DNA from: Lysinibacillus agricola | GTDB lineage: Bacteria; Bacillota; Bacilli; Bacillales_A; Planococcaceae | Length of the DNA: 64,000 bases | Direction of reading: 5' to 3' | Assembly: GCF_016638705.1 (NCBI RefSeq) | Contig: NZ_CP067341.1 | Location: 499,501-563,500, forward strand | Shown: piece after piece, positions 1 through 64,000 of the stretch | How the letters are laid out: each line of letters begins with the position of its first letter | Numbering within the stretch: the stretch's first letter is position 1 | Notes under the pieces: model-generated | Told to the model about the DNA's origin: nothing | Databases searched by the model: none | What the model saw: the letters and a program-made list of their open reading frames with translations, nothing else | Position numbers and translations under genes: made by a program

Positions 1-574
1 AGCGGTTGTTGCCAGTTATGGATTGACTTATCCAATTGGATTAGGGGAGCGTCCTTGTCTTCATTGTTTGTTGGACACACTTCCGTCACAAACACTTACA
101 TGCGATACAGCAGGAGTTATCAGTCCGATCATCCAGGTGGTTGCAGCTCATCAAGTAACGAATGTATTCAAATATCTTGTCGGTGAAGAAGTGGATTCCA
201 ACTTGAAATCTTTTGATCTTTGGACTGGCGATCAGGCCGCGATAGATGTAACATCGCTTCGGCGTTCTGATTGTCTGAGCTGTTCGAAAGATGCAATATA
301 TCCATTTTTATCTATGGAAAGTCAGACAAGAACGGCAGTCTTATGTGGTCGGGATACTGTCCAATTGACATGGTCTCAAGATCGGAAAGTGGAATTAAGG
401 CAGATTGCCGAAGTCATTCATCCAATCGTAACCGGACTCATTTGTAATATGCACCTTTTGGCATGCAATTTTAGTGGCCACCGAATTGTTCTTTTCCGTG
501 ACGGTCGCATGTTGATCCACGGCACCAAGGACGATGTCAAAGCTAAAACGATTGCGGCCAAGTTGATGGGTTAA
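1..574 (+). CDS. thiF: ThiF/MoeB-type adenylyltransferase, 3' part
   Basis: C-terminal part of an E1-like enzyme that adenylates the C-terminus of the sulfur carrier ThiS (or MoaD) with ATP, in thiamine or molybdopterin synthesis. The frame is open from base 2, so the nucleotide-binding N-terminus lies outside the window. Visible family features are two zinc-binding CxxC pairs (CLHC soon after the window start, CLSC about 75 residues later), the conserved stretch around CDTAGVISPIIQVVAAHQ between them, and a tail with AVLCGRDTVQ, which is more typical of the Bacillus ThiF group than of MoeB. No thi gene is seen downstream, so the gene looks like the last of its operon. Family assignment is solid; ThiF versus MoeB is less certain. 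Confidence 0.85.
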   Translation, partial: AVVASYGLTYPIGLGERPCLHCLLDTLPSQTLTCDTAGVISPIIQVVAAHQVTNVFKYLVGEEVDSNLKSFDLWTGDQAAIDVTSLRRSDCLSCSKDAIYPFLSMESQTRTAVLCGRDTVQLTWSQDRKVELRQIAEVIHPIVTGLICNMHLLACNFSGHRIVLFRDGRMLIHGTKDDVKAKTIAAKLMG

Positions 575-1247
575 TATTTTATTAAAAACATCATTGCGGG
601 ATGTATTTTTGTTATTCATCAATAAAAATTGCTTCTTGATTAATGAACTTTTTTTGCACAAGCTGGCAGCGGAATTGGACAAAACATTGGCGAATTAATT
701 CTTTTACTTCCGATTGGATATGGAACGATTAATTGTGCAATAGGTTGGTTCATATCCTTGTACAAGCCACATCATCCGAATACTATTTTTTAAAGGCGCT
801 GCAATTTTATGATCAGAAAATTCGGGGGTGATAAGCTAGACACCCCTTATTTCGTAAGGGTACTGAAAAACTTATGAATTGCTAATAATCATAGTAACTA
901 ATTATGATTTTTTAAATTCTATTAAGTATTAAAAGTCGATTACCTCTAAATCTAAAGGTAAAATAGTTGATTCATTTTATAATTTGAACGTAAGAACCTT
1001 TCTTTCTGAGATTTGGTATGTGATGTACTTTATATTATTAGAGGTGGTTCTTATTAGTTTTCAGAGGAGGGTTTTGTCCCAGACTCTTCTTACGATTAGT
1101 CAACATTATTTAAAGAATAATTTATATTTTTATGAATGTGAAGTGGTGAAGGATATCCCTCACCACTTCACATTCAGATACGCCAAAAAGACCTGACGAT
1201 TTTTGTTTTTTTCGAAAGGTCATTATGATATAGTTCTATATAGGTGA
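575..1247. other. Intergenic stretch with IS relic and palindrome
   Basis: No convincing gene. A short open stretch of 70 codons (984-1196) reads through a perfect palindrome, has no clear ribosome site and looks like chance. At 856-876 the sequence AAGGGTACTGAAAAACTTAT closely resembles the left terminal repeat of the IS derivative at 16879, suggesting an old IS end. A large palindrome lies at 1134-1175. Confidence 0.5.
1134..1175. repeat. 42-bp near-perfect palindrome
   Basis: Two perfectly complementary 16-base arms (1134-1149 and 1160-1175, arm GAATGTGAAGTGGTGA) flank a 10-base centre that contains GGATATCC, itself a palindrome. Neither strand has a clear T-run after the stem, so it is not a standard intrinsic terminator. 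It lies between the end of thiF and the convergent AtxA-like regulator and may be a terminator variant, a protein-binding site or a MITE relic. Confidence 0.6.
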
Positions 1248-2806
1248 TTACGATGAAATTATATCTTTACTGAAAAGAAAACAGTCCATCTTTGTTTTCA
1301 TACATTGATTTAAAGCATATTTAATTTCTAAAAGCTCTTTATTTGAAGGGTTATTATCAATTAAGATGATGGGAATATCTTTTAACAGTAATGGTAAAAC
1401 AGTATCTGTTATAATTAAATCTATATTTTTAAATATCATAGTAGATTCATGTAATTCCCAAACAGGTTTCATTTTCAGGTTTGCTTTCCCCTCGAAACGT
1501 ATATTCAAGTTATTCAAAGTAAAATCACTGATAATTTGAGAGCGGGATGTAACATATAAAACATTCGGTTGCAATTTTTTTTCTGCAGTAATGTATTGTA
1601 ACAATAATAAAGCAAAAAACATTGAGACTTTATTATTGCATTTAAAAGCCATTTTCTCCTCCCAATCCTTTCTGATTATTGCTATTTCTTTCGAAAATAT
1701 AGGATATCCATTAGTAATCTCTGTTAGTACAGTTTTTTTTGGAGAGTATTGAAGCTCTGGCAAAACACTTCTTACTTTTGCAATACAATAAAGACTAAAC
1801 GTTTTAATGACAAAGGTTTTATCATATAGAAAATCATAATCTAAATACTCTTTAAGAAAATGTAAAAATTCAAGAAACTCCTTACATTCGTTTTGAGGAA
1901 CATGTAAATACTTAAAATCTTTGTCTGCAGCAAATAGTTCTAGTGCCGTTACAACGTCAACTTTTGAATACTTTTCAAGAGCTAATTCAATGGAATTTAT
2001 ATACTCCAATTCTGAAAGTATTAATGCTAAATAAATGCATACTCGTTCTTTTATAGGAATTTCATAGTCTAACATTTCTTCCAATAATAAAAACAAATTA
2101 TTAAACTCTTTAAAATACCCTTGCTGTATTAATTTCTCTTCAATACCAAAGGGAAGTTCTCCCACTTCAAATCCTTTCTGACTCCGTGAAATACAAATCT
2201 TTATAAAGTTTAAAAATATATTCATACCAAAATGAGTAATGGTTATTCCGTGTGTTACCTCTAAATAAATCTTGATCTTTAGCGGTATCTCCTGATATTT
2301 TGCGAAACTCTGAAAATAAGAATTATCATTTGTTGAAAATAACATTTCGAATAATAATAAGCGAACGCTTCCTTCATTTCCCTCAATATAATAGGGCCTA
2401 CTTTTTAAAGTTAAAAAAAATGGTTTAATCATCTGTTCCACTTTCCTGAGTAATTCAACAGTCATGTTACGATTTATATATAACAATTCCCCGATTTCTT
2501 CCATAGAATAACCTCTGTTTTCAACCAATAAATTTATTAGCTGAAAAGTTAAATCATTATGATCATGGGTAAATATGCTAGCAACTGTTTCATATTTGGG
2601 ATGAATTAATTTCATACCATATCCCTTTTTTATATGTAAAATCCAATTTTTAGGTAGTTTTTTTTTATAATTTTAATCTCATTTAGAATAGTTTTATATG
2701 AACATCCAATGTAGATTCCTAGTTCTTCAGAGCTAATCCATCCGGTTGTTTTTTCTAAATATTCCAATGTTAAAAACTGCCTTTTAGTTATAATATTTTG
2801 TTTCAT
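1248..2806 (-). pseudogene. AtxA/Mga/RofA-type PRD regulator, frameshifted at A9 run
   Basis: Two overlapping minus-strand frames together make one Mga/AtxA-like regulator of about 519 residues. Frame 1 (2806 to 2630, 58 aa, preceded by AAGGGGAA) encodes the first winged helix (GWISSEELGIYIGCSYKTIL). Frame 2 (from 2615) encodes the second Mga-type HTH, PRD-like helical domains and a C-terminal EIIB-like domain. The frames meet at a run of nine A residues (2658-2666 on this strand). One extra A gives an uninterrupted product through LPKNWILHIKKGYGMKLI, which I recall as matching the AtxA segment between its two HTHs. So the gene is a single-base pseudogene, is phase-variable by slippage, relies on transcriptional slippage, or holds a sequencing error. 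Such regulators control virulence or surface genes in related bacteria (AtxA, Mga, RofA), and a pilus cluster follows. Confidence 0.8.
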
Positions 2807-3140
2807 AGGAATTCCCCTTTTTGATATATAACAATATTATTAGTTCCCATTGACTCTCCATCATAAAAAAATCTGTCTACCTTTTTGAACAAATAAAGAG
2901 GAATTATTTTTTTATACATAAATTTTTTGTGAAAAGAGTAATGATTTCAAGTAGAAAATTATTAAAAACAGTTCTGATTATATACTAAGTTTGTCCTTAC
3001 AGCTCTCATAAATAAATGTCCCAAAAGGTTTTAATTTCTATAAATTCCCTTTTCTTAGGATATGGTACGATTACTACTGCTTGTTTGTTCTATTTCTTCC
3101 TTTAGGTAAAATTTATGATTAATAGCCAATCATATCAAAA

Positions 3141-3187
3141 AATATTGTCGTAATATGTCTAGTATTTCGATATAATATGACAATATT
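3141..3187. promoter_or_regulatory. Imperfect inverted repeat, possible operator
   Basis: Arms beginning AATATTGTC and ending GACAATATT are separated by about 25 bases and continue with partly complementary TAATAT/ATATAAT. It lies upstream of the broken ArsR-type regulator, in DNA likely to have held that gene's promoter. A regulatory role is only inferred. Confidence 0.3.
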
Positions 3188-3471
3188 TTTTCCTTTGTTA
3201 AGAGAAGAAAAAAAGGTTTATAAGTTTTGAGATCTTGTTATCATCATAATAGAAGGTTTAAGGAGGTGCTGTCAATTAATACATTGCCTCCCTAAGGTAG
3301 AAAGAAGAAAAAGAAATCTTATGAATGAGCATATTATGGGTAATTGTAATGATTCTCATTTTGGTTTCTGCCGAATCCCTTGTATATGTAATGTATTTTG
3401 ATAGATATGCTACGTAAGCTAATATAAGTAAGGGAGAATGATAAGTACATATTCAAGATATCCAAAGTGTG

Positions 3472-3708
3472 ATGTATGAAGAGGATGCATATTTGTTAAA
3501 ATTAATGGTGAACCCAGTACGATTGAAAATTATCAATGAAATAATTAAACATAAAACATTAAGTGGAACACAGTTAACCAGAATTCTAGGTATTTGACAG
3601 TCAACATTATTTCAACACCTATCAATGATGAGGAGAATAATTTTAAGTAAGGAAAGAAAAGATGTAGAAAATTATTATCAAATTAGTAATGAAAAGTGGT
3701 GCAAATAA
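3472..3708 (+). pseudogene. PagR-like ArsR-family regulator with in-frame TGA
   Basis: One frame encodes a small ArsR-type winged-helix protein of about 78 residues, interrupted by TGA at 3595-3597 exactly in the recognition-helix region (residues LGI, stop, QSTLFQHL; the family normally reads LxxSQSTVSQHL). The N-terminal part EEDAYLLKLMVNPVRLKIIN and the tail around ENYYQISN recall, from memory, Bacillus anthracis PagR, the pXO1 repressor that also affects S-layer genes. The start is uncertain: ATG 3472 has no good ribosome site, and an AGGGAG at about 3430 serves a different frame. It is probably dead; a read-through product is possible but unlikely. Confidence 0.65.
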
Positions 3709-3976
3709 TTAAGGTGTTTAATGAAGTAATAGTTGATTAGGTAATCTGAGTTATATAAAAGCGAAATACTTTTATATAACTATAGTGGGTAGATTAAATT
3801 TTAAAAATAAACTACTGTTGTCTGTAGGAATAGAGGGAACGAAATTGAGGAGTTCACCTTCCCCCGTGTTTCCTTGAAAGTAACTATAAATTAAGTTGCT
3901 TCTATTCCTATGTACAGCATTGTTACGCCAGCCATGTCAAGGCTGTACATGATTTTGTAACGCGCAAAAGTGAATA

Positions 3977-4021
3977 AACAGAGAAGAAACTATTTGGGGG
4001 TAAAATAGTTTCTTTTCTGTT
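3977..4021. terminator. Strong hairpin with GGGGG loop
   Basis: Arms AACAGAGAAGAAACTATTT and its near-perfect complement (4002-4021) enclose a G-rich loop. No long T-run follows, so termination would be weak. No intact gene lies immediately upstream; it may belong to a lost gene or a small RNA. Confidence 0.4.
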
Positions 4022-4337
4022 AAAGAAATCTAGTTTTTAGCGAGTTATATAAATATTTCAAAGGGGTTTCTTGCTAGTGATTTTCCTTTTGTAGGTGCAA
4101 TAGTCGTGGAAATAAAAAACTAATCAGTAATTAGGAGGGGAGGAATAGTGGTAATTGATACATGTAAATTAATTGAGAATTTATTTACTTTAGAATTCCA
4201 TAGACTGTAATAGAATTACACTGGTGCATTTTATCATGAAAGTGTTGTAGAAACCTTTTCTTATCTTTAGAAGAGGGTAAATGTGTTCTTTATGAATTGT
4301 AGAGGCAAATCTTAAGTATAATTTCTTTTTGTTGTAA

Positions 4338-4384
4338 GCTAAGACATTCACTGGTATCACAAGTGAGTCTTAGCCTTTTTTTGT
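4338..4384 (+). terminator. Rho-independent terminator
   Basis: Stem GCTAAGAC-TTCACT pairs with AAGTGA-GTCTTAGC across a short loop and is followed by CTTTTTTT. It ends a transcript from the decayed region, perhaps a small RNA or the 20-codon frame starting at 4148. Confidence 0.7.
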
Positions 4385-4710
4385 AGTTAAATTAGGATTT
4401 CGAAATATTAGGGAGTATGGAAACGCCTGGATAAGTAAAATCCAACTGTATTATGTGTTCTCTTAACCGTACAAAATCTACGATTACACGGCAAAGGAGG
4501 GGTTCAAATATTATATTGTAACTCCATCTCACTTTCCCCGATGGAAGTATGTACAATTCCTAAGAAGTTTTCAGTGATGAAATATAGAAAATATGATAAC
4601 GAATGTATGGGATTTTCTGTTTTTAATATATGTGAAAGCATTGATGCTGACAGGTTTAAAATTGTGAAGTCAACTTAAATAAACAATATTTCCTTTGATA
4701 AAGGAAATAT

Positions 4711-4925
4711 TTATGACTGATAAAAGTGCTGTATATTGGTAAAGTCTAAGTGGTTCATTGGAAATCTATGGAGTGGATCTCTAATGACCTTTATGATGAA
4801 TGCTTGTGTCAGATGAAACTTATTGGCGATGACGCTGTGCTTCGACCGCTTCTATAATTATTCAATCGGATTCAAGTTCGGTGATAATGGTGGATGGTAA
4901 ATCGACATGGGACGATGCCTGTGTT
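4711..4925 (-). pseudogene. IS630-family transposase remnant (C-terminal DDE part)
   Basis: Read on the minus strand, the segment contains YHPPLSPNLNPIE, the IS630/Tc1-type signature around the third catalytic acid, followed by KHSVIANKFHLTQAFI and a stop at 4711-4713. At least two in-frame stops lie right after the signature, and an earlier frameshift cuts off the upstream half. It is a dead fragment about 200 bp upstream of the adhesin gene. Confidence 0.65.
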
Positions 4926-5120
4926 TTCTAACGGGAACAGTTTTCGAATGGTGAATTCGTTACAGTCTAGATAAAAATCATGTGAGATTAGGCAGGAATC
5001 ACAATCAAAAGCATAGCTTAAGTGACAGAAGACAATGTACCATCACAAAAGTTAAATAAAGGAAGGTGGAAAGTTATAAGTTGGTAAAAAAATCCTAAAA
5101 TTAGTTAGAAAGGAGGATAC

Positions 5121-8100
5121 TTGCTGGTGAGGGAATGTGTTAGTAAAGCGTTGATTCTGATGATGTCGGTGCTATTGTCATTTCAGCAATTTGATATATC
5201 TGCAGTAGCTGCCGCGTCAGAAGTACCAAATTTGGAACTGGATTTTAAAGCGCTACAACAAGAAGTACTTTCTGGAAAAACAGCTGATTTTGAGTTGAAT
5301 GTAAAAGTAACAGGCTCCCAGACAACTTTGACGAATGGTAAACTCGTCGTGATTCTACCGAAGCATCCTGAGGTTCCCGTGACTTACTCGCAAATTCCAA
5401 ACGGTGTTCCAGATGCAACATTAACAATCGCTGGTGTGAGTCCAATCTATAATGCGCAAAACGCTACATTAACTTACAATTTCAAAGAATTAAAATCCGG
5501 ACAAGTCTACAAAACGATTATTCAGGCAGTTCCTGAGTTAGGAAAAACACCTGTCAGCGATAAAGAGAAAAATCTCGAAGCTGATGCGAGTGTGAAAGTA
5601 GACCAATATGCAGATGCGTTGAATTCAGGAAAGAAAACAACAAAAGTAATTTCAAATGGAGCTGTTAGTGCTAATACCACAACATCGGAAACAGCAAAAG
5701 AATCTACCGCAACATCGGAAACAGCAAAAGAATCTACCGCAACATCGGAAACAGCAAAAGAATCTACCGCAACATCGGAAACAGCAAAAGAATCTTTCGC
5801 AACATCGGGAACAGAGAAAGAATCTACCGCAACATCGGAAACAGCAAAAGAATCTTTCGCAACATCGGGAACAGAGAAAGAATCTACCACAACATCGGAA
5901 ACAGCAAAAGAATCTACCGCAACATCGGAAACAGAGAAAGAATCTACCACAACATCGGAAACAGCAAAAGAATCTACCGCAACATCGGAAACAGAGAAAG
6001 AATCTACCACAACATCGGAAACAGCAAAAGGATCTACCGCAACATCGGAAACGGAGAAAGAATCTACCACAACATCGGAAACAGCAAAAGGATCTACCAC
6101 AACATTGAAAACAGCGGTAGCATTTAACGCTACACTAGGAACAGCAAATCTAGAGTTGTATTTAAACTCTTTACAACAAGAAGTGCTTTCTGGAAAAACA
6201 GCCAATTATGAGTTGAATGTAAAAGTAACAGGCTCCCAGACAACTTTGACGAATGGCCAAATGGTTGTCAACTTACCGAAGCATCCAGAGGTTCCTATAA
6301 TTTACCCGCAAATTCAAAACGGTGTTCCGAATGAAACATTAACGATTGATGGTGTGAGTCCAATCTATAATGCACAGAATGGTACTTTAACTTACAATTT
6401 CCCAGAATTGGTATCTGGACAAGTCTATAAAACCATTATTCAAGTAATTCCTGAACTAGGAAAAACGCCTGTTAGCGATAAAGATAAAAATATCAGGAAT
6501 CTCGAATCTAATGCGAGTATTAAAGTAGATCAGTATGCGGAAGCTTTGGACTCCGGTAAAAAAACGACAATGGTCATTTCAAATGGAGCAGTGGGTATCT
6601 CTAAAACCTATACTAGTACAAAAAAGTACAGTAATAATAGCTGGACTTTGAGTACTGACGCTCCGGTTCAAGGGGACTTAGGTGGTTGGACGATTAAAGC
6701 CAGCATCCCTAAAACAGATGCAGGACTGAGCTATATTCAAGAAAATGGTAAAATCCGCATTGTCGATCAAATACCTGCAGGGCTCGTTTTTGATTCTACT
6801 TTACAAGACTCAGGGTTTACGGGTGTATATAATTCCTCAAATAACACAGTAACTTGGGAATTCGATGCACCAACTTTTGCTGAACAAGAACTAGTAAGTA
6901 TTAATGGGAATTTATTTACAAAAGAGTTAAAGATTAATTTGAAATTTGATTCTAGTATCCCAGATTTCTCAACTATAACAAATACGGCAACAGCTACTTA
7001 TCAGCCCTATAGGATTGGAAACATATCCAATATTAGTACATCAGGAAGTAGCGATATAATGATTGCAAGTGGTGGAGGACCCACGCCGGATGTTAATGGT
7101 CAGTATTACTATGGGGTGCATAGAGGGCCTTTGGATGGTAGTAGTGGGAAGATAAATAATGATAATAATAATTTAAATTATATACCAACTGTTACGGATG
7201 AGGCATATTTACGTTTTTTTAGTCCTTCGGTTATAGGCCCTTATGGGATGAACTATCGAATCAATTCAGGAGCTTGGCAAAATAACAATAGCCAGTATCC
7301 TTATCAACAAATAATAGATTCAGGATATAAAACCTATACGATGGAATATACCATTGACAGTAAATTAGATTTAACAGAACTTCTTTTGGTGAAACCTTAT
7401 GAGTTCTATAATACATCAGTTGCAAAAAGACCACTTACACAAATACCAGATACATTTGTCCAATTAAAAATAAACGGTGTATGGAAATCAGAGTATCCTA
7501 TTCAATTCCCAATTTCAAATCAAGTTGGTACAAACACAGGTAAATTGGATGTAACTCAATTTGGTAAGGATGGTCATGTCGAAGCTTTTCGTGTCATTTA
7601 TAGAAATGCTTCAGGTAAAATGTATGGCACCGTTAATTCTTTTTATAATGTAGTAAAAGGTGCTGTAGGACAGACAGCCAATAGTGTAAAGAATTATTTT
7701 GAGTTAAATGATGGTACAAAAATAGAGCGTGAACCTATTGATGATTCATCACCTATGGGGAATCGCCATGTCAATATTGTTCAGAATTCAAGTGAGGATC
7801 CGCTTGTCCAATCTTCTATTCAGTTTGTAGATAGTGGAGGTAAGCCGTTAACAACAGGCTCAAACGTACAACGCGGGAACAACCGTATCCAAATTCAGTT
7901 CCAAAATAATGCTGCATCACAAGCGAATATTACAGGACCGCTGGAACTCGTTGCGTTATTACCAAAAGGGATCAACATATTGGACCAACCAAATATGTTG
8001 TACAGCAATAATTCAGTGAATCCGACATATCAAGTAATCGGTGAGGTTAACGGTCAACAACAAATCAAATTCACTTGGGATAATCAACGTTTATTACCTG

Positions 8101-9380
8101 GTGAAAAAATAACGGCAAACTTTGATGTGGATGTAACACGAACAGCGTTATCAAATCTAGAATTGCAAGTATATGGCTTCTCAGCGAATACGGGGCTGCA
8201 AGTACCTACTTCTCAAGGAAATGTTTATACAAAATCAGTTCTAGAAACAGATACGAATGATCTAAATCAAAACGGAAATACGACTCAGCCTCGTGTCAAG
8301 TCAGCTAATAAGTATTCGATTGTCAAGAACGATAACTTGCAAATTATGAAACAAGTAAAAGGTAGTTTAGACGATGAGTTTTCGTTATTTGGATATACAA
8401 ACCCAGATGGAGATGTAACGTATCGTTTCAATTTAACTAATACAACGAATGAAATTATTGAGCAGTTTATGTTTCTAGATGTATTACCGTCAGTAGGGGA
8501 TTTAGGAATTACGGATAACACAGAACGAGGTAGTAAATTTGAAACGACATTAAAAGGACCTATTAGTTTTGCGGGAACGAAATGGCAAGACCAAGTCACA
8601 GTTTACTACAGTATGTCCAAAAACCCAAAACGTGATGATTTATACGCAACAGTAGATTATTCGGTCGGTTCTACACCACAACCGAACCCAGCTGGTGCAG
8701 AGGATCCAAATTGGATGTTGGCAAGTGCGGTTACAAATTGGAACGATATTCATAGTTTCAAGATTGTCATGAATGATGGCGTCCAATGGTTAGAAGGACA
8801 AGATATTCAATTTGACGTAGAGGCAAAAGCGCCAGCCTTACCAGTAGACACGGCACTTTTTGACGAAAAGACACCTGAAGTGGACCGTGCTGCATGGAAT
8901 TCCTTTGCAGTGACAACGAATGAACTTCTAGCTGTAGAACCCTTACGGGTAGGGGTTATTATGAAAGCGCAACCTGGATCACTTGAAATTACAAAAGTAG
9001 ACGATCAAACAGGAAAAGTTCTCTCAGGTGCAACGTTTGAACTTCGGAAATATGAATCAGATAGTTCAACGCAGTATTCAGTAATAGCTAGTGGTACAAC
9101 GGATGGAGTCGGGAAACTTTTACTTAAGGATATCCCTTTAGGTTCATATAAGCTTGTTGAAACGAAAGCACCAAATGATCATATGCTTTTAAGGGATCCG
9201 ATAGACGTTAATATTACAACATCAGGCGAAGTGGTAAAACTGACAGTGAAAAACTCGAAGATAGGATGGGAGATACCAAAAACAGGCGGAATTGGGACCA
9301 CTTTATTCTACGGAATTGGTGTATTACTTATGATAACCGCGTTATTCCTATTACTTCGCAAGAGAAGTCGAAATAAATAG
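5121..9380 (+). CDS. LPXTG-type surface adhesin, likely pilus tip or minor subunit (IPKTG)
   Basis: About 1419 residues. The start is ambiguous: TTG 5121, CTG 5124 and GTG 5127 are consecutive codons 4, 7 and 10 bases after AGGAGG, so GTG 5127 is quite possible. Order: signal peptide ending near SAVAAA; a domain of about 145 residues (NLELDF...); a Ser/Thr/Glu/Lys stalk of fourteen 10-residue repeats (TATSETAKES type); a second copy of the domain (NLELYL...); a long region of repeated adhesin-like beta domains; a SpaA/Cna-B-like domain (GSLEITKVDDQTGKVLSGA with a LVETKAP E-box-like end); then the sorting signal IPKTGG near residue 1385, a membrane helix and a basic tail. B. cereus BcpB, a tip pilin, also carries an I-P-x-T-G signal handled by a class C sortase. 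The pilin gene starts 35 bases downstream, so the genes are probably co-transcribed. Tip role inferred. Confidence 0.85.
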   Translation: MLVRECVSKALILMMSVLLSFQQFDISAVAAASEVPNLELDFKALQQEVLSGKTADFELNVKVTGSQTTLTNGKLVVILPKHPEVPVTYSQIPNGVPDATLTIAGVSPIYNAQNATLTYNFKELKSGQVYKTIIQAVPELGKTPVSDKEKNLEADASVKVDQYADALNSGKKTTKVISNGAVSANTTTSETAKESTATSETAKESTATSETAKESTATSETAKESFATSGTEKESTATSETAKESFATSGTEKESTTTSETAKESTATSETEKESTTTSETAKESTATSETEKESTTTSETAKGSTATSETEKESTTTSETAKGSTTTLKTAVAFNATLGTANLELYLNSLQQEVLSGKTANYELNVKVTGSQTTLTNGQMVVNLPKHPEVPIIYPQIQNGVPNETLTIDGVSPIYNAQNGTLTYNFPELVSGQVYKTIIQVIPELGKTPVSDKDKNIRNLESNASIKVDQYAEALDSGKKTTMVISNGAVGISKTYTSTKKYSNNSWTLSTDAPVQGDLGGWTIKASIPKTDAGLSYIQENGKIRIVDQIPAGLVFDSTLQDSGFTGVYNSSNNTVTWEFDAPTFAEQELVSINGNLFTKELKINLKFDSSIPDFSTITNTATATYQPYRIGNISNISTSGSSDIMIASGGGPTPDVNGQYYYGVHRGPLDGSSGKINNDNNNLNYIPTVTDEAYLRFFSPSVIGPYGMNYRINSGAWQNNNSQYPYQQIIDSGYKTYTMEYTIDSKLDLTELLLVKPYEFYNTSVAKRPLTQIPDTFVQLKINGVWKSEYPIQFPISNQVGTNTGKLDVTQFGKDGHVEAFRVIYRNASGKMYGTVNSFYNVVKGAVGQTANSVKNYFELNDGTKIEREPIDDSSPMGNRHVNIVQNSSEDPLVQSSIQFVDSGGKPLTTGSNVQRGNNRIQIQFQNNAASQANITGPLELVALLPKGINILDQPNMLYSNNSVNPTYQVIGEVNGQQQIKFTWDNQRLLPGEKITANFDVDVTRTALSNLELQVYGFSANTGLQVPTSQGNVYTKSVLETDTNDLNQNGNTTQPRVKSANKYSIVKNDNLQIMKQVKGSLDDEFSLFGYTNPDGDVTYRFNLTNTTNEIIEQFMFLDVLPSVGDLGITDNTERGSKFETTLKGPISFAGTKWQDQVTVYYSMSKNPKRDDLYATVDYSVGSTPQPNPAGAEDPNWMLASAVTNWNDIHSFKIVMNDGVQWLEGQDIQFDVEAKAPALPVDTALFDEKTPEVDRAAWNSFAVTTNELLAVEPLRVGVIMKAQPGSLEITKVDDQTGKVLSGATFELRKYESDSSTQYSVIASGTTDGVGKLLLKDIPLGSYKLVETKAPNDHMLLRDPIDVNITTSGEVVKLTVKNSKIGWEIPKTGGIGTTLFYGIGVLLMITALFLLLRKRSRNK
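5229..5670 (+). repeat. First copy of duplicated adhesin domain
   Basis: Encodes about 145 residues that recur almost unchanged at 6147-6594 (shared: LQQEVLSGKTA, ELNVKVTGSQTTLTNG, LPKHPEVP, GVSPIYNAQN, VPELGKTPVSDK or IPELGKTPVSDK). The copies differ mainly by scattered substitutions and a 3-residue insertion in copy 2, which marks a fairly recent intragenic duplication around the repeat stalk. Confidence 0.8.
5681..6100 (+). repeat. Fourteen 30-bp in-frame tandem repeats (stalk)
   Basis: Exact 30-bp periodicity: units start AACATCGGAA(or GGA)ACAG and encode 10 residues of the type TATSETAKES, with TTT, FAT, GTEKES and AKGS variants. A degenerate fifteenth unit follows. Because 30 is a multiple of 3 and the unit has few stop-prone triplets, other frames are also open here; these are by-products. 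Copy number can change by slippage without breaking the frame, which would alter stalk length. Confidence 0.9.
6147..6594 (+). repeat. Second copy of duplicated adhesin domain
   Basis: Partner of the segment at 5229-5670, with the repeat stalk between them. The two copies could recombine and delete the stalk. Confidence 0.8.
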
Positions 9381-9415
9381 ATTCGAAAATTTATAGAGAC
9401 GGTGAGGAAAAGAAA

Positions 9416-11074
9416 ATGAAAAAAACGCTAAGGCTTTTACTAGCTTTTGTAGTAATGTTCGCAACATTACCGGGTATGTTTGCAAAGGCAGCAACCCCAA
9501 CGAATGGTACTTTAACAATCCACAAGTATGAACAAGAAAAAAATGGAGCGCCAAGTACAGAAGGTGATGGTTCTGCAAATCAAACCATTCCTACAGATGC
9601 TAAGGCATTACCAGGCGTAACGTTTGAGATTAAACAAATTATGTCATTCAATAAGATTTCAAATGATGGAAAAATTGCAGAAGAATCTGTAACACCAGTA
9701 ACAAATGCAACTCCGATTAAAGTAACAACAGATGCAGACGGTCAAGCTGTATTTAAAGATTTACCATTAGGTCGTTATGAAGTAAAAGAAGTTTCTGGTC
9801 CACCACATATTAATTTAAACCCAAATACATATACAGTCGATATTCCAATGACAAGTAAGAATGGTGACGTATTAAACTATGATGTTCACATGTATCCAAA
9901 GAACGAAATTAAACGCGGGGCAGTAGAATTAACAAAAAAAGGTGCAGAAGGTAAAGATCTAGCAGGTGCTGAATTCACTTTATTTAAAGCAGATGGCACA
10001 GCAGTAAAAACTGGTTTAACAACAGGTACTAATGGGAAAATTCGTGCAGAAGGTCTAGAATACGGTGATTACTATTTCCAAGAAATAAAAGCACCTACAG
10101 GATATGTTTTAGATTCAACAAAATATCCGTTTTCAATTCAAGAATCCGGTACAATTAATGCAGACGGTACGATTAAATCTGGTGTTGTCGTGCCAGTAGA
10201 AATTACAAACTATCTAGAACCAACAATTGATAAAAAGATTAATAACGATTTAGAGTTTTTACCAATTAATCCGTTAAAAGATTACAATTATGATATTAAA
10301 ACGTTAATTCCAGAAGATATTAAGGATTATAAAAATTATGCAGTAACAGATACGCTTGATGATCGATTAACAATTCAAGGTACACCAGTTGTAACAATCG
10401 ATGGCGTAGCAGTAGATGCAAGTGTTGTAGAAGTAACGGTAGATGGTCAAAAAGTAACAGCTACTGTAAAAGATTTTTCAAAGTTAGATGGTAAAAAAGA
10501 ACTTCATTTGCAAATCAAGTCGCAAATTAAAGAAGAAACAGCGGCAGGAACAGAAATTCCAAATACAGCAGCAATTGATTTTACAAACAAAAACGACATA
10601 ACAGGTAATAAGGAAACAAATCCAGTTATTGTAACACCAACAGCAGGAAGCATTCAATTAACAAAAGTGGATGGTGCAGACGGAAAAACATTAGCAGGTG
10701 CAGAATTTGAATTACGCGATAACGGTAAAGTCGTAGTATTAGGAGGGCAACCAGTAAAAGGTGTATCAGACGTAAATGGTTTGATCACATGGAACAATAT
10801 CCCTTACGGAGATTACCAAATCGTTGAGACAAAAGCACCGACTTATATAAAAGATGATGGTACAACAGCTTCTTATCAACAATTAAGAGACCCAATTGAT
10901 GTAACAATTAATGCAGATCATCAAAAAATTGAATTAGATGTAAAAAATAATAAGAGCGGCTGGTACCTTCCTTCAACAGGCGGTATGGGAACAATACTAT
11001 TCTCTATAGTAGGTATTGTACTAATGGCTGCAGCGACATTTGTTTTCTTCCGAAGAAAAACAGTAAATAACTAA
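9416..11074 (+). CDS. Major pilin, SpaA/BcpA type (LPSTG)
   Basis: 552 residues, the size I recall for BcpA of Bacillus cereus. Signal peptide (MKKTLRLLLAFVVMFATLPG, cleavage near FAKA-A). YPKN pilin motif at residues 160-163, whose Lys162 would form the inter-subunit amide bond. Cna-B/SpaA-like domains, with E-box-like segments YYFQEIKAPTGY and YQIVETKAP, should form internal isopeptide bonds. LPSTGG begins at residue 518, followed by a membrane helix and RRK tail. A class C sortase would cleave LPSTG and join the Thr to Lys162 of the next subunit. ATG 9416 follows GGTGAGGA. A hairpin terminator right after the gene separates it from the sortase gene, as expected for a highly expressed structural subunit. 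Confidence 0.92.
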   Translation: MKKTLRLLLAFVVMFATLPGMFAKAATPTNGTLTIHKYEQEKNGAPSTEGDGSANQTIPTDAKALPGVTFEIKQIMSFNKISNDGKIAEESVTPVTNATPIKVTTDADGQAVFKDLPLGRYEVKEVSGPPHINLNPNTYTVDIPMTSKNGDVLNYDVHMYPKNEIKRGAVELTKKGAEGKDLAGAEFTLFKADGTAVKTGLTTGTNGKIRAEGLEYGDYYFQEIKAPTGYVLDSTKYPFSIQESGTINADGTIKSGVVVPVEITNYLEPTIDKKINNDLEFLPINPLKDYNYDIKTLIPEDIKDYKNYAVTDTLDDRLTIQGTPVVTIDGVAVDASVVEVTVDGQKVTATVKDFSKLDGKKELHLQIKSQIKEETAAGTEIPNTAAIDFTNKNDITGNKETNPVIVTPTAGSIQLTKVDGADGKTLAGAEFELRDNGKVVVLGGQPVKGVSDVNGLITWNNIPYGDYQIVETKAPTYIKDDGTTASYQQLRDPIDVTINADHQKIELDVKNNKSGWYLPSTGGMGTILFSIVGIVLMAAATFVFFRRKTVNN

Positions 11075-11110
11075 TTATTTATATAGTTATACTTATAGTA
11101 GTTACATGTG

Positions 11111-11142
11111 AAAAGAGGAGAGCCATTCATTTCTCCTCTTTT
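11111..11142 (+). terminator. Hairpin between pilin and sortase genes
   Basis: AAAAGAGGAGA pairs perfectly with TCTCCTCTTTT across a 10-base loop, ending in TTTTCTG. Lying between the pilin stop and the sortase start, it probably works as a partial terminator that makes pilin mRNA exceed sortase mRNA. It also shows that the longer sortase reading frame from GTG 11108 is not the true start. Confidence 0.65.
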
Positions 11143-11173
11143 CTGTATGTCAGTACATGGTAAAGGGGTCACT

Positions 11174-11998
11174 ATGAAACGGAAGATTATTTTTGGATGT
11201 ATTTTTTTATTAGGACTTGGTATTTTCTTATATCCTACCATAAGTAACTGGCTGGCTACGAGAACGCATTATTCTCAGGTTAGTTCGTATGATAAAACAG
11301 TAAAATCATTGCAAAAGAAAGAGCTAGAACGTCGGGAAAAAGAAGCGGATGCGTACAATAAACAAGTTCAAAATTCGAATCAAACATTTTCAGATCCATT
11401 CGCAGAAAAAGAAAAACGTGATGGGAAATCTTATGACGATGCCCTTAACATCGGGGATGTTATGGGGTATGTGGAAATCCCAAAAGTTAAGGTGAAACTC
11501 CCTATTTATCCAGGAACTTCTGAAGAAGTTTTAGGTCGGGGGGTAGGTCACTTGGACAAGTCTTCTTTGCCAGTAGGAGGAAAAGGAACACATACCGTAT
11601 TAACAGGACATCGAGGTTTGCCTTCGGCATTATTGTTTACAGATTTAGATAAAATGAAGGAATCTGATGTGTTCTATATTCATTCCTTAGGTAAAGTCCT
11701 TGCCTATCAAGTTGATCAGATTAAAGTTGTATTACCAAGTGAAACAGAGGATTTACTCCCTGTAAATAATCAAGATTATGCCACACTACTTACTTGTACG
11801 CCTTATGGAGTGAATACGCATAGGTTATTAGTAAGAGGGCACCGCATTCCTTACGAACTGAAAGAAAAAGAAAAAGCGATCGCTTTAGCGCCATCTATGT
11901 TAGAAGATTGGAAGGTTATTGCCTCAATAAGCGCTATTGTAATAGCAGTAATACTCCTAAATTTCACGAAAGTTAGAAAGAAAAAGCAAACGAGTTAA
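11174..11998 (+). CDS. Class C (pilus-assembly) sortase 1
   Basis: 274 residues from ATG 11174, which follows AAAGGGG; an upstream in-frame GTG at 11108 lies in the terminator stem and is rejected. A membrane helix at each end (residues 5-25 and about 245-262), typical of class C pilin polymerases. Catalytic set: His146 (TVLTGHRG), Cys208 (YATLLTCTP) and Arg217 (HRLLVRG). A DPF lid motif at residues 74-76 would cover the active site, as in other pilus sortases. Likely substrates are the upstream LPSTG pilin and IPKTG adhesin, as with SrtD and BcpA/BcpB in B. cereus. Acts on the outer face of the membrane. Confidence 0.92.
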   Translation: MKRKIIFGCIFLLGLGIFLYPTISNWLATRTHYSQVSSYDKTVKSLQKKELERREKEADAYNKQVQNSNQTFSDPFAEKEKRDGKSYDDALNIGDVMGYVEIPKVKVKLPIYPGTSEEVLGRGVGHLDKSSLPVGGKGTHTVLTGHRGLPSALLFTDLDKMKESDVFYIHSLGKVLAYQVDQIKVVLPSETEDLLPVNNQDYATLLTCTPYGVNTHRLLVRGHRIPYELKEKEKAIALAPSMLEDWKVIASISAIVIAVILLNFTKVRKKKQTS

Positions 11999-12144
11999 AT
12001 TGTCAAACATATAGAAATGTGAGCTTTGGGGTTAATAGATAATCGTCGATGTTTTTTATTTAAATAAGGATTGGGAGAAGTTTTAGAAAGAGAGTGAACG
12101 TTGATTGACAATAATAATAGAAGGAATATATCAAGAAATATTGG

Positions 12145-12660
12145 ATGGAAGAAGACAAAGGATTTCCTCCTGGTACATGGAACTGGGATGTAGACAGAAA
12201 ATTAAAAAGGAGGATAACAAGATATTTAATTGAGGATGTTTTAAAGTGGAGCGATGAGGATATTATAGAAAAGTGGAACTAGAATCACATCAAAAAATTT
12301 AAATTAACTAGTGTGATGCTGATTTATCGTGGTAGTCCATATGAAATGTTAAACGCAGCTTATTCGAATCGATTTGAACCATGGGAGTTGAAGCATATTC
12401 CTAGATGATTTTGGACATATGAAAAGAGTTTGGAAATGTTAAAAAAGATTATTGAAGAAAAAGAAAGTTTAACAGAGTTTCAATTACTAGAGAAGTATGA
12501 TTTAAATTGGCTGGTGAAGAATAAGCTAGGTGGGGTATGTCCGAAGAATGATAGTCCGTATCAAATGTTAAATGCAGCATACCCAAATCGATTTAAAGAG
12601 TGGGAATTAAAAGTAGCACCTAATAGATTCTGGGAAAAAGAGAAAGAGAAAAAATATTAA
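12145..12660 (+). pseudogene. DUF4046-like protein gene with two in-frame stops
   Basis: One frame is open from ATG 12145 apart from TAG at 12280 and TGA at 12406. It encodes FPPGTWNWDVDRKL, ITRYLIEDVLKWSDEDI and two repeats of the motif SPYEMLNAAYSNRF.PWELK / SPYQMLNAAYPNRFKEWELK, each followed by an FW pair. I associate this pattern with DUF4046, a domain of unknown function in bacilli, but only from memory. The last part (ATG 12436 to 12660, 74 residues, one repeat) is intact but has no clear ribosome site. The gene seems to have been inserted between, or survived between, the two sortases. Confidence 0.6.
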
Positions 12661-12719
12661 GGATGAAATGGATAAATAAGGGATATCCATTTCGCAGTTA
12701 TTAAAATGGGAGTGAGAAA

Positions 12720-12842
12720 ATGGATGAAGCAAAACAAATTGAGTACCCTTTTAATAAATATTGGAAATGCAGTACATCTACGATGTTAAAAGAGATATAT
12801 TTAAAAGAATTTGAAGCAGAAAACGGTAAGGATGTGTACTGA
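12720..12842 (+). CDS. Small 40-residue ORF upstream of sortase 2
   Basis: ATG 12720 follows GGGAGTGAG and encodes 40 residues (MDEAKQIEYPFNKYWKC...) ending five bases before the likely sortase 2 start, so translation of the two may be coupled. No family recognised. It may be a further remnant of the DUF4046-like gene, which also contains short charged blocks with paired aromatics. Low confidence as a functional gene. Confidence 0.35.
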   Translation: MDEAKQIEYPFNKYWKCSTSTMLKEIYLKEFEAENGKDVY

Positions 12843-12846
12843 ATGT

Positions 12847-13671
12847 ATGAAAAGGGGATTATTCAGTACGATATTATTTGTTTTTGGATTAGGAGTATTT
12901 CTATACCCAACTGTTTCAAATTACATCAATCATCGTATGTATGAAGTAGTCATTACAGATTATGAAAAACAGATGGGGAAATTAGCAGATGTGGACATAC
13001 GTAAAAAGTTTCAAGTAATGGCAGCTTATAACGAATCATTAAAAGGGTTAGCCATTCCTACGGCAGATCCTTTTAGCAGTAGCGACAAGAAAAATACAAT
13101 GCTTGTCAATATGATAAAAGAAGATGATGTACTTGGTACCGTTAGCATTCCGAAAATCAATGAAGAACTTCCCATCTACTTAGGTGCAAACGAGAAGCAT
13201 CTAAGCATGGGTGTTGGTCAAATTGGTGGAACTTCCTTTCCTATCGGTGGACCGGATTCGCATACTGTATTAGCGGGACATCGTGGTTATCATGGTGCCA
13301 AGATGTTCCGGTATCTCGATCAACTTGAAAATGGTGACAAATTCTATATTCGTATTTTAGGAAAAGAATTAACATATGAAGTAACGGGAAGCGAAGTCAT
13401 TTATCCTAACCAAGTGGATAAACTCGCGATTGTGAAGGGAAAGGATAAGGCTACATTACTCACATGTGAACCTTACACGTCAAGTAAATACCGTTTACTC
13501 ATTTATGGTGAGAGGATAAAAGAAGAAATACCTCAAAATGATACACAAGCTCATACAGAAAGTATCAAACAATCCCAAACACATGACTTTATCAAAACAA
13601 TCGGTTTTATCATAATAGGACTGCTGGTTATTTTTATTGGATTGTTTGGGTTGCTAAGGAAGAAAAAATAA
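12847..13671 (+). CDS. Class C sortase 2
   Basis: 274 residues from ATG 12847, the same length as sortase 1 and collinear with it; in-frame TTG 12811 and ATG 12832 upstream are alternatives, and none has a strong ribosome site. N-terminal and C-terminal membrane helices, His145 (TVLAGHRG), Cys207 (ATLLTCEP), Arg216 (KYRLLIYG) and a DPF lid motif at residues 74-76. The two enzymes diverge clearly outside these motifs, so this is an old duplication or separate acquisition, perhaps with one sortase attaching the tip or basal subunit and the other polymerising the shaft. No third pilin is encoded nearby. Confidence 0.9.
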   Translation: MKRGLFSTILFVFGLGVFLYPTVSNYINHRMYEVVITDYEKQMGKLADVDIRKKFQVMAAYNESLKGLAIPTADPFSSSDKKNTMLVNMIKEDDVLGTVSIPKINEELPIYLGANEKHLSMGVGQIGGTSFPIGGPDSHTVLAGHRGYHGAKMFRYLDQLENGDKFYIRILGKELTYEVTGSEVIYPNQVDKLAIVKGKDKATLLTCEPYTSSKYRLLIYGERIKEEIPQNDTQAHTESIKQSQTHDFIKTIGFIIIGLLVIFIGLFGLLRKKK

Positions 13672-13723
13672 ACCGTGAGAAGATATAAGTAAATTTCAAA
13701 AAGAGATAAAGGTGGATTGTCTA

Positions 13724-13885
13724 ATGAATGTAGAAATGAATTGTATAACACTAAGATACCTAGTAGAAAATAAGAGAGCAGAAATGATTCAATTAACAAA
13801 ACATTATATGCTCACTTCCTTGGAAGTTATTCGAATAAGTCAAGAATTAGATAATTTATTGAATATGTTACGAAAATGCGAATGA
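13724..13885 (+). CDS. Spo0E-like aspartyl-phosphate phosphatase
   Basis: 53 residues, missed by gene callers with a 60-residue cut-off. ATG 13724 follows AAAGGTGG by a workable distance. The protein has the Spo0E-family layout of two helices with EMIQLTKHYMLTSLEVIRIS and the signature SQELDNLLN. Members dephosphorylate Spo0A~P and delay sporulation. The gene follows sortase 2 by 52 bases, and no terminator was seen between them, so it may be co-transcribed with the pilus cluster. Confidence 0.8.
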   Translation: MNVEMNCITLRYLVENKRAEMIQLTKHYMLTSLEVIRISQELDNLLNMLRKCE

Positions 13886-14109
13886 CATTTAACTAGGTTT
13901 CCGAAAAGAATTATCCTCACATGAAACTAAAGCAAGATCAAACAAGAAAATTTATAAAAAACATTAGTAATTACTCAGTCACCCCTATGATTTAGCTGTT
14001 TAATATTTTTATTTTGCAGTTTAATTCCTTAACTTCCTAATGTTAAATATATCAACTTACGGAAGTTGACGTGTATGATCAACAAATCAGTTATTTTAAA
14101 AGCTTATGA
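13886..14109. other. Short intergenic stretch, nothing recognised
   Basis: AT-rich spacer between the Spo0E-like gene and the IS66 remnant. It contains no supported gene, terminator or repeat. Confidence 0.4.
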
Positions 14110-14521
14110 AAAAGGGCCATCAACCTGATCATAAATGTCATACACTTTGCCAAGTGGAACATCCAGATCGTGTGATTATTCATCCTGTGAAAGTGTGCTA
14201 GTGTTGTCAATCATCATTTAGAAAGTGAACCTGTTAGCTCGAAAAAAGTACGACAAGTGCCAACATGTTTTGTGCAATGTGCATCTTCTTCGTGAATTGC
14301 ACGGTATATTTGAACTAACGAAGCAAGAATGGGCACAAGAAATGGCTGATTTTCTTTTGAAAGTGAAAAATCAAAAGGAAACAGGTGAATTAGATGCAAA
14401 AAAATTGTCAACTTGCATCGAGAATGTGAAATTAAAAGGAGAAGAATCGAATCCTATTCGCCCAAAAGAAAAAAATACGTCCGCGGCAGACAGAAGCAAA
14501 GTCTGGCACGTAATCTCTTAA
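14110..14521 (+). pseudogene. IS66-family transposase remnant
   Basis: Pieces of an IS66 transposase in different frames. The first (14110-14220) reads GHQPDHKCHTLCQVEHPDRV and IIHPVKVC, the zinc-finger N-terminal part. The second (from 14224) reads CNVHLLRELHGIFELTKQEW, the HLLREL region of the DDE core. The intervening sequence is deleted and the 3' part is missing. Its end abuts the truncated hemAT gene, so the IS insertion or a later deletion probably removed the 5' end of hemAT. Confidence 0.75.
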
Positions 14522-14558
14522 ATCTCGATTTTGGCATTTATTCTCTATCCCGCTAATT

Positions 14559-15670
14559 CATTGTTTTTACAAGAATCTAGAATTGGAAGAATCCCTACTG
14601 ACACTAATTAATAATAATAGTTCAGTTGCAGCCTTGAAGAAAACTTTGAAATTACATATTTTAGAAATGTTTTCGGGAATAATCGATGATGAATATTTTT
14701 AAAAAGAACTAGAATAGCACAAATACATGTAAAAATTGGTCTACAGACAAAATGGTATTTATGTGCTTTTCAAAATATATTTATAACGATTATTGAGATT
14801 ATTGAAAAGAATCTTTCTGAAAAAGAACTTTATTATTCTAGTGTAAAAGCACTCTCAAAATTATTTAACTTAGAGCAACAAATAGTTCTTGAAGAATATG
14901 ATAAAGAGATAAGTAGAATTAAAGAAAAATCAAATAAACAGGTAGAAAAAACTAAAATTCAAGTTGTGAATTCAACTGAAAATTTAGCAGCAATTTCAGA
15001 ACAAACGAATGCAGCATTTCAAGAATTACATATTCATTGCACAGAAATGGTGGAAACCGTAAATGCTGGAAAAGAGTTATCTGCTTTAGCGGAGGAGAGA
15101 GCAGAAAATGGGAAATTTCAAATAAGTAAACAGAATAGTAATATGAAGAAGGTTCATAAGGCAGTCAAAATAATTTCCAATGATATAAAAGAGTTATTAA
15201 AAATAACAAAGGAAGTTCAAGGCATTATTGATATTGTAACGAAAATAGCTGATCAAACTAATTTATTATCTTTAAACGCAGCAATTGAAGCAGCAAGGGC
15301 CGGCGAACATGGAAGAGGATTTGCAGTTGTAGCAGACGAAGTTAAAAAATTATCAGAAGTAACGAAAAAATCAGTCTCAAATGTAGCTCATTTAATTTTA
15401 TCCACAGTGTCTAATGTGGAAAAGTTATCAGCTTCACTTGACATGATTAATGAATCTGTTCATGACGAACATCAAATTATGAAACAAACAGACATATGTT
15501 TTGAGCAAATTTTACAATCTATGAAAGAAACCCAAGAAAATAATGAACATTCACAAGAAGAGATTAATGTTTTTGCTAACGTTGTCAATGAATTAGGTAA
15601 AGCATTTGAAGAAGTTGCATTGTCGGCTGACCGACTTGCTAGTTTTGCTAATGAATTAAACAATGGATAA
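14559..15670 (+). pseudogene. hemAT: HemAT-like heme aerotaxis transducer, 5'-truncated and frameshifted
   Basis: An N-terminal globin-sensor domain and a C-terminal methyl-accepting signalling domain are recognisable but split. The first frame reads FYKNLELEESLLTLINNNS and [19 protein letters not shown], then stops at about 14698. The rest continues in another frame with [20 protein letters not shown] (the proximal heme region, conserved HVxIGL and WY) and ends in [20 protein letters not shown], the core of the CheA-interacting hairpin. A one-base deletion in a T5A5 tract at 14696-14705 accounts for the shift. The start is lost at the IS66 remnant. A 235-residue product from GTG 14966 would carry only the signalling domain. 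HemAT senses oxygen and signals to CheA. Confidence 0.8.
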
Positions 15671-15682
15671 GGGGTCTTCTAA

Positions 15683-16681
15683 ATGTGTAAAAAAATACCG
15701 AAGGAATTAACATACTATTTAAAATTAGGTGATGCTGTTGTAATCGTTGATGAAAATCAATTAATTATCGATGTTAATCAACAATACGAAACGATCACCG
15801 GCTATAAAAGAGAAGTTCTTATTGGACTACCAGTAGAGAGTTTAAAATCGAGTGTAACGCCGTTTGTTATGTATAAACCGTTAAAAAGTACATTAAAAAA
15901 AGGACAGCCATGGTCTGGGACAATGGTTCATGTCAACAAATCATTAGAGCTAAGATATTCATTTATAACGATTACGCCAATTGAAATAAAAGGAATTATT
16001 TATTATGTAGGAGTTATGCGCTTAGCAGAACAACTATTGATAGATGAAGTGAATCAGAAGAAAATAGAGCACAAGGAGCTATTTCAGTTGTTAGCTCTAT
16101 CAAGTGAAATGCGCGATGTAAATATAGCAGAACATCTTTTGAATGTGCAAAATTTAGTAGAGGAATTGTTGCTAAGCCTCTTTGAAGATAGAACTTATAA
16201 TTTATCGTTAGAGTATGTTAGTAAAATTATAGAATATAGTGTTTTACATGACATTGGAAAATCGGGAATACCAGAATCAATCCTGTATAAAACTGGACCA
16301 CTAACAATCTATGAAAAAAAAATTATAAAGATGCATCCTCTTATGGGGATAGATGTATTGAACAAACTATCTAATGAAATGAATAATAAAATTTTTGATG
16401 ACAAAAAAATAGCTGAAAATATTATTAAATATCATCATGAGAACTGGGATGGAACAGGATATCCAATGGGGTTAAAAGGAGAAGAAATTCCTTTTGAAGC
16501 GAGAGTAATATCTATAGTAGATGTTTACGACGCCTTAGTTAGTGATAGAGCTTATAAAAAAGCTTGGACAAAAGAAGAAGCTCTTTCTTATTTAAAAGAA
16601 CAGAAGGCTATTAAGTTTGACCCTCATTTAGTAGAAGTGTTTATCGAAAAAGTTATTCAGAAAGATAGTATTTTTCTATAA
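15683..16681 (+). CDS. PAS-HD-GYP cyclic-di-GMP phosphodiesterase
   Basis: 332 residues; ATG 15683 follows AAGGGG and lies 12 bases after the hemAT stop, so the pair was an operon. Residues 10-115 form a PAS sensor (DAVVIVDENQLIIDVN, then ITGYKREVLIG). Residues 130-330 form an HD-GYP domain with the metal-binding HD at 189-190 (LHDIGKSGIP), HHENWDGTGYP at 251-261 and DVYDALVSDRAYK. This class hydrolyses cyclic-di-GMP to pGpG or GMP and so favours motility over biofilm, in keeping with the aerotaxis gene beside it. The ligand of the PAS domain is unknown. Confidence 0.88.
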   Translation: MCKKIPKELTYYLKLGDAVVIVDENQLIIDVNQQYETITGYKREVLIGLPVESLKSSVTPFVMYKPLKSTLKKGQPWSGTMVHVNKSLELRYSFITITPIEIKGIIYYVGVMRLAEQLLIDEVNQKKIEHKELFQLLALSSEMRDVNIAEHLLNVQNLVEELLLSLFEDRTYNLSLEYVSKIIEYSVLHDIGKSGIPESILYKTGPLTIYEKKIIKMHPLMGIDVLNKLSNEMNNKIFDDKKIAENIIKYHHENWDGTGYPMGLKGEEIPFEARVISIVDVYDALVSDRAYKKAWTKEEALSYLKEQKAIKFDPHLVEVFIEKVIQKDSIFL

Positions 16682-16777
16682 GTCCAAATCTCGTAGAGGG
16701 GGAAACACAACTTTAAATTTCCATAAATATTCATTTTTGTTAAAAATTTATTAAAAAAATTTAGAAGCCATTTATAT

Positions 16778-16821
16778 AAGTTGATCTTCGTTACGACTGG
16801 GCGACTCCTAGGGGATCAGCG
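16778..16821. repeat. Dispersed repeat A, copy 1
   Basis: About 44 bases beginning AAGTTGATCTTCGTTACGAC and ending GGGGATCAGCG recur at 43792-43835 with only three or four differences. Not part of any gene here; copies lie after the HD-GYP gene and after the NAD(P)-binding protein gene. Confidence 0.75.
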
Positions 16822-16878
16822 ATAGAGAAACGAAGGTTAAAACCATTACATCCTGTGAAAATGCCTTCGTGACCAACC

Positions 16879-17304
16879 GAGGGCACTGAAAAACTTACGT
16901 TTTCATAAAAGCGAACCTTTTTCAGATAAAAATAAGGCACTTCTTGTTCAATTTTGAACAGGAAGTGCCTTATTTCTGTCTCTATTCCTTATTCATTTTC
17001 GTTTAGTAGCTTTAATATCCGTTTCAAATTGATGGCGAATATCGTTGTAGCACCTTGAATTTCCATGCCAAATAGACCCGCAGTCGATGCCGTATCGTAC
17101 CCGCGTCCGTTTTTTACGTGACTAAAATAATAGTGTGATACATTGCGTTGTTTGGAGAAGCATCGCTCGCCCGCGGAAAGCGAGCGGAATGCTTCGGAAA
17201 ACAACAGTAGAGTCACAGTGCCAAATGAAAAAAGCGAGGCATTCAACGATTAAATCGTTGAATACCTCGCAATGTGAGAAGCTATGGACTTTTTCAGTGC
17301 CCTC
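16879..17304. mobile_element. TIR-bounded, internally deleted IS derivative (IS1182-like)
   Basis: A 426-bp unit bounded by perfect 15-base inverted repeats, GAGGGCACTGAAAAA at 16879-16893 and its complement at 17290-17304. Inside are a strong hairpin (about 16930-16976, arms AAATAAGGCACTTC/GAAGTGCCTTATTT) and, on the minus strand ending at 16989, a transposase tail (GLFGMEIQGATTIFAINLKR). Another hairpin lies near the right end (17235-17271). Most of the transposase is deleted, so it could move only in trans. The IS1182 label rests on the repeat sequence and tail from memory. No target duplication was recognised. Confidence 0.65.
16989..17160 (-). pseudogene. Transposase C-terminal remnant
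   Basis: About 45 recognisable residues ending INLKRILKLLNENE, the typical end of DDE transposases of the IS4/IS1182 groups. The upstream part of the frame to 17246 reads through hairpin sequence and is not credible protein. All catalytic residues are missing. Confidence 0.55.
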
Positions 17305-17323
17305 TAATCAATGCACCTATTTT

Positions 17324-17916
17324 TTAGTGTACGGTTTCATTTATTTTTGATTTCAATGTTAACCTAATAAAATGTTTAATTTCTCTCTTTTTGTTTAAAG
17401 AAAGATGTTCATTTAACAATTTTACTACGTCTTGCTTAAAAAACTTTCGAATTTGAAGTTTACTGTATTTATTCATTACTGCAGGCTGATCAATTGCAAC
17501 CTTTTTCACTTCCTCTGAAGTCAATAGTGCAACAAAGTTCTCGAAAGAAAGATATGGATTTAGTTTGGCTCTACGTTCAAAGCTAATTTTTACTTTTCCG
17601 TTAGAGACTTTTTCTATTAATATAATACCCCAATAATTTGGTATGATTTGTTCTGCATCTTGCAACAATTTTTTCCAGTAACAATATAATTCATCTCAAA
17701 GTTTAAATCATATTCTAGAATTTGTGTCTTTAAGCGTTTTAATGAGTCGTAATCGCTCTTTATTTCATATGCAATAACATGACCATTTACTGCTACTACA
17801 TCCGCCCTAGCTTTTCCAGAGGGTACAGTGAATTCCTCATATATATAGCACTCTTTATAATCATTTAAACGATTTATAAGTGCATTTCGCATTTCCTTTT
17901 CATCAACTTTCATCAT
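17324..17916 (-). pseudogene. Sce7726-family protein, frameshifted
   Basis: Two overlapping minus-strand frames make one protein of about 195 residues. The first (17916 to 17617) has EMRNALINRL, EEFTVPSGKARADVVAVNGH and AYEIKSDYDSLKRLKTQILE, a PD-(D/E)xK-like core (D of ADVV, E and K of EIK). The second (to 17324) resumes with LLQDAEQIIPNYWGIILIE. The frames should join at a run of six A residues (17669-17674 here), where one extra A restores TGKKLLQDAEQ. The function of Sce7726 proteins is not established; the fold suggests a nuclease, sometimes seen in mobile or defence contexts. Error or real mutation cannot be told apart here. Confidence 0.7.
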
Positions 17917-18371
17917 ACAAAAACACTCCTTAGTAAGTATTTTAACTTTAGAGCTTGAAATTTTAAAGTAAAATAAAAATTGACTTTTATTGACCCCAAT
18001 CTATACAACTGCCGCCAAGCTAAGCCCCAAACTCTCTCCGCTTAGCCCCAATACAATGTTATTATATGCAGTATCTTGCAATTTATCATAGATGAAAAAT
18101 TGCTGTTAAAACGTTGATACATAAAGCTTCTTAGATTATTAATGCACCATCTTACGCCTTGGGAATAATAGAAATAGTATAGCATAATGTGGTTGGGGGA
18201 ATCTTGCTATAGCAATGGGTTTCTTCCATATTTAGCCCAACTGCCTGTAAATGTCTTGCTGGATGCTTGTCACTCACATACTTTCATCACTGTTCTTTTC
18301 TATATATATAAAAGCAATGTCCTCAAAATGCATTCAAGGACATTGCCAAAATCGATTGTACAACCGATGAA
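17917..18371. other. Intergenic stretch with short repeats
   Basis: No supported gene. Near 18015-18060 two imperfect copies of GCTAAGCCCCAA occur in an otherwise AT-rich stretch, similar in style to the other degenerate intergenic repeats of this window. The last part holds the terminator of the nitroreductase gene. Confidence 0.45.
18308..18346 (-). terminator. Terminator of the nitroreductase gene
   Basis: On the minus strand GCAATGTCCT pairs with AGGACATTGC across a 13-base loop, followed by TTTTATAT. It lies 25 bases past the stop. Confidence 0.8.
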
Positions 18372-18998
18372 TTATTTATTGAAGCGTACAAGGCGCTCAA
18401 TTGGAAGACGTGAAGAACCATAAGCTGGTCCAGCTGCCTCGCCAATCGCTAATAATAAAATAGGTACTTCGTTCGTTGGTAATTCCATATATTCAGCAAA
18501 TTTTGATTTGTCGAAGCCGCCCATTGCGACTGTATCATAGCCCATTTCCTTCGCTAATAGCATAATTTGCATTGAAATTAAACCTGCGTCAAAGTGAACG
18601 ATATTTAGTAGTGCCTCTTTTGGAAGCGCACCATACATTCCTAGAGAATCCTGGGCAAGCTTATTTGCAATTTCTTCAGGCATATAGCCTAGCTCAACAT
18701 TTTCTGCATAAATTTCCTCTGAATTTAGATACATTTCTGTATCTCCAATGACAGCGATAATGGCAGATGCTGTTTCGATTTGTTCTTGATTAAATGAAAA
18801 AATATTAATGTTTTTTTGGATTTCTTTATCATCGATGACGATAAAGCGCCATGGTTGCATATTACTTGAAGATGGGGATGAAGTTGCATTTTGTAACAGT
18901 TGCATAATCGTTTCACGAGAAATCGTTGTGTTAGCATTGTATTTACGAACCGATTTACGCTCGTGCATAATTTGTTTTACTGGTGTAGTTGTTGTCAT
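18372..18998 (-). CDS. Nitroreductase-family flavoprotein
   Basis: 208 residues. FMN-dependent NAD(P)H oxidoreductase fold: RKSVRKYN at residues 14-21 binds FMN phosphate, followed by PSSSNMQPWRF, and later MGYDTVAMGGFD. Probably reduces nitro or quinone compounds; the physiological substrate is unknown. It lies 28 bases downstream of ohr on the same strand, so the two are likely one unit controlled from the ohr promoter and OhrR operators. The pairing suits a response to organic peroxides and reactive electrophiles. Confidence 0.88.
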   Translation of the reverse strand: MTTTTPVKQIMHERKSVRKYNANTTISRETIMQLLQNATSSPSSSNMQPWRFIVIDDKEIQKNINIFSFNQEQIETASAIIAVIGDTEMYLNSEEIYAENVELGYMPEEIANKLAQDSLGMYGALPKEALLNIVHFDAGLISMQIMLLAKEMGYDTVAMGGFDKSKFAEYMELPTNEVPILLLAIGEAAGPAYGSSRLPIERLVRFNK

Positions 18999-19026
18999 AT
19001 TATTTCCCTCTTTTACTAAATATAAA

Positions 19027-19431
19027 TTAAACTGCTTTAATTGTTACGTTGATATTGCCCATTGTCGCTTTTGAGTATGGACAAACGGTATGTGTAAACT
19101 CTAATAATTGTTGTGCTTCTTCAATTGATAAGCCTTCAATATGTCCTTCAATGTCAACAGCAAGCACGTAGTCAAATGCAGCTTGCTCCATTAGTTTAAC
19201 CGTTGCTTTAATTGTTGATGCCCCTTGAATTTTCTTTTGACGTTTAATTAAATCTAAAGCGCTATTAAAGCAAGCGCTATAACCTGCTGCAAATAGTTGT
19301 TCGGGGTTTGTAACATCCTCTAATTTCGAGCCAGGTGGTGCAATATTTAATGATAACGATTGATCCTCTGCATACGATTTACCATTACGACCACCGTTAT
19401 TAATCATTGTTGTTGTATATAATTCTTTCAT
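19027..19431 (-). CDS. ohr: Organic hydroperoxide resistance protein (Ohr/OsmC family)
   Basis: 134 residues. Thiol peroxidase that reduces fatty-acid and other organic hydroperoxides. Catalytic Cys54 (GYSACFNSAL) and resolving Cys117 (HTVCPYSKAT) are at the family positions, and the N-terminus carries the usual GGRNG and E-x-x-L-S-L-x-I pattern. It is transcribed divergently from ohrR, with palindromic operators in the shared 152-bp region. Confidence 0.93.
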   Translation of the reverse strand: MKELYTTTMINNGGRNGKSYAEDQSLSLNIAPPGSKLEDVTNPEQLFAAGYSACFNSALDLIKRQKKIQGASTIKATVKLMEQAAFDYVLAVDIEGHIEGLSIEEAQQLLEFTHTVCPYSKATMGNINVTIKAV

Positions 19432-19462
19432 AAGATTGGCCTCCTTTTCTGTGGCACTATCA

Positions 19463-19518
19463 AATTAAATTGTGTACAATTTAATTGCGCGTAATAGATT
19501 GTATACAATTTAATTGTG
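19463..19518. promoter_or_regulatory. OhrR operator region, two palindromes
   Basis: Site 1 (19463-19486) is a dyad of AATTAAATTG and CAATTTAATT around TGTA. Site 2 (19497-19518) contains ATTGTATACAAT followed by TTAATTG. Both match the AT-rich TACAATT/AATTGTA operators known for OhrR in bacilli. They sit between the divergent ohr and ohrR genes, so OhrR can repress ohr and probably itself until its cysteine is oxidised. Confidence 0.75.
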
Positions 19519-19583
19519 TTTGACAAGTAGAAACTTTATTTTTAATATAATTAGTATCAAAAGTACTTAAAGAGGGGATTCCT

Positions 19584-20030
19584 ATGCCGAATCATTTAGA
19601 TAATCAACTATGCTTTCTTTTGTATGCGACTTCAAAGGAAATCATTCGACAATATACGATGCTATTAAAGCCATACGATTTAACTTATACAGGTTATATT
19701 GCCATACTAGCCATAGAGGACGATGAGCAAATTACGGTGAAGGAATTGGGGCAACGTTTATTTTTAGACTCTGGTACATTAACACCAGTATTAAAAAAGT
19801 TAGAGGTAACAGGCTACGTCCGTCGTGAGCGTTCCAAAGAAGACGAGCGACAAATGCAAATCTATTTAACAAAAACAGGAATTGAAGTACGCCAAAAGCT
19901 ACCTGAAGTGTCACGTCAAGTAATGAAGAAAACGAACATTTCAGATCAGCAGTATGTGCAGCTGAAAAACGCCCTTCAAGATATTTTACAAAACGACTTG
20001 CCAATTAAGGATGAAAAATTAGGAAAATAA
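19584..20030 (+). CDS. ohrR: OhrR, peroxide-sensing MarR-family repressor
   Basis: 148 residues, MarR winged-helix fold. Cys10 (LDNQLCFLLYA) matches the reactive sensor cysteine of OhrR (Cys15 in B. subtilis). The wing and recognition helix are visible in LDSGTLTPVLKKLE and RRERSKEDERQMQIYLT. ATG 19584 follows AGAGGGGATT. It binds the palindromes between itself and ohr and releases them on oxidation by organic hydroperoxides. Confidence 0.92.
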   Translation: MPNHLDNQLCFLLYATSKEIIRQYTMLLKPYDLTYTGYIAILAIEDDEQITVKELGQRLFLDSGTLTPVLKKLEVTGYVRRERSKEDERQMQIYLTKTGIEVRQKLPEVSRQVMKKTNISDQQYVQLKNALQDILQNDLPIKDEKLGK

Positions 20031-20189
20031 ACTGATATAGGAGTCTCTCCCTGAACTATTGGATCAATCACAGAAGTGAGCTTCAGGAAGCCCACTTTTT
20101 CAGAGGTGGGAGGAATGAAGTGCTTTTTCTTTATAGAACATATGTTTATATTGTATATTGTGAATAATCAAAAAAAGGAGTGGCGGGTA

Positions 20190-21384
20190 ATGACGAAATG
20201 GAAGAAAGATTGTTTTATTATAGAACTCAAGTTACTTATAGATACATGGCAAAAGGATCTCCTATTAAAACGTTTTGAAATTGCCCGTGCACTCTATAAT
20301 ACAACTTTGTCTTATGCAGTAAAACAATATACTTTCATGCAAGAATCAAAACACTATCGAAAACAATTACGTGGCTATCAAAAAGCGAAAAAAACGAATG
20401 ATTCAAAAGAATTGAAGCAGACCGCAAAAGAATTAGATAACATTCGTCAATCTTTTGGATTAAGTGAATATCAACTGCATGCGTATATTAAAAAGCATCA
20501 ACATAACTATAAAAACATATAGATAGCAATACTTCTCAGAAAATCGCCTCTACTGTCTGGAGAGCGGTTCAAGATGTTCTATTTAAAGGGAGCAAAGCAC
20601 ACTTTAAACGGTACGGAATGCTTCATTCTGTTGAAGGGAAATCTAATAAAGCAGGCATTCGATTTAAAGAGAATAATTGGAGAAACAAAAAAGACGTTTA
20701 TTACGCAAGTTGGATAGAAGTCGTAGAAGTACCAATCCTAACAATTTCAAAAAGGATGGGACTATAAAACATGGCGTCAAACTCCATTGGACATATAGTA
20801 AAAACTATCAAAAAACAAAAGAACAAGTAAAAGAATTATATAGAAAGAAAGCTTCCTACATCAAAGAAAAACATGGTGCGTTAGCAAATAAAATCTTGTC
20901 TCTTGGCGATGAGGTGTACATTGAAACCATGCATTTTAAAGGATTGGCAAAACGTGCAAAAGAAACCAAAACAACTATACAGGGCAAAATCCAATCCAAA
21001 AAGCGTTTTGGAAAAAGCATTGGGAATCATGCCCCAGCCATGCTAGTGGAAATCATTAATCAAAAATTAGGTTACACAAAGCAAACGATACAGAAAGTAA
21101 ATACGATAACCTTTCGAGCCAGTCAGTATAACCATGTGACGGATCGTTATGAAAAGAAAAAACTCCATCAACGTTGGCGTCAAATTGGAAGTCATCTCGT
21201 ACAACGAGATTTATATAGTGCGTTTTTACTGATGAATAGTGATCCAAATTTACAACAAACTAATCAAGACTTATGCAATAAAACGTTTACTACCTTTTTA
21301 GAGTTACACAATCAACATATCGAAGACTTGAAACAGGTAAAGAAAACATTCCCTCTTAGCATGGGGATCCAACAAATCAAGTGA
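20190..21384 (+). pseudogene. TnpB-like (IS605 OrfB) gene, centre deleted
   Basis: N-terminal frame from ATG 20190 (after AAAGGAGTGGCGGG): helical TnpB/Fanzor-type N-terminus to about 20520, continuing one frame over to 20705 (ASTVWRAVQDVLFKG, KAGIRFKEN). A C-terminal frame opens near 20677 with RKLDRSRRSTNPNNF, GDEVYIETMHFKGL and KRFGKSIGNHAPAMLVEI, then YNHVTDRY. The block between FKENNW and RLLRKLDRS, which should hold the first RuvC aspartate, is missing. Other RuvC residues such as the E of YIETM remain, but the CxxC zinc ribbon seen in many TnpB proteins does not. The protein cannot be a working RNA-guided nuclease as it stands. Confidence 0.75.
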
Positions 21385-21590
21385 GGGGTATTCCTCCGTA
21401 GGTAGAGCTACCTGCCTTCGTTAAAACTTATTGCCAACACAACATCGGTTGTGTAAATAAGAAAGTCTTATGGAACAGAAGATAAATCAAAGATGTTGTA
21501 CACAGGACATGGCAACACCATCTGTGGAGAGCTTTGTAACGCTTCTCTTAAGTATATAAGAACCCCACTGCTTTAGCTGTGGGAGTAGTC
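21385..21590 (+). ncRNA. Candidate omega RNA / right end of TnpB element
   Basis: Non-coding 3' flank of the tnpB-like gene, ending in the right-end hairpin. It contains short inverted segments, for example GTAGGTAGAGCTACCTGC at about 21398-21415. In this family the 3' flank is transcribed as the guide RNA. Assignment is by position only; no guide can be confirmed. Confidence 0.4.
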
Positions 21591-21749
21591 AGATAACACA
21601 AAATGTTAACGCCAGCTATCAAGTTGGCGGTTTTTTATTTTATATAATAAAAACAGGGATAATCAAAGACATTTTAATTGTCTCAATCTAGCCCACAAAC
21701 CTCAAAGACATGGCTATATCCTACAAATTAATGATAACTGTTAAAAAGA

Positions 21750-22038
21750 AATCGAAGTGTTGAAATGGATGAACGTAATGCAGCAGGAAACTATGTCGTG
21801 ATTGAACATGCTAATAATGAATTTAGTATAGTTGCACATTTTAAAAAGAACGCAATTTTAGTAAAATCAACATCGTAACAGGAGGGAACTTATTGGGAAA
21901 TGCGGAAACTCTGGTAATTCATCAGAACCTCATATTCATTTTCAGGTAATGGATTCCCCTGATATTGTATATGGAAAGTCCATTCGTATTCTGTTTAAAG
22001 ATGGTGAAAATCCAATACAAGGGGATACGAGATATTAA
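21750..22038 (+). pseudogene. M23 (LytM) peptidase remnant
   Basis: First frame: ERNAAGNYVVIEHANNEFSI then VAHF, the usual NYVVIEH and H-x-x-x strand of lysostaphin-type endopeptidases. Shifted by one base, the next part reads TGGNLLGKCGNSGNSS then EPHIHFQVMD, with the HIHFQ metal motif, ending at stop 22036. The N-terminus is missing. The intact gene would have cleaved peptidoglycan cross-links. It sits between two IS605-type ends. Confidence 0.7.
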
Positions 22039-22055
22039 ACATGTGAAGCGAAAGC

Positions 22056-22115
22056 AAAGTGTCAGGTATAGAAGTCTCTCACCTCTATAGGTGGTGAGAT
22101 GAATGCGGGATTAAG
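22056..22115. mobile_element. Solo IS605-type end
   Basis: Sequence GTCTCTCACCTCTATAGGTG followed by GTGAGATGAATG forms a hairpin and resembles the left end at 20045-20120 (GTCTCTCCCTG and later GGTGGGAGGAATG). No transposase follows; the FMN reductase gene begins 80 bases on. It is a remnant of a lost element or a mobile end moved in trans. Confidence 0.45.
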
Positions 22116-22191
22116 TTACTCTTCGATAAGATAGTTCGAAATTTTTGATTTTTATGTATTTGCGCATGTATTCTATTCAAGAGGTGATAGA

Positions 22192-22737
22192 ATGACCACA
22201 CATAAAAAGATAATAGCTATTTCAGGTAGCATTCGAGAAGGCTCTTCCAATACGAATATATTGAAGGCTTTAGCAGCTTTTATTCCTGAAGGTATTGATT
22301 ATTCGATTTATAACGGAATACAAGACCTTCCGCATTTCAACCCGGATATAGATGGAACGGAACCGCCAGCTGTTGTCGAGAGTTTTAGAAAAACGTTAGC
22401 TGAATCACATGCGCTTATCATCTGTACGCCAGAATACGCAAAAAGTGTTCCAGGAGTTTTGAAAAATGCTTTAGAGTGGCTTGTCTCATCTGCCGAACTG
22501 TATAAAAAACCAGTAGCCGTTATAACAGCTTCTCCAGCCATTACTGGGGGAGACAAAGCGCATGAATCTTTACTACTTACGCTGGGAATGCTTGATACTA
22601 ACATTGTTGAAAATGGATCATTGCTAGTCCCATCTGTCGGAACTAAATTTAACGATAATGCTACAGTGAAAGACGAGAGCACCAAGCAATCACTTATCGA
22701 CCTTATCAATAGCTTAGTGTACGAGATTAATAAATAA
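22192..22737 (+). CDS. NADPH-dependent FMN reductase family protein
   Basis: 181 residues, flavodoxin-like fold. FMN phosphate loop AISGSIREGSSNTN at residues 9-22 and TPEYAKSVPGVLKNALEWL at about 80-98, the typical signature of YieF/ChrR-type quinone or chromate reductases. ATG 22192 follows AGAGGTGATAG. It stands alone among mobile fragments, with an IS3 element 110 bases downstream. A second reductase of the same superfamily lies at 44940. Confidence 0.87.
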   Translation: MTTHKKIIAISGSIREGSSNTNILKALAAFIPEGIDYSIYNGIQDLPHFNPDIDGTEPPAVVESFRKTLAESHALIICTPEYAKSVPGVLKNALEWLVSSAELYKKPVAVITASPAITGGDKAHESLLLTLGMLDTNIVENGSLLVPSVGTKFNDNATVKDESTKQSLIDLINSLVYEINK

Positions 22738-22879
22738 AAACTTTATAATTCACAATAAATTAAGTGTAGCTACTGTGATTTCTAAAAAGAGCTATAGACA
22801 ATAAAATATTTTATTGCAGTATTCAAGCCTTACTCCTAGCATAAAGTGTACCCTTTGTAAAGGACATTTTGAAAAAAAG

Positions 22880-23704
22880 CTAGGCAACCTTCTGAAGCTG
22901 CTGTCTGTATTTTGCAGGCGGCAGCTTTTTCAAGTTCCATTGCCCTCGATAATGGTTGTAATACATCATATAACTTTTCACTTCTCGTTTTACTTCTTCT
23001 AATGTTTCGCACGCTTTCAGATTGGTTTCATCTTTAAAATGACCGAAGAAGGATTCTTGAGGGGCGTTATCCCAACAGTTTCCTCGGCGTGACATAGATT
23101 GCCCTAGTCCCATTTCCTTCACAAGTTTCTGGAATTTTGGATTCGTATAATGGAATCCTTGATCTGAATGAATAAATGCATCTTTCGTTAAATGGTGGTG
23201 ATTTCGCTTCAATTTACGAAGTGTATTGAGCGCGATATCCATACTTAATGAAGCAGATACTTCATACGCTAAAATTTCGTTTGTCTCAGCGTCCTTAATC
23301 GTTGATAAATAAGCACGTTTGCCGTTTCCATACGTCAAATACGTGATATCTGTTAATAATACTTTTCCTGCTACACCTTGTTTAAAGTTACGTTGTAATT
23401 CATTTGGACATGTACGATGTTCTTTTGTCGCTTTAGCCATTCTACGTGCCGGATTCGCTTTTCGAATTGGGCATACAATCTCGAATTTCTTCATAATGCG
23501 GCGAATACGTTTTAAGTTATACGCAATCCCATATTGATTCTCTAACGTCATTTTAATTTGACGTGCACCTTTCTTACGTCCTCGGAAATGATACGCTTTT
23601 AAAATGATTTCTTTGATTGCTTCATCTGCTAACTCATGGGCTGCGCGCTTTTGTGCTGATTTTTCAGTGAAATAATTATAGTAACCTGAACGAGATACGC
23701 CCAT
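22880..23704 (-). CDS. IS3-family transposase OrfB
   Basis: 274 residues from the listed ATG; the real product is the OrfAB fusion, whose frame continues upstream of this ATG to the slippery site. rve integrase core with Asp119 (LLTDITYL), Asp181 (IHSDQGFHYT) and Glu217 (NAPQESFFGH), i.e. intact DD(35)E. The HTH_21 region lies at residues 25-75. Catalytically complete by sequence. Confidence 0.93.
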   Translation of the reverse strand: MGVSRSGYYNYFTEKSAQKRAAHELADEAIKEIILKAYHFRGRKKGARQIKMTLENQYGIAYNLKRIRRIMKKFEIVCPIRKANPARRMAKATKEHRTCPNELQRNFKQGVAGKVLLTDITYLTYGNGKRAYLSTIKDAETNEILAYEVSASLSMDIALNTLRKLKRNHHHLTKDAFIHSDQGFHYTNPKFQKLVKEMGLGQSMSRRGNCWDNAPQESFFGHFKDETNLKACETLEEVKREVKSYMMYYNHYRGQWNLKKLPPAKYRQQLQKVA

Positions 23705-23793
23705 GATTTCACATAGATAGCTTACTAAACGTTTTAGTTTATATTTTTGAATCGTTTTACTGATTAAATCAAATTTTAGTTCTGTTGCGATTG

Positions 23794-24252
23794 TTATTTC
23801 TTCTTTAACATCTGCCTTTCGAGTAGATCGAGCTTTTTTAAAAGTTCATTCTCTGCTTGTAATAATCGATTTTTCGCTTCTAATCGTGCAATTTTTTCTT
23901 CTAAACTTAATTCCCGTTCTATTGGACGACCTGAATTCGTTTTCCGTGTATCTTGTAGACCCGCTACTCCAGTTGTACGATAAGCTGCGCGCCAACGCTT
24001 TCCCGCTGAACTAATGCGCTTCAAACCAATCAGTTCAACATCTAAACCGGCCTCTTCAAAAATCGTTCTTGGGAGTTTTCCTTTTTCATTTTCTGCAATA
24101 AAATGGCGTTTAAATTCTTCAGTATAAGTAATCGCTTTATCACTAATAGCTTGGACATTAGGATTACAGTTTAGTTGTTCTTGCTCTTTTTTTGTAAATA
24201 ATCTTTTCGTCATTTCATTCCGCTCCGACATCTTTTTTCTCATTATAAACAA
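23794..24252 (-). CDS. IS3-family transposase OrfA
   Basis: 152 residues: DNA-binding HTH (EEFKRHFIAENEKGKLPRTI) and a leucine-zipper coiled coil (LEEKIARLEAKNRLLQAENE). Its end contains TTA AAA AAG (T-run 23834-23839 on the plus strand), where -1 slippage enters the orfB frame and produces the fused transposase. Confidence 0.9.
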   Translation of the reverse strand: MFIMRKKMSERNEMTKRLFTKKEQEQLNCNPNVQAISDKAITYTEEFKRHFIAENEKGKLPRTIFEEAGLDVELIGLKRISSAGKRWRAAYRTTGVAGLQDTRKTNSGRPIERELSLEEKIARLEAKNRLLQAENELLKKLDLLERQMLKKK

Positions 24253-24375
24253 AAGTACCCAATAGGATAGACTTTTTTCAAAGTGTCTATCTTATAGGGT
24301 ACAGTCTAGCAGGGGAAGGCTTTTTCTTTTATGGATAAGAAATTGACACCGAAATGGCGATTGGCTAACGAATTA

Positions 24376-24409
24376 AAGAAGATCACCCTACAATAGGTGA
24401 TCTTTTTTA
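24376..24409 (+). terminator. Rho-independent terminator
   Basis: AAGATCACC pairs with GGTGATCTT across an 8-base loop, followed by TTTT. The short reading segment before it (MDKKLTPKWRLANELKKI) may be the end of a gene cut by the IS3 element. Confidence 0.7.
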
Positions 24410-24434
24410 CTCCGTTTTCATAGTTCGTTACTGT

Positions 24435-25079
24435 TTACCAAATGAAAGGAATTAGTTTTTTAGTTTTCTGTTTATATAATGTAAATTGTTCTCCGTACTT
24501 GTTTTGTAAGTAATCATCAGATTTTGGAATATAGCCCAAAATAAATACTAAGAATAAAAATAGAGGGATAAGCAAACTATAAATATTGTTAGAGATAAGC
24601 GCTAAGCCTAGTACCCAAAGGCAATCTCCAAGATAATTAATATGAATCGCATATTTAAATAAACCACCTGTATATAGTTTACCTTTGTTTAAAGGATTGT
24701 CTTTAAAAGGTTTTCTAAGTAACTCTGAAACCGTGTTTAACATACTCCCCTAAAAAAACAATATCCAGCCTACAATAAGTACCGTTAAGTTTGGATCCTG
24801 GTTACTAGTAATCATTAAAATGGGGAAACCTAAATAATAAATCCCAAAAGCTAAACTGTTCATAATGGCTTTCTGCCATGCAATACCCCTAGGCAACCAT
24901 ATAAACATCATAGCTGTTAATCGTAAAGCTGTAATAATTAGAGCAATAAAAAGCCCTAGTGAAATGCCTGGGTTGTCATATGTAACAAAAAGCAAATAAT
25001 AGGCAATGATTAAATAGATAATCTCAGCAGCTAAAATTAAGATTTTTTCCTTTATCGTTGAATTGTTTATACCATACAT
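24435..25079 (-). pseudogene. Isoprenylcysteine-methyltransferase-like membrane protein with one in-frame TAG
   Basis: A 214-codon gene interrupted by a single TAG (24747-24749) after WILFF, with no frame change. The first half (25079-24750) has three or four membrane helices. The second half has YTGGLFKYAIHINYLGDCLW and a C-terminal SDDYLQNKYGEQFTLYKQKT, the pattern of the ICMT/DUF1295 methyltransferase-like family (conserved H, N and Y before the last helices). Substrate unknown. The stop codon may be a recent nonsense mutation. It lies directly downstream of the MerR gene and was probably its co-transcribed target. Confidence 0.7.
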
Positions 25080-25093
25080 TGTAAGACGCTCCT

Positions 25094-25894
25094 TTATTTT
25101 TTAATGGGAAAATAAACCTCTATGATATTATTCTCCTCTGGTGTGCTATAGGGGTCCGTTTGATAAACTTCAAACGGAGCACCGTTCAGTTTATAGTTAT
25201 TTTCATCAATCCAAACATGCAGCTTTGTATGAATAGAAGGTAATTCATCGTAAGAGCCAATAAGCGTAGCCATTGCGCAAAGACCAGGATTAAATACTTT
25301 TGTTTTATTGGTGGCCATTGCAAGGGGAATGGCAATTTCTACATCATAATTTTCAGGTTCATATTCTGAACTATGGAAAATAGCAAGTGGCTTTGCGATA
25401 GGTGACAAATTCTCAAACAAAATTTTACTAAACAACTCATTAAAGTGTAGTAGAAAATCAGCGGTATTCATTTGTTTTCGTTGGGATAATATATTATAGG
25501 TTAAGTGATCAACAAGTTTAATCTCAATCTTATCTAAATAACCCATGATATTTTCCTCTTCATCTAACAGTTGAATATCAATCTTTAATTTTTTTAACAA
25601 CGAAGAATAAAATGTAATCTGTTGTGTCAGATTTTCTTGTTTGGCTTTCATTTTAGAGTTAAGAAGTTCGGTATCCTCCCAATTAGCTAATATAACCTTG
25701 ATTTCTTCTAACGAAAATAAATAGCTTTTTAAGCGTGCAATCAATAAAGCCGTTTCTAATTGAGAAATATTATAATAGCGATAGTTGTTTTTAGCGTCTA
25801 TGAATGTAGGTTTTAAAAGTCCGATTTCATCATAGTAGCGAAGAGTCTTCAATGTGAGATGTGATATTTTTGAAAACTCACCGATTGTAAGCAT
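25094..25894 (-). CDS. MerR-family regulator with GyrI-like effector domain
   Basis: 266 residues from ATG 25894, which follows AGGAGGTGA; a longer frame to 25945 is rejected because it overlaps the promoter. N-terminal MerR HTH (LTIGEFSKISHLTLKTLRYY DEIGLLKP), coiled-coil linker to about residue 110, then a C-terminal domain of the GyrI/BmrR multidrug-binding type ending EENNIIEVYFPIKK. Such proteins bind bulky hydrophobic cations and twist the 19-bp-spacer promoter into an active form. That promoter type is present directly upstream, so the gene activates itself and the broken membrane gene downstream. Confidence 0.88.
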   Translation of the reverse strand: MLTIGEFSKISHLTLKTLRYYDEIGLLKPTFIDAKNNYRYYNISQLETALLIARLKSYLFSLEEIKVILANWEDTELLNSKMKAKQENLTQQITFYSSLLKKLKIDIQLLDEEENIMGYLDKIEIKLVDHLTYNILSQRKQMNTADFLLHFNELFSKILFENLSPIAKPLAIFHSSEYEPENYDVEIAIPLAMATNKTKVFNPGLCAMATLIGSYDELPSIHTKLHVWIDENNYKLNGAPFEVYQTDPYSTPEENNIIEVYFPIKK

Positions 25895-25914
25895 AACAAT
25901 CACCTCCTGTTTTA

Positions 25915-25945
25915 AATATAATGCTTCCTGTAAGGGGAGGGTCAA
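25915..25945 (-). promoter_or_regulatory. MerR-type promoter with 19-bp spacer
   Basis: On the minus strand: -35 TTGACC (25945-25940), -10 TATATT (25920-25915), spacer of 19 bases containing CTCCCCTTACAGGAAG, a partial dyad like BmrR/Mta operators. The overlong spacer is the hallmark of MerR-activated promoters. Confidence 0.7.
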
Positions 25946-26006
25946 TCAATGTAGCTAAATTTTTTTATTGTCATAAGATATTGGTGAAATTAGGGAGGAA
26001 TAGATT

Positions 26007-26159
26007 GTGAGACTGCATAGGAAGAAGTTTAATGAATTTGATTTAAACCTCAAGTTGAATATACATTCCACAGGTGTTAATCAAACTGTTGATAAGAAAT
26101 CAAGTTTATATAGGAAAATAAATGATTTTTTGTTTAGAGAGAAGGAAAAAGTTGATTAG
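26007..26159 (+). CDS. Small ORF of 50 residues, unknown
   Basis: GTG 26007 is placed six bases after AGGGAGGA. The protein is basic, starts VRLHRKKFNEFDLNLKLNI and ends FREKEKVD; it has no cysteine and no membrane helix. The FDLN segment is reminiscent of class I lanthipeptide leaders, but there is no core with cysteines and no biosynthetic gene nearby, so that idea is rejected. It may be a gene fragment. Confidence 0.3.
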   Translation: MRLHRKKFNEFDLNLKLNIHSTGVNQTVDKKSSLYRKINDFLFREKEKVD

Positions 26160-26227
26160 AAATTCTATAAAAAAGATTCCCAATCAACTTTATAATCCCT
26201 ATACGCACATTTTATCATTTCTTCTAA

Positions 26228-27640
26228 TTATTTATCGTCTCCTTTTGGAACAGCTCCATGATTAATAATGGAAGATAATAATTGAATTCCACTTTCGATT
26301 TGTTGTTCTGATAATGCTCCGAATCCTAACATAATGATTGATTCTGGCTTTTGAAAAGACCAGTGGGCATTTGGGGAATAAATTTGAACACCTAATTTTT
26401 CAGCTTGAACAATTAAGTCCTCTGCTTTTATATGTTTTAAATAAAGTAATACATGCAGACCAGCTTTTTCTCCTATTACTTCAACCAAAGGACTTAAGTG
26501 ATTTTCAATTGCTTTTAATAGTACTTTATGCTTCTTTTGGTATGTTGTTTTCATACGACGTAAATGCTTTTCAAAATAACCTTCCTCCATAAAGTGAGCA
26601 AGTGCATCTTGAATAATCAGTGAAGCCCCTTGACTAAATGAGGTAAGATGTTGAATACCGTGTTTTACTAAATCTTCAGGTAGAATAACATAGCTACATC
26701 TTATGGAAGGTGAAAAACTTTTTGAAAATGTGCCACAGTAAATCACTCGATTCTCTTTATCTAATGATTTCAACGGAGGTATAGGTTTTCCAATATGACG
26801 AAATTCACTATCATAATCATCTTCTATAATGTAACTCTTATTTTTCTTTGCCCACCCTAACAGTTCTAGTCTTTTTTTTATAGGTAAAACCATGCCCATC
26901 GGAAATTGATGAGAAGCAGTAATGTAAACAGCTTTTGCTAAAGTCTGTTTTAAATGCAAAACAGATATACCATCTTTATTTAATGGAATGTCACAAATTT
27001 TGCATTGACTCTGAGTGAATGCTGCTCTCGCTTCTTCATACCCTGGATTTTCGATAGCAACCATAGTTGATGTTAAATCTAATAAGCGCGTAATGAATTG
27101 TATACTTTGTTGAGTACCTCCAAAAATAAAAACCTGATCACTCGTACAATTAATTCCTCTAGAATTACGGACATAAAGTGATATTTGTTTTCTTAAATGT
27201 AACTCGCCTTGTTTTTCTCCATAGCTAGTCATATTATGAATATTTTCTAAAGCTCTATTCATACACTTTCTCCAAGCCCGAAGAGGGAATTTGGAGGGAT
27301 CTAATGAACTATAAAAGAAATCGATTGAAATGCTAGGTGACTCGACTTCTTTGACATTCTTGATGGAGGGGCTAGGGTCTGATATAAATTTAAAATTTTC
27401 GAAAGGTAGAATGAAAACGCCACTTCTTGGTTTACTTTCTACATATCCTTCAGCAAGCAACTGCTGGTAGACAGAGTGTACAACCTGTTTGCTTACATTT
27501 AATTCGTGAGCAAGAAATCGAATGGAAGGTAATTTTTCACCAGCTTTTAAGTTACCTAATTGTATTTCATTTTTTATAAAATTATATAATTGTACATAAA
27601 AAGGCTCATGGTTCGTACTTCGATCAAAATAAAAAAACAT
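26228..27640 (-). CDS. MocR/PdxR-type regulator (GntR HTH plus aminotransferase domain)
   Basis: 470 residues. GntR-type winged helix at 10-80 (LPSIRFLAHELNVSKQVVHS, YVESKPRSGVFI) fused to a fold-type I aminotransferase domain. PLP contacts visible are the D-x-D region IIEDDYDSEF (274-280) and the Schiff-base Lys307 (GTFSKSFSPS). These proteins use PLP or an amino-compound aldimine as ligand and control vitamin B6, GABA or taurine genes. It is divergent from the amidotransferase/esterase pair across 132 bp, which are its likely targets; no pdxST is present, so the PdxR label is not justified. Confidence 0.88.
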   Translation of the reverse strand: MFFYFDRSTNHEPFYVQLYNFIKNEIQLGNLKAGEKLPSIRFLAHELNVSKQVVHSVYQQLLAEGYVESKPRSGVFILPFENFKFISDPSPSIKNVKEVESPSISIDFFYSSLDPSKFPLRAWRKCMNRALENIHNMTSYGEKQGELHLRKQISLYVRNSRGINCTSDQVFIFGGTQQSIQFITRLLDLTSTMVAIENPGYEEARAAFTQSQCKICDIPLNKDGISVLHLKQTLAKAVYITASHQFPMGMVLPIKKRLELLGWAKKNKSYIIEDDYDSEFRHIGKPIPPLKSLDKENRVIYCGTFSKSFSPSIRCSYVILPEDLVKHGIQHLTSFSQGASLIIQDALAHFMEEGYFEKHLRRMKTTYQKKHKVLLKAIENHLSPLVEVIGEKAGLHVLLYLKHIKAEDLIVQAEKLGVQIYSPNAHWSFQKPESIIMLGFGALSEQQIESGIQLLSSIINHGAVPKGDDK

Positions 27641-27772
27641 AAATAGTCTCCTTAAACTGTCCTATAAAAAAAGTGATTAACTGTCTCTTTTCGAAATGAC
27701 AGATTTATTTTATTCTATCATTATTCGAATTACAAAAGACTAATTTATAAGGATTTAAGGAGAAGATAAAAT

Positions 27773-28429
27773 TTGTCGACATATATTTTACAACATGTGC
27801 CATTTGAAACTCCTGGCATTATAGAAGCAATCGAATCATATACGCTGATTAAGATGTATGAAGATGCACAATTACCTTCAATAGAAGAAGTTAGTATGTT
27901 AATTATCTTAGGGGGCCCTATGAGTGTAAATGATTCAATCCCTTGGTTAGAATCGGAAAAAATATTTATAAAAGAAATAATCGATGCGAATAAACCAATT
28001 TTAGGAATCTGTTTAGGGGCACAACTCATTGCAGAAATTTTAGGTGCAGAGGTTTATAAAAATCCGAAAGGTAAAGAAGTTGGTTTTTATCCGGTACAAA
28101 AAGTTACTAACGAATTCGATTTTTTACCTAGTGCACTTAAAGTTTTACATTGGCATGGAGATACATTCGAACTTCCTAAAGAAAGTAAGAGGCTGTATTC
28201 AACTGATGCTTGTTCAAATCAAGCCTTTATCTATAATTCAAATGTAATTGGTTTACAATTTCACTTGGAAATGACTAGAAATACGTTGGTGCAATTAGTG
28301 GAGGAAGATAAAAATTATATAGAAGGTAGTATTTATGAACAAACGGCTGAAACGATTTTAAATACTTCTATTTCATCTGAAAATAAAAAAGTATTAGCAG
28401 AGATTTTAGCGTATTTAAAAAGTAACTAA
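27773..28429 (+). CDS. Class I glutamine amidotransferase-like protein
   Basis: 218 residues from TTG 27773, placed after AAGGAGAAG. Triad-type features: nucleophile Cys80 (ILGICLGAQLIAEILG), His164 and Glu166 (GLQFHLEMT). It resembles the GMP-synthase-like stand-alone amidotransferases that remove glutamine amide or gamma-glutamyl groups. Its acceptor is unknown. It precedes the esterase gene by 17 bases and is divergent from the MocR regulator, which suggests a small amine or amide catabolic unit. Confidence 0.82.
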   Translation: MSTYILQHVPFETPGIIEAIESYTLIKMYEDAQLPSIEEVSMLIILGGPMSVNDSIPWLESEKIFIKEIIDANKPILGICLGAQLIAEILGAEVYKNPKGKEVGFYPVQKVTNEFDFLPSALKVLHWHGDTFELPKESKRLYSTDACSNQAFIYNSNVIGLQFHLEMTRNTLVQLVEEDKNYIEGSIYEQTAETILNTSISSENKKVLAEILAYLKSN

Positions 28430-28446
28430 AAAGGGAAGAAGTATTT

Positions 28447-29373
28447 ATGGATCAAAGAGTACATCCAGATTTAAAAGAAACATTTTCATCTTTAGAAGAA
28501 ATTACACTAACAGTCGAGAATATAAAAGATATCCGAAGAAAAAGTAAAGAGATGATAGTACCCTATCAAAATAATAACCTAATTTTAGAAGAAAAATGGA
28601 TAAATGATAGTGAAAAGTTAAGGGTTAAAATTTATCGTCCAAAACATCATAAGGATACATTGCCTGGTGTTTTATATATACATGGCGGTGGGTATATTTT
28701 TGGATCAGTTGAAGGTAACGATGCAAAATGTGGGGAGATTGTAGAGAAGGTAAATTGTGTCGTTATTTCAGTAGATTACCGGTTAGCTCCTGAACACCCA
28801 TATCCTGCTGCGATTGAAGATTGCTATGTTGCATTGCAATGGTTTGCTGAAAATGCTCAACAATACAATGTTGATCCTGATAATATAGCTGTTCTAGGAG
28901 GTAGTACTGGAGGTGGTTTAACAGCAGCACTTTCTCTAATGGCAAGAGATCGAAAGGGACCCAAAATTAAATTTCAAATGCCTTTATTTCCAATGATTGA
29001 TGACAGCTGTCAATCAAAATCTTGTAAAGAGATTATCGATAAACGTGTGTGGTGTGGCGATTTTAATAGACTTGCTTGGAAGCAATATTTAAAAAATAAT
29101 ATTGGAGAGAAAACGCCTATTTATGCTGCCCCAGCTAGAGCAACAGATTATTCAAATCTGCCTCCTACTTATACATCAGTTGGAGAACTTGATCCTTTTA
29201 GAGATGAAACAGTACAATACGTTACAAATTTAATAAATGCAGGTGTACCCGTAGAATTTCATCTCTATCCGGGATGTTTCCATGAGTTTGAAGCAATTGT
29301 TCCAAATGCGGCTATAAGTAAATTGGCAACAGAAGAAACTTATCGGACATTGAAAAACGCATTATATAATTAA
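28447..29373 (+). CDS. HSL-family alpha/beta-hydrolase (esterase)
   Basis: 308 residues. Oxyanion motif HGGG at 79-82, nucleophile Ser153 in GGSTGG (usual form GDSAGG), acid Asp249 (GELDPFRDE) and His279 (PGCFHEFE), plus YRLAPEHPYPAA at 111-122. This is the hormone-sensitive-lipase class, acting on short acyl or acetyl esters; cytoplasmic, no signal peptide. Co-transcribed with the preceding amidotransferase gene, and followed by a terminator about 100 bases on. Confidence 0.9.
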   Translation: MDQRVHPDLKETFSSLEEITLTVENIKDIRRKSKEMIVPYQNNNLILEEKWINDSEKLRVKIYRPKHHKDTLPGVLYIHGGGYIFGSVEGNDAKCGEIVEKVNCVVISVDYRLAPEHPYPAAIEDCYVALQWFAENAQQYNVDPDNIAVLGGSTGGGLTAALSLMARDRKGPKIKFQMPLFPMIDDSCQSKSCKEIIDKRVWCGDFNRLAWKQYLKNNIGEKTPIYAAPARATDYSNLPPTYTSVGELDPFRDETVQYVTNLINAGVPVEFHLYPGCFHEFEAIVPNAAISKLATEETYRTLKNALYN

Positions 29374-29648
29374 TATGGGTACTTAACTTTATCTTATTTT
29401 CTCTTCAAACAAGATCTATTGTTTAGCATTTGCAACTGTATATTTTTAAATTTTATTTATTATAATTTCCATAACGCAAAAAGCATCTACTCTGAGGGAT
29501 GCTTTTTGTGTTGTTATTAGATTTTGTCGCCGTCTTTTAAGAGGAAGTCTTCAAATTCTTTACAAACAGAAGTGTTATTAAGGGATTCTGAATTTTTAGT
29601 TTTATGTTAATATATTTAGTGAACTATATTTTCTGAGGCGGTTTTTAA
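29374..29648. other. Intergenic stretch with terminator
   Basis: AT-rich spacer. The only feature seen is the hairpin listed at 29477-29508. Confidence 0.4.
29477..29508 (+). terminator. Terminator after the esterase gene
   Basis: CAAAAAGCATC pairs with GATGCTTTTTG across a 10-base loop. Symmetrical A and T runs would let it work in both directions. Confidence 0.8.
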
Positions 29649-30075
29649 TTGTCCTCTACAACAACTTTAATCGAGGATTTTCAAAGCTTTTTTAATCGTT
29701 ATCAAAAAGTATGGAATGGATGTAACGTCAAGGAAATGAATGCTTTGATTGCACCGGATATAGCAGTAGGGGTGGGGAGGACCTGGGACTAGTATTTCCG
29801 ATTGGGGATACGAGGGGACTTGTAATGGTTGGGTAGAAGCATATAAACATTATGAAGGCCATAATCCAAAATGGCACTTTAAAGAATTGCATATTACACC
29901 TGCATCTGAAAATGAAGTTATTGCAACGTTTTGGGTAACCTTTGAAATGGATGGGGAATTTATAGATGTAGTAAAACTATTTGTTCAGAGATTTAGGAAA
30001 GAACAAAATGATGAATGGAAATTAATAAGGGAGTATTGTGAACACCTAAGTTCCGAATTTTTTATCTCCAACTAA
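29649..30075 (+). pseudogene. SnoaL/NTF2-like protein, frameshifted
   Basis: TTG 29649 follows GAGGCGG and starts a frame with FQSFFNRYQKVWNGCNVKEM then NALIAPDIAVGVG, which stops at about 29790. In another frame the protein continues ISDWGYEGTCNGWVEAYKHY, EGHNPKWHFKELHI and VIATFWVTFEMDG to the stop at 30075. About 140 residues in total, the size and strand pattern of SnoaL-like ketosteroid-isomerase-fold proteins. The shift occurs in the G-rich tract near 29770-29800. Substrate unknown. Confidence 0.65.
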
Positions 30076-30381
30076 TTTCATTCTTTATGGATTTTAATAA
30101 GTTTAATTTAACCACTCGTATTTGGGTGGTTTTTATTTTGCCTTGAGAAGCGGGGCAGGGGGATTCTGTCTTTTTCCATCTTGGCTCACCACTTAAAGCA
30201 TCCAGTCGGAACGGAAATCAACCCCACGTTATGGTGATGAGCCTTCATCTTGATGTATTTCCATCTTTCGGTCCTAACATTTTCATTTAGTCTGTTTGTT
30301 GAAAGTGGAGTGTATATTCTTGATTATTAATTGCTAAAAAAATATAATTTCTAAATAGAAACTATATTCGGGGTGAAATTA
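30076..30381. other. Intergenic stretch with dispersed repeat B
   Basis: Holds a weak hairpin right after the SnoaL-like gene (about 30108-30135, ACCACTCG.TTTGGGTGGT, T-rich after) and dispersed repeat B at 30202-30233. No gene seen. Confidence 0.5.
30202..30233. repeat. Dispersed repeat B, copy 1
   Basis: 32 bases beginning CCAGTCGGAACGGAAATCAA and ending CACGTTATG recur at 44722-44753 with two substitutions. Both copies are intergenic. Confidence 0.7.
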
Positions 30382-30813
30382 ATGGAAAATATAAAAAATG
30401 CTCTGATTAATTTGCAGTGTGAACTGGTTGCAGAGAGAAATAAAGTGAATCTGCAAAATATTAGTTGGATACAATATGATATCTTGCATCTGTTGTCAGA
30501 AGAGGAAAGATTATTACCTTCGCAAATAAGTACTATTCTTGGGATAAGTAGAACGAAATTGTCTAAATCTCTGAAAGACCTAAAACGTTTAGGCTATCTG
30601 GAACAAAAACCAAATGTCCAAGATGGAAGAGAGTTAATCACTATGCTGACTGTTGATGGAAAAGCGATCCTAACAAACATAGAAGTTGGCCATGAGGAAC
30701 TTTACAAAATTGCAAGCAGCGTATTCTCAGAGGAAGAGCTAGCGTTGTTTTCTGAGCTATCAATGAAATTTTCCAAGGCTCTTAAAGACGAAAGGTTGAA
30801 GGAGCATGAATAA
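30382..30813 (+). CDS. MarR-family regulator
   Basis: 143 residues from ATG 30382 (after GGGGTGA). MarR winged helix: LPSQISTILGISRTKLSKSL recognition region and RLGYLEQKPNVQDGRE wing. It overlaps the start of the UvrA-like gene by 8 bases (30806-30813), so the two are translationally coupled. The regulator probably responds to the compound that the ATPase protects against. Confidence 0.85.
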   Translation: MENIKNALINLQCELVAERNKVNLQNISWIQYDILHLLSEEERLLPSQISTILGISRTKLSKSLKDLKRLGYLEQKPNVQDGRELITMLTVDGKAILTNIEVGHEELYKIASSVFSEEELALFSELSMKFSKALKDERLKEHE

Positions 30814-33052
30814 TTTTATTTCAATCAAAGGGGCAAAGACAAACAACCTAAAAAATATTTCAATCGATATTCCAAAGCATAAAATCACTGTTGTCACTGG
30901 TGTATCTGGATCAGGGAAATCGTCTTTGGTTTTCGATACTTTAGCAGCTGAATCTCAAAGACTATTAAACGAGACCTATTCCAGTTATATTCAACAATTA
31001 CTGCCGCATTTTGATAAACCTGTCGTTGATAAGATAGAAAATCTGCCAGTCTCAATAGTTATTGATCAAAAAAAAATCAGAGGAAATGCTCGCTCGACTG
31101 TTGGTACATTCACAGACATTTATACAAGTCTGCGATTGCTGTTTTCTAGAATGGCTACCCCGTTTATAGGTTATTCTATGGCGTATTCGTTCAATAATCC
31201 GGATGGAATGTGTCCGGTTTGCAAAGGTATTGGGGAGACGCAGCAGATCAACGTTAACAAATTAATTGATGCTGACAAATCACTTAATGAAGGAGCCATC
31301 CGTTTCCCTACATTTCAGCCTGGAGGTTGGCGGCTCACTCGCTATACGGAGACAGGAAATTTTGATAATGATAAAAAAATCTCTCAATATACAGAAGAAG
31401 AATTGAAAATCCTACTTTACGATGAAGGAAGTGCCCCGAAAAATCCAACTGAGCGTTGGCCTAAGACTTCTACATATATCGGAGTGCTTCCTCGGATTCA
31501 AAAAAGTTTTGTAGAAAAGGAAGATCTCAAATATCAATCTGATTTAGATAGAATTCTTGAAATTCATACCTGTCCGGATTGTTTGGGGACTAGAGTAAAT
31601 AAAACAGTACGTTCAGCTAAAATAAGAGGTAAATCTATTGTAGATTGTGTGGATATGTCTATTGCTGACTTATTGTTGTTCGTCCAATCCATTGATAGTC
31701 CGTCTGTTTCACTTATTATTGAAGATTTAATCCGAAAACTTGAAAGTCTACAGATAGTTGGGCTAAATTATCTCACCCTTAATCGAAATACCACAACTCT
31801 TTCAGGCGGGGAATCTCAAAGAATAAAAATGACGAAGCATTTGAATAGTTCATTGTCAGATGTTTTGTATATTTTTGATGAACCAAGTATTGGACTTCAT
31901 CCAGAAAACATCGTTGGCATCAATCGAATTTTTCATGGGTTGAAGAAAAAAGGGAATACAGTCGTTTTAGTCGATCATGATCCCGATATCATTAAAACTG
32001 CTGATCATAACATCAACATTGGTGAGTATGCGGGAGAAAATGGAGGAAGAGTAACGTTTGAAGGGAACTATTCTGATTTGCTGATTTCTGATACGCTCAC
32101 TGGTAAAGCTTTATCAAACAAACATACGGTCAACACAGACAAAATTGCTTTTCAATCATTTTATACACTTAATCATGTCAACCTTCATAATGTTCAGGAT
32201 GTAACAGTCAAAATACCAAAACAGGCTTTAACTGTTGTGACAGGTGTTGCTGGCTCTGGAAAAAGTACATTGATACGTTATCTATTCACTGAGAAGTATC
32301 CTAACACTAGAGTACTGGATCAAAGCCCTATACATGGGAGCAATCGGTCCAATTTACTAACTTATCTCAATGTGTTCGATAAAATAAGGGAGCTGTTTGC
32401 TCGTGCTTCTCATAAAAGTGCGTCTTTATTTAGCTTCAATGGAAAAGGTGCTTGTCCAGTTTGTAAAGGGAAAGGCCATGTAACACTCGACTTGGCCTAT
32501 ATGGGAGACGTTGAACAAGTTTGTGAGAAATGCCATGGAAAAAGATATAACGACGAAGCGCTTTCCGTTAAGTGGAGGGGATTAAGCATCCACGATGTAC
32601 TTCAGCTGACGCCTATAGAGGCCAAAGAATTTTTTAGTGATCACACTATTCAAAGAATTATGTCCAATTTAATCATGTCCAATTTAAGTTATGTACGCTT
32701 AGGTCAAAGTTTAGATACTTTTTCAGGTGGTGAGCTTCAAAGGGTAAAAATTGCAAAAATATTGGGTGATTCAAGTAATGACCTTATTGTTTTGGACGAG
32801 CCAAGTACAGGATTGCATGAAGCTGACATTGATAATTTATTAGTGTTATTTAAAAGACTTTTATGTGAGAAGAAAACATTAATTGTGTTGGAACATAATT
32901 TATCAATTATAAGTCAAGCACAATGGATCGTTGATATGGGGGTAGAGGGTGGAAGCTTAGGAGGAAATGTTCTCTTTGAAGGTTATCCTATCGATTTATT
33001 GGAAATAGAAAACTCATATACAGCAAAACACTTACAGCGCTATGTGAAATAG
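30806..33052 (+). CDS. UvrA-like ABC ATPase (short UvrA2/DrrC type)
   Basis: 748 residues against about 950 for housekeeping UvrA. Two ABC ATPase halves: Walker A GVSGSGKSS (32-40) and GVAGSGKST (about 485-493); signatures LSGGESQRIKM and FSGGELQRVKI; Walker B YIFDEPSIGLHP and IVLDEPSTGLHE. Zinc modules CPVCKGIG/CPDC and CPVCKGKG/CEKCHG are kept, while the UvrB-interacting insert appears reduced. Proteins of this type do not replace UvrA in standard excision repair; some, such as DrrC, protect antibiotic producers from DNA-binding drugs. The coupled MarR gene supports an inducible drug- or damage-protection role. Confidence 0.87.
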   Translation: MNNFISIKGAKTNNLKNISIDIPKHKITVVTGVSGSGKSSLVFDTLAAESQRLLNETYSSYIQQLLPHFDKPVVDKIENLPVSIVIDQKKIRGNARSTVGTFTDIYTSLRLLFSRMATPFIGYSMAYSFNNPDGMCPVCKGIGETQQINVNKLIDADKSLNEGAIRFPTFQPGGWRLTRYTETGNFDNDKKISQYTEEELKILLYDEGSAPKNPTERWPKTSTYIGVLPRIQKSFVEKEDLKYQSDLDRILEIHTCPDCLGTRVNKTVRSAKIRGKSIVDCVDMSIADLLLFVQSIDSPSVSLIIEDLIRKLESLQIVGLNYLTLNRNTTTLSGGESQRIKMTKHLNSSLSDVLYIFDEPSIGLHPENIVGINRIFHGLKKKGNTVVLVDHDPDIIKTADHNINIGEYAGENGGRVTFEGNYSDLLISDTLTGKALSNKHTVNTDKIAFQSFYTLNHVNLHNVQDVTVKIPKQALTVVTGVAGSGKSTLIRYLFTEKYPNTRVLDQSPIHGSNRSNLLTYLNVFDKIRELFARASHKSASLFSFNGKGACPVCKGKGHVTLDLAYMGDVEQVCEKCHGKRYNDEALSVKWRGLSIHDVLQLTPIEAKEFFSDHTIQRIMSNLIMSNLSYVRLGQSLDTFSGGELQRVKIAKILGDSSNDLIVLDEPSTGLHEADIDNLLVLFKRLLCEKKTLIVLEHNLSIISQAQWIVDMGVEGGSLGGNVLFEGYPIDLLEIENSYTAKHLQRYVK

Positions 33053-33361
33053 ACAAAACAGCAGACAGACCATTGCTGTTTACATGAAAAATTGCGAATT
33101 TAACACTACATTTCGAGCAGGTTTCAACCTTCAAATTTGATACACCTATCGATGGTAAAAAGCAGGCCACATCATATGATTTGATTTCTTTTTAAAATTT
33201 GAAATTAGAAAAAGAAGGAGCATATTTTAAATTCGCTTTCACGATTCACTCTGTACTACACAATCAACCGCCGATGTCCGATTTGATTGCTCACCAAGAA
33301 CTATCACAAAATACAAAAAGCCCTTAAAGAAATTGCTCACTTTAAGGGCTTTCTATGTTAA
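33053..33361. other. Intergenic stretch with possible gene remnant
   Basis: At 33130-33310 one frame reads FDTPIDGKKQATSYDLISF and, after a stop, AYFKFAFTIHSVLHNQPPMS then DLIAHQ. This looks like the end of a decayed gene, but I cannot name the family. A bidirectional terminator follows. Confidence 0.35.
33317..33352 (-). terminator. Bidirectional terminator
   Basis: AAAGCCCTTAAAG pairs with CTTTAAGGGCTTT across a 10-base loop, A-rich before and T-rich after. It ends the alcohol dehydrogenase transcript and anything from the left. Confidence 0.85.
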
Positions 33362-34405
33362 TTATTCGAAATCAATAATAATTTTTAATGCATTTTCTTT
33401 CGCTGCATTACCGAATGTTTCGTATGCCTCAATCATATTGTCAAATTTATAACGATGTGTTACTAGTGCCTCAGGTTTAATCTTACCAGTTTCTAATGTT
33501 TTTAATAACATTGGCGTAGTATTTGTTGATACTAAGCCAGTTGTAATTGTGACATTACGAATCCATAAATCTTGTAATTGAAGATCAACTGGTTTACCAT
33601 GTACACCCACGTTCGCTAAGCGACCTCCTGGTGATAAGATACGTTGACAAAGGTCGAATGTTGCAGGGAAACCTACAGCTTCGATTGCTACGTCTACGCC
33701 ACGACCATCCGTAAGTTCAAAAATTTTATCCATTGCTGCTTGTGCATCACGTGAGTTGACTGTGTGGGTTGCACCGAATTTCTTTGACTCCTCTAAACGG
33801 TTATCGTCTAGATCTATCATGATGATTTTTGAAGGAGAATAGAATTGCGCAGTTAATAATGAGGACATCCCGATTGGGCCTGCGCCTACGATAGCTACTA
33901 CATCACCAGGTGATACTTGACCATTTAATACCCCGATTTCGAAACCAGTTGGTAAAATATCAGAAATCATTACAGCTGCATCATCAGAAATCCCTTGAGG
34001 AATGTGGTATAAAGAGTTATCTGCATGTGGAACGTGAACGTATTCTGCTTGTGTACCATTGATTAAGTGACCTAAAATCCAGCCACCATCTTCACAGTGT
34101 GCATATAAAGATTGTTTACAATAGTGACATTTACCACATGAAGTAACACATGAAATGATTACTTTATCGCCTACTTTGAAGTTTGATACGCCTGCGCCTA
34201 CCTCTTCTACAATACCGATACCTTCGTGACCTAAAATTGTACCTTCTTTAACGGCTGGCACGTCGCCTCCCAAGATGTGTAAGTCCGTACCACAAATTGT
34301 TGTTTTTACTAGACGCACAACTGCGTCACCATCTTTAATTACACGTGGTTTTTCAACTTCACGTAATTCTTTTTTACCTGGGCCTGCATATACTAGTGCT
34401 TTCAT
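33362..34405 (-). CDS. Zinc-dependent alcohol dehydrogenase
   Basis: 347 residues, medium-chain dehydrogenase. Catalytic zinc ligands Cys38 (TTICGTDLH) and GHEG glutamate/histidine; structural zinc cysteines in CGKCHYCKQSLYAHC; NAD-binding GAGPIGMSSLL followed by an acidic residue (MIDLDDNR), which indicates NAD rather than NADP. Oxidises a primary or secondary alcohol or reduces the aldehyde; substrate not predictable. Single-gene unit with its own terminator. Confidence 0.92.
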   Translation of the reverse strand: MKALVYAGPGKKELREVEKPRVIKDGDAVVRLVKTTICGTDLHILGGDVPAVKEGTILGHEGIGIVEEVGAGVSNFKVGDKVIISCVTSCGKCHYCKQSLYAHCEDGGWILGHLINGTQAEYVHVPHADNSLYHIPQGISDDAAVMISDILPTGFEIGVLNGQVSPGDVVAIVGAGPIGMSSLLTAQFYSPSKIIMIDLDDNRLEESKKFGATHTVNSRDAQAAMDKIFELTDGRGVDVAIEAVGFPATFDLCQRILSPGGRLANVGVHGKPVDLQLQDLWIRNVTITTGLVSTNTTPMLLKTLETGKIKPEALVTHRYKFDNMIEAYETFGNAAKENALKIIIDFE

Positions 34406-34544
34406 TTAAAATAGCTCCCCACTAAATAGATTTGGATGTAATTAGTTTATAAAATCCTAATACACAGTAAATATAAATAATTTTTCACAAAACGTCAACA
34501 AATTAGACACAAAAAAGTTAAAATTTATAACTTTGATAAAAATC

Positions 34545-34576
34545 AAAGGTGAATAGCACGTTTGCTATTCACCTTT
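34545..34576 (-). terminator. Terminator of the IS3-like element
   Basis: AAAGGTGAATAGCA pairs with TGCTATTCACCTTT across a 4-base loop, just past the transposase-like gene. Confidence 0.75.
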
Positions 34577-34588
34577 AATTATTCCTAT

Positions 34589-35323
34589 TTACTTTAATTT
34601 TAAACTACGAAGTGAGGCATGACCTCGACGCAGTCGATTTTCTGTTCCTGTTAAGAACGGCACGATTGCTTGTAAACATTCATTGTCATATAAATATTCC
34701 TTATGAATAATTCTTGGTAATGGCAGTTCTTTTTCTCTACAAGCATCTTTACAATGCTCAATAAACGCTGGCTGTAGACTTGTATAAAATACTGGTGGCA
34801 TTTCATATTGTGCATACGCTTTCTCAATCGCCTCCACAAATAAATCCTCACTTAACGATTTATCAAAGCTAAAGCCCGTTAATTTCTTTGTATGGACATC
34901 TATAATAGATGCCATATAAACCCAACCTTGATGCCATGTTGGTACATAACTAATATTGAGTACCCACTTTTTATTGGCTTCCGTCGTTTCAAAGCCATCA
35001 TTAACAATAGGCTCTTGGATTTCTTCCTCGTGTGATTCTGCTTCTGCTTCTGCTTTTGCTTTCTTTAACACACGCTGTACTTTCCGCAAGCTTCCTTGAA
35101 AGCCACGCATTTTTAAAATGTCATACAACTGTGAAGCATTGTAAAGTTGTCCTTCTTCAATAAAAATCTGTTCAATTTCTTCTAATAATTCCTCTGATGA
35201 AGATTGTGTTGGTGTTGCTCTTTTTTGCAATGCGTTGTAATATGTGCTTTTTGGTAAATCTAATAGCTCACAAAGTACTTTAACAGCATATTTTTTACTT
35301 TCTCGTTCAATATATTCAATCAC
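34589..35323 (-). CDS. IS3-type OrfB-like protein with N/S/Q in place of D/D/E
   Basis: 244 residues, uninterrupted. HTH_21-like N-terminal part (KSTYYNALQKR; LYNASQLYDILKMRGFQGSL) and an rve-like core: KKWVLNISYVPTWHQGWVYM, DVHTKKLTGFSF, PPVFYTSLQPAF, YLYDNECLQAI. Aligned with the intact IS3 protein at 22880, the catalytic positions are Asn123, Ser182 and Gln218 instead of Asp, Asp and Glu, with the same spacing (36 residues between positions two and three). A protein that lost catalysis but kept its frame and scaffold residues may be a domesticated DNA-binding protein or a regulator of related elements; alternatively it is a dead copy too young to have gathered stops. Confidence 0.75.
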   Translation of the reverse strand: MIEYIERESKKYAVKVLCELLDLPKSTYYNALQKRATPTQSSSEELLEEIEQIFIEEGQLYNASQLYDILKMRGFQGSLRKVQRVLKKAKAEAEAESHEEEIQEPIVNDGFETTEANKKWVLNISYVPTWHQGWVYMASIIDVHTKKLTGFSFDKSLSEDLFVEAIEKAYAQYEMPPVFYTSLQPAFIEHCKDACREKELPLPRIIHKEYLYDNECLQAIVPFLTGTENRLRRGHASLRSLKLK

Positions 35324-35334
35324 ATCTGTCTCAG

Positions 35335-35595
35335 CTATTTGGGTGCGAATATGGTAATAGCCTTTTTAAAAATATCGACCTCTTGTTTTAATCGCTCGTT
35401 TTCTTTTTGAACTGTTAATACTTCTGCCTTTGTCATATCGACGACACCTTCAACAGGTGAGTATAATTTTATCCATTTATAGATCGTAACTTCTGAAATA
35501 CCATATTCGCTTGATAGTTTACTTACAGCGGTGCCGAGGCGATATTGTTTAACAAGTTCTAATTTAAAATCTGATGAATATCGTTTTTTCCTCAT
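35335..35595 (-). CDS. IS3-type OrfA
   Basis: 86 residues. HTH of the transposase_8 type (YSSDFKLELVKQYRLGTAVS, SSEYGISEVTIYKWIK) followed by a short leucine-zipper segment (VQKENERLKQEVDIFKKAI). RBS AAAGGGGGC precedes ATG 35595. It overlaps the orfB frame through the slippery tract. Confidence 0.85.
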   Translation of the reverse strand: MRKKRYSSDFKLELVKQYRLGTAVSKLSSEYGISEVTIYKWIKLYSPVEGVVDMTKAEVLTVQKENERLKQEVDIFKKAITIFAPK

Positions 35596-36183
35596 TTTAA
35601 GCCCCCTTTTTTTTCTCTTATTTATAATAGTGCCTAGTCATATTTATGTCTAGGTAAGATGTGAAAATGATGAAATGACTCGTTTTTGTACTTCGTTTCT
35701 GTTAATTTCTTCTATTTGGACCGTTGTTTAAACGGGTGTCCAAACACCTGTACCTGTCGCTACGCTTTCGGCACAAAAGACATCTGCTGAAAGAAGTTAA
35801 AGCCTCCGGCGGATGTCACGGAGTCGAAAGGAGTTCTTAGGGGATGTTAGCCTAAAATCATCGCATCCATGCGATAACGGCTAACTGACCTGCATCGTGC
35901 AGGCCTAAGCACAAAGCCGATTCCGGACGCAATTATGCCGAGGCATAATTGATATGAATAAAATACTATTGGAATGACAATAAAAAAGTAGTGGAAGAGG
36001 CGTGTTAAGTAGCTTTTCTTTGAATAAGAAATATAGTAATAAAACAATTTTTACGAATGTTACAAGTCAAAGCATTTAAGCTTACACGATTGTAATGTAA
36101 TTGAAAGCCAATACGATAGAGTGTAATACATTATTTTGCGAGAATGTATATAGAAGCAAGAACAAGAAGCGGAGGAATACACA
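35596..36183. other. Intergenic region with dispersed structured repeat
   Basis: No supported gene. It holds the 155-bp repeat C (35798-35952) and the leader of the sigma factor gene. A hairpin-rich block fills most of 35740-35960. Confidence 0.55.
35798..35952. repeat. Dispersed structured repeat C, copy 1 (long form)
   Basis: Starts TAAAGCCTCCGGCGGATGTC and ends with the hairpin AATTATGCCGAGGCATAATT plus GA. The same outer blocks recur at 63409-63501 around a shorter, different centre. Inner hairpins here include GTTAGCC/GGCTAAC, CGCAT/ATGCG and CCTGCAT/GTGCAGG. It resembles REP/BIME-type or small mobile repeats. Confidence 0.75.
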
Positions 36184-36732
36184 ATGAATGAAAAATTAGA
36201 AGGCGTATATGAGGAATTTAATCGTTACATATACCACTTATGTTTAAAACTTACTCGCAATACTGTAGAAGCTGAAGATTTAATGCAAGAAGTATGGGTA
36301 AAAGTTGTGCGCTATGAGGATAGCGTTGCCGAGGTGGAGCATATTAAAGCTTGGCTTACAACAATTACAATGAATACATTTAGAGATCGCTACCGTAAAA
36401 AAGTACGACGTAGTAAATACATGATGAACCAACCTGAAACATTAGACGTACCGATTTTAGATTTGGTTCCCAATAATGATATTTCAACTGAAGAAAAAAT
36501 TGAAAAAGATATTGTTACTAAATTAGTACAGGATAAAATGGAGCAATTAGATGGAATCTATCGTAAAACATTATGGTATTTCTACATAGACCAATATTCA
36601 CTTGCTGAAATCTCTTCAATTATGAAAGTTTCAATTGGTACTGTGAAATCTCGTTTATTCCGTGCAAAAGCTCGTTTGAAAGAAATGCTTATGGCCGATG
36701 TATCAATAGTAGAGTCTGTGCTACCAGCATGA
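36184..36732 (+). CDS. ECF-type RNA polymerase sigma factor
   Basis: 182 residues. Sigma region 2 (NTVEAEDLMQEVWVKVVRYE, AWLTTITMNTFRDRYRKKVR) binds core polymerase and the -10 element; region 4 (LAEISSIMKVSIGTVKSRLF RAK) binds -35. ATG 36184 follows AGCGGAGGAA. No anti-sigma gene follows, only a terminator, which is unusual for ECF factors; its regulator must be elsewhere or lost. Target genes unknown. Confidence 0.9.
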   Translation: MNEKLEGVYEEFNRYIYHLCLKLTRNTVEAEDLMQEVWVKVVRYEDSVAEVEHIKAWLTTITMNTFRDRYRKKVRRSKYMMNQPETLDVPILDLVPNNDISTEEKIEKDIVTKLVQDKMEQLDGIYRKTLWYFYIDQYSLAEISSIMKVSIGTVKSRLFRAKARLKEMLMADVSIVESVLPA

Positions 36733-36797
36733 TAACATGCATTGGTCGCACTAAATAATTACTTAGACGGAAGTATTCGTTCGGCCAATCAAAAAAA

Positions 36798-36835
36798 GAT
36801 GCATTGCAAAATTACTTTGCGATGCATTTTTTTTT
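36798..36835 (+). terminator. Terminator of the sigma factor gene
   Basis: GATGCATTGCAAA pairs with TTTGCGATGCATT across 5 bases and runs into a long T tract. Confidence 0.85.
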
Positions 36836-36839
36836 GTGA

Positions 36840-36965
36840 ATTTTATCGTCGGTAGAGCAGCGAACATCGTCGGTGGAAGCCCCAGAATCGCTGATAGAAC
36901 TGCGAACAATGCCGATAGAAGCCGTGGAATAGCTGATAAAATCGCGAACATGGCCGGGAGATTCT
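36840..36965. repeat. Degenerate intergenic tandem repeat block 1
   Basis: Irregular copies of elements such as TCGCTGATAGAACTGCGAAC, ATGCCGATAGAAGCCGTGGA and ATAGCTGATAAAATCGCGAAC, about 33 bases apart (two half-units each). It begins a few bases after the sigma factor terminator and ends where the truncated amidohydrolase begins. Confidence 0.6.
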
Positions 36966-36989
36966 GCTTTTCCGCTGCTAGGACGCTCT

Positions 36990-37739
36990 CGTATTCATTA
37001 TCAAATTACAAATGGTGGCTTAACACCGAATATTGTTCCAGATACAGCAAATGTCTATTATTTCCTCCGTGGCGAAAATCGTGACGCCGTCAAAGATATA
37101 GAACGCAGACTGATTAAAGTGGCAACAGGGGCAGCGATGATGACAGAAACAGAGGTGCATGGGGGGCTGAAGGCAGGGTGTTACGATACATTACCAAATC
37201 TTACATTAAATGAGCAAATGTTGGCGCAGTGGAATGAGCTACCGCCATTATCCTTTACAGAGGACGAGCTTACTTTTGCAAAGTCGCTTCAAGCTTCATT
37301 AGATCCTTCTGTTCTGGCGGGTACTGCACAACAGTCTTTTGTCCCACAGGAAATTAATAGTAGTGGGATATTGTTAGAGCAGGTATTTCATATACCACAA
37401 ACTTTTCGCCAATCAATGCAAGGTTCTAGTGATTTAGGAGACGTTTCATGGATTGCGCCACTCGGTCAGGTATTTACGACTTGTGCTCCATATGGCGTCC
37501 AAGTGCATATTTGGCAAGCAACTGCTGCCTTTGGATCTTCGCTTGGCATGAAAGGGTATGCATTATGCGGCAAAGGCGATGGCAGGGGCTGCGCTTATTC
37601 TTTACTAAATCCGGCTGTTATTGAAAAAGCGAAGGAGGAATTTGAGAATTTAAAAGCTGGGAAACATTATGAATGCGGTATTCCAGAAGAAGTAAAAGCG
37701 CCAAATCGCTTTAAACCAAGTCTTAGGATGGGGGGATAA
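36990..37739 (+). pseudogene. M20 amidohydrolase (AbgB-like), 5'-truncated
   Basis: Open from about 36990 with HYQITNGGLTPNIVPDTANV and YYFLRG, the dimerisation-domain signature of aminobenzoyl-glutamate-hydrolase-like M20 peptidases, and continuing for about 240 residues to a natural-looking end with GDVSWIAPLGQVFTTCAPYG. The metal-binding N-terminal half (HxCGHD) is absent; the preceding bases are repeat block 1. An ATG at 37119 could start a 206-residue fragment, but it could not be catalytic. Confidence 0.75.
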
Positions 37740-37781
37740 ATCTCACTATTTTGATGCATGAAAAAGCGAATGCCCCAAACG

Positions 37782-37857
37782 CCTACCCTGAAACTGACTA
37801 GCCAAGACATACACACAATCCGAGGGGGCTAGTCAGTAAATCGGTGGGAAGGGTAGG
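37782..37857. repeat. Nested inverted repeats
   Basis: Outer arms CCTACCCT (37782) and AGGGTAGG (37850) enclose inner arms CTGACTAGCC (37794) and GGCTAGTCAG (37827), all perfect. No T-run follows. It lies just after the truncated amidohydrolase; perhaps a terminator-like or MITE relic. Confidence 0.55.
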
Positions 37858-37907
37858 GGGATTAACCATTTAAAGGCCTCACCAAAAAATTGAGCCAAAA
37901 GAAAAAG

Positions 37908-37946
37908 CACCTTAAAAAGTTAGAGGCATGTCTAACTTTTTAGGTG
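37908..37946 (-). terminator. Terminator of the Spx-like/MarR unit
   Basis: CACCTTAAAAAGTTAG pairs with CTAACTTTTTAGGTG across an 8-base loop; on the minus strand it is followed by a T-rich run. It lies 15 bases past the marR stop. Confidence 0.75.
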
Positions 37947-37960
37947 TGAAAATGAAGCTT

Positions 37961-38404
37961 TTATTCATGGCGCGTAGAATCAGTGTTGAGTAATTTGGAG
38001 AAAATATCACGTAATGTTTGTACTTCCTCAGCTGAGAGCATACCAAACATATTGTTGATAATTTCGCTAACTTGTTGACGAGATTCTTCTAAAATATCTT
38101 CGCCATCCGTTGTAATTTTCAATTGAGAAGCTCGCCGATCTGTCGCATGCTGTGTTTTTTCAATAAAGCCAGCATTAATAAGCTTACTTGTTAAAACAGT
38201 GACACCACCTGTCGTCACTTTTAACCGATCAGCAATGGCAGAAGGGCGCTTTGGTCCCTCCTGCGATAAGAAGTCTAAAATTAAAATATGGGATTTTGAA
38301 AAGCCGAGTACATTATGATTATTCCACTCGTTTGCCCACTTACGCTCAATAGAAGAAACCACTTCAAACAATGAGGTAATGGCTCTTTGTTTTTCTTGAT
38401 CCAT
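37961..38404 (-). CDS. MarR-family regulator, second of an Spx-like/MarR pair
   Basis: 147 residues. MarR winged helix (RPSAIADRLKVTTGGVTVLTSK, then TDRRASQLKIT wing). It lies 23 bases downstream of the Spx-like gene. Two matching 12-bp palindromes in the leader of the pair are good candidates for its own binding sites, making an autoregulated unit. Ligand unknown. Confidence 0.87.
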   Translation of the reverse strand: MDQEKQRAITSLFEVVSSIERKWANEWNNHNVLGFSKSHILILDFLSQEGPKRPSAIADRLKVTTGGVTVLTSKLINAGFIEKTQHATDRRASQLKITTDGEDILEESRQQVSEIINNMFGMLSAEEVQTLRDIFSKLLNTDSTRHE

Positions 38405-38427
38405 ATAAGGTCATCTCCAAAACTGTT

Positions 38428-38832
38428 TTAACTTTCTTGTGCCAATCTTGTCATTGCATTTAATTCATAAGCACGTACTTTGCGTGGAATAAAACGACGG
38501 ATGTCCATCTCATTGTACCCAACTTGAATACGTTTTTCATCAATTAAGATAGGGCTACGTAGCATTCTTGGATGTGCTTGGATTATTGCATACAACTCTT
38601 GAATAGAGAGCTGATCAATATCAATATTTAGATTTTTAAAATCGTTTGAGTTAGTTGCAATAATTTCGTCTGTTCCATCTTCTGTCATGCTTAAAATTTC
38701 TTTAAATTCAGCAAGTGTAAGTGGATGTGAAGTTATACGTTTTTCTTTATATTCGATATTGTGATCTTTTAACCATTTTAATGCTTTTCTGGATGAAGAA
38801 CAGCTCGCTTGTGAATAAATTGTAACTGTCAT
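38428..38832 (-). CDS. Spx-family regulator with CxxS in place of CxxC
   Basis: 134 residues, collinear with Spx of bacilli (ArsC-like thioredoxin fold, conserved TEDGTDEII, HPRMLRSPILIDEKR and VGYNEMDIRRFIPRKVR). Spx binds the RNA polymerase alpha C-terminal domain and senses disulfide stress through C10-x-x-C13. Here the site is Cys11-Ser-Ser-Ser14, so the resolving cysteine is missing and the usual intramolecular disulfide cannot form. It is probably a paralog with thiol-independent or mixed-disulfide control; a canonical Spx is expected elsewhere. First gene of a unit with marR. Confidence 0.85.
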   Translation of the reverse strand: MTVTIYSQASCSSSRKALKWLKDHNIEYKEKRITSHPLTLAEFKEILSMTEDGTDEIIATNSNDFKNLNIDIDQLSIQELYAIIQAHPRMLRSPILIDEKRIQVGYNEMDIRRFIPRKVRAYELNAMTRLAQES

Positions 38833-38877
38833 TCTTCATTCCCCGCTTTCTTTTTTAGGATTATATTTTATATATAT

Positions 38878-38922
38878 CTTATTAGTAAGTTTAATAGGTT
38901 ATACATATATCTTACTAGTAAG
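38878..38922. promoter_or_regulatory. Twin 12-bp palindromes upstream of the Spx-like gene
   Basis: CTTATTAGTAAG (38878-38889) and CTTACTAGTAAG (38911-38922) are 33 bp apart centre to centre, about three helical turns. They lie 46-90 bp upstream of the Spx-like start. Their form suits a MarR-family dimer, most simply the MarR encoded in the same unit. Confidence 0.6.
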
Positions 38923-39196
38923 CTACTTATAAATCAATAGTTATTTGAAAAAAATTCAAATAGAAATGATATTTTTTCAACTACACTAAAATATACGCAT
39001 AAAAGAGCGAAAAGTTTCGCAATTTCAGCTTACAATGATGTAAGTTTACTCAATATTAATAATAGATGCTCATGGAATAAGGAGAGCTGTCCTAATCTGA
39101 TTTAAATGTGATTATTGTTAATCCACTGATTATTAATATGATTGAATGCAGGTTTTTATGCATAGATAAATAAATTTTTGTTTGGAGTTTAGAGAA

Positions 39197-39437
39197 AGAC
39201 GGTTCCCAAAAGCCTCGGGTAGGTCAGAGAAGCGCTCGGGTATGCCGGGGAACTGATCGGGTGGTCAGGAGAAGTGCTCATGTAGGCTGGGGAACTGATC
39301 GGGTAAGCGGGAGAAGTGCTCAGGTAGGCTGGGGAACTGATCGGGTAGGCCAGAGAAGTGTTCAGGTATGCCGGGGAACTGATCGGGTAGTCAGAAAAAC
39401 TGCTCTGGCACCCCGAAGAACTGCTCAGGTAAGAGTC
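39197..39437. repeat. Degenerate intergenic tandem repeat block 2
   Basis: About eleven imperfect 21-bp units of the type GGGGAACTGATCGGGTAGGC, alternating with GGAGAAGTGCTCAGGTAGGC. GC-rich relative to its surroundings. The open frames here on both strands arise because the unit is 21 bp; they are not credible genes. Confidence 0.8.
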
Positions 39438-39463
39438 CATGTCCCACTTTCAGTCACTAAAAA

Positions 39464-39510
39464 GAGGGCAGCCCCCGAGTGATTCATGCATCACATCGGT
39501 AACTGCCCTC
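39464..39510 (-). terminator. Terminator of the ABC-F gene
   Basis: GAGGGCAG (39464) pairs with CTGCCCTC (39503) with a structured loop; on the minus strand it is followed by TTTTTAG. It lies 14 bases past the ABC-F stop. Confidence 0.75.
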
Positions 39511-39523
39511 ATTAATAATATTT

Positions 39524-41089
39524 CTAGCTTTGTTGTCCAGAAGTAAACCAGTCTTGGACATCCCAAACTTTTGTTGCTAAATCTTCATAGAAGTCAGGTT
39601 CATGGCTTACTAGTACAATTGTGCCTTTAAATTCTTTCATGGCACGCTTTAGCTCATCTTTTGCATCGACATCCAAGTGGTTTGTCGGTTCGTCAAATAG
39701 AAGCCAGTTTGCTTCTTCCATCATTAGCTTACATAAACGTACCTTTGCTTGCTCACCACCAGATAAAGAATTAAGTGGGCGAGTAATATGATCCGTTTTT
39801 AGTCCTGCGCGTGCTAATGCTGCACGTACTTGTGCTTGCTCCATAGAAGGGAAGGCATTCCAGACATCATCAATAGGTGTAATTTTTTCAGCTTTTACTT
39901 CTTGTTCGAAGTAAGATGGGTAAAGATAGTCACCGCGAATCACTTTTCCATCTAGCGGATTGATTTTACCTAGCATCGTTTTTAATAATGTTGATTTACC
40001 GACACCATTCATACCGACTAGAGCAATTTTTTCCCCACGTTCAATAGCGAATGTAAGTGGAGGAAGTAACGGCTTGTCCTTGTCGTATCCAATGACTAAG
40101 TTTTCAGCCTCTACTACATAACGACCAGAAGAACGTGCCTCTTTAAAACCAAATTCTGGCTTTACAGCTGTTTCAGGACGGTCGATACGCTCTAAGCGGT
40201 CAAGCTGCTTGGAGCGAGATTTTGCACGACCAGTAGTTGAGTAGCGCGCTTTATTCTTCGCAATAAAATCTTCTTGTTTTTTAATGAATTCCTGTTGTTT
40301 TTCATAGGCATCGATATGTTGACGTTTATTGATTTCAGCAAGCTCTAAAAACTTTTCATATGTCGCTGTATAGCGAGTCAATTTTGAAAATTCTAGTTGG
40401 AAGATAACATCCACCGTTTCATTCATAAACTCTGTATCATGCGAAATTAATAAGAAAGCGTGTGGATAGTTCTTTAAATAGTTTTTCAACCATGTAATAT
40501 GCTCTTCATCAAGATAGTTCGTCGGCTCATCTAGTAACAATACTTTTGGCTTTTCAAGTAATAGCTTGGCTAGTAAAACCTTTGTACGTTGACCACCTGA
40601 AAGAGCAGCGACATCACGGTCTAAGCCGATTGCGTCAAGCCCAAGACCTCGTGCAACCTCATCAATTTTCATATCAAGCGAATAGAAATCACCTGCATCC
40701 AGAGCATCTTGCACCTCAGCCATTTGCTCTAGTAAAACTTCTAATTCTTCAGGCGTTGCTTCAGCCATTTTTCCTGTAATTTCATTGAGCTCTTCTTCTT
40801 TTTTATATAAAGGAAGGAAAGCGTCACGTAATGCATCACGCATAGTTCGGCCAGCTGTCAATACAGTATGCTGATCTAAATAACCATAATGCGTTCCTGG
40901 AAGCCATTCAACCTTCCCAGTATCGTGGATTGCTTGGCCCGTAATGATGCCCATTAATGTTGACTTACCAACACCATTTGCACCTACAAGACCAATATGA
41001 TCACCTTCAACTAAACGAAAGGAGACATCTTTAAAAAGCATGCGGTCACCGAATGAATGACCTAAATTTTCAACTGTTAATATTGCCAT
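39524..41089 (-). CDS. ABC-F family ATPase
   Basis: 521 residues from ATG 41089, which follows GGAGGAAC; the frame extends to 41113 but that start lacks support. Two ABC domains without membrane segments: Walker A GANGVGKST and GMNGVGKST, signatures LSGGQRTKV and LSGGEQAKV, Walker B VLLLDEPTNYLD and WLLFDEPTNHLD. The interdomain linker (about residues 240-310) is helical and charged (KKQEDFIAKNKARYSTTGRA). ABC-F proteins act on ribosomes, as translation factors or in antibiotic protection; this one fits the YbiT/YkpA-like housekeeping group better than resistance types. Confidence 0.9.
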   Translation of the reverse strand: MAILTVENLGHSFGDRMLFKDVSFRLVEGDHIGLVGANGVGKSTLMGIITGQAIHDTGKVEWLPGTHYGYLDQHTVLTAGRTMRDALRDAFLPLYKKEEELNEITGKMAEATPEELEVLLEQMAEVQDALDAGDFYSLDMKIDEVARGLGLDAIGLDRDVAALSGGQRTKVLLAKLLLEKPKVLLLDEPTNYLDEEHITWLKNYLKNYPHAFLLISHDTEFMNETVDVIFQLEFSKLTRYTATYEKFLELAEINKRQHIDAYEKQQEFIKKQEDFIAKNKARYSTTGRAKSRSKQLDRLERIDRPETAVKPEFGFKEARSSGRYVVEAENLVIGYDKDKPLLPPLTFAIERGEKIALVGMNGVGKSTLLKTMLGKINPLDGKVIRGDYLYPSYFEQEVKAEKITPIDDVWNAFPSMEQAQVRAALARAGLKTDHITRPLNSLSGGEQAKVRLCKLMMEEANWLLFDEPTNHLDVDAKDELKRAMKEFKGTIVLVSHEPDFYEDLATKVWDVQDWFTSGQQS

Positions 41090-41183
41090 ATATGTTCCTC
41101 CAAATAAAATCAATACATTTTTGTAAAATAGTTGCCGTCTTCCTACAAAGACAGCTATGCGTTTTTAATTGCGCTAGATATTT

Positions 41184-41369
41184 TTAAAGCTCTGCTAATT
41201 GTTTATTTAATTCCGCTAGCTTCGCTTCCATATTCGCAAGGCGTTGCTCTGCATTTGCCACTTGGTCATTATGACCTGTCGATTCAAGTTTTTCAATGTC
41301 GCCTTGTAAATTCATATAATCCATTTTTAGCTCTTTAATTTGATATTCAATATCACTTTTTGATGGCAT
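41184..41369 (-). CDS. SE1561-family small coiled-coil protein
   Basis: 61 residues, almost entirely a charged coiled coil (IEYQIKELKMDYMNLQGDIE, RLANMEAKLAELNKQLAEL). ATG follows AAAGGAGCAATCATC. I recognise it as the SE1561-type small protein conserved in bacilli and staphylococci, function unknown. It lies upstream of the ABC-F gene on the same strand. Confidence 0.75.
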   Translation of the reverse strand: MPSKSDIEYQIKELKMDYMNLQGDIEKLESTGHNDQVANAEQRLANMEAKLAELNKQLAEL

Positions 41370-41561
41370 GATGATTGCTCCTTTATTTGTATATTTGTAT
41401 AACGAATGCGTGTAAAAGCGATGGAGGTTTTTTTATCCCCCCACCGCTTATTAGTTAAAATCAATCGGGTACTTATTTGGTTTGAAATTCACTGATGCTA
41501 CACCTGTAAGTAGGGGTGAAAAATTCTACTATATTGTATCATATCCACCTTCAAAGAATCA

Positions 41562-42608
41562 CTAAGTAGAAGCGATATTGTGTCGATCGTAAGCGAAATC
41601 TAAAAGTAATGACTGTAGTGCTTCATTGTTACTTGTAAGATTGAGCTGACGTTGTTTTTTTACAGCTCGTTCACTTCGAGCCTCATGTAATAGAAATTCC
41701 ATTACAGCATTTTGAATTTGTGATTGCTTCATTTTGCGACCAAGTCCAAGGTGAATAAAGCCATTCTGTTCGCGAGGGAAGGCGTGTAATAGCTCAGCCT
41801 CTGTTTGTGCAAGTGTAATACAAGGTACGCCATAAGAGGCAATTTTATAAGGTGTATAGTTAGCATTACAAATAATAACATCCGCTTTTGGCAATAGTTT
41901 TAGGAGTGCGTTTTTATCACGAAGAATGGCAGTATTACGACGACTGAGCACCATCATTTGCAAATCATCTGTTGCATGTCGATAGCTATCATCAATCATC
42001 ACTGTAATTTGTAGTGGAATTTGTAGCTGCGTTAAGTGTCGAAGAGTACGGTAGGTTAAGTTATGCTCGTCCCCATCCTCAAAAGCAACAACGATATGAG
42101 GAGGGTTTTCAGGTGTTTTATTGTCTGGTCTATCATCAAAATTCTGGTAAGCTTTTGGTAATGCAAAGTTGAAGCTACCACCAATATATTGAGATGGTAA
42201 ATAGTCTTTAACTTCTTGATAGAGTGCTAGCAATACGCAGTCACAGGCTTGACCACCCTCACCAAGATCATCAAAATGAATGATTGTTTTACAGAACGGT
42301 CGTAAATTTTGTACTTGCCAGCTTTCAGAGTTACGGCCATCTCTTACAATTAAATCAGGCTGAATTCCTTTCATTTGCTTTGGTAGCTCGTCGAAATGTT
42401 CAAATAAGATCGGCGAGAGATTTTCATTCATTAAAGTTTGAATCCCATCATTTGAAGGGGTTTTTACAAATATGAAAACTTTCTCATTTGCAAGAAGCTT
42501 TGCCAGCGTTGCAACCCGTTCAAAAGGATACAGCCCTTTATCAATACAGCTTTCAATAATGAAAACAATCGTTTTTTTCAGTTCCGTTGCTTGAATTTCG
42601 TTTTGCAA
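41562..42608 (-). CDS. SpsG/PseG-like glycosyltransferase-fold protein
   Basis: 348 residues, soluble, two Rossmann-like halves. The N-terminal part has ESCIDKGLYPFERVATLAKLL, the G-x-G-H-F-like entry of the SpsG/PseG nucleotide-sugar hydrolase group in altered form. The C-terminal part has ADVIICNANYTPYKIASYGV PCITL and a later FIHLGLGRKM, the GT-B style donor-site region also seen in PseG and MurG. Proposed role in spore-coat or surface polysaccharide synthesis; substrate and activity are unknown. Single gene, with no other sps gene nearby. Confidence 0.6.
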   Translation of the reverse strand: MQNEIQATELKKTIVFIIESCIDKGLYPFERVATLAKLLANEKVFIFVKTPSNDGIQTLMNENLSPILFEHFDELPKQMKGIQPDLIVRDGRNSESWQVQNLRPFCKTIIHFDDLGEGGQACDCVLLALYQEVKDYLPSQYIGGSFNFALPKAYQNFDDRPDNKTPENPPHIVVAFEDGDEHNLTYRTLRHLTQLQIPLQITVMIDDSYRHATDDLQMMVLSRRNTAILRDKNALLKLLPKADVIICNANYTPYKIASYGVPCITLAQTEAELLHAFPREQNGFIHLGLGRKMKQSQIQNAVMEFLLHEARSERAVKKQRQLNLTSNNEALQSLLLDFAYDRHNIAST

Positions 42609-42840
42609 ATGTATCCCATCCTTTCGTCTGTCTATTTAAACTATGGTGAATAATGGGCAAGTATGTGTAAAAAATTAGGATTAGATAAATTATGACATAA
42701 TGTGAAATGCGGGATTCTATAAACGGGTGGCCTCTTCTAAATAGATTTTCAAAACTTACAAATTAAATGAGTAAGAGCTCCTTCATTGACCGATAAATAA
42801 AGTAGAGCTTGTGGGAAGATAAATAAGATTGTTTTAAGAT

Positions 42841-42873
42841 GTTCGTTCCAGCGGTGTGACTACTGGAGCGAAC
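42841..42873. other. Hairpin upstream of the NAD(P)-binding protein gene
   Basis: GTTCGTTCCAG pairs with CTGGAGCGAAC across 11 bases, 25 bases before the start codon of the next gene. No T-run, so a leader structure or a protein-binding site is more likely than a terminator. Confidence 0.4.
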
Positions 42874-42897
42874 GGAGCTTAGAAAGGGGTACGACCA

Positions 42898-43743
42898 ATG
42901 GGAATGCGCGCAGCGATTGTTGTAGGAGCTACTGGATTAACAGGTACCTCTCTTGTAGAACAATTATGTGAAAATGATGAATATGTTTCAGTTACGGTGA
43001 TTGCACGAAGAAAGCCAGCATTTACGCATCCAAAGTTAGAAGTAAAAATCCGTAATCTTGATACTTTAGAGGAAAAAGATATCGAATTTGCACATGAACT
43101 TTATTGTTGTTTAGGGACAACGATTAAAAAGGCAGGATCTCGTGAGGCATTTGAGAAAGTGGATTTTGAATATCCGCTAGCTATCGCCTCGTTAGCAAAA
43201 AAACGAGGAATCCCACATATGCTTGTCATTACAGCAATGGGGGCAAATGAAAATTCTCCAATTTACTATAATCGAGTAAAAGGAAAGCTTGAACATGATC
43301 TTATGGAGCTAGGCTTACAAAGACTTTCTATTATTCGCCCATCCTTATTAATTGGGGAGAGGGAGGAGTTTCGCTTAGGTGAAAAGGCGGGAGAGAAAGT
43401 TTTAAAGTTAGTAAAGCCATTATTAGTTGGACCATTAAAGCGTTCAAGAGCGATAGAAGCCTCCCAAGTTGCAAAGGCGATGATCGTGATCGCGCTATAT
43501 GGCAATAAACAGCCTGTGACAATTTATCAATCTCAGGAATTGGCTAAGTTAGATTTTCCTGAAACACAGGATGAAGATGTTTCGCGAGAGAAATTATTTA
43601 ATTGGGATAAGCACAAATTACCGAGTTCTAGCGATGAAGGAGATAAAGTAAATCAAGAAGTCGTGATTAATCGAGATAAATATAAAATAGAAGAAACCGT
43701 TGTAGATAAAGAAGTAAAATTCCAACATCGTAGGGATAGATAA
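42898..43743 (+). CDS. NAD(P)H-binding, HTATIP2-like oxidoreductase
   Basis: 281 residues, atypical short-chain dehydrogenase. Dinucleotide motif VVGATGLTG (residues 8-16); YCCLGTTIKKAG; YYNRVKGKLE with the active-site Tyr/Lys pair in YNRVKGK; and SIIRPSLLIGER. This matches the HTATIP2/YbjT-like group with unknown substrates. After residue 215 there is a charged, low-complexity tail (DEDVSREKLFNWDKHKLP...) not typical of the family. ATG 42898 follows AAAGGGGT. A terminator follows at 43849. Confidence 0.8.
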   Translation: MGMRAAIVVGATGLTGTSLVEQLCENDEYVSVTVIARRKPAFTHPKLEVKIRNLDTLEEKDIEFAHELYCCLGTTIKKAGSREAFEKVDFEYPLAIASLAKKRGIPHMLVITAMGANENSPIYYNRVKGKLEHDLMELGLQRLSIIRPSLLIGEREEFRLGEKAGEKVLKLVKPLLVGPLKRSRAIEASQVAKAMIVIALYGNKQPVTIYQSQELAKLDFPETQDEDVSREKLFNWDKHKLPSSSDEGDKVNQEVVINRDKYKIEETVVDKEVKFQHRRDR

Positions 43744-43791
43744 AGGTTCATCATCGAGATTGGGAATTATCTTTATGTATTCAATGCAGAC

Positions 43792-43835
43792 AAGTTGATC
43801 TTCGTTACGACTGGGCGACTTCTTGGGGACCAGCG
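43792..43835. repeat. Dispersed repeat A, copy 2
   Basis: Second copy of the 44-base repeat at 16778-16821. It lies between the stop of the NAD(P)-binding protein gene and its terminator. Confidence 0.75.
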
Positions 43836-43848
43836 TCACAGATGAGAC

Positions 43849-43880
43849 CGCCTAACTTTACTGGTTGGGCGTTTTCTTTT
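43849..43880 (+). terminator. Terminator of the NAD(P)-binding protein gene
   Basis: CGCCTAAC pairs with GTTGGGCG (one G-T pair) across a 7-base loop, followed by TTTTCTTTT. Confidence 0.75.
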
Positions 43881-43945
43881 ATAGTTCTAACTATTTGAAC
43901 GTCCATACATTAGGACAGTAAAGTGAATACTTGAGCAGAGTAGGA

Positions 43946-44695
43946 AAATACCCGCGGAAGCAAGGTGAATACCCGCGGAAGCAGGGTGAATACCCGCGGA
44001 AGCAGGGTGAATACCCGCGGAAGCAAGGCGAATACCCGCGGAAGCAAGGCGAATACCCGCGGAAGCAAGGTGAATACCCGCGGAAGCAAGGTGAATACCC
44101 GCGGAAGCAAGGCGAATACCCGCGGAAGCAAGGTGAATACCCGCGGAAGCAAGGCGAATACCCGCGGAAGCAAGGCGAATACCCGCGGAAGCAGGGTGAA
44201 TACCCGCGGAAGCAGGGTGAATACCCGCGGAAGCAAGGCGAATACCCGCGGAAGCAAGGCGAATACCCGCGGAAGCAGTGAATACCCGCGGAAGCAGGGT
44301 GAATACCCGCGGAAGCAAGGCAAATACCCGCGGAAGCAAGGTGAATACCCGCGGAAGCAGGGTGAATACCTGCGGAAGCAAGACGAATACCCGCGGAAGC
44401 AGGGTGAATACCCGCGGAAGCGAGGTGAATATCCGCGGAAGCAAAGCAAATACCCGCGGAAGCAGGGTGAATACCCGCGGAAGCAAGGTGAATACCCGCA
44501 GAAGCAGTGAATACCCGCGGAAGCAAGGCGAATACCCGCGGAAGCAAGGCGAATACCCGCGGAAGCAGTGAATACCCGCGGAAGCAAGGCGAATACCCGC
44601 GGAAGCAGGGTGAATACCCGCGGAAGCAAAGCAAATACCCGCGGAAGCAAGGCGAATACCCGCGGAAGCAAGGTGAATACCCGCGGAAGCAGGGG
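43946..44695. repeat. 36-copy 21-bp intergenic minisatellite
   Basis: The core AATACCCGCGGAAGC is followed by a 6-base variable tail (AAGGTG, AAGGCG, AGGGTG, AAAGCA). I count 36 copies of the GGAAGC core. Three units (near 44276, 44505, 44567) are 19 bp, which shifts the phase. Nearly all carry CCGCGG. Because most units are 21 bp, every frame on both strands is open for hundreds of codons (runs such as EYPRKQG, NTRGSKA, FRGYSPC); there are no ribosome sites, and frame shifts at the 19-bp units argue against coding. There are no spacers, so it is not a CRISPR array. Confidence 0.92.
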
Positions 44696-44721
44696 AAATG
44701 CCGCCTGCAGCAACAAAGCGC

Positions 44722-44753
44722 CCAGCCGGAACGGAAATCAACCACACGTTATG
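44722..44753. repeat. Dispersed repeat B, copy 2
   Basis: Second copy of the 32-base repeat at 30202, beginning 27 bases after the last unit of the minisatellite. Confidence 0.7.
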
Positions 44754-44939
44754 AGCCAAATATTATTTTAATCAAAAGTAATCGCCATTCCAAAGTCTCT
44801 TTCTGAAGCAATATTTCTTGTGTAAACTACGTTCCGCCTAAAGACTGAATTTACGGTTTTAACCACTACAATTCTTTTCGTGCCTCTTCTCATTTGTTAC
44901 AATACTATTGTAGAAGATGAAAGTGGAGGCAAAGTGAAA

Positions 44940-45494
44940 ATGAAAATTTTACTCGTTGATGGCACAATGTTTGGTCGTAAAACAGGTGCTATTTTAGAGC
45001 AAGTGGAGCAATATGTTAAAGAATTAGATGCTAGTTTCGAATTAGAAATTATGCATTTTAGTCAATATAAGCATCAAATTGTAGACGGTTCACCATTAAA
45101 CGATGATATGAAGAAAATGATTCAAAAATTTGAAGAAGCGGATGCGTATATTATCGCTACACCGATTTTCCAAGCATCAATTCCGGGCGTTTTGAAAAAT
45201 GCATTTGACTTCTTGCATCCAAAAACAATGCGCTATAAACCAGTATCGATCGTAGCAAATGGTGGCACGTATCAGCACCATTTAGTAGTAGAAAATCAGT
45301 TGAAACCAATTTTAGACTACTTTCGTGCACTTGTAACTCCGAACTATGTATACACACACACATCTCATTTTGATGCAGATAATAATATTGTAGACGAAGA
45401 TGTTCATAATCGTTTACGTGAATTGGCTCGTGTTTTTGTGCAGTACTGTGAAATGAGCAAAACATTGCCGAAAGAAACGATTGATCAACATTAA
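44940..45494 (+). CDS. NAD(P)H-dependent FMN reductase
   Basis: 184 residues from ATG 44940, 10 bases after GGAGG; GTG 44934 is a closer alternative. Flavodoxin-like: LLVDGTMFGRKTGAILEQVE phosphate loop, TPIFQASIPGVLKNAFDFL (the family signature at about 77-95) and the NGGTYQHHL loop. It supplies reduced FMN or reduces quinones or azo compounds; partner unknown. Single gene with its own terminator. Confidence 0.88.
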   Translation: MKILLVDGTMFGRKTGAILEQVEQYVKELDASFELEIMHFSQYKHQIVDGSPLNDDMKKMIQKFEEADAYIIATPIFQASIPGVLKNAFDFLHPKTMRYKPVSIVANGGTYQHHLVVENQLKPILDYFRALVTPNYVYTHTSHFDADNNIVDEDVHNRLRELARVFVQYCEMSKTLPKETIDQH

Positions 45495-45502
45495 AATAAA
45501 GT

Positions 45503-45547
45503 TATCCCCTGTACCGTGGAAGGAAATCACTGTGCAGGGGATTTTTC
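45503..45547 (+). terminator. Terminator of the FMN reductase gene
   Basis: ATCCCCTG pairs with CAGGGGAT with a further GTAC/GTG inner stem, followed by TTTTTCTTTTC. Confidence 0.85.
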
Positions 45548-45612
45548 TTTTCAAGTATTCTTTTATGATGTGATAAAATAGAACTTTAGTGAAACGGAAG
45601 GGAGGGCTGCTC

Positions 45613-48600
45613 ATGCAGGACATCGCTATACTAGAAAAACAACGCTGTAGTCTGATTTTGACTAATAAGGCGAAGGAAGCGGTAGAGGAATGCTCAGCAA
45701 ATGAGCATGCCTTTTTTGCGTTACAAAAAACATTCACCGTCTACATCGAAAAGCGCAAAGCAAAAACGCCTGGTGAAACGTTTTTATCGATTTATTTTAA
45801 TGCAGAGCAAAATGAAAAGTTAACCGACGTCCTTGCAGAGAAAACAGCCATTATGGATTGCGTGCTAAAGGTTGAAGGATTGCTAGCTACAAATCTCCGT
45901 TTTGTACATATGCGAGGCCCAATCAATACAAATCGACGCCTACCAGTAGCATTACAATTCGTTACAAGACCTAATAATGGAGCAGGGATTCCGCTCGATC
46001 TTCATAAAAAAATAAGAGAGCTACCGATAGCTGAGGAGCGCACAGAATATGTGAAAAAGCGTATCTCGAGCTGGGAAGGCTATTTAAAAATTCAAGAACG
46101 TGATGCGACTATTGATGATATTCATACAGAGTTTAAGCAAAGCTATTTTAATGAAGATTTTACTAGGCTGACAATTGTCTGCCCTTATATAAAATCGAAG
46201 GAATGGAAGAAGCTTGAAGGGTTAAGTGTGAGTATTCAAGGGGTACGCGGTGAAATTGGACAAGTGTTAAAGGCTAATGCAAGGAAGCAGACAGTAGAAA
46301 TTGACTTAAAACCTTTTGTGCAGGATTTATCACGTAAAGATCAGCTTAACCTTCGTTCTAAGCAAGCAAGCTTTAGTAATTTTGCGACATTGAGTCAAAT
46401 TAGACGATTACGCAATGGTTTTACAAAGCTAGAAAAGGGTGAGGCGGTTAACCCCAATTTAGAGACAATACTATTTGAAAAACGCCCAACTGTTCGAACA
46501 TCAAAGCTTCGAGAGGATATTGTTTTTCACAATAATTTAAACGAATATCAAAGACGGGCTGTTTTAGGAGCATTGTCTGTTGAAGATTTGTATGTGATTC
46601 AAGGACCTCCTGGCACAGGGAAAACAACCGTTATTTCTGAAATTTGTCAGCAAAATGTCAAGGCGGGCTTAAAAACACTTGTAGCTTCTCAATCAAATCT
46701 AGCAGTTGATAATGCATTAGGGCGACTTCTCTCTAATCAAGAAATTCGAATTTTACGCTATGGTAGAACCGAGAGCATTGAAGAAGAAGGTAAAAAATTT
46801 ATTGAGGAAAATGTTGCGCTTCATTGGCGTGAGCAAACTCTCATAGCGATAGAAGAGGAAATCACAGCCTTTACACAACGTGAGCAAGAACTAAAATCTA
46901 GTATTATCAAAGCTGAAGAAGAGCTAGAAAAGCTTGAGGCATGGCTTGAGGAACTAACAAAAGAAATAGCAGCAAAAGAACAGGCCGCAATTGACGAGCC
47001 GATTTTACAGCAGGAAATACAAGCGTTAAAAAAAGAATTAAAGGCAGCAAAAGCTGAGCAGCAGGAGAACGAGGCACATAAAGAGCATTACGAAAAACAA
47101 CTGGCGCAAATCGAGCCTACTGTAAAATCGCTTGAGCAGGCCCTTGCTGATAACCCATCAGTAGAACAGCTAAAACTTACTATAGAAGAAACTACTCAAA
47201 AGGTTGAGCAACTGGAAGCAGCTACTCAATATAAGGAGCTGCAAGAGCAAAAGCAGCATCTGGCACTGCAGTTCAAAGATTTCCAATTGAAATATGAAGA
47301 GGAAAGTAATCGTCTTCGATCAATGAAGGAAGCTGAAAAATATATCGATACTTTAACGTCCTATGAGCGAATTCAACGATTTTTACAGCACTATCACATT
47401 CGCCCATCCTATGTGCTGTCACAGCAAATTAGTCGTATACAGCATTTAGAGGATGCTAAAGATTTAGAGGCATGGGCAACCATCAATTCTCGGCTACAAA
47501 AAGCGATCGCAAAGCTTGAGGCATTGGCGTCAGATGAAGAAAAGGAACGTGCTCTTGCTAAAAGTAGATTACAGCCAGTTCAATCGTTTTCGTTGCAAAA
47601 TCTAACAGGTGTTTTTGCCCAGCTCAATAAATCCTTTGAAGATGATCAAACACCATCTGCCGAGCAACTTGAGAGTTTCTTGCTCGGATTATATATGCGT
47701 CGTGATTTTGTCTGGCAAAAAGGTGTAGCTCTCAAACAACAACAAGAGCATAAAGATCAGGAATTTGAGTCATTGCGTAAAGGGATTGGAGGCTTATTAC
47801 ATCAAGAGTGTGCGATTACGAGCTTTGATGTTCAAAGCTTACAGCGACAATTGCAGCCATATTTACAGCATACAGAACGACTTCAGCAGTTAGCTGAGAC
47901 GTTCCAAATTGATACTGAGCCAGAGGAGTCTGTAGAGCATTTAAAAATGCTTGTATCGCAATCAAAATCTTCTCTTCAAACAGCACGTCAACAGCTTGAG
48001 GCGGTTGAACAAGCTAATACACAGCTCCTACCAAAGAGAGCGGCACTTCAAACAGCGCAGACTAGCTTACAAGAAATTGAACAGCAGCTAGCACAATTAG
48101 AAGAAAGTATTAAAGAAATTAATATTGCTGGATTGAAGAAGGAGAAGCAGCTCACAGCTTACACAAACCTTCTACAATCAACACCAGAGCGTACTTCAGA
48201 GGAAGTAGAGGAAGCAATTGCATCCTCCAAAACAGCGATAGAGGAATTACAGCGCAAGGAACAGCAGCTGCCTCTTCGAAAAAAATTACAAGAGCAATGG
48301 CGTGACAAGCTACAAAACGCTACAGAATATGATTTGGATGAAATTCGTAAATTATATGTGCGTCATGCGAATGTTATCGGTACAACATGCGTCGCTTCAG
48401 CAAGTAAGGAATTTATGGAAAACTACCCGACATTTGATGTTGTCATTATCGATGAAGTATCAAAGGCAACACCACCAGAGCTACTATTACCGATGCTTAA
48501 GGGTAAAAAAGTTATTTTAGTGGGCGATCATCATCAGCTACCTCCACTACTTGGAGATGATACGTTGGAGGAAACGTTAAAGGCGATGCTAGATGAAAGT

Positions 48601-49395
48601 CCAAACTTTGACGGGGCGCAGGAATTAAAAAATTTACTGCGAGAATCGCTATTTGAACGCTTATTTAATAACTTGCCGCAAACTCATAAGCAAATGCTGG
48701 CATTGCAGTACCGAATGCATGAAAAAATTATGCACAGTATTACACCATTTTACGCAAAAGAGGAAAATGGCCTACAATGTGGTTTGCCAGATTCAGATGC
48801 AACACGAGACCATTGCTTAGAAGGGCAATTTGTTAAACGTGATGATCATTTGCTATGGGTCGATATTCCAACCGAAAAACCTTATTTAGAGGAGCAAGTA
48901 AAGGGCGGAACGAGTCGCTACAATGAGGGTGAATTACAAACTATTCGACGTATTTTAACCGATTTGAATACAGCTGTTATCGAAGCTAAAGCAGAGGGAC
49001 GCATGCCTCAAGATGCACAAAAAAGCGTTGGGGTTATTAGCTTCTACGGGGAGCAAGTAAAGAAAATTAATCGCCTTCTGCAACAGGAATTACAGCTACC
49101 ACATCTTCAATTTAGAACTGGGACAGTCGATAAGTTCCAAGGGATGGAGATGGACGTCATATTAGTCAGTATGGTTCGTAACACACCTAAAGGGGGAGAC
49201 GTTGGCTTTGCAAAAGATTACCGTCGCTTAAACGTTGCCTTATCTCGTGCCCGTGAGCTATTACTACTTGTCGGAAGTGCTGAAATGTTTACCAAACGTG
49301 CGAAGCATCAAGATACACGAGAGATGTATAGCAATCTGTTAGAGACAGTGAAATCCTATAATGGCTTACGTGATCATGAAGGACAGGTGATGTAG
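45613..49395 (+). CDS. Giant SF1 helicase (Dna2/Nam7/Upf1-like) with coiled-coil insertion
   Basis: 1260 residues from ATG 45613 (after AAGGGAGGG; the frame itself opens at 45589). N-terminal domain about 1-300 with no recognised family; Walker A QGPPGTGKTT at about 330-339; then an insertion of some 550 residues that is Glu/Gln/Lys-rich and mainly coiled coil (ELEKLEAWLEELTKEIAAKE); Walker B VVIIDEVSKATPPELLLP near 942; VGDHHQLPP near 970; TVDKFQGMEMDVILVSMVRN near 1169; and NVALSRARELLLLVGS near 1206. This is the superfamily 1B 5'-3' helicase core with an SMC-like antenna. Partner gene one base downstream. A DNA or RNA repair or genome-defence role is possible; no nuclease motif was recognised. 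Confidence 0.85.
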   Translation: MQDIAILEKQRCSLILTNKAKEAVEECSANEHAFFALQKTFTVYIEKRKAKTPGETFLSIYFNAEQNEKLTDVLAEKTAIMDCVLKVEGLLATNLRFVHMRGPINTNRRLPVALQFVTRPNNGAGIPLDLHKKIRELPIAEERTEYVKKRISSWEGYLKIQERDATIDDIHTEFKQSYFNEDFTRLTIVCPYIKSKEWKKLEGLSVSIQGVRGEIGQVLKANARKQTVEIDLKPFVQDLSRKDQLNLRSKQASFSNFATLSQIRRLRNGFTKLEKGEAVNPNLETILFEKRPTVRTSKLREDIVFHNNLNEYQRRAVLGALSVEDLYVIQGPPGTGKTTVISEICQQNVKAGLKTLVASQSNLAVDNALGRLLSNQEIRILRYGRTESIEEEGKKFIEENVALHWREQTLIAIEEEITAFTQREQELKSSIIKAEEELEKLEAWLEELTKEIAAKEQAAIDEPILQQEIQALKKELKAAKAEQQENEAHKEHYEKQLAQIEPTVKSLEQALADNPSVEQLKLTIEETTQKVEQLEAATQYKELQEQKQHLALQFKDFQLKYEEESNRLRSMKEAEKYIDTLTSYERIQRFLQHYHIRPSYVLSQQISRIQHLEDAKDLEAWATINSRLQKAIAKLEALASDEEKERALAKSRLQPVQSFSLQNLTGVFAQLNKSFEDDQTPSAEQLESFLLGLYMRRDFVWQKGVALKQQQEHKDQEFESLRKGIGGLLHQECAITSFDVQSLQRQLQPYLQHTERLQQLAETFQIDTEPEESVEHLKMLVSQSKSSLQTARQQLEAVEQANTQLLPKRAALQTAQTSLQEIEQQLAQLEESIKEINIAGLKKEKQLTAYTNLLQSTPERTSEEVEEAIASSKTAIEELQRKEQQLPLRKKLQEQWRDKLQNATEYDLDEIRKLYVRHANVIGTTCVASASKEFMENYPTFDVVIIDEVSKATPPELLLPMLKGKKVILVGDHHQLPPLLGDDTLEETLKAMLDESPNFDGAQELKNLLRESLFERLFNNLPQTHKQMLALQYRMHEKIMHSITPFYAKEENGLQCGLPDSDATRDHCLEGQFVKRDDHLLWVDIPTEKPYLEEQVKGGTSRYNEGELQTIRRILTDLNTAVIEAKAEGRMPQDAQKSVGVISFYGEQVKKINRLLQQELQLPHLQFRTGTVDKFQGMEMDVILVSMVRNTPKGGDVGFAKDYRRLNVALSRARELLLLVGSAEMFTKRAKHQDTREMYSNLLETVKSYNGLRDHEGQVM

Positions 49396-49396
49396 A

Positions 49397-50155
49397 TTGT
49401 CAAAATTACAGCAGCGCTTAATGCGTGAACTTCAGCAAAATCGAAATATTAAAATCGTTAAAACCAATGAATGGTGCATCCCGATTCGAACGGTAGAAGC
49501 GGCCTATGAGCCAGTTCGTCGTTCCACTATGGATGTCTTGATGACAATGCTGTTAATCAGCATACAGGAAGCGGATTTTGGAAGTGCACTGGAATTAAGT
49601 GAGTTATTACTAGTCGATCCGCTATTTATTGAGGATTTAGTATCATTAATGTCTCGAGTAAGTCTCATTGATAACGGGGAAGGCTTCTATAGATTAACAT
49701 CTAAAGGGCAGAAACAGCTGGAACGTGGCATCTTTGAAGAGGAGCTAGATATTGAATTGGCGACCCTTTACTATAGTCCGTGTCACCTTGCATTTCTTGC
49801 TGTCGGCGAGGACAATATGGAAGAATATGATGATCTACCAGAGCTATATCGCTATGTGGACAAAGAGGCTGAGCAGCAGGAGCAATTTGAAGAGTCAATG
49901 TTAATAGAAGCGTTACAGCAAGAAGATGACGAAGAAGCTGAAGTTGGAGCCTCTCAAAAAATAATTTCAAAGATTGTTCAAACCGACGCAAAACAAATTA
50001 ATGATATCCCATGCCTTGAATTTGTCCTTCACGATAAAGAGCAGGATATTGTATTTGTTCGTGTATGGAACTCGCTGTTAAATCAATGGGATCCTCACCT
50101 AGAGCAACAGCTCACAGAAAAAGAACAACTAGAGTGGCGTAAGCAATACTTATAA
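49397..50155 (+). CDS. Helicase-linked protein, winged-helix-like, unknown
   Basis: 252 residues from TTG 49397, separated from the helicase stop by a single base and therefore translationally coupled. Residues 30-115 look like a winged helix (MDVLMTMLLISIQEADFGSA, LIDNGEGFYRLTSKGQKQLE). Then comes an acidic middle (EYDDLPELY, EQQEQFEESM, QQEDDEEAEVG) and a C-terminal strand-rich part (DIPCLEFVLHDKEQDIVFVR) ending in a helix. The family is not recognised. The tight link suggests it binds the helicase or directs it to DNA, as in two-gene repair or defence modules. Confidence 0.7.
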   Translation: MSKLQQRLMRELQQNRNIKIVKTNEWCIPIRTVEAAYEPVRRSTMDVLMTMLLISIQEADFGSALELSELLLVDPLFIEDLVSLMSRVSLIDNGEGFYRLTSKGQKQLERGIFEEELDIELATLYYSPCHLAFLAVGEDNMEEYDDLPELYRYVDKEAEQQEQFEESMLIEALQQEDDEEAEVGASQKIISKIVQTDAKQINDIPCLEFVLHDKEQDIVFVRVWNSLLNQWDPHLEQQLTEKEQLEWRKQYL

Positions 50156-50157
50156 AA

Positions 50158-50191
50158 CAAAAAACGAACGTGTAAAGCGTTCGTTTTTTTG
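50158..50191 (+). terminator. Terminator of the helicase operon
   Basis: AAAACGAACG pairs with CGTTCGTTTT across a 7-base loop, with a long T-run. Confidence 0.88.
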
Positions 50192-50205
50192 TTTTGCTTT
50201 TTTAG

Positions 50206-50330
50206 GTGTATGTCGATAAAGCGGAAAAGTTGGGTGATAAATTATAAAAGTTAGGTGATAAATGAACAAAGTTGAGCGATAAATTCAAAAAATAGGGCGA
50301 TAAAATGGAAAAAAGCCTCGATAAATTTTT
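50206..50330. repeat. Degenerate intergenic tandem repeat block 3
   Basis: Five or six loose copies of GTTGGGTGATAAATT-type units (AAAGTTGGGTGATAAATTAT, AAAGTTAGGTGATAAATGAA, AAAGTTGAGCGATAAATTCA, ATAGGGCGATAAAATGGAAA, CTCGATAAATTTTT). It starts a few bases after the helicase terminator and ends before the next ribosome site. Confidence 0.7.
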
Positions 50331-50368
50331 AAGCTTGCATATATTAATACAAAAAAAGGAGGGGACAG

Positions 50369-51442
50369 ATGTTTACGATTAGTTTATGTATGATTGTCAA
50401 AAATGAAGAATGTATTATTGAAAGATGCCTAGATTCCGTTCAGCATTTAGTGGATGAAATCAATATTATTGATACGGGCTCAACTGATCGTACAAAAGAT
50501 ATCGTCCAAAGCTATACCTCTCGAATTTTTGACTTTACATGGTGTGATGATTTTGCAAAAGCACGAAACTTTTCCTTTCAGCGAGCTACAAAAGATTTTA
50601 TTTTATGGCTCGATGCAGATGATGTTATGACGACAGAACATCAGCACAAGCTCCTACAACTTAAGCAATCTCTTTATCATCCTAACGTAGATGCTGTTTT
50701 AATGGATTATTATGTAACGCTAGATGCAGATGGCTGCGTAGAAACTAGTGAAAAAAGATTTCGTCTCGTAAAACGTGCACGTAATTTTCAGTGGCAGGGT
50801 GCCGTCCATGAGTATTTAGATGTAACAGGCCAGCTCTATCATAGCGATATAGCCGTTACACATTTGCCAAGAAAAAGCGATATTTATCGCAATATTACTA
50901 TTTATGAGCGTTTAAAGAAAGAAGGGCACCCATTTTCAGCTAGAGAAACTTTTCATTACGCAAATGAGCTTAAAGTTCATCAGCGATTTTTAGAAGCTAT
51001 TAATCACTATCATAATTTCCTTGATTCCACAAAAGGCTCTGCCGATGATCAAATTCAAGCTTGCTTAAATTTAGCGGATTGCTACCAACAGCTACACGAT
51101 TCAAAACAAGCAACCCAAGCTATTTTACAATCATTATTATATGATCGACCAAGACCAGAAATATGCTGTCGAATTGGTCATTTTTTTATGGAGCAATTGA
51201 AAAATAAAGAGGCTATTTATTGGTATTCACAAGCGTTACAGCAATCTATAGAACAGACAATGGCTACTCATAAGCCCGCTTATTCCACATGGCTTCCACA
51301 TTTACAGTTAAGTTTGTTATACAATCGTTTGCGTCTCTATGAAAATGCACATCAGCATAATGAGGCAGCACGTAAATTTAAGCCAAATGATCAGCGCATA
51401 CTAGACAACCGAAAATACTTGTTAACTCAGTTAAAGAAGTAA
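50369..51442 (+). CDS. Family 2 glycosyltransferase with TPR repeats
   Basis: 357 residues; ATG 50369 follows AAAGGAGGGGA. GT-A fold: ISLCMIVKNEE at the N-terminus, DTGSTDRT (36-43), and the metal-binding DADD near 88-91 (LWLDADDVMT), then LVKRARNFQWQGAVHEYL near 140. The second half has TPR-like helices (ACLNLADCYQQLHDSKQATQ; AIYWYSQALQQ). The architecture matches the SunS/YaeB-type transferases that often glycosylate proteins or peptides, but no candidate peptide precursor is nearby. Cytoplasmic. Convergent with a small membrane-protein gene. Confidence 0.87.
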   Translation: MFTISLCMIVKNEECIIERCLDSVQHLVDEINIIDTGSTDRTKDIVQSYTSRIFDFTWCDDFAKARNFSFQRATKDFILWLDADDVMTTEHQHKLLQLKQSLYHPNVDAVLMDYYVTLDADGCVETSEKRFRLVKRARNFQWQGAVHEYLDVTGQLYHSDIAVTHLPRKSDIYRNITIYERLKKEGHPFSARETFHYANELKVHQRFLEAINHYHNFLDSTKGSADDQIQACLNLADCYQQLHDSKQATQAILQSLLYDRPRPEICCRIGHFFMEQLKNKEAIYWYSQALQQSIEQTMATHKPAYSTWLPHLQLSLLYNRLRLYENAHQHNEAARKFKPNDQRILDNRKYLLTQLKK

Positions 51443-51447
51443 GCCCG

Positions 51448-51564
51448 TCATGGGAAGGGAACATCAATAAAATTAATATATATACCGTAACCAATTAACA
51501 TCGATACAAAAACAACAATTGTCATAAAAATCACATTCCGAGGTCTGAAAGTTCGAGCATCCAT
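51448..51564 (-). CDS. Small membrane protein, 38 residues
   Basis: Minus-strand ORF with a good ribosome site (GAAAGGGG seven bases before ATG). The short N-terminus MDARTFRPRN is followed by one membrane helix (VIFMTIVVFVSMLIGYGIYI) and NFIDVPFP. Its stop faces the stop of the glycosyltransferase gene, five bases away. No family recognised. It is shorter than the usual annotation cut-off. Confidence 0.6.
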   Translation of the reverse strand: MDARTFRPRNVIFMTIVVFVSMLIGYGIYINFIDVPFP

Positions 51565-51836
51565 TCATTCATCCCCTTTCGATTTTGTGAACATTCTGTT
51601 AACTCAACATATGTTTTAAGAGTTTGAGTATGCAGTTCATCGTCAACATTTTTTTGAAGCATAGAAAAAGAGCAAATTCACGCTAATTTTGAGTTTGCTC
51701 TTTAAATTAATCATTTTACCCGATCAGTCCTCAGACAATGACTATGATTGACACTAAGTAGATGGCTCTAAAACATTTGCTGCCCCGAACTTATGGTATA
51801 TTAGACAGTACATAGTTAGTAAAGGAGTACGAATAT
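51565..51836. other. Intergenic stretch before topB
   Basis: Contains a bidirectional hairpin, AAAGAGCAAA (51668) with TTTGCTCTTT (51694), that can end the transcript from either side. The topB leader follows with AAAGGAG eight bases before ATG. Confidence 0.6.
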
Positions 51837-54026
51837 ATGGTTAAAATTGTAGTTATAGCTGAAAAACCTTCAGTTGCACGTGATATAGCAAATGTATTGA
51901 AATGTAATAAAAAAGGGAACGGATTTTTAGAAGGTGACAAATATATAGTTACTTGGGCATTAGGGCATTTAGTGACATTAGCTGATCCAGAAGCCTACGA
52001 TAATAAATATAAAACATGGAATTTAGAAGACCTTCCAATGTTGCCAGAGCGCATGAAACTTGTGGTTATGAAGCAAACAGGCAAACAGTTTAACGCAGTG
52101 AAATCACAGTTAACACGTAATGATGTCAATGAAATCATTGTGGCTACTGATGCTGGGCGTGAAGGTGAATTAGTTGCTCGATGGATTATAGAAAAGGCAA
52201 ATGTGAAAAAGCCAATTAAACGTTTATGGATTTCATCTGTCACAGATAAAGCCATCAAAGAAGGATTTGCTAATTTAAAACCGGGTAAAAACTACGAAAA
52301 TTTATATGCTGCTGCTGTCGCTCGTTCTGAGGCAGACTGGTATATCGGATTAAATGCGACACGTGCTTTAACAACAAGATTTAATGCACAGCTGAACTGT
52401 GGCCGTGTTCAAACCCCAACTGTTGCAATGATTGCTGCACGCGAAGATGAAATTAAAAACTTCAACCCGCAAACGTACTACGGTATTGAAGCGCAAACAG
52501 ATTCGTTAAAGCTTACTTGGCAAGACGCAAACGGTAATTCACGTAGCTTTAATAAAGAAAAAATCGACGTTATTGTCAAAGCATTAGGCAATCAAGATGC
52601 AAAGATTGCTTCAATTGACCGCAAGCCTAAAAAATCATTTGCCCCAGGTCTTTATGATTTAACAGAATTACAACGAGATGCCAATAAATTGTTTGGCTAT
52701 TCTGCAAAAGAAACATTAAATATTATGCAAAAGCTATATGAATCTCATAAAGTGCTGACATACCCTCGTACGGATTCACGTTATTTATCATCTGATATTG
52801 TGGGCACATTACCTGAGCGTCTAAAAGCATGTGGCATTGGCGAATATCGTACATTAACGAATAAAATTTTAACTAAGCCGATTAAAGCAAGTAAATCATT
52901 TGTAGATGACAGTAAAGTATCCGATCACCATGCCATTATTCCAACTGAAGGCTATGTGAACTTATCGGCATTCAATGATAAAGAGCGTAAAATTTATGAT
53001 TTAGTAGTAAAACGATTTTTAGCTGTATTATTCCCAGCACAAGAATATGAGCAATTAACAGTACAAGCTCAAATCGGTAATGAGAAATTTATTGCCAAAG
53101 GGAAAACCGTAACAAATGCTGGTTGGAAAGAAGTATATCAAAATCGTTTTGATGATGAAGAATCAACGGATGATGTCAAAGAGCAACTGCTTCCTCGTTT
53201 AGAACAAGGACAAGTGTTAAAAACAAAGCTAATTGCCCAAACATCTGGTCAAACAAAGCCACCAGCACGTTTTACAGAGGCGACATTACTATCTGCTATG
53301 GAAAATCCTACGAAGTATATGGAAACGAACGACAAGAAACTTGTAGATACGTTGAAATCAACAGGCGGGTTAGGAACAGTTGCAACACGAGCAGATATTA
53401 TCGAAAAGCTATTTAATTCATTCTTAATCGAAAAACGTGGCGGCAAAGACATTTATATTACTTCAAAAGGTCGTCAATTGCTGGACTTAGTGCCTGAAGA
53501 ATTACGTTCCCCTACGACAACAGCTGAGTGGGAGCAAAAGCTTGAGCTAATTTCAAAAGGTAAGTTGAAAAAAGACGTGTTCATCAATGAAATGAAAAAG
53601 CACACGAAAGAAATAGTTGCTGAAATTAAAGCAAGTGATAAAAAATATAAGCATGACAATATCTCAACAAAATCTTGTCCTGATTGTGGCAAGCCAATGC
53701 TTGAAGTCAACGGTAAAAAAGGCAAAATGCTTGTCTGCCAAGATCGTGATTGTGGTCATCGCAAAAACGTATCACGTGTTACCAACGCAAGATGCCCACA
53801 ATGTAAGAAAAAGCTAGAACTACGTGGTGAAGGTGATGGCCAAATCTTCGTATGTAAATGTGGTTATCGCGAAAAGTTATCTGCATTTGAAGCCCGTCGT
53901 AAAAAAGAAGGTGGTGGCAAAGTAGATAAGCGCAGTGTACAAAAATACATGAAGCAGCAAGAAAAAGAAGCTGAACCGATTAATAATGCGTTTGCGGATT
54001 TGTTAAAAGGGATGAAGTTTGATTAA
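51837..54026 (+). CDS. topB: DNA topoisomerase III
   Basis: 729 residues, type IA topoisomerase. Toprim domain at the N-terminus (VVIAEKPSVARDIA; ATDAGREGELVARW with the metal-binding acids), then the SAVARSEADW region, catalytic Tyr309 in LTYPRTDSRYL, and the HHAIIPT motif. Two C-terminal zinc ribbons from about residue 611 (CPDCGKPML..CQDRDC; CPQCKKKLEL..CKC). It unlinks precatenanes and recombination intermediates. Intact and typical of bacilli, it marks the return to conserved chromosome before the next AT-rich insert. Confidence 0.95.
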   Translation: MVKIVVIAEKPSVARDIANVLKCNKKGNGFLEGDKYIVTWALGHLVTLADPEAYDNKYKTWNLEDLPMLPERMKLVVMKQTGKQFNAVKSQLTRNDVNEIIVATDAGREGELVARWIIEKANVKKPIKRLWISSVTDKAIKEGFANLKPGKNYENLYAAAVARSEADWYIGLNATRALTTRFNAQLNCGRVQTPTVAMIAAREDEIKNFNPQTYYGIEAQTDSLKLTWQDANGNSRSFNKEKIDVIVKALGNQDAKIASIDRKPKKSFAPGLYDLTELQRDANKLFGYSAKETLNIMQKLYESHKVLTYPRTDSRYLSSDIVGTLPERLKACGIGEYRTLTNKILTKPIKASKSFVDDSKVSDHHAIIPTEGYVNLSAFNDKERKIYDLVVKRFLAVLFPAQEYEQLTVQAQIGNEKFIAKGKTVTNAGWKEVYQNRFDDEESTDDVKEQLLPRLEQGQVLKTKLIAQTSGQTKPPARFTEATLLSAMENPTKYMETNDKKLVDTLKSTGGLGTVATRADIIEKLFNSFLIEKRGGKDIYITSKGRQLLDLVPEELRSPTTTAEWEQKLELISKGKLKKDVFINEMKKHTKEIVAEIKASDKKYKHDNISTKSCPDCGKPMLEVNGKKGKMLVCQDRDCGHRKNVSRVTNARCPQCKKKLELRGEGDGQIFVCKCGYREKLSAFEARRKKEGGGKVDKRSVQKYMKQQEKEAEPINNAFADLLKGMKFD

Positions 54027-54072
54027 AATTTTGAGGGATTAGTTTTTCAGATGGGATTAACCTCCTCATAGT

Positions 54073-54339
54073 ATGATGAAACAAATTTATACACGAGAAA
54101 AGGAAATATGTATTTCTTTTCCTCGTGGTCTTATTTTATTGATTTCCGAAATAGTTCTCTATTTTCTTTCTATTTCTGTAGTAATGCATAAAGATGATTA
54201 CGTTAGTTTTTGTAAGTACTATAAATTTCCTAATGGAATTTATATTTATTTTTATGAAGAAACCACTTTAAATGGTGGTAATTTAAACAAAGAGTTAAGG
54301 AAGATTGAAAACAAAAAACATAATAAAAAGAAGGGGTAA
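54073..54339 (+). CDS. Small hypothetical protein, 88 residues, one membrane helix
   Basis: ATG 54073 has no clear ribosome site. Residues 18-40 form a hydrophobic helix (LILLISEIVLYFLSISVV), followed by an aromatic-rich segment (YYKFPNGIYIYFYEET) and a Lys-rich tail (NKKHNKKKG). No family recognised. It ends three bases before the likely start of the next, larger membrane protein gene and is of the same very AT-rich composition, so the two probably belong together. Confidence 0.45.
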   Translation: MMKQIYTREKEICISFPRGLILLISEIVLYFLSISVVMHKDDYVSFCKYYKFPNGIYIYFYEETTLNGGNLNKELRKIENKKHNKKKG

Positions 54340-54342
54340 TAA

Positions 54343-55461
54343 TTGAAATACGTTATAGCCGGCTTGATATTAATGGTTTTTTTAGTGTTTTATAACCAAT
54401 CTTTAAAAGAGATCTTAAATACAATTAAAATAGGTAAAATCAAAAAAACAATTAATTCTCAGTATATAATAAATTTATTGAGTATAATATTAGCAGTTCT
54501 TTCTTTAGCTTTAACTCTAGACGATTCTCTAAAAATAAAGATAACCGAGGCTTCATCTGATTATATAATTATAATAATCGTTGGTTTTCTAATAACTTTA
54601 ATTATGCTCTTAAATCATCTTAATGGAAAAAATGATAGAATTTTTGCACTTAAGGAAGATCTGAAATCGGACACAAAAGAACTTTGGAAAAGTTATAGCG
54701 ATCTAGATAAGTTTTATAAAGAACAAAATTCTCAGAAATTCATGGAAAGTTTTGTGAAAAATAATTCTAATCTTATTTCAATTCAACGTTACGTGTATAG
54801 TACTTATATTAACGGTAATGGAATTATTATTAATATTCAGGGTAAAAATAGCTTTATACGAGAAAGTGCAGATTTAAATACAGTTGCTCAAGGCTATTAT
54901 TTATTTAATACAGAGGATGTCCAGCGATTGCTTAAGGCATATGCGTTAAGTCAACAAAGTGTACATACTAAAAATTTAAAAGACGATGATTACAATTATG
55001 TAGAAAATTTATTCTTTCAATGGACTGAAGAACTATATGATAAACAAATTAGTGAATATACTGATGAAGATGCTATGAAATATCAATTACTTCTAATCCT
55101 AAAAGAATTACTGGAGATTGGTTTATCTATGTCTCCACCACTTCCATTTTCGGAGGAACAATTACATCAAATTAATCGAAGAAAATCAGGTATTGAAATA
55201 GCGACGTTTTTATTAAGAGATTATATAGATATACAATCTAAGAGAGTCTATTTTGAATATAAAGGTTTTTCAGACTCAAAAAAGAATAGGTTATATTCTA
55301 ATGTACAGGTCATTAATCCTAATGGGGAAAAATCAGTGTTTGTCTTAGCTCATCATGGAGATTCTAACCTTGACGAACGAAGTAGATTTCAAAAAGTTGA
55401 AAACGATACTGATAAATTCATTGAATTGGTTAAAAATGAATTTAATTTTATGAATAACTAA
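54343..55461 (+). CDS. Membrane-anchored protein of unknown function, 372 residues
   Basis: TTG 54343 follows AAGAAGGGG. Helices at about 1-17 (YVIAGLILMVFLVFYN), 41-62 (INLLSIILAVLSLALTLDD) and 73-91 (YIIIIIVGFLITLIMLLNHL). Then a linker likely to be coiled (RIFALKEDLKSDTKELWKSY) and a cytoplasmic domain of about 250 residues, which includes NGIIINIQGKNSFIRESADL, an alpha-helical block (DAMKYQLLLILKELLEIG) and a strand-rich end (VYFEYKGFSD, KSVFVLAHHGDS). I do not recognise the family. Codon use is much more AT-rich than in topB and the following RpiR operon, so it is probably acquired. The layout resembles sensor or effector proteins of accessory systems. Confidence 0.6.
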   Translation: MKYVIAGLILMVFLVFYNQSLKEILNTIKIGKIKKTINSQYIINLLSIILAVLSLALTLDDSLKIKITEASSDYIIIIIVGFLITLIMLLNHLNGKNDRIFALKEDLKSDTKELWKSYSDLDKFYKEQNSQKFMESFVKNNSNLISIQRYVYSTYINGNGIIINIQGKNSFIRESADLNTVAQGYYLFNTEDVQRLLKAYALSQQSVHTKNLKDDDYNYVENLFFQWTEELYDKQISEYTDEDAMKYQLLLILKELLEIGLSMSPPLPFSEEQLHQINRRKSGIEIATFLLRDYIDIQSKRVYFEYKGFSDSKKNRLYSNVQVINPNGEKSVFVLAHHGDSNLDERSRFQKVENDTDKFIELVKNEFNFMNN

Positions 55462-55498
55462 AGAAATGCATGTTATAATAAATAAGGAGGTGTTAGAT

Positions 55499-55681
55499 AT
55501 GACTATTGAACCTAAAAAAGCTTTAACAATTGAAGATGTCCAAAGACAACGTAGAGAAGCTTTTGCTAAAAGGTATGAAGAAAAATTTGGGAAAAGTATT
55601 CAAGCGTCTACTAACAAACAAGATACTCCTCAACGTGGATTTGCTTTAAACTATTATGGAATTGAATCAAACTGGCTTTAA
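55499..55681 (+). CDS. Small hydrophilic protein, 60 residues
   Basis: ATG 55499 follows AAGGAGGTG, one of the best ribosome sites in the window, with TATAAT at 55474-55479 just upstream, so it may have its own promoter. The protein is helical and charged (ALTIEDVQRQRREAFAKRYE, EKFGKSIQ) with a short tail ending GIESNWL. No family recognised. It follows the membrane protein gene by 37 bases and is closed by a terminator, and may be the regulatory or protective partner in that unit. Confidence 0.6.
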   Translation: MTIEPKKALTIEDVQRQRREAFAKRYEEKFGKSIQASTNKQDTPQRGFALNYYGIESNWL

Positions 55682-55695
55682 TATTTGTCTTATAT

Positions 55696-55728
55696 TGCTC
55701 ATGTGCATTGTCGCATGAGCATTTTTTG
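55696..55728 (+). terminator. Terminator of the small-protein unit
   Basis: TGCTCATG pairs with CATGAGCA across 10 bases and is followed by TTTTTT. Confidence 0.85.
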
Positions 55729-55738
55729 TGTGCCTTGA

Positions 55739-55761
55739 AAACCCCCTGCTATGCTAGGGGG
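55739..55761. mobile_element. Hairpin resembling an IS605-type end
   Basis: AACCCCCTGCTATGCTAGGGGG forms a C/G-rich hairpin similar in style to the right end at 21561-21585. No transposase nearby; probably a relic. Confidence 0.35.
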
Positions 55762-56010
55762 GCCGGAAAGCTTTTAGCTCTGGACAATAAAAGAACTCAA
55801 GTCAGGTCTGGCCAACCATTGAAAAAATGTAAGAAGATGAACGGTTATTTTTTGTATGCTTAAGTCGAGAAAGAAAAATTTGTTCCTTTTAATATGTCTA
55901 AGCAGTATGAGATAAACGGGAGATTTGGACCATTTTTAAAAAATCAAAATCACTCTATATATTGGGGTAGATTGGAATTTGAGAATTTATATGTAAAAAA
56001 GATAGATTTT

Positions 56011-56047
56011 AAAAAAACTGAAATACACTGTGCATTTCAGTTTTTTT
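56011..56047 (+). terminator. Terminator, upstream transcript unclear
   Basis: AAAAAAACTGAAAT pairs with ATTTCAGTTTTTTT across a 9-base loop. It works in both directions. No confident gene lies directly before it. Confidence 0.75.
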
Positions 56048-56167
56048 ATGTGCATTGTATAACATTGATGTCTGTTTTTATAGAGATAGTTGCTTGTTAT
56101 AAACGTTGAAATAAATATGTACAAAAATGCTTGTTTAACCAAGTACGTTTTTGATTTCTTTTGTATA

Positions 56168-56283
56168 TTACAACTTTACAGGGAGTGGCGAGCATGATAG
56201 CCTTGAACGGTTAGCCAGCCCTTGATATAGCTGGGTTCTAGGCTATCGAATCATGCGAGTAGAGGCTCCGTGTCAAGTTGTAA
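56168..56283. repeat. 116-bp imperfect inverted repeat, structured element
   Basis: Outer arms (56168-56185 and 56266-56283, TTACAACTTTACAGGGAG against its near complement) enclose inner pairs GCATGAT/ATCATGC, AGCC/GGCT, GAAC/GTTC and CCAGC/GCTGG, so almost the whole element folds into one long interrupted stem. It is more GC-rich than its surroundings. It could be a MITE or a structured RNA. No second copy is in this window. Confidence 0.6.
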
Positions 56284-56580
56284 TTATTCACGCACTTGTA
56301 TAGAAACTTAGTAAATCAGTGAAAGTGTACATGATTAGACAAGCAAAAATGTACATTATTATTTTGACATTTACACTTGTATATAAAAAATGATGAAAGA
56401 TATTTTGTTGTTAGAGAACCGATATTTTTTGGATATTTATTTTCGATATTTAAAAGTCTTAAATTCACATAAACAGAAATTTCAGAAAATATATTGAATT
56501 GTGAAAAAAACTGTGCTACTGTATGTAACATGAAAATGAAGTTTAAACTTCAAAAAATAAAATAAAAAGGATGCACTTCT

Positions 56581-57450
56581 TTGGTGGAAAATCAAACAAT
56601 TCAACAAGTCATTCAAAATAAATATCAGGAGCTTTCAAAAAGTCAGCAAAGGGTAGCGATCTTTATCCTCAAAAATTTGCAGACTGTCGGTGTTCATTCA
56701 GCTGCATATGTAGGGGAAAAAGCCGGTGTGAGTGAAACGACGGTCATCCGCTTTTGTTACGCAATAGGATTATCAGGTTACGCTGAGTTGCAGCGTGAGG
56801 TAACGATGCACTTATTCAATGAAGGACATACTAGTAGCTTGCAAAATTATTTGCAATCGAAGCAGGCACTTTTTGAAACGCCACGTTTTTATGAAAAAAC
56901 GATGGAAAAGGATGCATCGAGTATTTTAAACGTTGCTAAGAGCATTAACGAAGAAGATTTTAATCGTGCTGCCATCCTGCTACATACGAAGAAAAAAATC
57001 TATATTGCTGGGAATGGCTCCTCCCATTTAGCGGCACAATGGCTGTATTTTACGTTAAATATGTTACGTCCTAACGTTGTGCTTTTAGATTTTGAAACTA
57101 GTGAAATCATTAGAGCTTTACAAGAAATCGATGAGGATAGTGTGGTCATTATTTTATCGTTTCATCGTTATTTTAAAGAGCCGATTCAATTTGCAGCTGA
57201 GATTCAGGAAAAAAATTGCGAGATTATTGGTATTACAGATTCTAAAATTGCACCAATCACGCAATATGCGACGATTACCTTTGTGAATGAACAACAAGAA
57301 ATGTCTACAATTGATGCTATGCCGGCTCTCATCTCATTTTTAAATACATTAATTGCGGGTATGACGGCACAAGATCACGACTATTATGAAAATCAGCGCG
57401 TAAAATATGATGATTTCCAAAATAGCTTTTTAGCAAATCGATGGAGTTGA
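56581..57450 (+). CDS. MurR/RpiR-family transcriptional regulator
   Basis: 289 residues; TTG 56581 and GTG 56584 are adjacent start options after AAAGGATG. HTH_6 domain at 1-77 (LSKSQQRVAIFILKN, GVSETTVIRFCYAIGLSGYA) and a SIS domain at about 125-260 (KKIYIAGNGSSHLAAQWLYF, VVIILSFHRYFKEPIQ). SIS domains of this family usually bind phosphosugars, but here the regulator heads an amino-acid operon, overlapping the M20 gene by 10 bases, so its ligand may be different. It most likely controls the operon up to 60552. Confidence 0.9.
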   Translation: MVENQTIQQVIQNKYQELSKSQQRVAIFILKNLQTVGVHSAAYVGEKAGVSETTVIRFCYAIGLSGYAELQREVTMHLFNEGHTSSLQNYLQSKQALFETPRFYEKTMEKDASSILNVAKSINEEDFNRAAILLHTKKKIYIAGNGSSHLAAQWLYFTLNMLRPNVVLLDFETSEIIRALQEIDEDSVVIILSFHRYFKEPIQFAAEIQEKNCEIIGITDSKIAPITQYATITFVNEQQEMSTIDAMPALISFLNTLIAGMTAQDHDYYENQRVKYDDFQNSFLANRWS

Positions 57451-58571
57451 ATAAAATGAACGAAGCTTTACAAAATTTACAGCCGAGATTGGCGGAGATT
57501 TTTACACATTTACATGAGCATCCAGAAATTAGCTGGCAGGAGAAGAAGACAACGCAGTACATCGCAGATCTATTGAAGGAGGCGCAGATGAAGCCTCAGC
57601 TTTTCGAAGATATGACTGGACTGTATGTAGATATTGGGAAAGGGACACCGAGAGTTGGATTTCGTACGGATATAGATGCACTGTGGCAGGAAGTAGATGG
57701 TGAATTTAAGGCTAATCATTCCTGCGGTCATGATGGACACATGACGATGGCCATTGGGACGGCACTAGTGTTAAAGGATATGGAGAATTTACTTCCTGGT
57801 GCGGTACGTATTCTTTTCCAGCCTGCTGAAGAAAAGGCACAGGGCGCTTGCGCATTCGTTGAGAAGGGGCTTATTGATAATCTAGAATACTTATTTGGTG
57901 TCCATGTTCGTCCGTTAAAAGAATTACAGGACGGAACGTATGCCCCGGCATTGTATCACGGTGCAGCAAAGCTTTTTACTGGGACAATTATAGGGGAAGA
58001 GGCACATGGTGCACGACCAGAACTCGGTATTAATGCTATTGAGGTAGGGGCAGCGATTGTCGAAGGTCTACAAAAAATTTGGACGGACCCGAATGTCTCA
58101 GCGTCGGTCAAAATGACGCAATTTAATGCAGGAGGTACCTCCACGAATATTATTCCTGGGAAAGCAACATTTAGCATTGATGCAAGGGCGCAAACAAATG
58201 AAGTAATGCAAGCTATCACAAAAGGCATTGAACGCGTGAAGGCATCGATAGAAGCAATGTATGGTGCAAAAATCACCTTAAATGTAGATGCGCATATTGT
58301 TGCAGCATTAGTTAATGATGAGGCATTACAGCATATGAATACAGCTATTATTGAAGTGGTTGGTGAAAAGGCATGTGCTTTACCAGTCGTCACTCCGGGA
58401 GGAGAGGATTTTCATTTTTATACGTATGAGCGTCCTAATCTTAAAGCAACAATGCTGGGCTTAGGTTGTGGTGTAACACCCGGATTACATCATCCGAAAA
58501 TGACGTTTAATCGAGAGCGGCTTATTACAGGTGTGAACATTATCACGAGAGCTATTTTACGAGCTTTATAA
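57441..58571 (+). CDS. M20 peptidase, probable N-succinyl-L-amino-acid desuccinylase
   Basis: 376 residues; ATG 57441 overlaps the regulator gene by 10 bases (ATG 57456 also possible). M20D amidohydrolase: metal-binding Cys95, His97 and His100 in HSCGHDGH, Glu130/Glu131 in QPAEEKAQGA, and the C-terminal ligand region PGLHHPKMTFNRE. In Geobacillus kaustophilus an M20 hydrolase of this kind sits in the same operon as a GNAT and an N-succinylamino-acid racemase and removes succinate from N-succinyl-L-amino acids. The same three genes are adjacent here, which supports that assignment by context. Other N-acyl-amino acids remain possible substrates. Confidence 0.87.
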   Translation: MELNKMNEALQNLQPRLAEIFTHLHEHPEISWQEKKTTQYIADLLKEAQMKPQLFEDMTGLYVDIGKGTPRVGFRTDIDALWQEVDGEFKANHSCGHDGHMTMAIGTALVLKDMENLLPGAVRILFQPAEEKAQGACAFVEKGLIDNLEYLFGVHVRPLKELQDGTYAPALYHGAAKLFTGTIIGEEAHGARPELGINAIEVGAAIVEGLQKIWTDPNVSASVKMTQFNAGGTSTNIIPGKATFSIDARAQTNEVMQAITKGIERVKASIEAMYGAKITLNVDAHIVAALVNDEALQHMNTAIIEVVGEKACALPVVTPGGEDFHFYTYERPNLKATMLGLGCGVTPGLHHPKMTFNRERLITGVNIITRAILRAL

Positions 58572-58631
58572 AGTGAAACTTCATTTTACTGGCCGTTAAT
58601 ACGGAATAAAGAACAGAAAGAAGTGATAGCA

Positions 58632-59444
58632 ATGATTGACGTAAGGGAAATAAAGACAATCGAACAGCTTGAGCAAGTTCAACAATTGGAATATAACGTC
58701 TGGGGCATGCCTCCTATACCAATTCATCAAACTTTAACAGCTGTGAAAAATGGAGGTGTTGTTGTCGGTGCCTATGATGGTGATCAATTAGTTGGTTTTA
58801 GCTATGGCTTTTCGGGTTTTCGAGAGGGTAAAAGCTATTTATGCTCCCATATGTTGGGGATAGATGAGAATTACCGCTCTCAAGGAATAGGCGAAAAATT
58901 AAAATATGCCCAGCAAGCAATTGCTATTGAGCGAGGCTATGATTTAATGGTGTGGACCTTTGATCCGCTTGAAACGCGTAATGGTTTTCTAAATCTGTCC
59001 AAATTAAATGGTATTTGTTATACGTATATAGAAAATTGCTACGGTGAAATGCAGGATGGCTTAAATAAGGGACTGCCTTCAGATCGTTTTGAGGTGAGCT
59101 GGCATATAACTTCTAATTACGTAGGCAAGAAGGTTTCAATAGATGCAACGAATGTCATACCAGTGGCAAGCTATGTACTAAATGAGCAAGGTTTTCCACG
59201 CTTAGAATTGACGGAAAATTTAAAATATAATGAGGATTTCTATACATTGCCTGTACCAAAGGATTTTCAAGTATTGAAGGCGCAAGATCCGGCATTAGCG
59301 TTGGACTGGCGTTTCAAAACGCGACATATATTACAACGATTATTTGCACAAGGTTATGCGGCAGTTCAATTGCAGCAGCGAGAAAATTACAACGAGTATG
59401 TTCTAGCAAAATTAGAAACTTTAGGTCTGGGAGGAGCAAACTAA
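58632..59444 (+). CDS. GNAT acyltransferase, probable D-amino-acid N-succinyltransferase
   Basis: 270 residues from ATG 58632 (GTG 58623 is an upstream alternative). The N-terminal GNAT fold carries the acetyl-CoA pyrophosphate loop [12 protein letters not shown] near residue 83, preceded by the beta4 strand [10 protein letters not shown]. The second half (from about 150) is a family-specific extension that is not a second GNAT motif. By analogy with the Geobacillus operon it would transfer succinyl from succinyl-CoA to D-amino acids, feeding the racemase. The stop is one base before the next start, so the two genes are coupled. Confidence 0.85.
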
Positions 59445-59445
59445 T

Positions 59446-60552
59446 ATGAAAATTACAGAAATTACAATTCGACATGTAAAGATGAAATTAAAAGAACCAT
59501 TTACGACTAGCTTTGGCACATTTGATGATAAAGATTTTTTAGTTTTAGAGGCAAAGGATGAATCAGGAACTATTGGTTGGGGAGAATCTGTTGCGTTCCA
59601 CTCTCCATGGTACAACGAGGAAACGCTTCAAACGAATTGGCATATGCTAGAAGATTTCTTAATTCCTCTTATATTAAATAAAGAGATTCATCATCCAGAT
59701 GAAGTGAATGAGCTATTTCAACCAATTCGCAAAAATAATATGGCGAAATCAACGATTGAAGGTGCTATTTGGGATATTTATGCCCAACAGACAAATCAAT
59801 CACTCGCAGCTGCACTCGGTGGCAAAAAGGACAAAATTGAAGTAGGTATCAGTATCGGTATCCAAAAATCAATCGAGGACTTAGTAGCGTTAGTAGATGG
59901 TTTTGTTAAAGAGGGCTATAAACGAATGAAAATTAAAATCAAGCCGGGTTGGGATGTAGAAGTAATGCGTACATTACGTGAAACGTTCCCTGATGTGGCG
60001 TTTATGGCGGATGCGAACTCAGCTTATCGTCTTACAGATGCCGAAACGCTCAAGCAACTGGATGCTTTTCATTTAACAATGATTGAGCAACCATTAGCGT
60101 CAGACGACATTATTGACCATGCAGCATTGCAAAAATTAATCGATACGCCAATTTGCTTGGACGAAAGTATCCATTCATTAGAGGATACACGTAAAGCTGT
60201 TGAGTTAGGTAGCACTAAAATTATTAACATTAAAATCGGACGAGTTGGTGGCTTAACGGAAGCAAAGAAAATACATGATTATTGTGAAGTAAATAATATT
60301 CCAGTTTGGTGTGGAGGCATGTTGGAGTCTGGTATTGGTCGTGCACATAATGTGGCATTAACTACATTATCGAATTTTATTTTACCTGGAGATACAGCAG
60401 GCTCAAGCCGTTATTGGGAAAAGGATATCATTGATCCTGAAGTAGTGGTGAAGGATGGCTATATTGAAGTACCTCAAAAGGCAGGTATCGGCTATGAAGT
60501 AAATAGAGAGACGGTCGATTCATTTACAGTAGCACAGAAAACATATAAATAA
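59446..60552 (+). CDS. N-succinylamino-acid racemase / o-succinylbenzoate synthase family
   Basis: 368 residues, enolase superfamily, MLE subgroup. Catalytic lysines Lys164 (MKIKIKPG) and Lys263 ([10 protein letters not shown]); metal ligands Asp189 (MADANSA), Glu214 (MIEQPL) and Asp239 (CLDES). The 20s loop [14 protein letters not shown] is close to that of NSAR/OSBS from bacilli and Geobacillus. No other men gene is present, and the neighbours are a GNAT and an M20 hydrolase. The reaction is therefore probably racemisation of N-succinylamino acids (D to L), with any OSBS activity secondary. ATG 59446 follows GGGAGGAG. Confidence 0.88.
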
Positions 60553-60634
60553 TGCGGGTTGAGTAGTATTAATTCAATATTGATCTTGTTTCATACAAAA
60601 TGACAAGAAATTGATGATTAGTACATGAAGTAGA

Positions 60635-60666
60635 AGGCGGTCACTCCAACGGAGAAGCAACCGCCT
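60635..60666. other. Hairpin between the racemase and transporter genes
   Basis: AGGCGGT pairs with ACCGCCT across an 18-base loop; no T-run follows. It could moderate read-through into the transporter gene or be a repeat element. Confidence 0.4.
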
Positions 60667-60726
60667 GCCACTAGGGTGAAGTAGAGTTGATGAGTTTGCT
60701 CATATAAATAGATAAGTAGGTGTTCT

Positions 60727-61779
60727 ATGAAAAAAAGTTGGCAGATAGGTGGCGCATTTGTAGGATTAATCGTTGGAGCTGGCTTTGCATCAGGACAAGA
60801 AATTATGCAATACTTTACGAGCTTTGGTCTTTACGGTATTGCAGGAGGAATTGTCGCAACAATCGCATTTGCATTTTTAGGGATGAGTCTAGCGCAATTA
60901 GGAGCAGACACACAAACGACATCACATAAAGAGGTTATATATCAAATTGGTGGGCGTTATGTAGGGGTTTTATTAGATATAGTCATTACGTTTTTCTTAT
61001 TTGGTGTTGCCGTTGTTATGTTTGCTGGATCGGGGTCAACATTTGAGCAAATGTTTGGAATAAGCCCGATGATTGGCAGTATTTTTATGGTAATCATGAC
61101 GATTTTAACATTGCTATTAAATGTAAAAAATATTATTAATATAATAGCTTTAGTGACACCATATTTAATGGCAATCGTTTTTATTATATTAATTTACTCC
61201 ATTTTCACAATGGACTTAACAATTGCAGAACAGAATGCTTTAGCGAAAGAACAAACATCTGCAGCTTCAAATTGGATAATGGGGGCACTGCTCTATGTTT
61301 CTTATAACATAGCTGCTGGTACTGCGATGTTAATTGTTATGGGTGGAACAGTAAAAGAGCGCAAGGTTGCCGGTTTAGGCGGTTTTCTTGGCGGTTTAAT
61401 GCTTGGTGTTCTAATAATACTTATTAATATTGCTTTGTTTGTTAAAATGGACGTTGTTGGTGGGGTAGCAATGCCAACATTAGAGCTAGCAAAACAAATT
61501 CATCCTGCAGTGGGTGTCTTAATGTCCATTGCTTTATTAGGCATGATGTACAATACAGCTGTAGGAATGCTTTATGCATTTACAGTACGTTTTATAGCGC
61601 CTGATCATCAATATTTTAAAATAGGCATTGTGGTCATTGGTTTAATAGGCTTTGCTGCAAGTTTAGTAGGGTTTACGACATTGGTTGGAAAAGTATATTC
61701 AACAATGGGGTATTTAGGCTTTGCATTAATCATTGCGATTATCATCTCGTGGCTACGTAAAATAACGGCAACTGCATAG
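60727..61779 (+). CDS. YkvI-family membrane transporter
   Basis: 350 residues, about ten membrane helices. N-terminal GGAFVGLIVGAGFASGQEIM is the glycine-rich helix 1 break of LeuT/APC-fold transporters and is characteristic of YkvI. Other helices: YVGVLLDIVITFFLFGVAVV, YNIAAGTAMLIVMGG, LGGFLGGLMLGVLIILINIA, and a C-terminal YLGFALIIAIIISWLRK. ATG 60727 follows AAGTAGGTG. Substrate unknown; placed after the D-amino-acid operon it may import amino acids or peptide-derived compounds. Confidence 0.85.
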   Translation: MKKSWQIGGAFVGLIVGAGFASGQEIMQYFTSFGLYGIAGGIVATIAFAFLGMSLAQLGADTQTTSHKEVIYQIGGRYVGVLLDIVITFFLFGVAVVMFAGSGSTFEQMFGISPMIGSIFMVIMTILTLLLNVKNIINIIALVTPYLMAIVFIILIYSIFTMDLTIAEQNALAKEQTSAASNWIMGALLYVSYNIAAGTAMLIVMGGTVKERKVAGLGGFLGGLMLGVLIILINIALFVKMDVVGGVAMPTLELAKQIHPAVGVLMSIALLGMMYNTAVGMLYAFTVRFIAPDHQYFKIGIVVIGLIGFAASLVGFTTLVGKVYSTMGYLGFALIIAIIISWLRKITATA

Positions 61780-62029
61780 GGATAACCGATATCCGTCATT
61801 ATTATGAATGATTAAAAAGAACATTAATAAAAAAATTTATAAATCTAGTAGTTATAAGGGCTAGTAATGACTTGTAGTTGGTAGACAATCTATAATTCTA
61901 ATAGAAGGAATGGTATAATTAGAGGATAACAAAATAAAGGTTTTTAAGGGTGATTGGCAGTCTTCTCTATTTACTCCTCATTAGTAATTTTATTTACTAG
62001 TGTTAACGGAGAGGAAGGAGGGATTGCTA
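61780..62029. other. Leader of the type I toxin gene
   Basis: No gene. A -10-like TATAAT lies at 61914-61919, and a strong GGAAGGAGGG stands just before the toxin start. A 63-codon frame at 61954 overlaps the toxin in another frame and has no ribosome site. Confidence 0.5.
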
Positions 62030-62125
62030 ATGTCAATATTCGAAGCATTAAGCATAGCTATTGGTCTTGGCACTTTAATCGTAGCTGTCTTAGCTTTATC
62101 CTTTACTTTTTCGCAAAAAAAGTAA
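62030..62125 (+). CDS. Holin-like type I toxin peptide, 31 residues
   Basis: ATG 62030 follows GGAAGGAGGG. The peptide starts MSIFEALSIAIGLGTLIVAV, continues LALSFTFSQKK, and has one membrane helix with a Lys-Lys end. This matches the small putative holin-like toxins of bacilli (TxpA/BsrG type), which start M(T/S)xFEALSLMIAF and damage the membrane. The mRNA runs into a hairpin at 62124, and a candidate antisense promoter faces it from 62262-62291, which is the usual layout of such type I toxin-antitoxin pairs. Too short for routine gene calling. Confidence 0.75.
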   Translation: MSIFEALSIAIGLGTLIVAVLALSFTFSQKK

Positions 62126-62170
62126 AAGCACCCTTTCAAACCTAGGCCATAGGGTAGGGTGCTTTTTACT
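62124..62170 (+). terminator. Bidirectional terminator between toxin and antisense RNA
   Basis: AAAAGCACCCT pairs with AGGGTGCTTTT around a loop containing CCTAGG; T-rich on both sides. Confidence 0.8.
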
Positions 62171-62218
62171 CTATAATTTTGTGCCAATCGCTCTTGAAGC
62201 GTTTGTTTTGTTACTTAG

Positions 62219-62252
62219 ACCGTTTGGTGTTATCAGCACCATTCGGTTTTTT
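62219..62252 (+). terminator. Second terminator downstream of the toxin
   Basis: ACCGTTTGGTG pairs with CACCATTCGGT (two mismatches) across 7 bases, followed by TTTTTTCTT. It would stop toxin transcripts that pass the first hairpin, giving an extended 3' UTR that the antisense RNA can cover. Confidence 0.7.
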
Positions 62253-62699
62253 CTTATTTATATTATATCATATCATATCATATCATAACAATTCCATTTA
62301 ACATGAATTTCTCACTACTGTCCCCGTTTTCACCTTTACCACCGGTTTCGGTGCATACATAAATCCTAAAAAGAAATCTATAGAAAATATACGCAGTGCA
62401 AACGAAAATTTTTGAATGATAGTAGTGATGAAATTAAACGATCAATCATACAGTAAATGTATCTATTAAACATTCGAGGGTGTTTTTATTTTCTGCTTTA
62501 AGTTATGTAAATTCTCACAAAAGGTATTTTAATTCTACTTTATTGCTAGACACCAATTTTTGTGAATGCTATATTAATGGTGTCATAGTTTTTTTATAAT
62601 TTAAGAAAAATCAGGTTTCATCACCAAGAGATGGGATGGCCCAAAACTTTTTCTAATTATAAGGAGTGATGGAGTAAAGAGTTATAAGAAGGATGATAG
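62253..62699. other. Intergenic stretch before the TetR gene
   Basis: No gene. It contains a short TATCA tandem repeat (about 62266-62286) overlapping the antisense promoter spacer, and a small GC-rich patch near 62330-62360 (CACCGGTTTCGGTG). Confidence 0.45.
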
Positions 62700-63356
62700 A
62701 TGCCTATGGTAAAGAAAACGTTAAAACAACGCATTGTTGACGCTTCCGTAGTGCTATTTCAGCAAGATGGCTATCACAATGTAACTGTTGATCGCATTGT
62801 CGAATATATTGGTGCATCAAAGGGTGGATTTTATCATAATTTTAAATCGAAAGATGAACTATTGTATGAAATTCATGATGTATTTATTTCTTATGTTATT
62901 AAACGGTCACAGGAGGCATATGACAAATACGATACACCGATTACTCGTTTATGTGCAATGCTACAAACGCTGACACAAGTATTTGATATGTATCAAGCAC
63001 ATATTACTGTTTTTTATGAGGAAAGTCGTTCATTGCCAGAGGAATATAGTGAAATTATTCATAATAAACGAGACCAATATCGGGATATTTTACAAAAAGT
63101 CATAGAGGAAGGCCAGCAAACAAAGGATTTTCGTACAGAACTACCTTGTACTATTGTAACGATGGCTATTGTTGGGATGATCAACTGGACATACAAATGG
63201 TTTAAACAAACAGGTCCATTGACAATGGAGGAAATTACAGAGGTATTTACGGATATGGTATTGCGTGCGATTGTCACTGAACAAGCAATGGAAGAAGCAG
63301 TTCAATTTATGGTAAAGGGGAAGCCAGCAGCAGAGACTGGTTTTATTAATTTTTAA
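62700..63356 (+). CDS. TetR/AcrR-family regulator, fatty-acid type
   Basis: 218 residues; ATG 62700, with ATG 62706 also possible, after GAAGGATGATAG. N-terminal TetR HTH: RIVDASVVLFQQDGYHNVTV then GASKGGFYHNFKSKDELLYE. The C-terminal ligand domain (from about 80) resembles regulators of acyl-CoA metabolism, and the gene precedes an acyl-CoA dehydrogenase with a perfect palindrome between them. It probably represses fatty-acid or branched-chain degradation until acyl-CoA binds. Confidence 0.9.
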   Translation: MPMVKKTLKQRIVDASVVLFQQDGYHNVTVDRIVEYIGASKGGFYHNFKSKDELLYEIHDVFISYVIKRSQEAYDKYDTPITRLCAMLQTLTQVFDMYQAHITVFYEESRSLPEEYSEIIHNKRDQYRDILQKVIEEGQQTKDFRTELPCTIVTMAIVGMINWTYKWFKQTGPLTMEEITEVFTDMVLRAIVTEQAMEEAVQFMVKGKPAAETGFINF

Positions 63357-63361
63357 AACAA

Positions 63362-63375
63362 ACCGACTAGTCGGT
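63362..63375. promoter_or_regulatory. Palindromic TetR-type operator
   Basis: ACCGACTAGTCGGT, a perfect 14-bp palindrome six bases after the tetR stop and upstream of the acyl-CoA dehydrogenase gene. Similar ACCGACTAGTCGGT-like sites are bound by FadR-type TetR repressors in bacilli and relatives. Confidence 0.75.
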
Positions 63376-63408
63376 ATTCATCTTCATTCAGTTACCACTG
63401 AATGAAGA

Positions 63409-63501
63409 TAAAGCCTCCGGTGGATGTCACGGATTTTGAAAGGAATGAATTGTGCTGGCACAATTCAAAATCCGGACGCAATTACGCCAAGGCGAAATTG
63501 A
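63409..63501. repeat. Dispersed structured repeat C, copy 2 (short form)
   Basis: Starts TAAAGCCTCCGGTGGATGTC and ends AATTACGCCAAGGCGAAATT plus GA, like the copy at 35798. The centre is a different hairpin: GGATTTTGAA/TTCAAAATCC around GAATTGTGC/GCACAATTC. It lies in the leader of the acyl-CoA dehydrogenase gene. Confidence 0.75.
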
Positions 63502-63567
63502 TTTTTGTGTGCAACTGTCGTCTGAACGAAATCTGCTATGGCAAATTAAAAATTAGGGGGACTAGGG

Positions 63568-64000
63568 ATGAACTTTGAACTAACGAAAGAGCAAGCGATG
63601 ATTCGAGACATGGTGCGTGATTTTGCTGAAAAAGAAATTAAACCGTATGCTCGGGAGGTTGACGAGACATCGACAATGAGAATAGAGAGCTTTCAAAAAA
63701 TGGCAGAGCTAGGCTTATTGGGTATCCCATTTCCTGAGGAATATGGTGGTTCAGGCGGAGATACGGTTTCCTACGCGCTTGCTGTTGAAGAAATCGGCCG
63801 TGCGTGTGGTGGCACAGGATTAAGCTATGCAGCAGCAGTTAGCTTAGGTGCTTCGCCTATTTACAACTTCGGCACAGAGGAGCAAAAGCAGGAATGGCTT
63901 GTTCCGTTAGCGAAGGGTGAAACGTTAGGTTCATTTGGCTTAACAGAGCCTAATGCAGGTTCAGATGCTGGTGGGACACTAACAACAGCCGTAATTGATG
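63568..64000 (+). CDS. Acyl-CoA dehydrogenase, 5' part
   Basis: The first 144 residues of a flavoprotein that oxidises acyl-CoA to trans-2-enoyl-CoA, cut by the window end. ATG 63568 follows AGGGGGACTAGGG. N-terminal helical domain (LTKEQAMIRDMVRDFAEKEI KP; MAELGLLGIPFPEEYGGSGG) and the start of the middle beta domain with SFGLTEPNAGSDAGG, the FAD/substrate signature. It sits downstream of the TetR regulator and its operator, and probably heads a degradation operon continuing beyond the window. Confidence 0.93.
   Translation, partial: MNFELTKEQAMIRDMVRDFAEKEIKPYAREVDETSTMRIESFQKMAELGLLGIPFPEEYGGSGGDTVSYALAVEEIGRACGGTGLSYAAAVSLGASPIYNFGTEEQKQEWLVPLAKGETLGSFGLTEPNAGSDAGGTLTTAVID

What the first reader, a model, noticed from the sequence alone, without database searches (positions are those of the whole stretch)
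1248..2806. AtxA/RofA-like master regulator split at a nine-A run
Two frames overlap precisely at an A9 tract, and one extra A restores a full-length Mga/AtxA-type regulator with the expected linker sequence between its two HTH domains. Homopolymer slippage is a classic way to phase-vary surface structures, and a pilus cluster lies downstream. RofA-like regulators in streptococci also sit beside pilus loci. Alternatives are a fixed mutation, transcriptional slippage that still makes the protein, or a sequencing error.
Basis: partly seen in the sequence, partly recalled or inferred. Interest (0 to 1): 0.75.

Follow-up and report, generated by a model that had tools for sequence, protein, structure and literature searches.

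The report
Pilus regulator gene split at A9
A Lysinibacillus genome carries a pilus gene cluster whose neighbouring switch gene is cut in two by a reading-frame break at a run of nine A's; related bacteria keep the switch gene whole beside similar surface genes, so this copy is probably a recent and perhaps leaky loss rather than a proven on/off device.

Summary
Two minus-strand frames, 2806-2630 (58 aa) and 2672-1248 (455 aa from ATG 2615), overlap by 40 bases that contain A9 (2658-2666). The pieces are the first HTH, and the Mga HTH plus C-terminal part, of one AtxA/Mga-superfamily regulator, nearest NCBIfam's AcpB/EbpR/MafR group but below its cut-off. The break falls inside the first winged HTH, before its wing, not in a linker between two HTHs. 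The host is a Lysinibacillus; the gene lies in ~45 kb missing from the matching place in one sibling. The pilus link is the strongest result: all 6 close homologues, from 4 other genera of the family, are unbroken and divergent from LPXTG/SpaA adhesin or pilus genes, against 0 of 11 more distant regulator loci. None of the 6 has a run of 5 or more at this site, no unbroken copy above 79% identity was found, and the C piece shows no excess change at conserved sites. Some other A9 runs inside genes of this assembly stay in frame, but no reads were available. Most likely: a recent, real frame loss at a slippage-prone run in a pilus activator. Phase variation, transcript slippage and assembly error stay open. 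New member of a known kind.

The parts
2630..2806 (-). N-terminal piece, 58 aa: first HTH (HTH_11) without its wing
   Evidence: HTH_11 E 6.4e-5, below the curated cut-off; 50% identity over residues 6-49 to the intact G395 homologue; also recorded as a 58-aa protein in 3 contigs
2658..2666 (-). A9 run (T9 on +) inside the 40-base overlap 2633-2672 of the two frames
1248..2615 (-). C-terminal piece, 455 aa: Mga HTH plus C-terminal part (PRD/EIIB-like by family resemblance only)
   Evidence: Mga 37.8 bits against 21.1; up to 79% identity to B. cereus-group homologues; AcpB_EbpR_MafR 70.4 bits against a cut-off of 130
2807..5120 (.). divergent intergenic region, 2.3 kb, with no ORF over 56 aa; 218-537 bp in the five homologues that could be measured
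   Evidence: only short matches in PLSDB and in 2 of 31 other Lysinibacillus genomes
5121..9380 (+). LPXTG surface protein, 1419 aa, SpaA domain, 30-bp repeats in the N-terminal part
9416..11074 (+). SpaH/EbpB-type LPXTG major pilin, 552 aa
11108..11998 (+). class C sortase 1, 296 aa
   Evidence: 290.3 bits against 160
12811..13671 (+). class C sortase 2, 286 aa
   Evidence: 240.8 bits against 160

Best explanation
The gene is a horizontally acquired activator of the AtxA/Mga superfamily, nearest AcpB/EbpR/MafR, that most likely controlled the adjacent sortase-pilus operon from the divergent intergenic region. In this genome it has recently lost its frame at an A9 run within the first winged HTH. 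As written the DNA gives a 58-aa HTH stub and, from ATG 2615 with a plausible ribosome site, perhaps a 455-aa protein without the first HTH, so activation of the pilus is probably off or much reduced. Because A9 is prone to slippage, the loss may be leaky or revertible, but nothing shows that it is selected as a switch. Shown: the split, the family, the conserved linkage, intact relatives, open pilus genes. Inferred: that it activates the pilus, that the break is real and recent, and that function is lost.
For: Pieces of one family. Conserved linkage: 6 of 6 close homologues outside the genus (G395, G430, G441, G521, G547, G520; four genera) are unbroken, 481-505 aa, and divergent from LPXTG/SpaA adhesin or pilus genes; in G441 a run of N lies in between, so direct adjacency is shown for 5 of 6. 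0 of 11 more distant AtxA/Mga-type loci have an LPXTG protein or a sortase, pilin or adhesin relative in 17-18 kb. G441 carries homologues of this window's adhesin (40% over 1156 aa), pilin (37% over 603) and sortase (41% over 282). Recent break: the C piece differs at 7 of 119 columns invariant among the other homologues, the other 12 rows at 0-21 of 71-132; no second frame break. Real rather than assembly: A9 runs inside the UvrA-like gene (codon 88 of 748, relatives align across it) and the PAS-HD gene (codon 211 of 332, inside the HD_5 match) stay in frame; 128 A/T7 and 12 A/T8 runs lie inside intact orthologues. Acquired: no close copy in the 31 other genomes of the genus, and the pilin has only weak partial matches there; the region is missing from the matching place in G001.
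Against: No reads or RNA. This assembly has somewhat more frame breaks than its sibling: 2 long convincing splits (5 flagged) beside 298 intact orthologues, against no long one (7 flagged, 111-141 aa) the other way, and lower completeness with higher contamination (96.18/5; most siblings 99-100/1-2). The pilus operon looks intact, which is not expected if its activator had been dead for long. PRD and EIIB parts of this copy reach no curated cut-off.
Confidence: 0.47

Rival explanations
1. Assembly or sequencing error in the A9 run; the gene is whole in the cell.
For: Longest A run of the gene; the assembly shows more frame breaks than its sibling and lower completeness; the rest of the gene looks constrained; all six relatives are whole.
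Against: Two A9 runs inside genes checked against relatives or a domain match stay in frame, and a T9 lies well inside a third open ORF; none of the 5 flagged splits has a run above 6 within 60 bases. The split pieces are recorded in 3 contigs, but these may be copies of one assembly.
Confidence: 0.22
2. RNA-polymerase slippage (or ribosomal frameshifting) on the A run still makes a share of full-length regulator, so the gene works at reduced dose.
For: Nine is the run length at which selection against slippage shows in a large share of genomes (PMC1088944, passages); a frame-interrupted tssM with A11 is rescued this way in Citrobacter rodentium (PMC4256274, abstract). The C piece shows no decay.
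Against: No run of 5 or more at the site in 6 of 6 homologues, so not an old programmed site; no stable downstream RNA structure (z 0.77); [quoted passage not shown]
Confidence: 0.17
3. Phase variation: replication slippage in the run switches the regulator, hence the pilus, on and off within the population.
For: B. subtilis swrA switches by a poly(A) tract of 8-9 at roughly 1e-4 to 1e-5 (PMC2831843, passages); B. breve sortase pili switch at G-tracts (PMC9187656, abstract). Early position in the gene, linked to surface structures, no second break.
Against: No alternative-length copy seen: the best other homologues are 79% identical; no run of 5 or more at the site in 6 of 6 homologues; 2.3 kb without a longer ORF now separates regulator and pilus.
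Confidence: 0.12
4. The split is functional as two proteins: the 455-aa piece starts at ATG 2615 and works without the first HTH.
For: AAAAAGGG 7 bases before ATG 2615 (sequence); in Mga the first HTH is only partly required (PMC8560693 section 8); 5 of 12 database homologues are recorded without the first HTH.
Against: Six of six unbroken homologues keep the first HTH; some of the short database entries are partial or lie on short contigs.
Confidence: 0.02

Closest known systems
EbpR-ebpABC of Enterococcus faecalis (PMC2824692; start of abstract and passages seen)
   Same: AtxA/Mga-family regulator at a sortase-pilus locus; same NCBIfam group AcpB/EbpR/MafR; SpaH/EbpB-type pilin
   Different: Here the regulator is split, below the group's curated score, divergent with a 2.3-kb gap, and regulation is untested
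AtxA, AcpB, MgaSpn and an E. faecalis putative Mga-family regulator (solved structures; listings only)
   Same: Best profile and fold matches: AcpB 7.7e-23 and AtxA 1.1e-16 by profile; AtxA, AcpB, MgaSpn and 3sqn are the six fold matches at E 0.001 or better (low-confidence model)
   Different: Direct sequence search gives AcpB at 2.2e-7 and otherwise only three kinase entries at 0.07-0.13; neighbours here are pilus genes
swrA phase variation in Bacillus subtilis (PMC2831843, passages)
   Same: Frame break in a poly(A) run of 8-9 near the start of a regulatory gene
   Different: swrA switching has been measured; here one length in one assembly
Sortase-pilus G-tract switch of Bifidobacterium breve (PMC9187656, abstract and outline)
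   Same: Homopolymer frame control of sortase pili
   Different: There a G-tract inside the pilus loci; here an A-tract in a regulator, unproven
Spy1336/R28-Spy1337 of Streptococcus pyogenes (PMC7098570, passages)
   Same: Divergent surface protein and regulator, with a T tract (mostly 9-11) setting expression
   Different: That tract is intergenic; this one is coding
tssM transcriptional frameshifting, Citrobacter rodentium (PMC4256274, abstract and outline)
   Same: Interrupted frame at an A run in a bacterial gene
   Different: A11 and proven; here A9 and untested

Membership tests
AtxA/Mga superfamily (PRD-containing virulence regulators), AcpB/EbpR/MafR group | First HTH (HTH_11 / HTH_Mga) | tested here: inconclusive
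   58-aa piece 23.2 bits, cut-off 25, wing missing; HTH_Mga and HTH_11 each matched in 6 of 13 rows of A1 and in G395
AtxA/Mga superfamily (PRD-containing virulence regulators), AcpB/EbpR/MafR group | Second HTH, Pfam Mga | tested here: met
   37.8 bits, cut-off 21.1
AtxA/Mga superfamily (PRD-containing virulence regulators), AcpB/EbpR/MafR group | Two PRDs and an EIIB-like C-terminal domain | tested here: inconclusive
   PRD matched in 4 of 13 rows at E 0.1, not in this copy; helical middle and alpha/beta end in a model of homologue P0003 with mean pLDDT 57.8; profile matches AtxA over profile positions 5-319 of 503
AtxA/Mga superfamily (PRD-containing virulence regulators), AcpB/EbpR/MafR group | Curated score of NF053736 (130 bits) | tested here: not met
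   C piece 70.4, P0003 106.6, G395 127.3; 5 of 6 family relatives pass: G430 154.2, G441 130.5, G521 131.4, G547 177.4, G520 136
AtxA/Mga superfamily (PRD-containing virulence regulators), AcpB/EbpR/MafR group | One uninterrupted frame | tested here: not met
Pilus-linked regulator of the EbpR kind | Adjacent sortase-pilus or adhesin genes, linkage conserved | tested here: met
   window plus 6 of 6 close homologues; a sortase or sortase relative in the fetched stretch in 4 of 6 (G395, G430, G441, G520)
Pilus-linked regulator of the EbpR kind | Activates pilus transcription | not testable with these tools
   needs expression data
Homopolymer phase-variable gene | Tract in coding sequence whose length sets the frame | tested here: met
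   A9 in the overlap of the frames
Homopolymer phase-variable gene | Both lengths occur in strains or populations | tested here: inconclusive
   only the split form found; no other copy above 79% identity; no reads
Programmed transcriptional slippage gene | Tract conserved among homologues | tested here: not met
   0 of 6 relatives have a run of 5 or more at the site; DNA of the B. cereus-group homologues was not available

The most novel reading that the evidence does not exclude
The A9 run is a contingency switch: slippage at it turns an AcpB/EbpR-type activator, and with it a whole sortase pilus, on and off in an environmental Lysinibacillus. This would be a coding-tract switch in a regulator of this superfamily, for which I saw no example among the rows listed by the searches.
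Probability: 0.12. Interest if true: 0.6.

Novelty: new member of a known kind. Interest (0 to 1): 0.36.

Why it matters
It shows a conserved pairing, across five genera of one family, of an AcpB/EbpR-type regulator divergent from SpaA/Cna-type adhesins or pili, in genomes far from the pathogens in which this regulator family was studied. The split copy is a natural broken version for asking whether the regulator is needed for pilus expression, and whether A9 runs are leaky in this genus.

Tried and rejected
RofA as nearest kind: rejected, NCBIfam gives AcpB/EbpR/MafR as the only or top hit. Carriage by known plasmids or phages: no match of the C piece in PLSDB, INPHARED or IMG/VR. Scan of GTDB r220 genomes with A1: 320 stretches matched a pattern, none a relative; it rests on two short patterns and may leave out the own genome or near ones, so it can miss relatives, and later found some in another genome set. 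Sortase 1 in GTDB r220: best of 134 relatives 49% identical, 79 loci listed, mostly Firmicutes of other orders, none titled Lysinibacillus. Pilin in plasmids: 612 records, all under 60% identity. Programmed ribosomal frameshift with a downstream structure: no stable fold. An ArsR-like reading of a small ORF at 3469-3705 with an in-frame stop: seen by eye only, Pfam gives nothing, so not claimed. A DNA selection test (dN/dS) was not possible: the close homologues were to hand as protein only and the family relatives are about 22-30% identical. Fold search used a model with mean pLDDT 57.8, so its TM-scores of about 0.2-0.3 are not used. The 200 kb of G011 fetched for the frame-break control gave no usable orthologues (one search ended in an error there) and was dropped; 6 partial matches (30-90% cover) were left out of the split count. 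One search (21 genomes, class of G176) found nothing and shows nothing. The weak G049 hit was not followed. Linkage set: the 12 genomes matched at 1e-15 (own, 5 of the genus, 6 of other genera) were all looked at, plus G176, G108, G144, G420 and G013; neighbours were judged by ORFs of at least 100-120 aa, an LPXTG pattern and BLAST against this window's and G395's genes.

Full report
What is there. On the minus strand, frame 1 starts at 2806 and stops at 2630-2632 (58 aa); frame 2 opens after a stop at 2673-2675 and runs to 1248 (474 codons, 455 aa from ATG 2615). The overlap of 40 bases (2633-2672) holds an A9 run at 2658-2666. The first piece matches HTH_11 (6.4e-5, just under the curated score), the second the Mga HTH (37.8 bits, above it). 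Against an unbroken homologue in another genus of the family (G395), the first piece aligns at residues 6-49 (50% identity) and the second from residue 65 on (30%), so the two are parts of one protein. Homology of frame 1 ends at a conserved IIKK and that of frame 2 begins at a conserved LP just after it, which puts the break at the run.

Host. The genome (G000, 5.29 Mb, one contig) is a Lysinibacillus: 16S 98% identical to plasmid records labelled Lysinibacillus fusiformis and Lysinibacillus sp., with two equally close records labelled Stenotrophomonas that I take to be mislabelled; MenC from this window is 95% identical to L. xylanilyticus. Orthologue order against the sibling G001 shows that about 45 kb of this genome, 490,124-535,684 (window -9377 to 36,184), stands where G001 has 7.7 kb (only two blocks of G001, 600 kb in all, were compared); regulator and pilus lie in it. 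In 32 genomes of the genus only the own one has a close copy of the regulator; 6 others have remote Mga/AtxA-type proteins. For the pilin, 10 of the 31 other genomes have matches, all weak and partial (best 1.4e-8, 39% identity or less).

Closest proteins. The C piece finds 13 proteins, itself included, in a search that scored only the 7,999 candidates sharing most words. The other 12 lie at 48-79% identity; the 8 of 12 that bear a name are from the Bacillus cereus group. Seven of the 12 carry the N-terminal HTH in frame; five (P0002, P0008, P0010, P0012, P0013) start inside: two on long contigs (P0010 93,728 bases, P0013 64,744), one marked partial (P0002), two on contigs of 4,850 and 7,111 bases. 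The N piece finds itself and one partial B. toyonensis protein. Both pieces are recorded in 3 contigs, the longest being this genome; whether the other two are independent is unknown.

The pilus link. Downstream on the plus strand lie an LPXTG/SpaA surface protein (1419 aa), a SpaH/EbpB-type pilin (552 aa) and two class C sortases, all with open frames. A scan of the family (261 genomes, profile A1) gave 12 genomes at 1e-15 or better: own, 5 of the genus and 6 of four other genera. In all 6 of the other genera (G395, G430, G441, G521, G547, G520) the regulator is one unbroken frame of 481-505 aa and is divergent from a SpaA/Cna, LPXTG-anchored or pilin gene; in G441 a run of N lies between regulator and pilin, so direct adjacency is shown for 5 of 6. 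G441 has homologues of the window's adhesin (40% over 1156 aa), pilin (37% over 603) and sortase (41% over 282) in one block; G430 has, besides the divergent adhesin and a sortase, a second block with a pilin relative (40% over 592) and a sortase relative (39%) a few kb to the other side of the regulator. In contrast, none of 11 more distant regulator loci (6 loci in the 5 genus genomes, and G013, G176, G108, G144, G420) shows an LPXTG protein or a sortase, pilin or adhesin relative in 17-18 kb. The intergenic distance is 218-537 bp in the five relatives that can be measured and 2315 bp here; the sequence between regulator and pilus here holds no ORF over 56 aa, gives only a 154-base weak match in PLSDB and only 40- and 36-base matches in 2 of 31 siblings.

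Family. NCBIfam's AcpB/EbpR/MafR model is the only hit of the C piece (70.4 bits) and of P0003 (106.6) and the top hit of the six family relatives; 5 of these 6 pass its 130-bit cut-off, G395 scores 127.3. By profile the nearest solved structures are AcpB (7.7e-23) and AtxA (1.1e-16); the fold list is led by AtxA, AcpB, MgaSpn and an E. faecalis Mga-family protein. I file it as a divergent, broken relative of the AcpB/EbpR/MafR group, not as a member by curated score. EbpR is reported as important for transcription of the E. faecalis pilus operon (PMC2824692, abstract and passages), which gives the working model for this locus.

Is the break real? Comparing 520 kb of this genome with 600 kb of the sibling: 298 orthologues intact, 5 flagged as split, of which 2 are long and convincing (a 745-aa gene at 482,088-484,317 and a 290-aa gene at 670,690-671,540); none of the 5 has a run above 6 within 60 bases. 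The reverse comparison also gave 298 intact and flagged 7, all short (111-141 aa), six of them just downstream of 16S rRNA positions (16S places). So frame breaks are somewhat more common here than in the sibling, but not concentrated at long runs: 128 A/T7 and 12 A/T8 runs lie inside intact orthologues; all 13 A/T9 runs of the sample fall outside intact orthologues, so this control does not reach nine. Of 15 A/T runs of 9 or more in the sample, 5 lie inside an ORF of at least 100 aa, two near an ORF end (codon 8 of 369, codon 388 of 392) and three well inside: UvrA-like (codon 88 of 748), PAS-HD (codon 211 of 332) and a 433-aa ORF (codon 120). A relative aligns across the first (residues 4-747, 53%) and the HD_5 match spans the second; the third was not checked against relatives. 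This argues against systematic run errors but cannot exclude one.

Is it old? At 119 columns invariant among the other rows, the C piece differs at 7; the other rows differ at 0-21 of 71-132. Against the close rows only, it differs at 18 of 220, the same as P0005 (18 of 220), less than P0007 (44 of 246) and, as a share, more than the other six. There is no second stop or shift. The break is therefore recent, or the gene still matters in some cells or transcripts.

Switch or accident? A9 is within reach of both replication and transcript slippage (PMC2831843, PMC1088944, passages). But none of the six relatives has a run of 5 or more at this place; their longest runs, elsewhere in the gene, are 5-9. 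The A-rich coding of the conserved K-K makes such a run likely by itself in a gene of 24-28% GC (29% of synonymous shuffles of the N piece). No stimulatory RNA structure follows. So an evolved, conserved switch is not supported; a lineage-specific one is possible and cheap to test with reads.

Verdict. An ordinary kind of event (frame loss at a homopolymer) in a gene whose connection to the pilus is well supported by gene order. Literature searches on the combination (listings) showed analogues but no report of this locus; the search for Lysinibacillus, sortase and pilin together listed one paper, on Macrococcus. RofA and most other papers in those listings were not opened.

Noticed in passing
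window 5675-6115: Thirty-base tandem repeat, 14.7 copies, in the surface protein gene (10-aa unit); copy number could vary between strains.
   Followed up: no
window 43947-44691: 21-base repeat in 35.8 copies (90% matches) with long open frames on both strands; ORFs there have no or only weak matches in G001.
   Followed up: no
window 39210-39431: Degenerate 21/42/84-base repeats between genes.
   Followed up: no
window 16821-16883: Bacillaceae-1 RNA (RF01690), 37 bits against a cut-off of 35 (only window 1-20000 was searched).
   Followed up: no
window 3137-3191: AT-rich inverted repeat, 23-base arms with 87% complementarity, upstream of the regulator start; possible operator.
   Followed up: no
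G000:C1 482088-484317 and 670690-671540: Two further genes split in frame relative to the sibling G001, at short runs; either pseudogenes or assembly errors.
   Followed up: partly
P0002, P0008, P0010, P0012, P0013: Five of 12 database homologues of the regulator lack the N-terminal HTH; recurrent N-terminal loss or partial records.
   Followed up: partly
L215, L191, L217, L218, L219: LPXTG adhesins of 727-2282 aa with SpaA and collagen-binding domains, divergent from AcpB/EbpR-type regulators in other genera of the family.
   Followed up: yes
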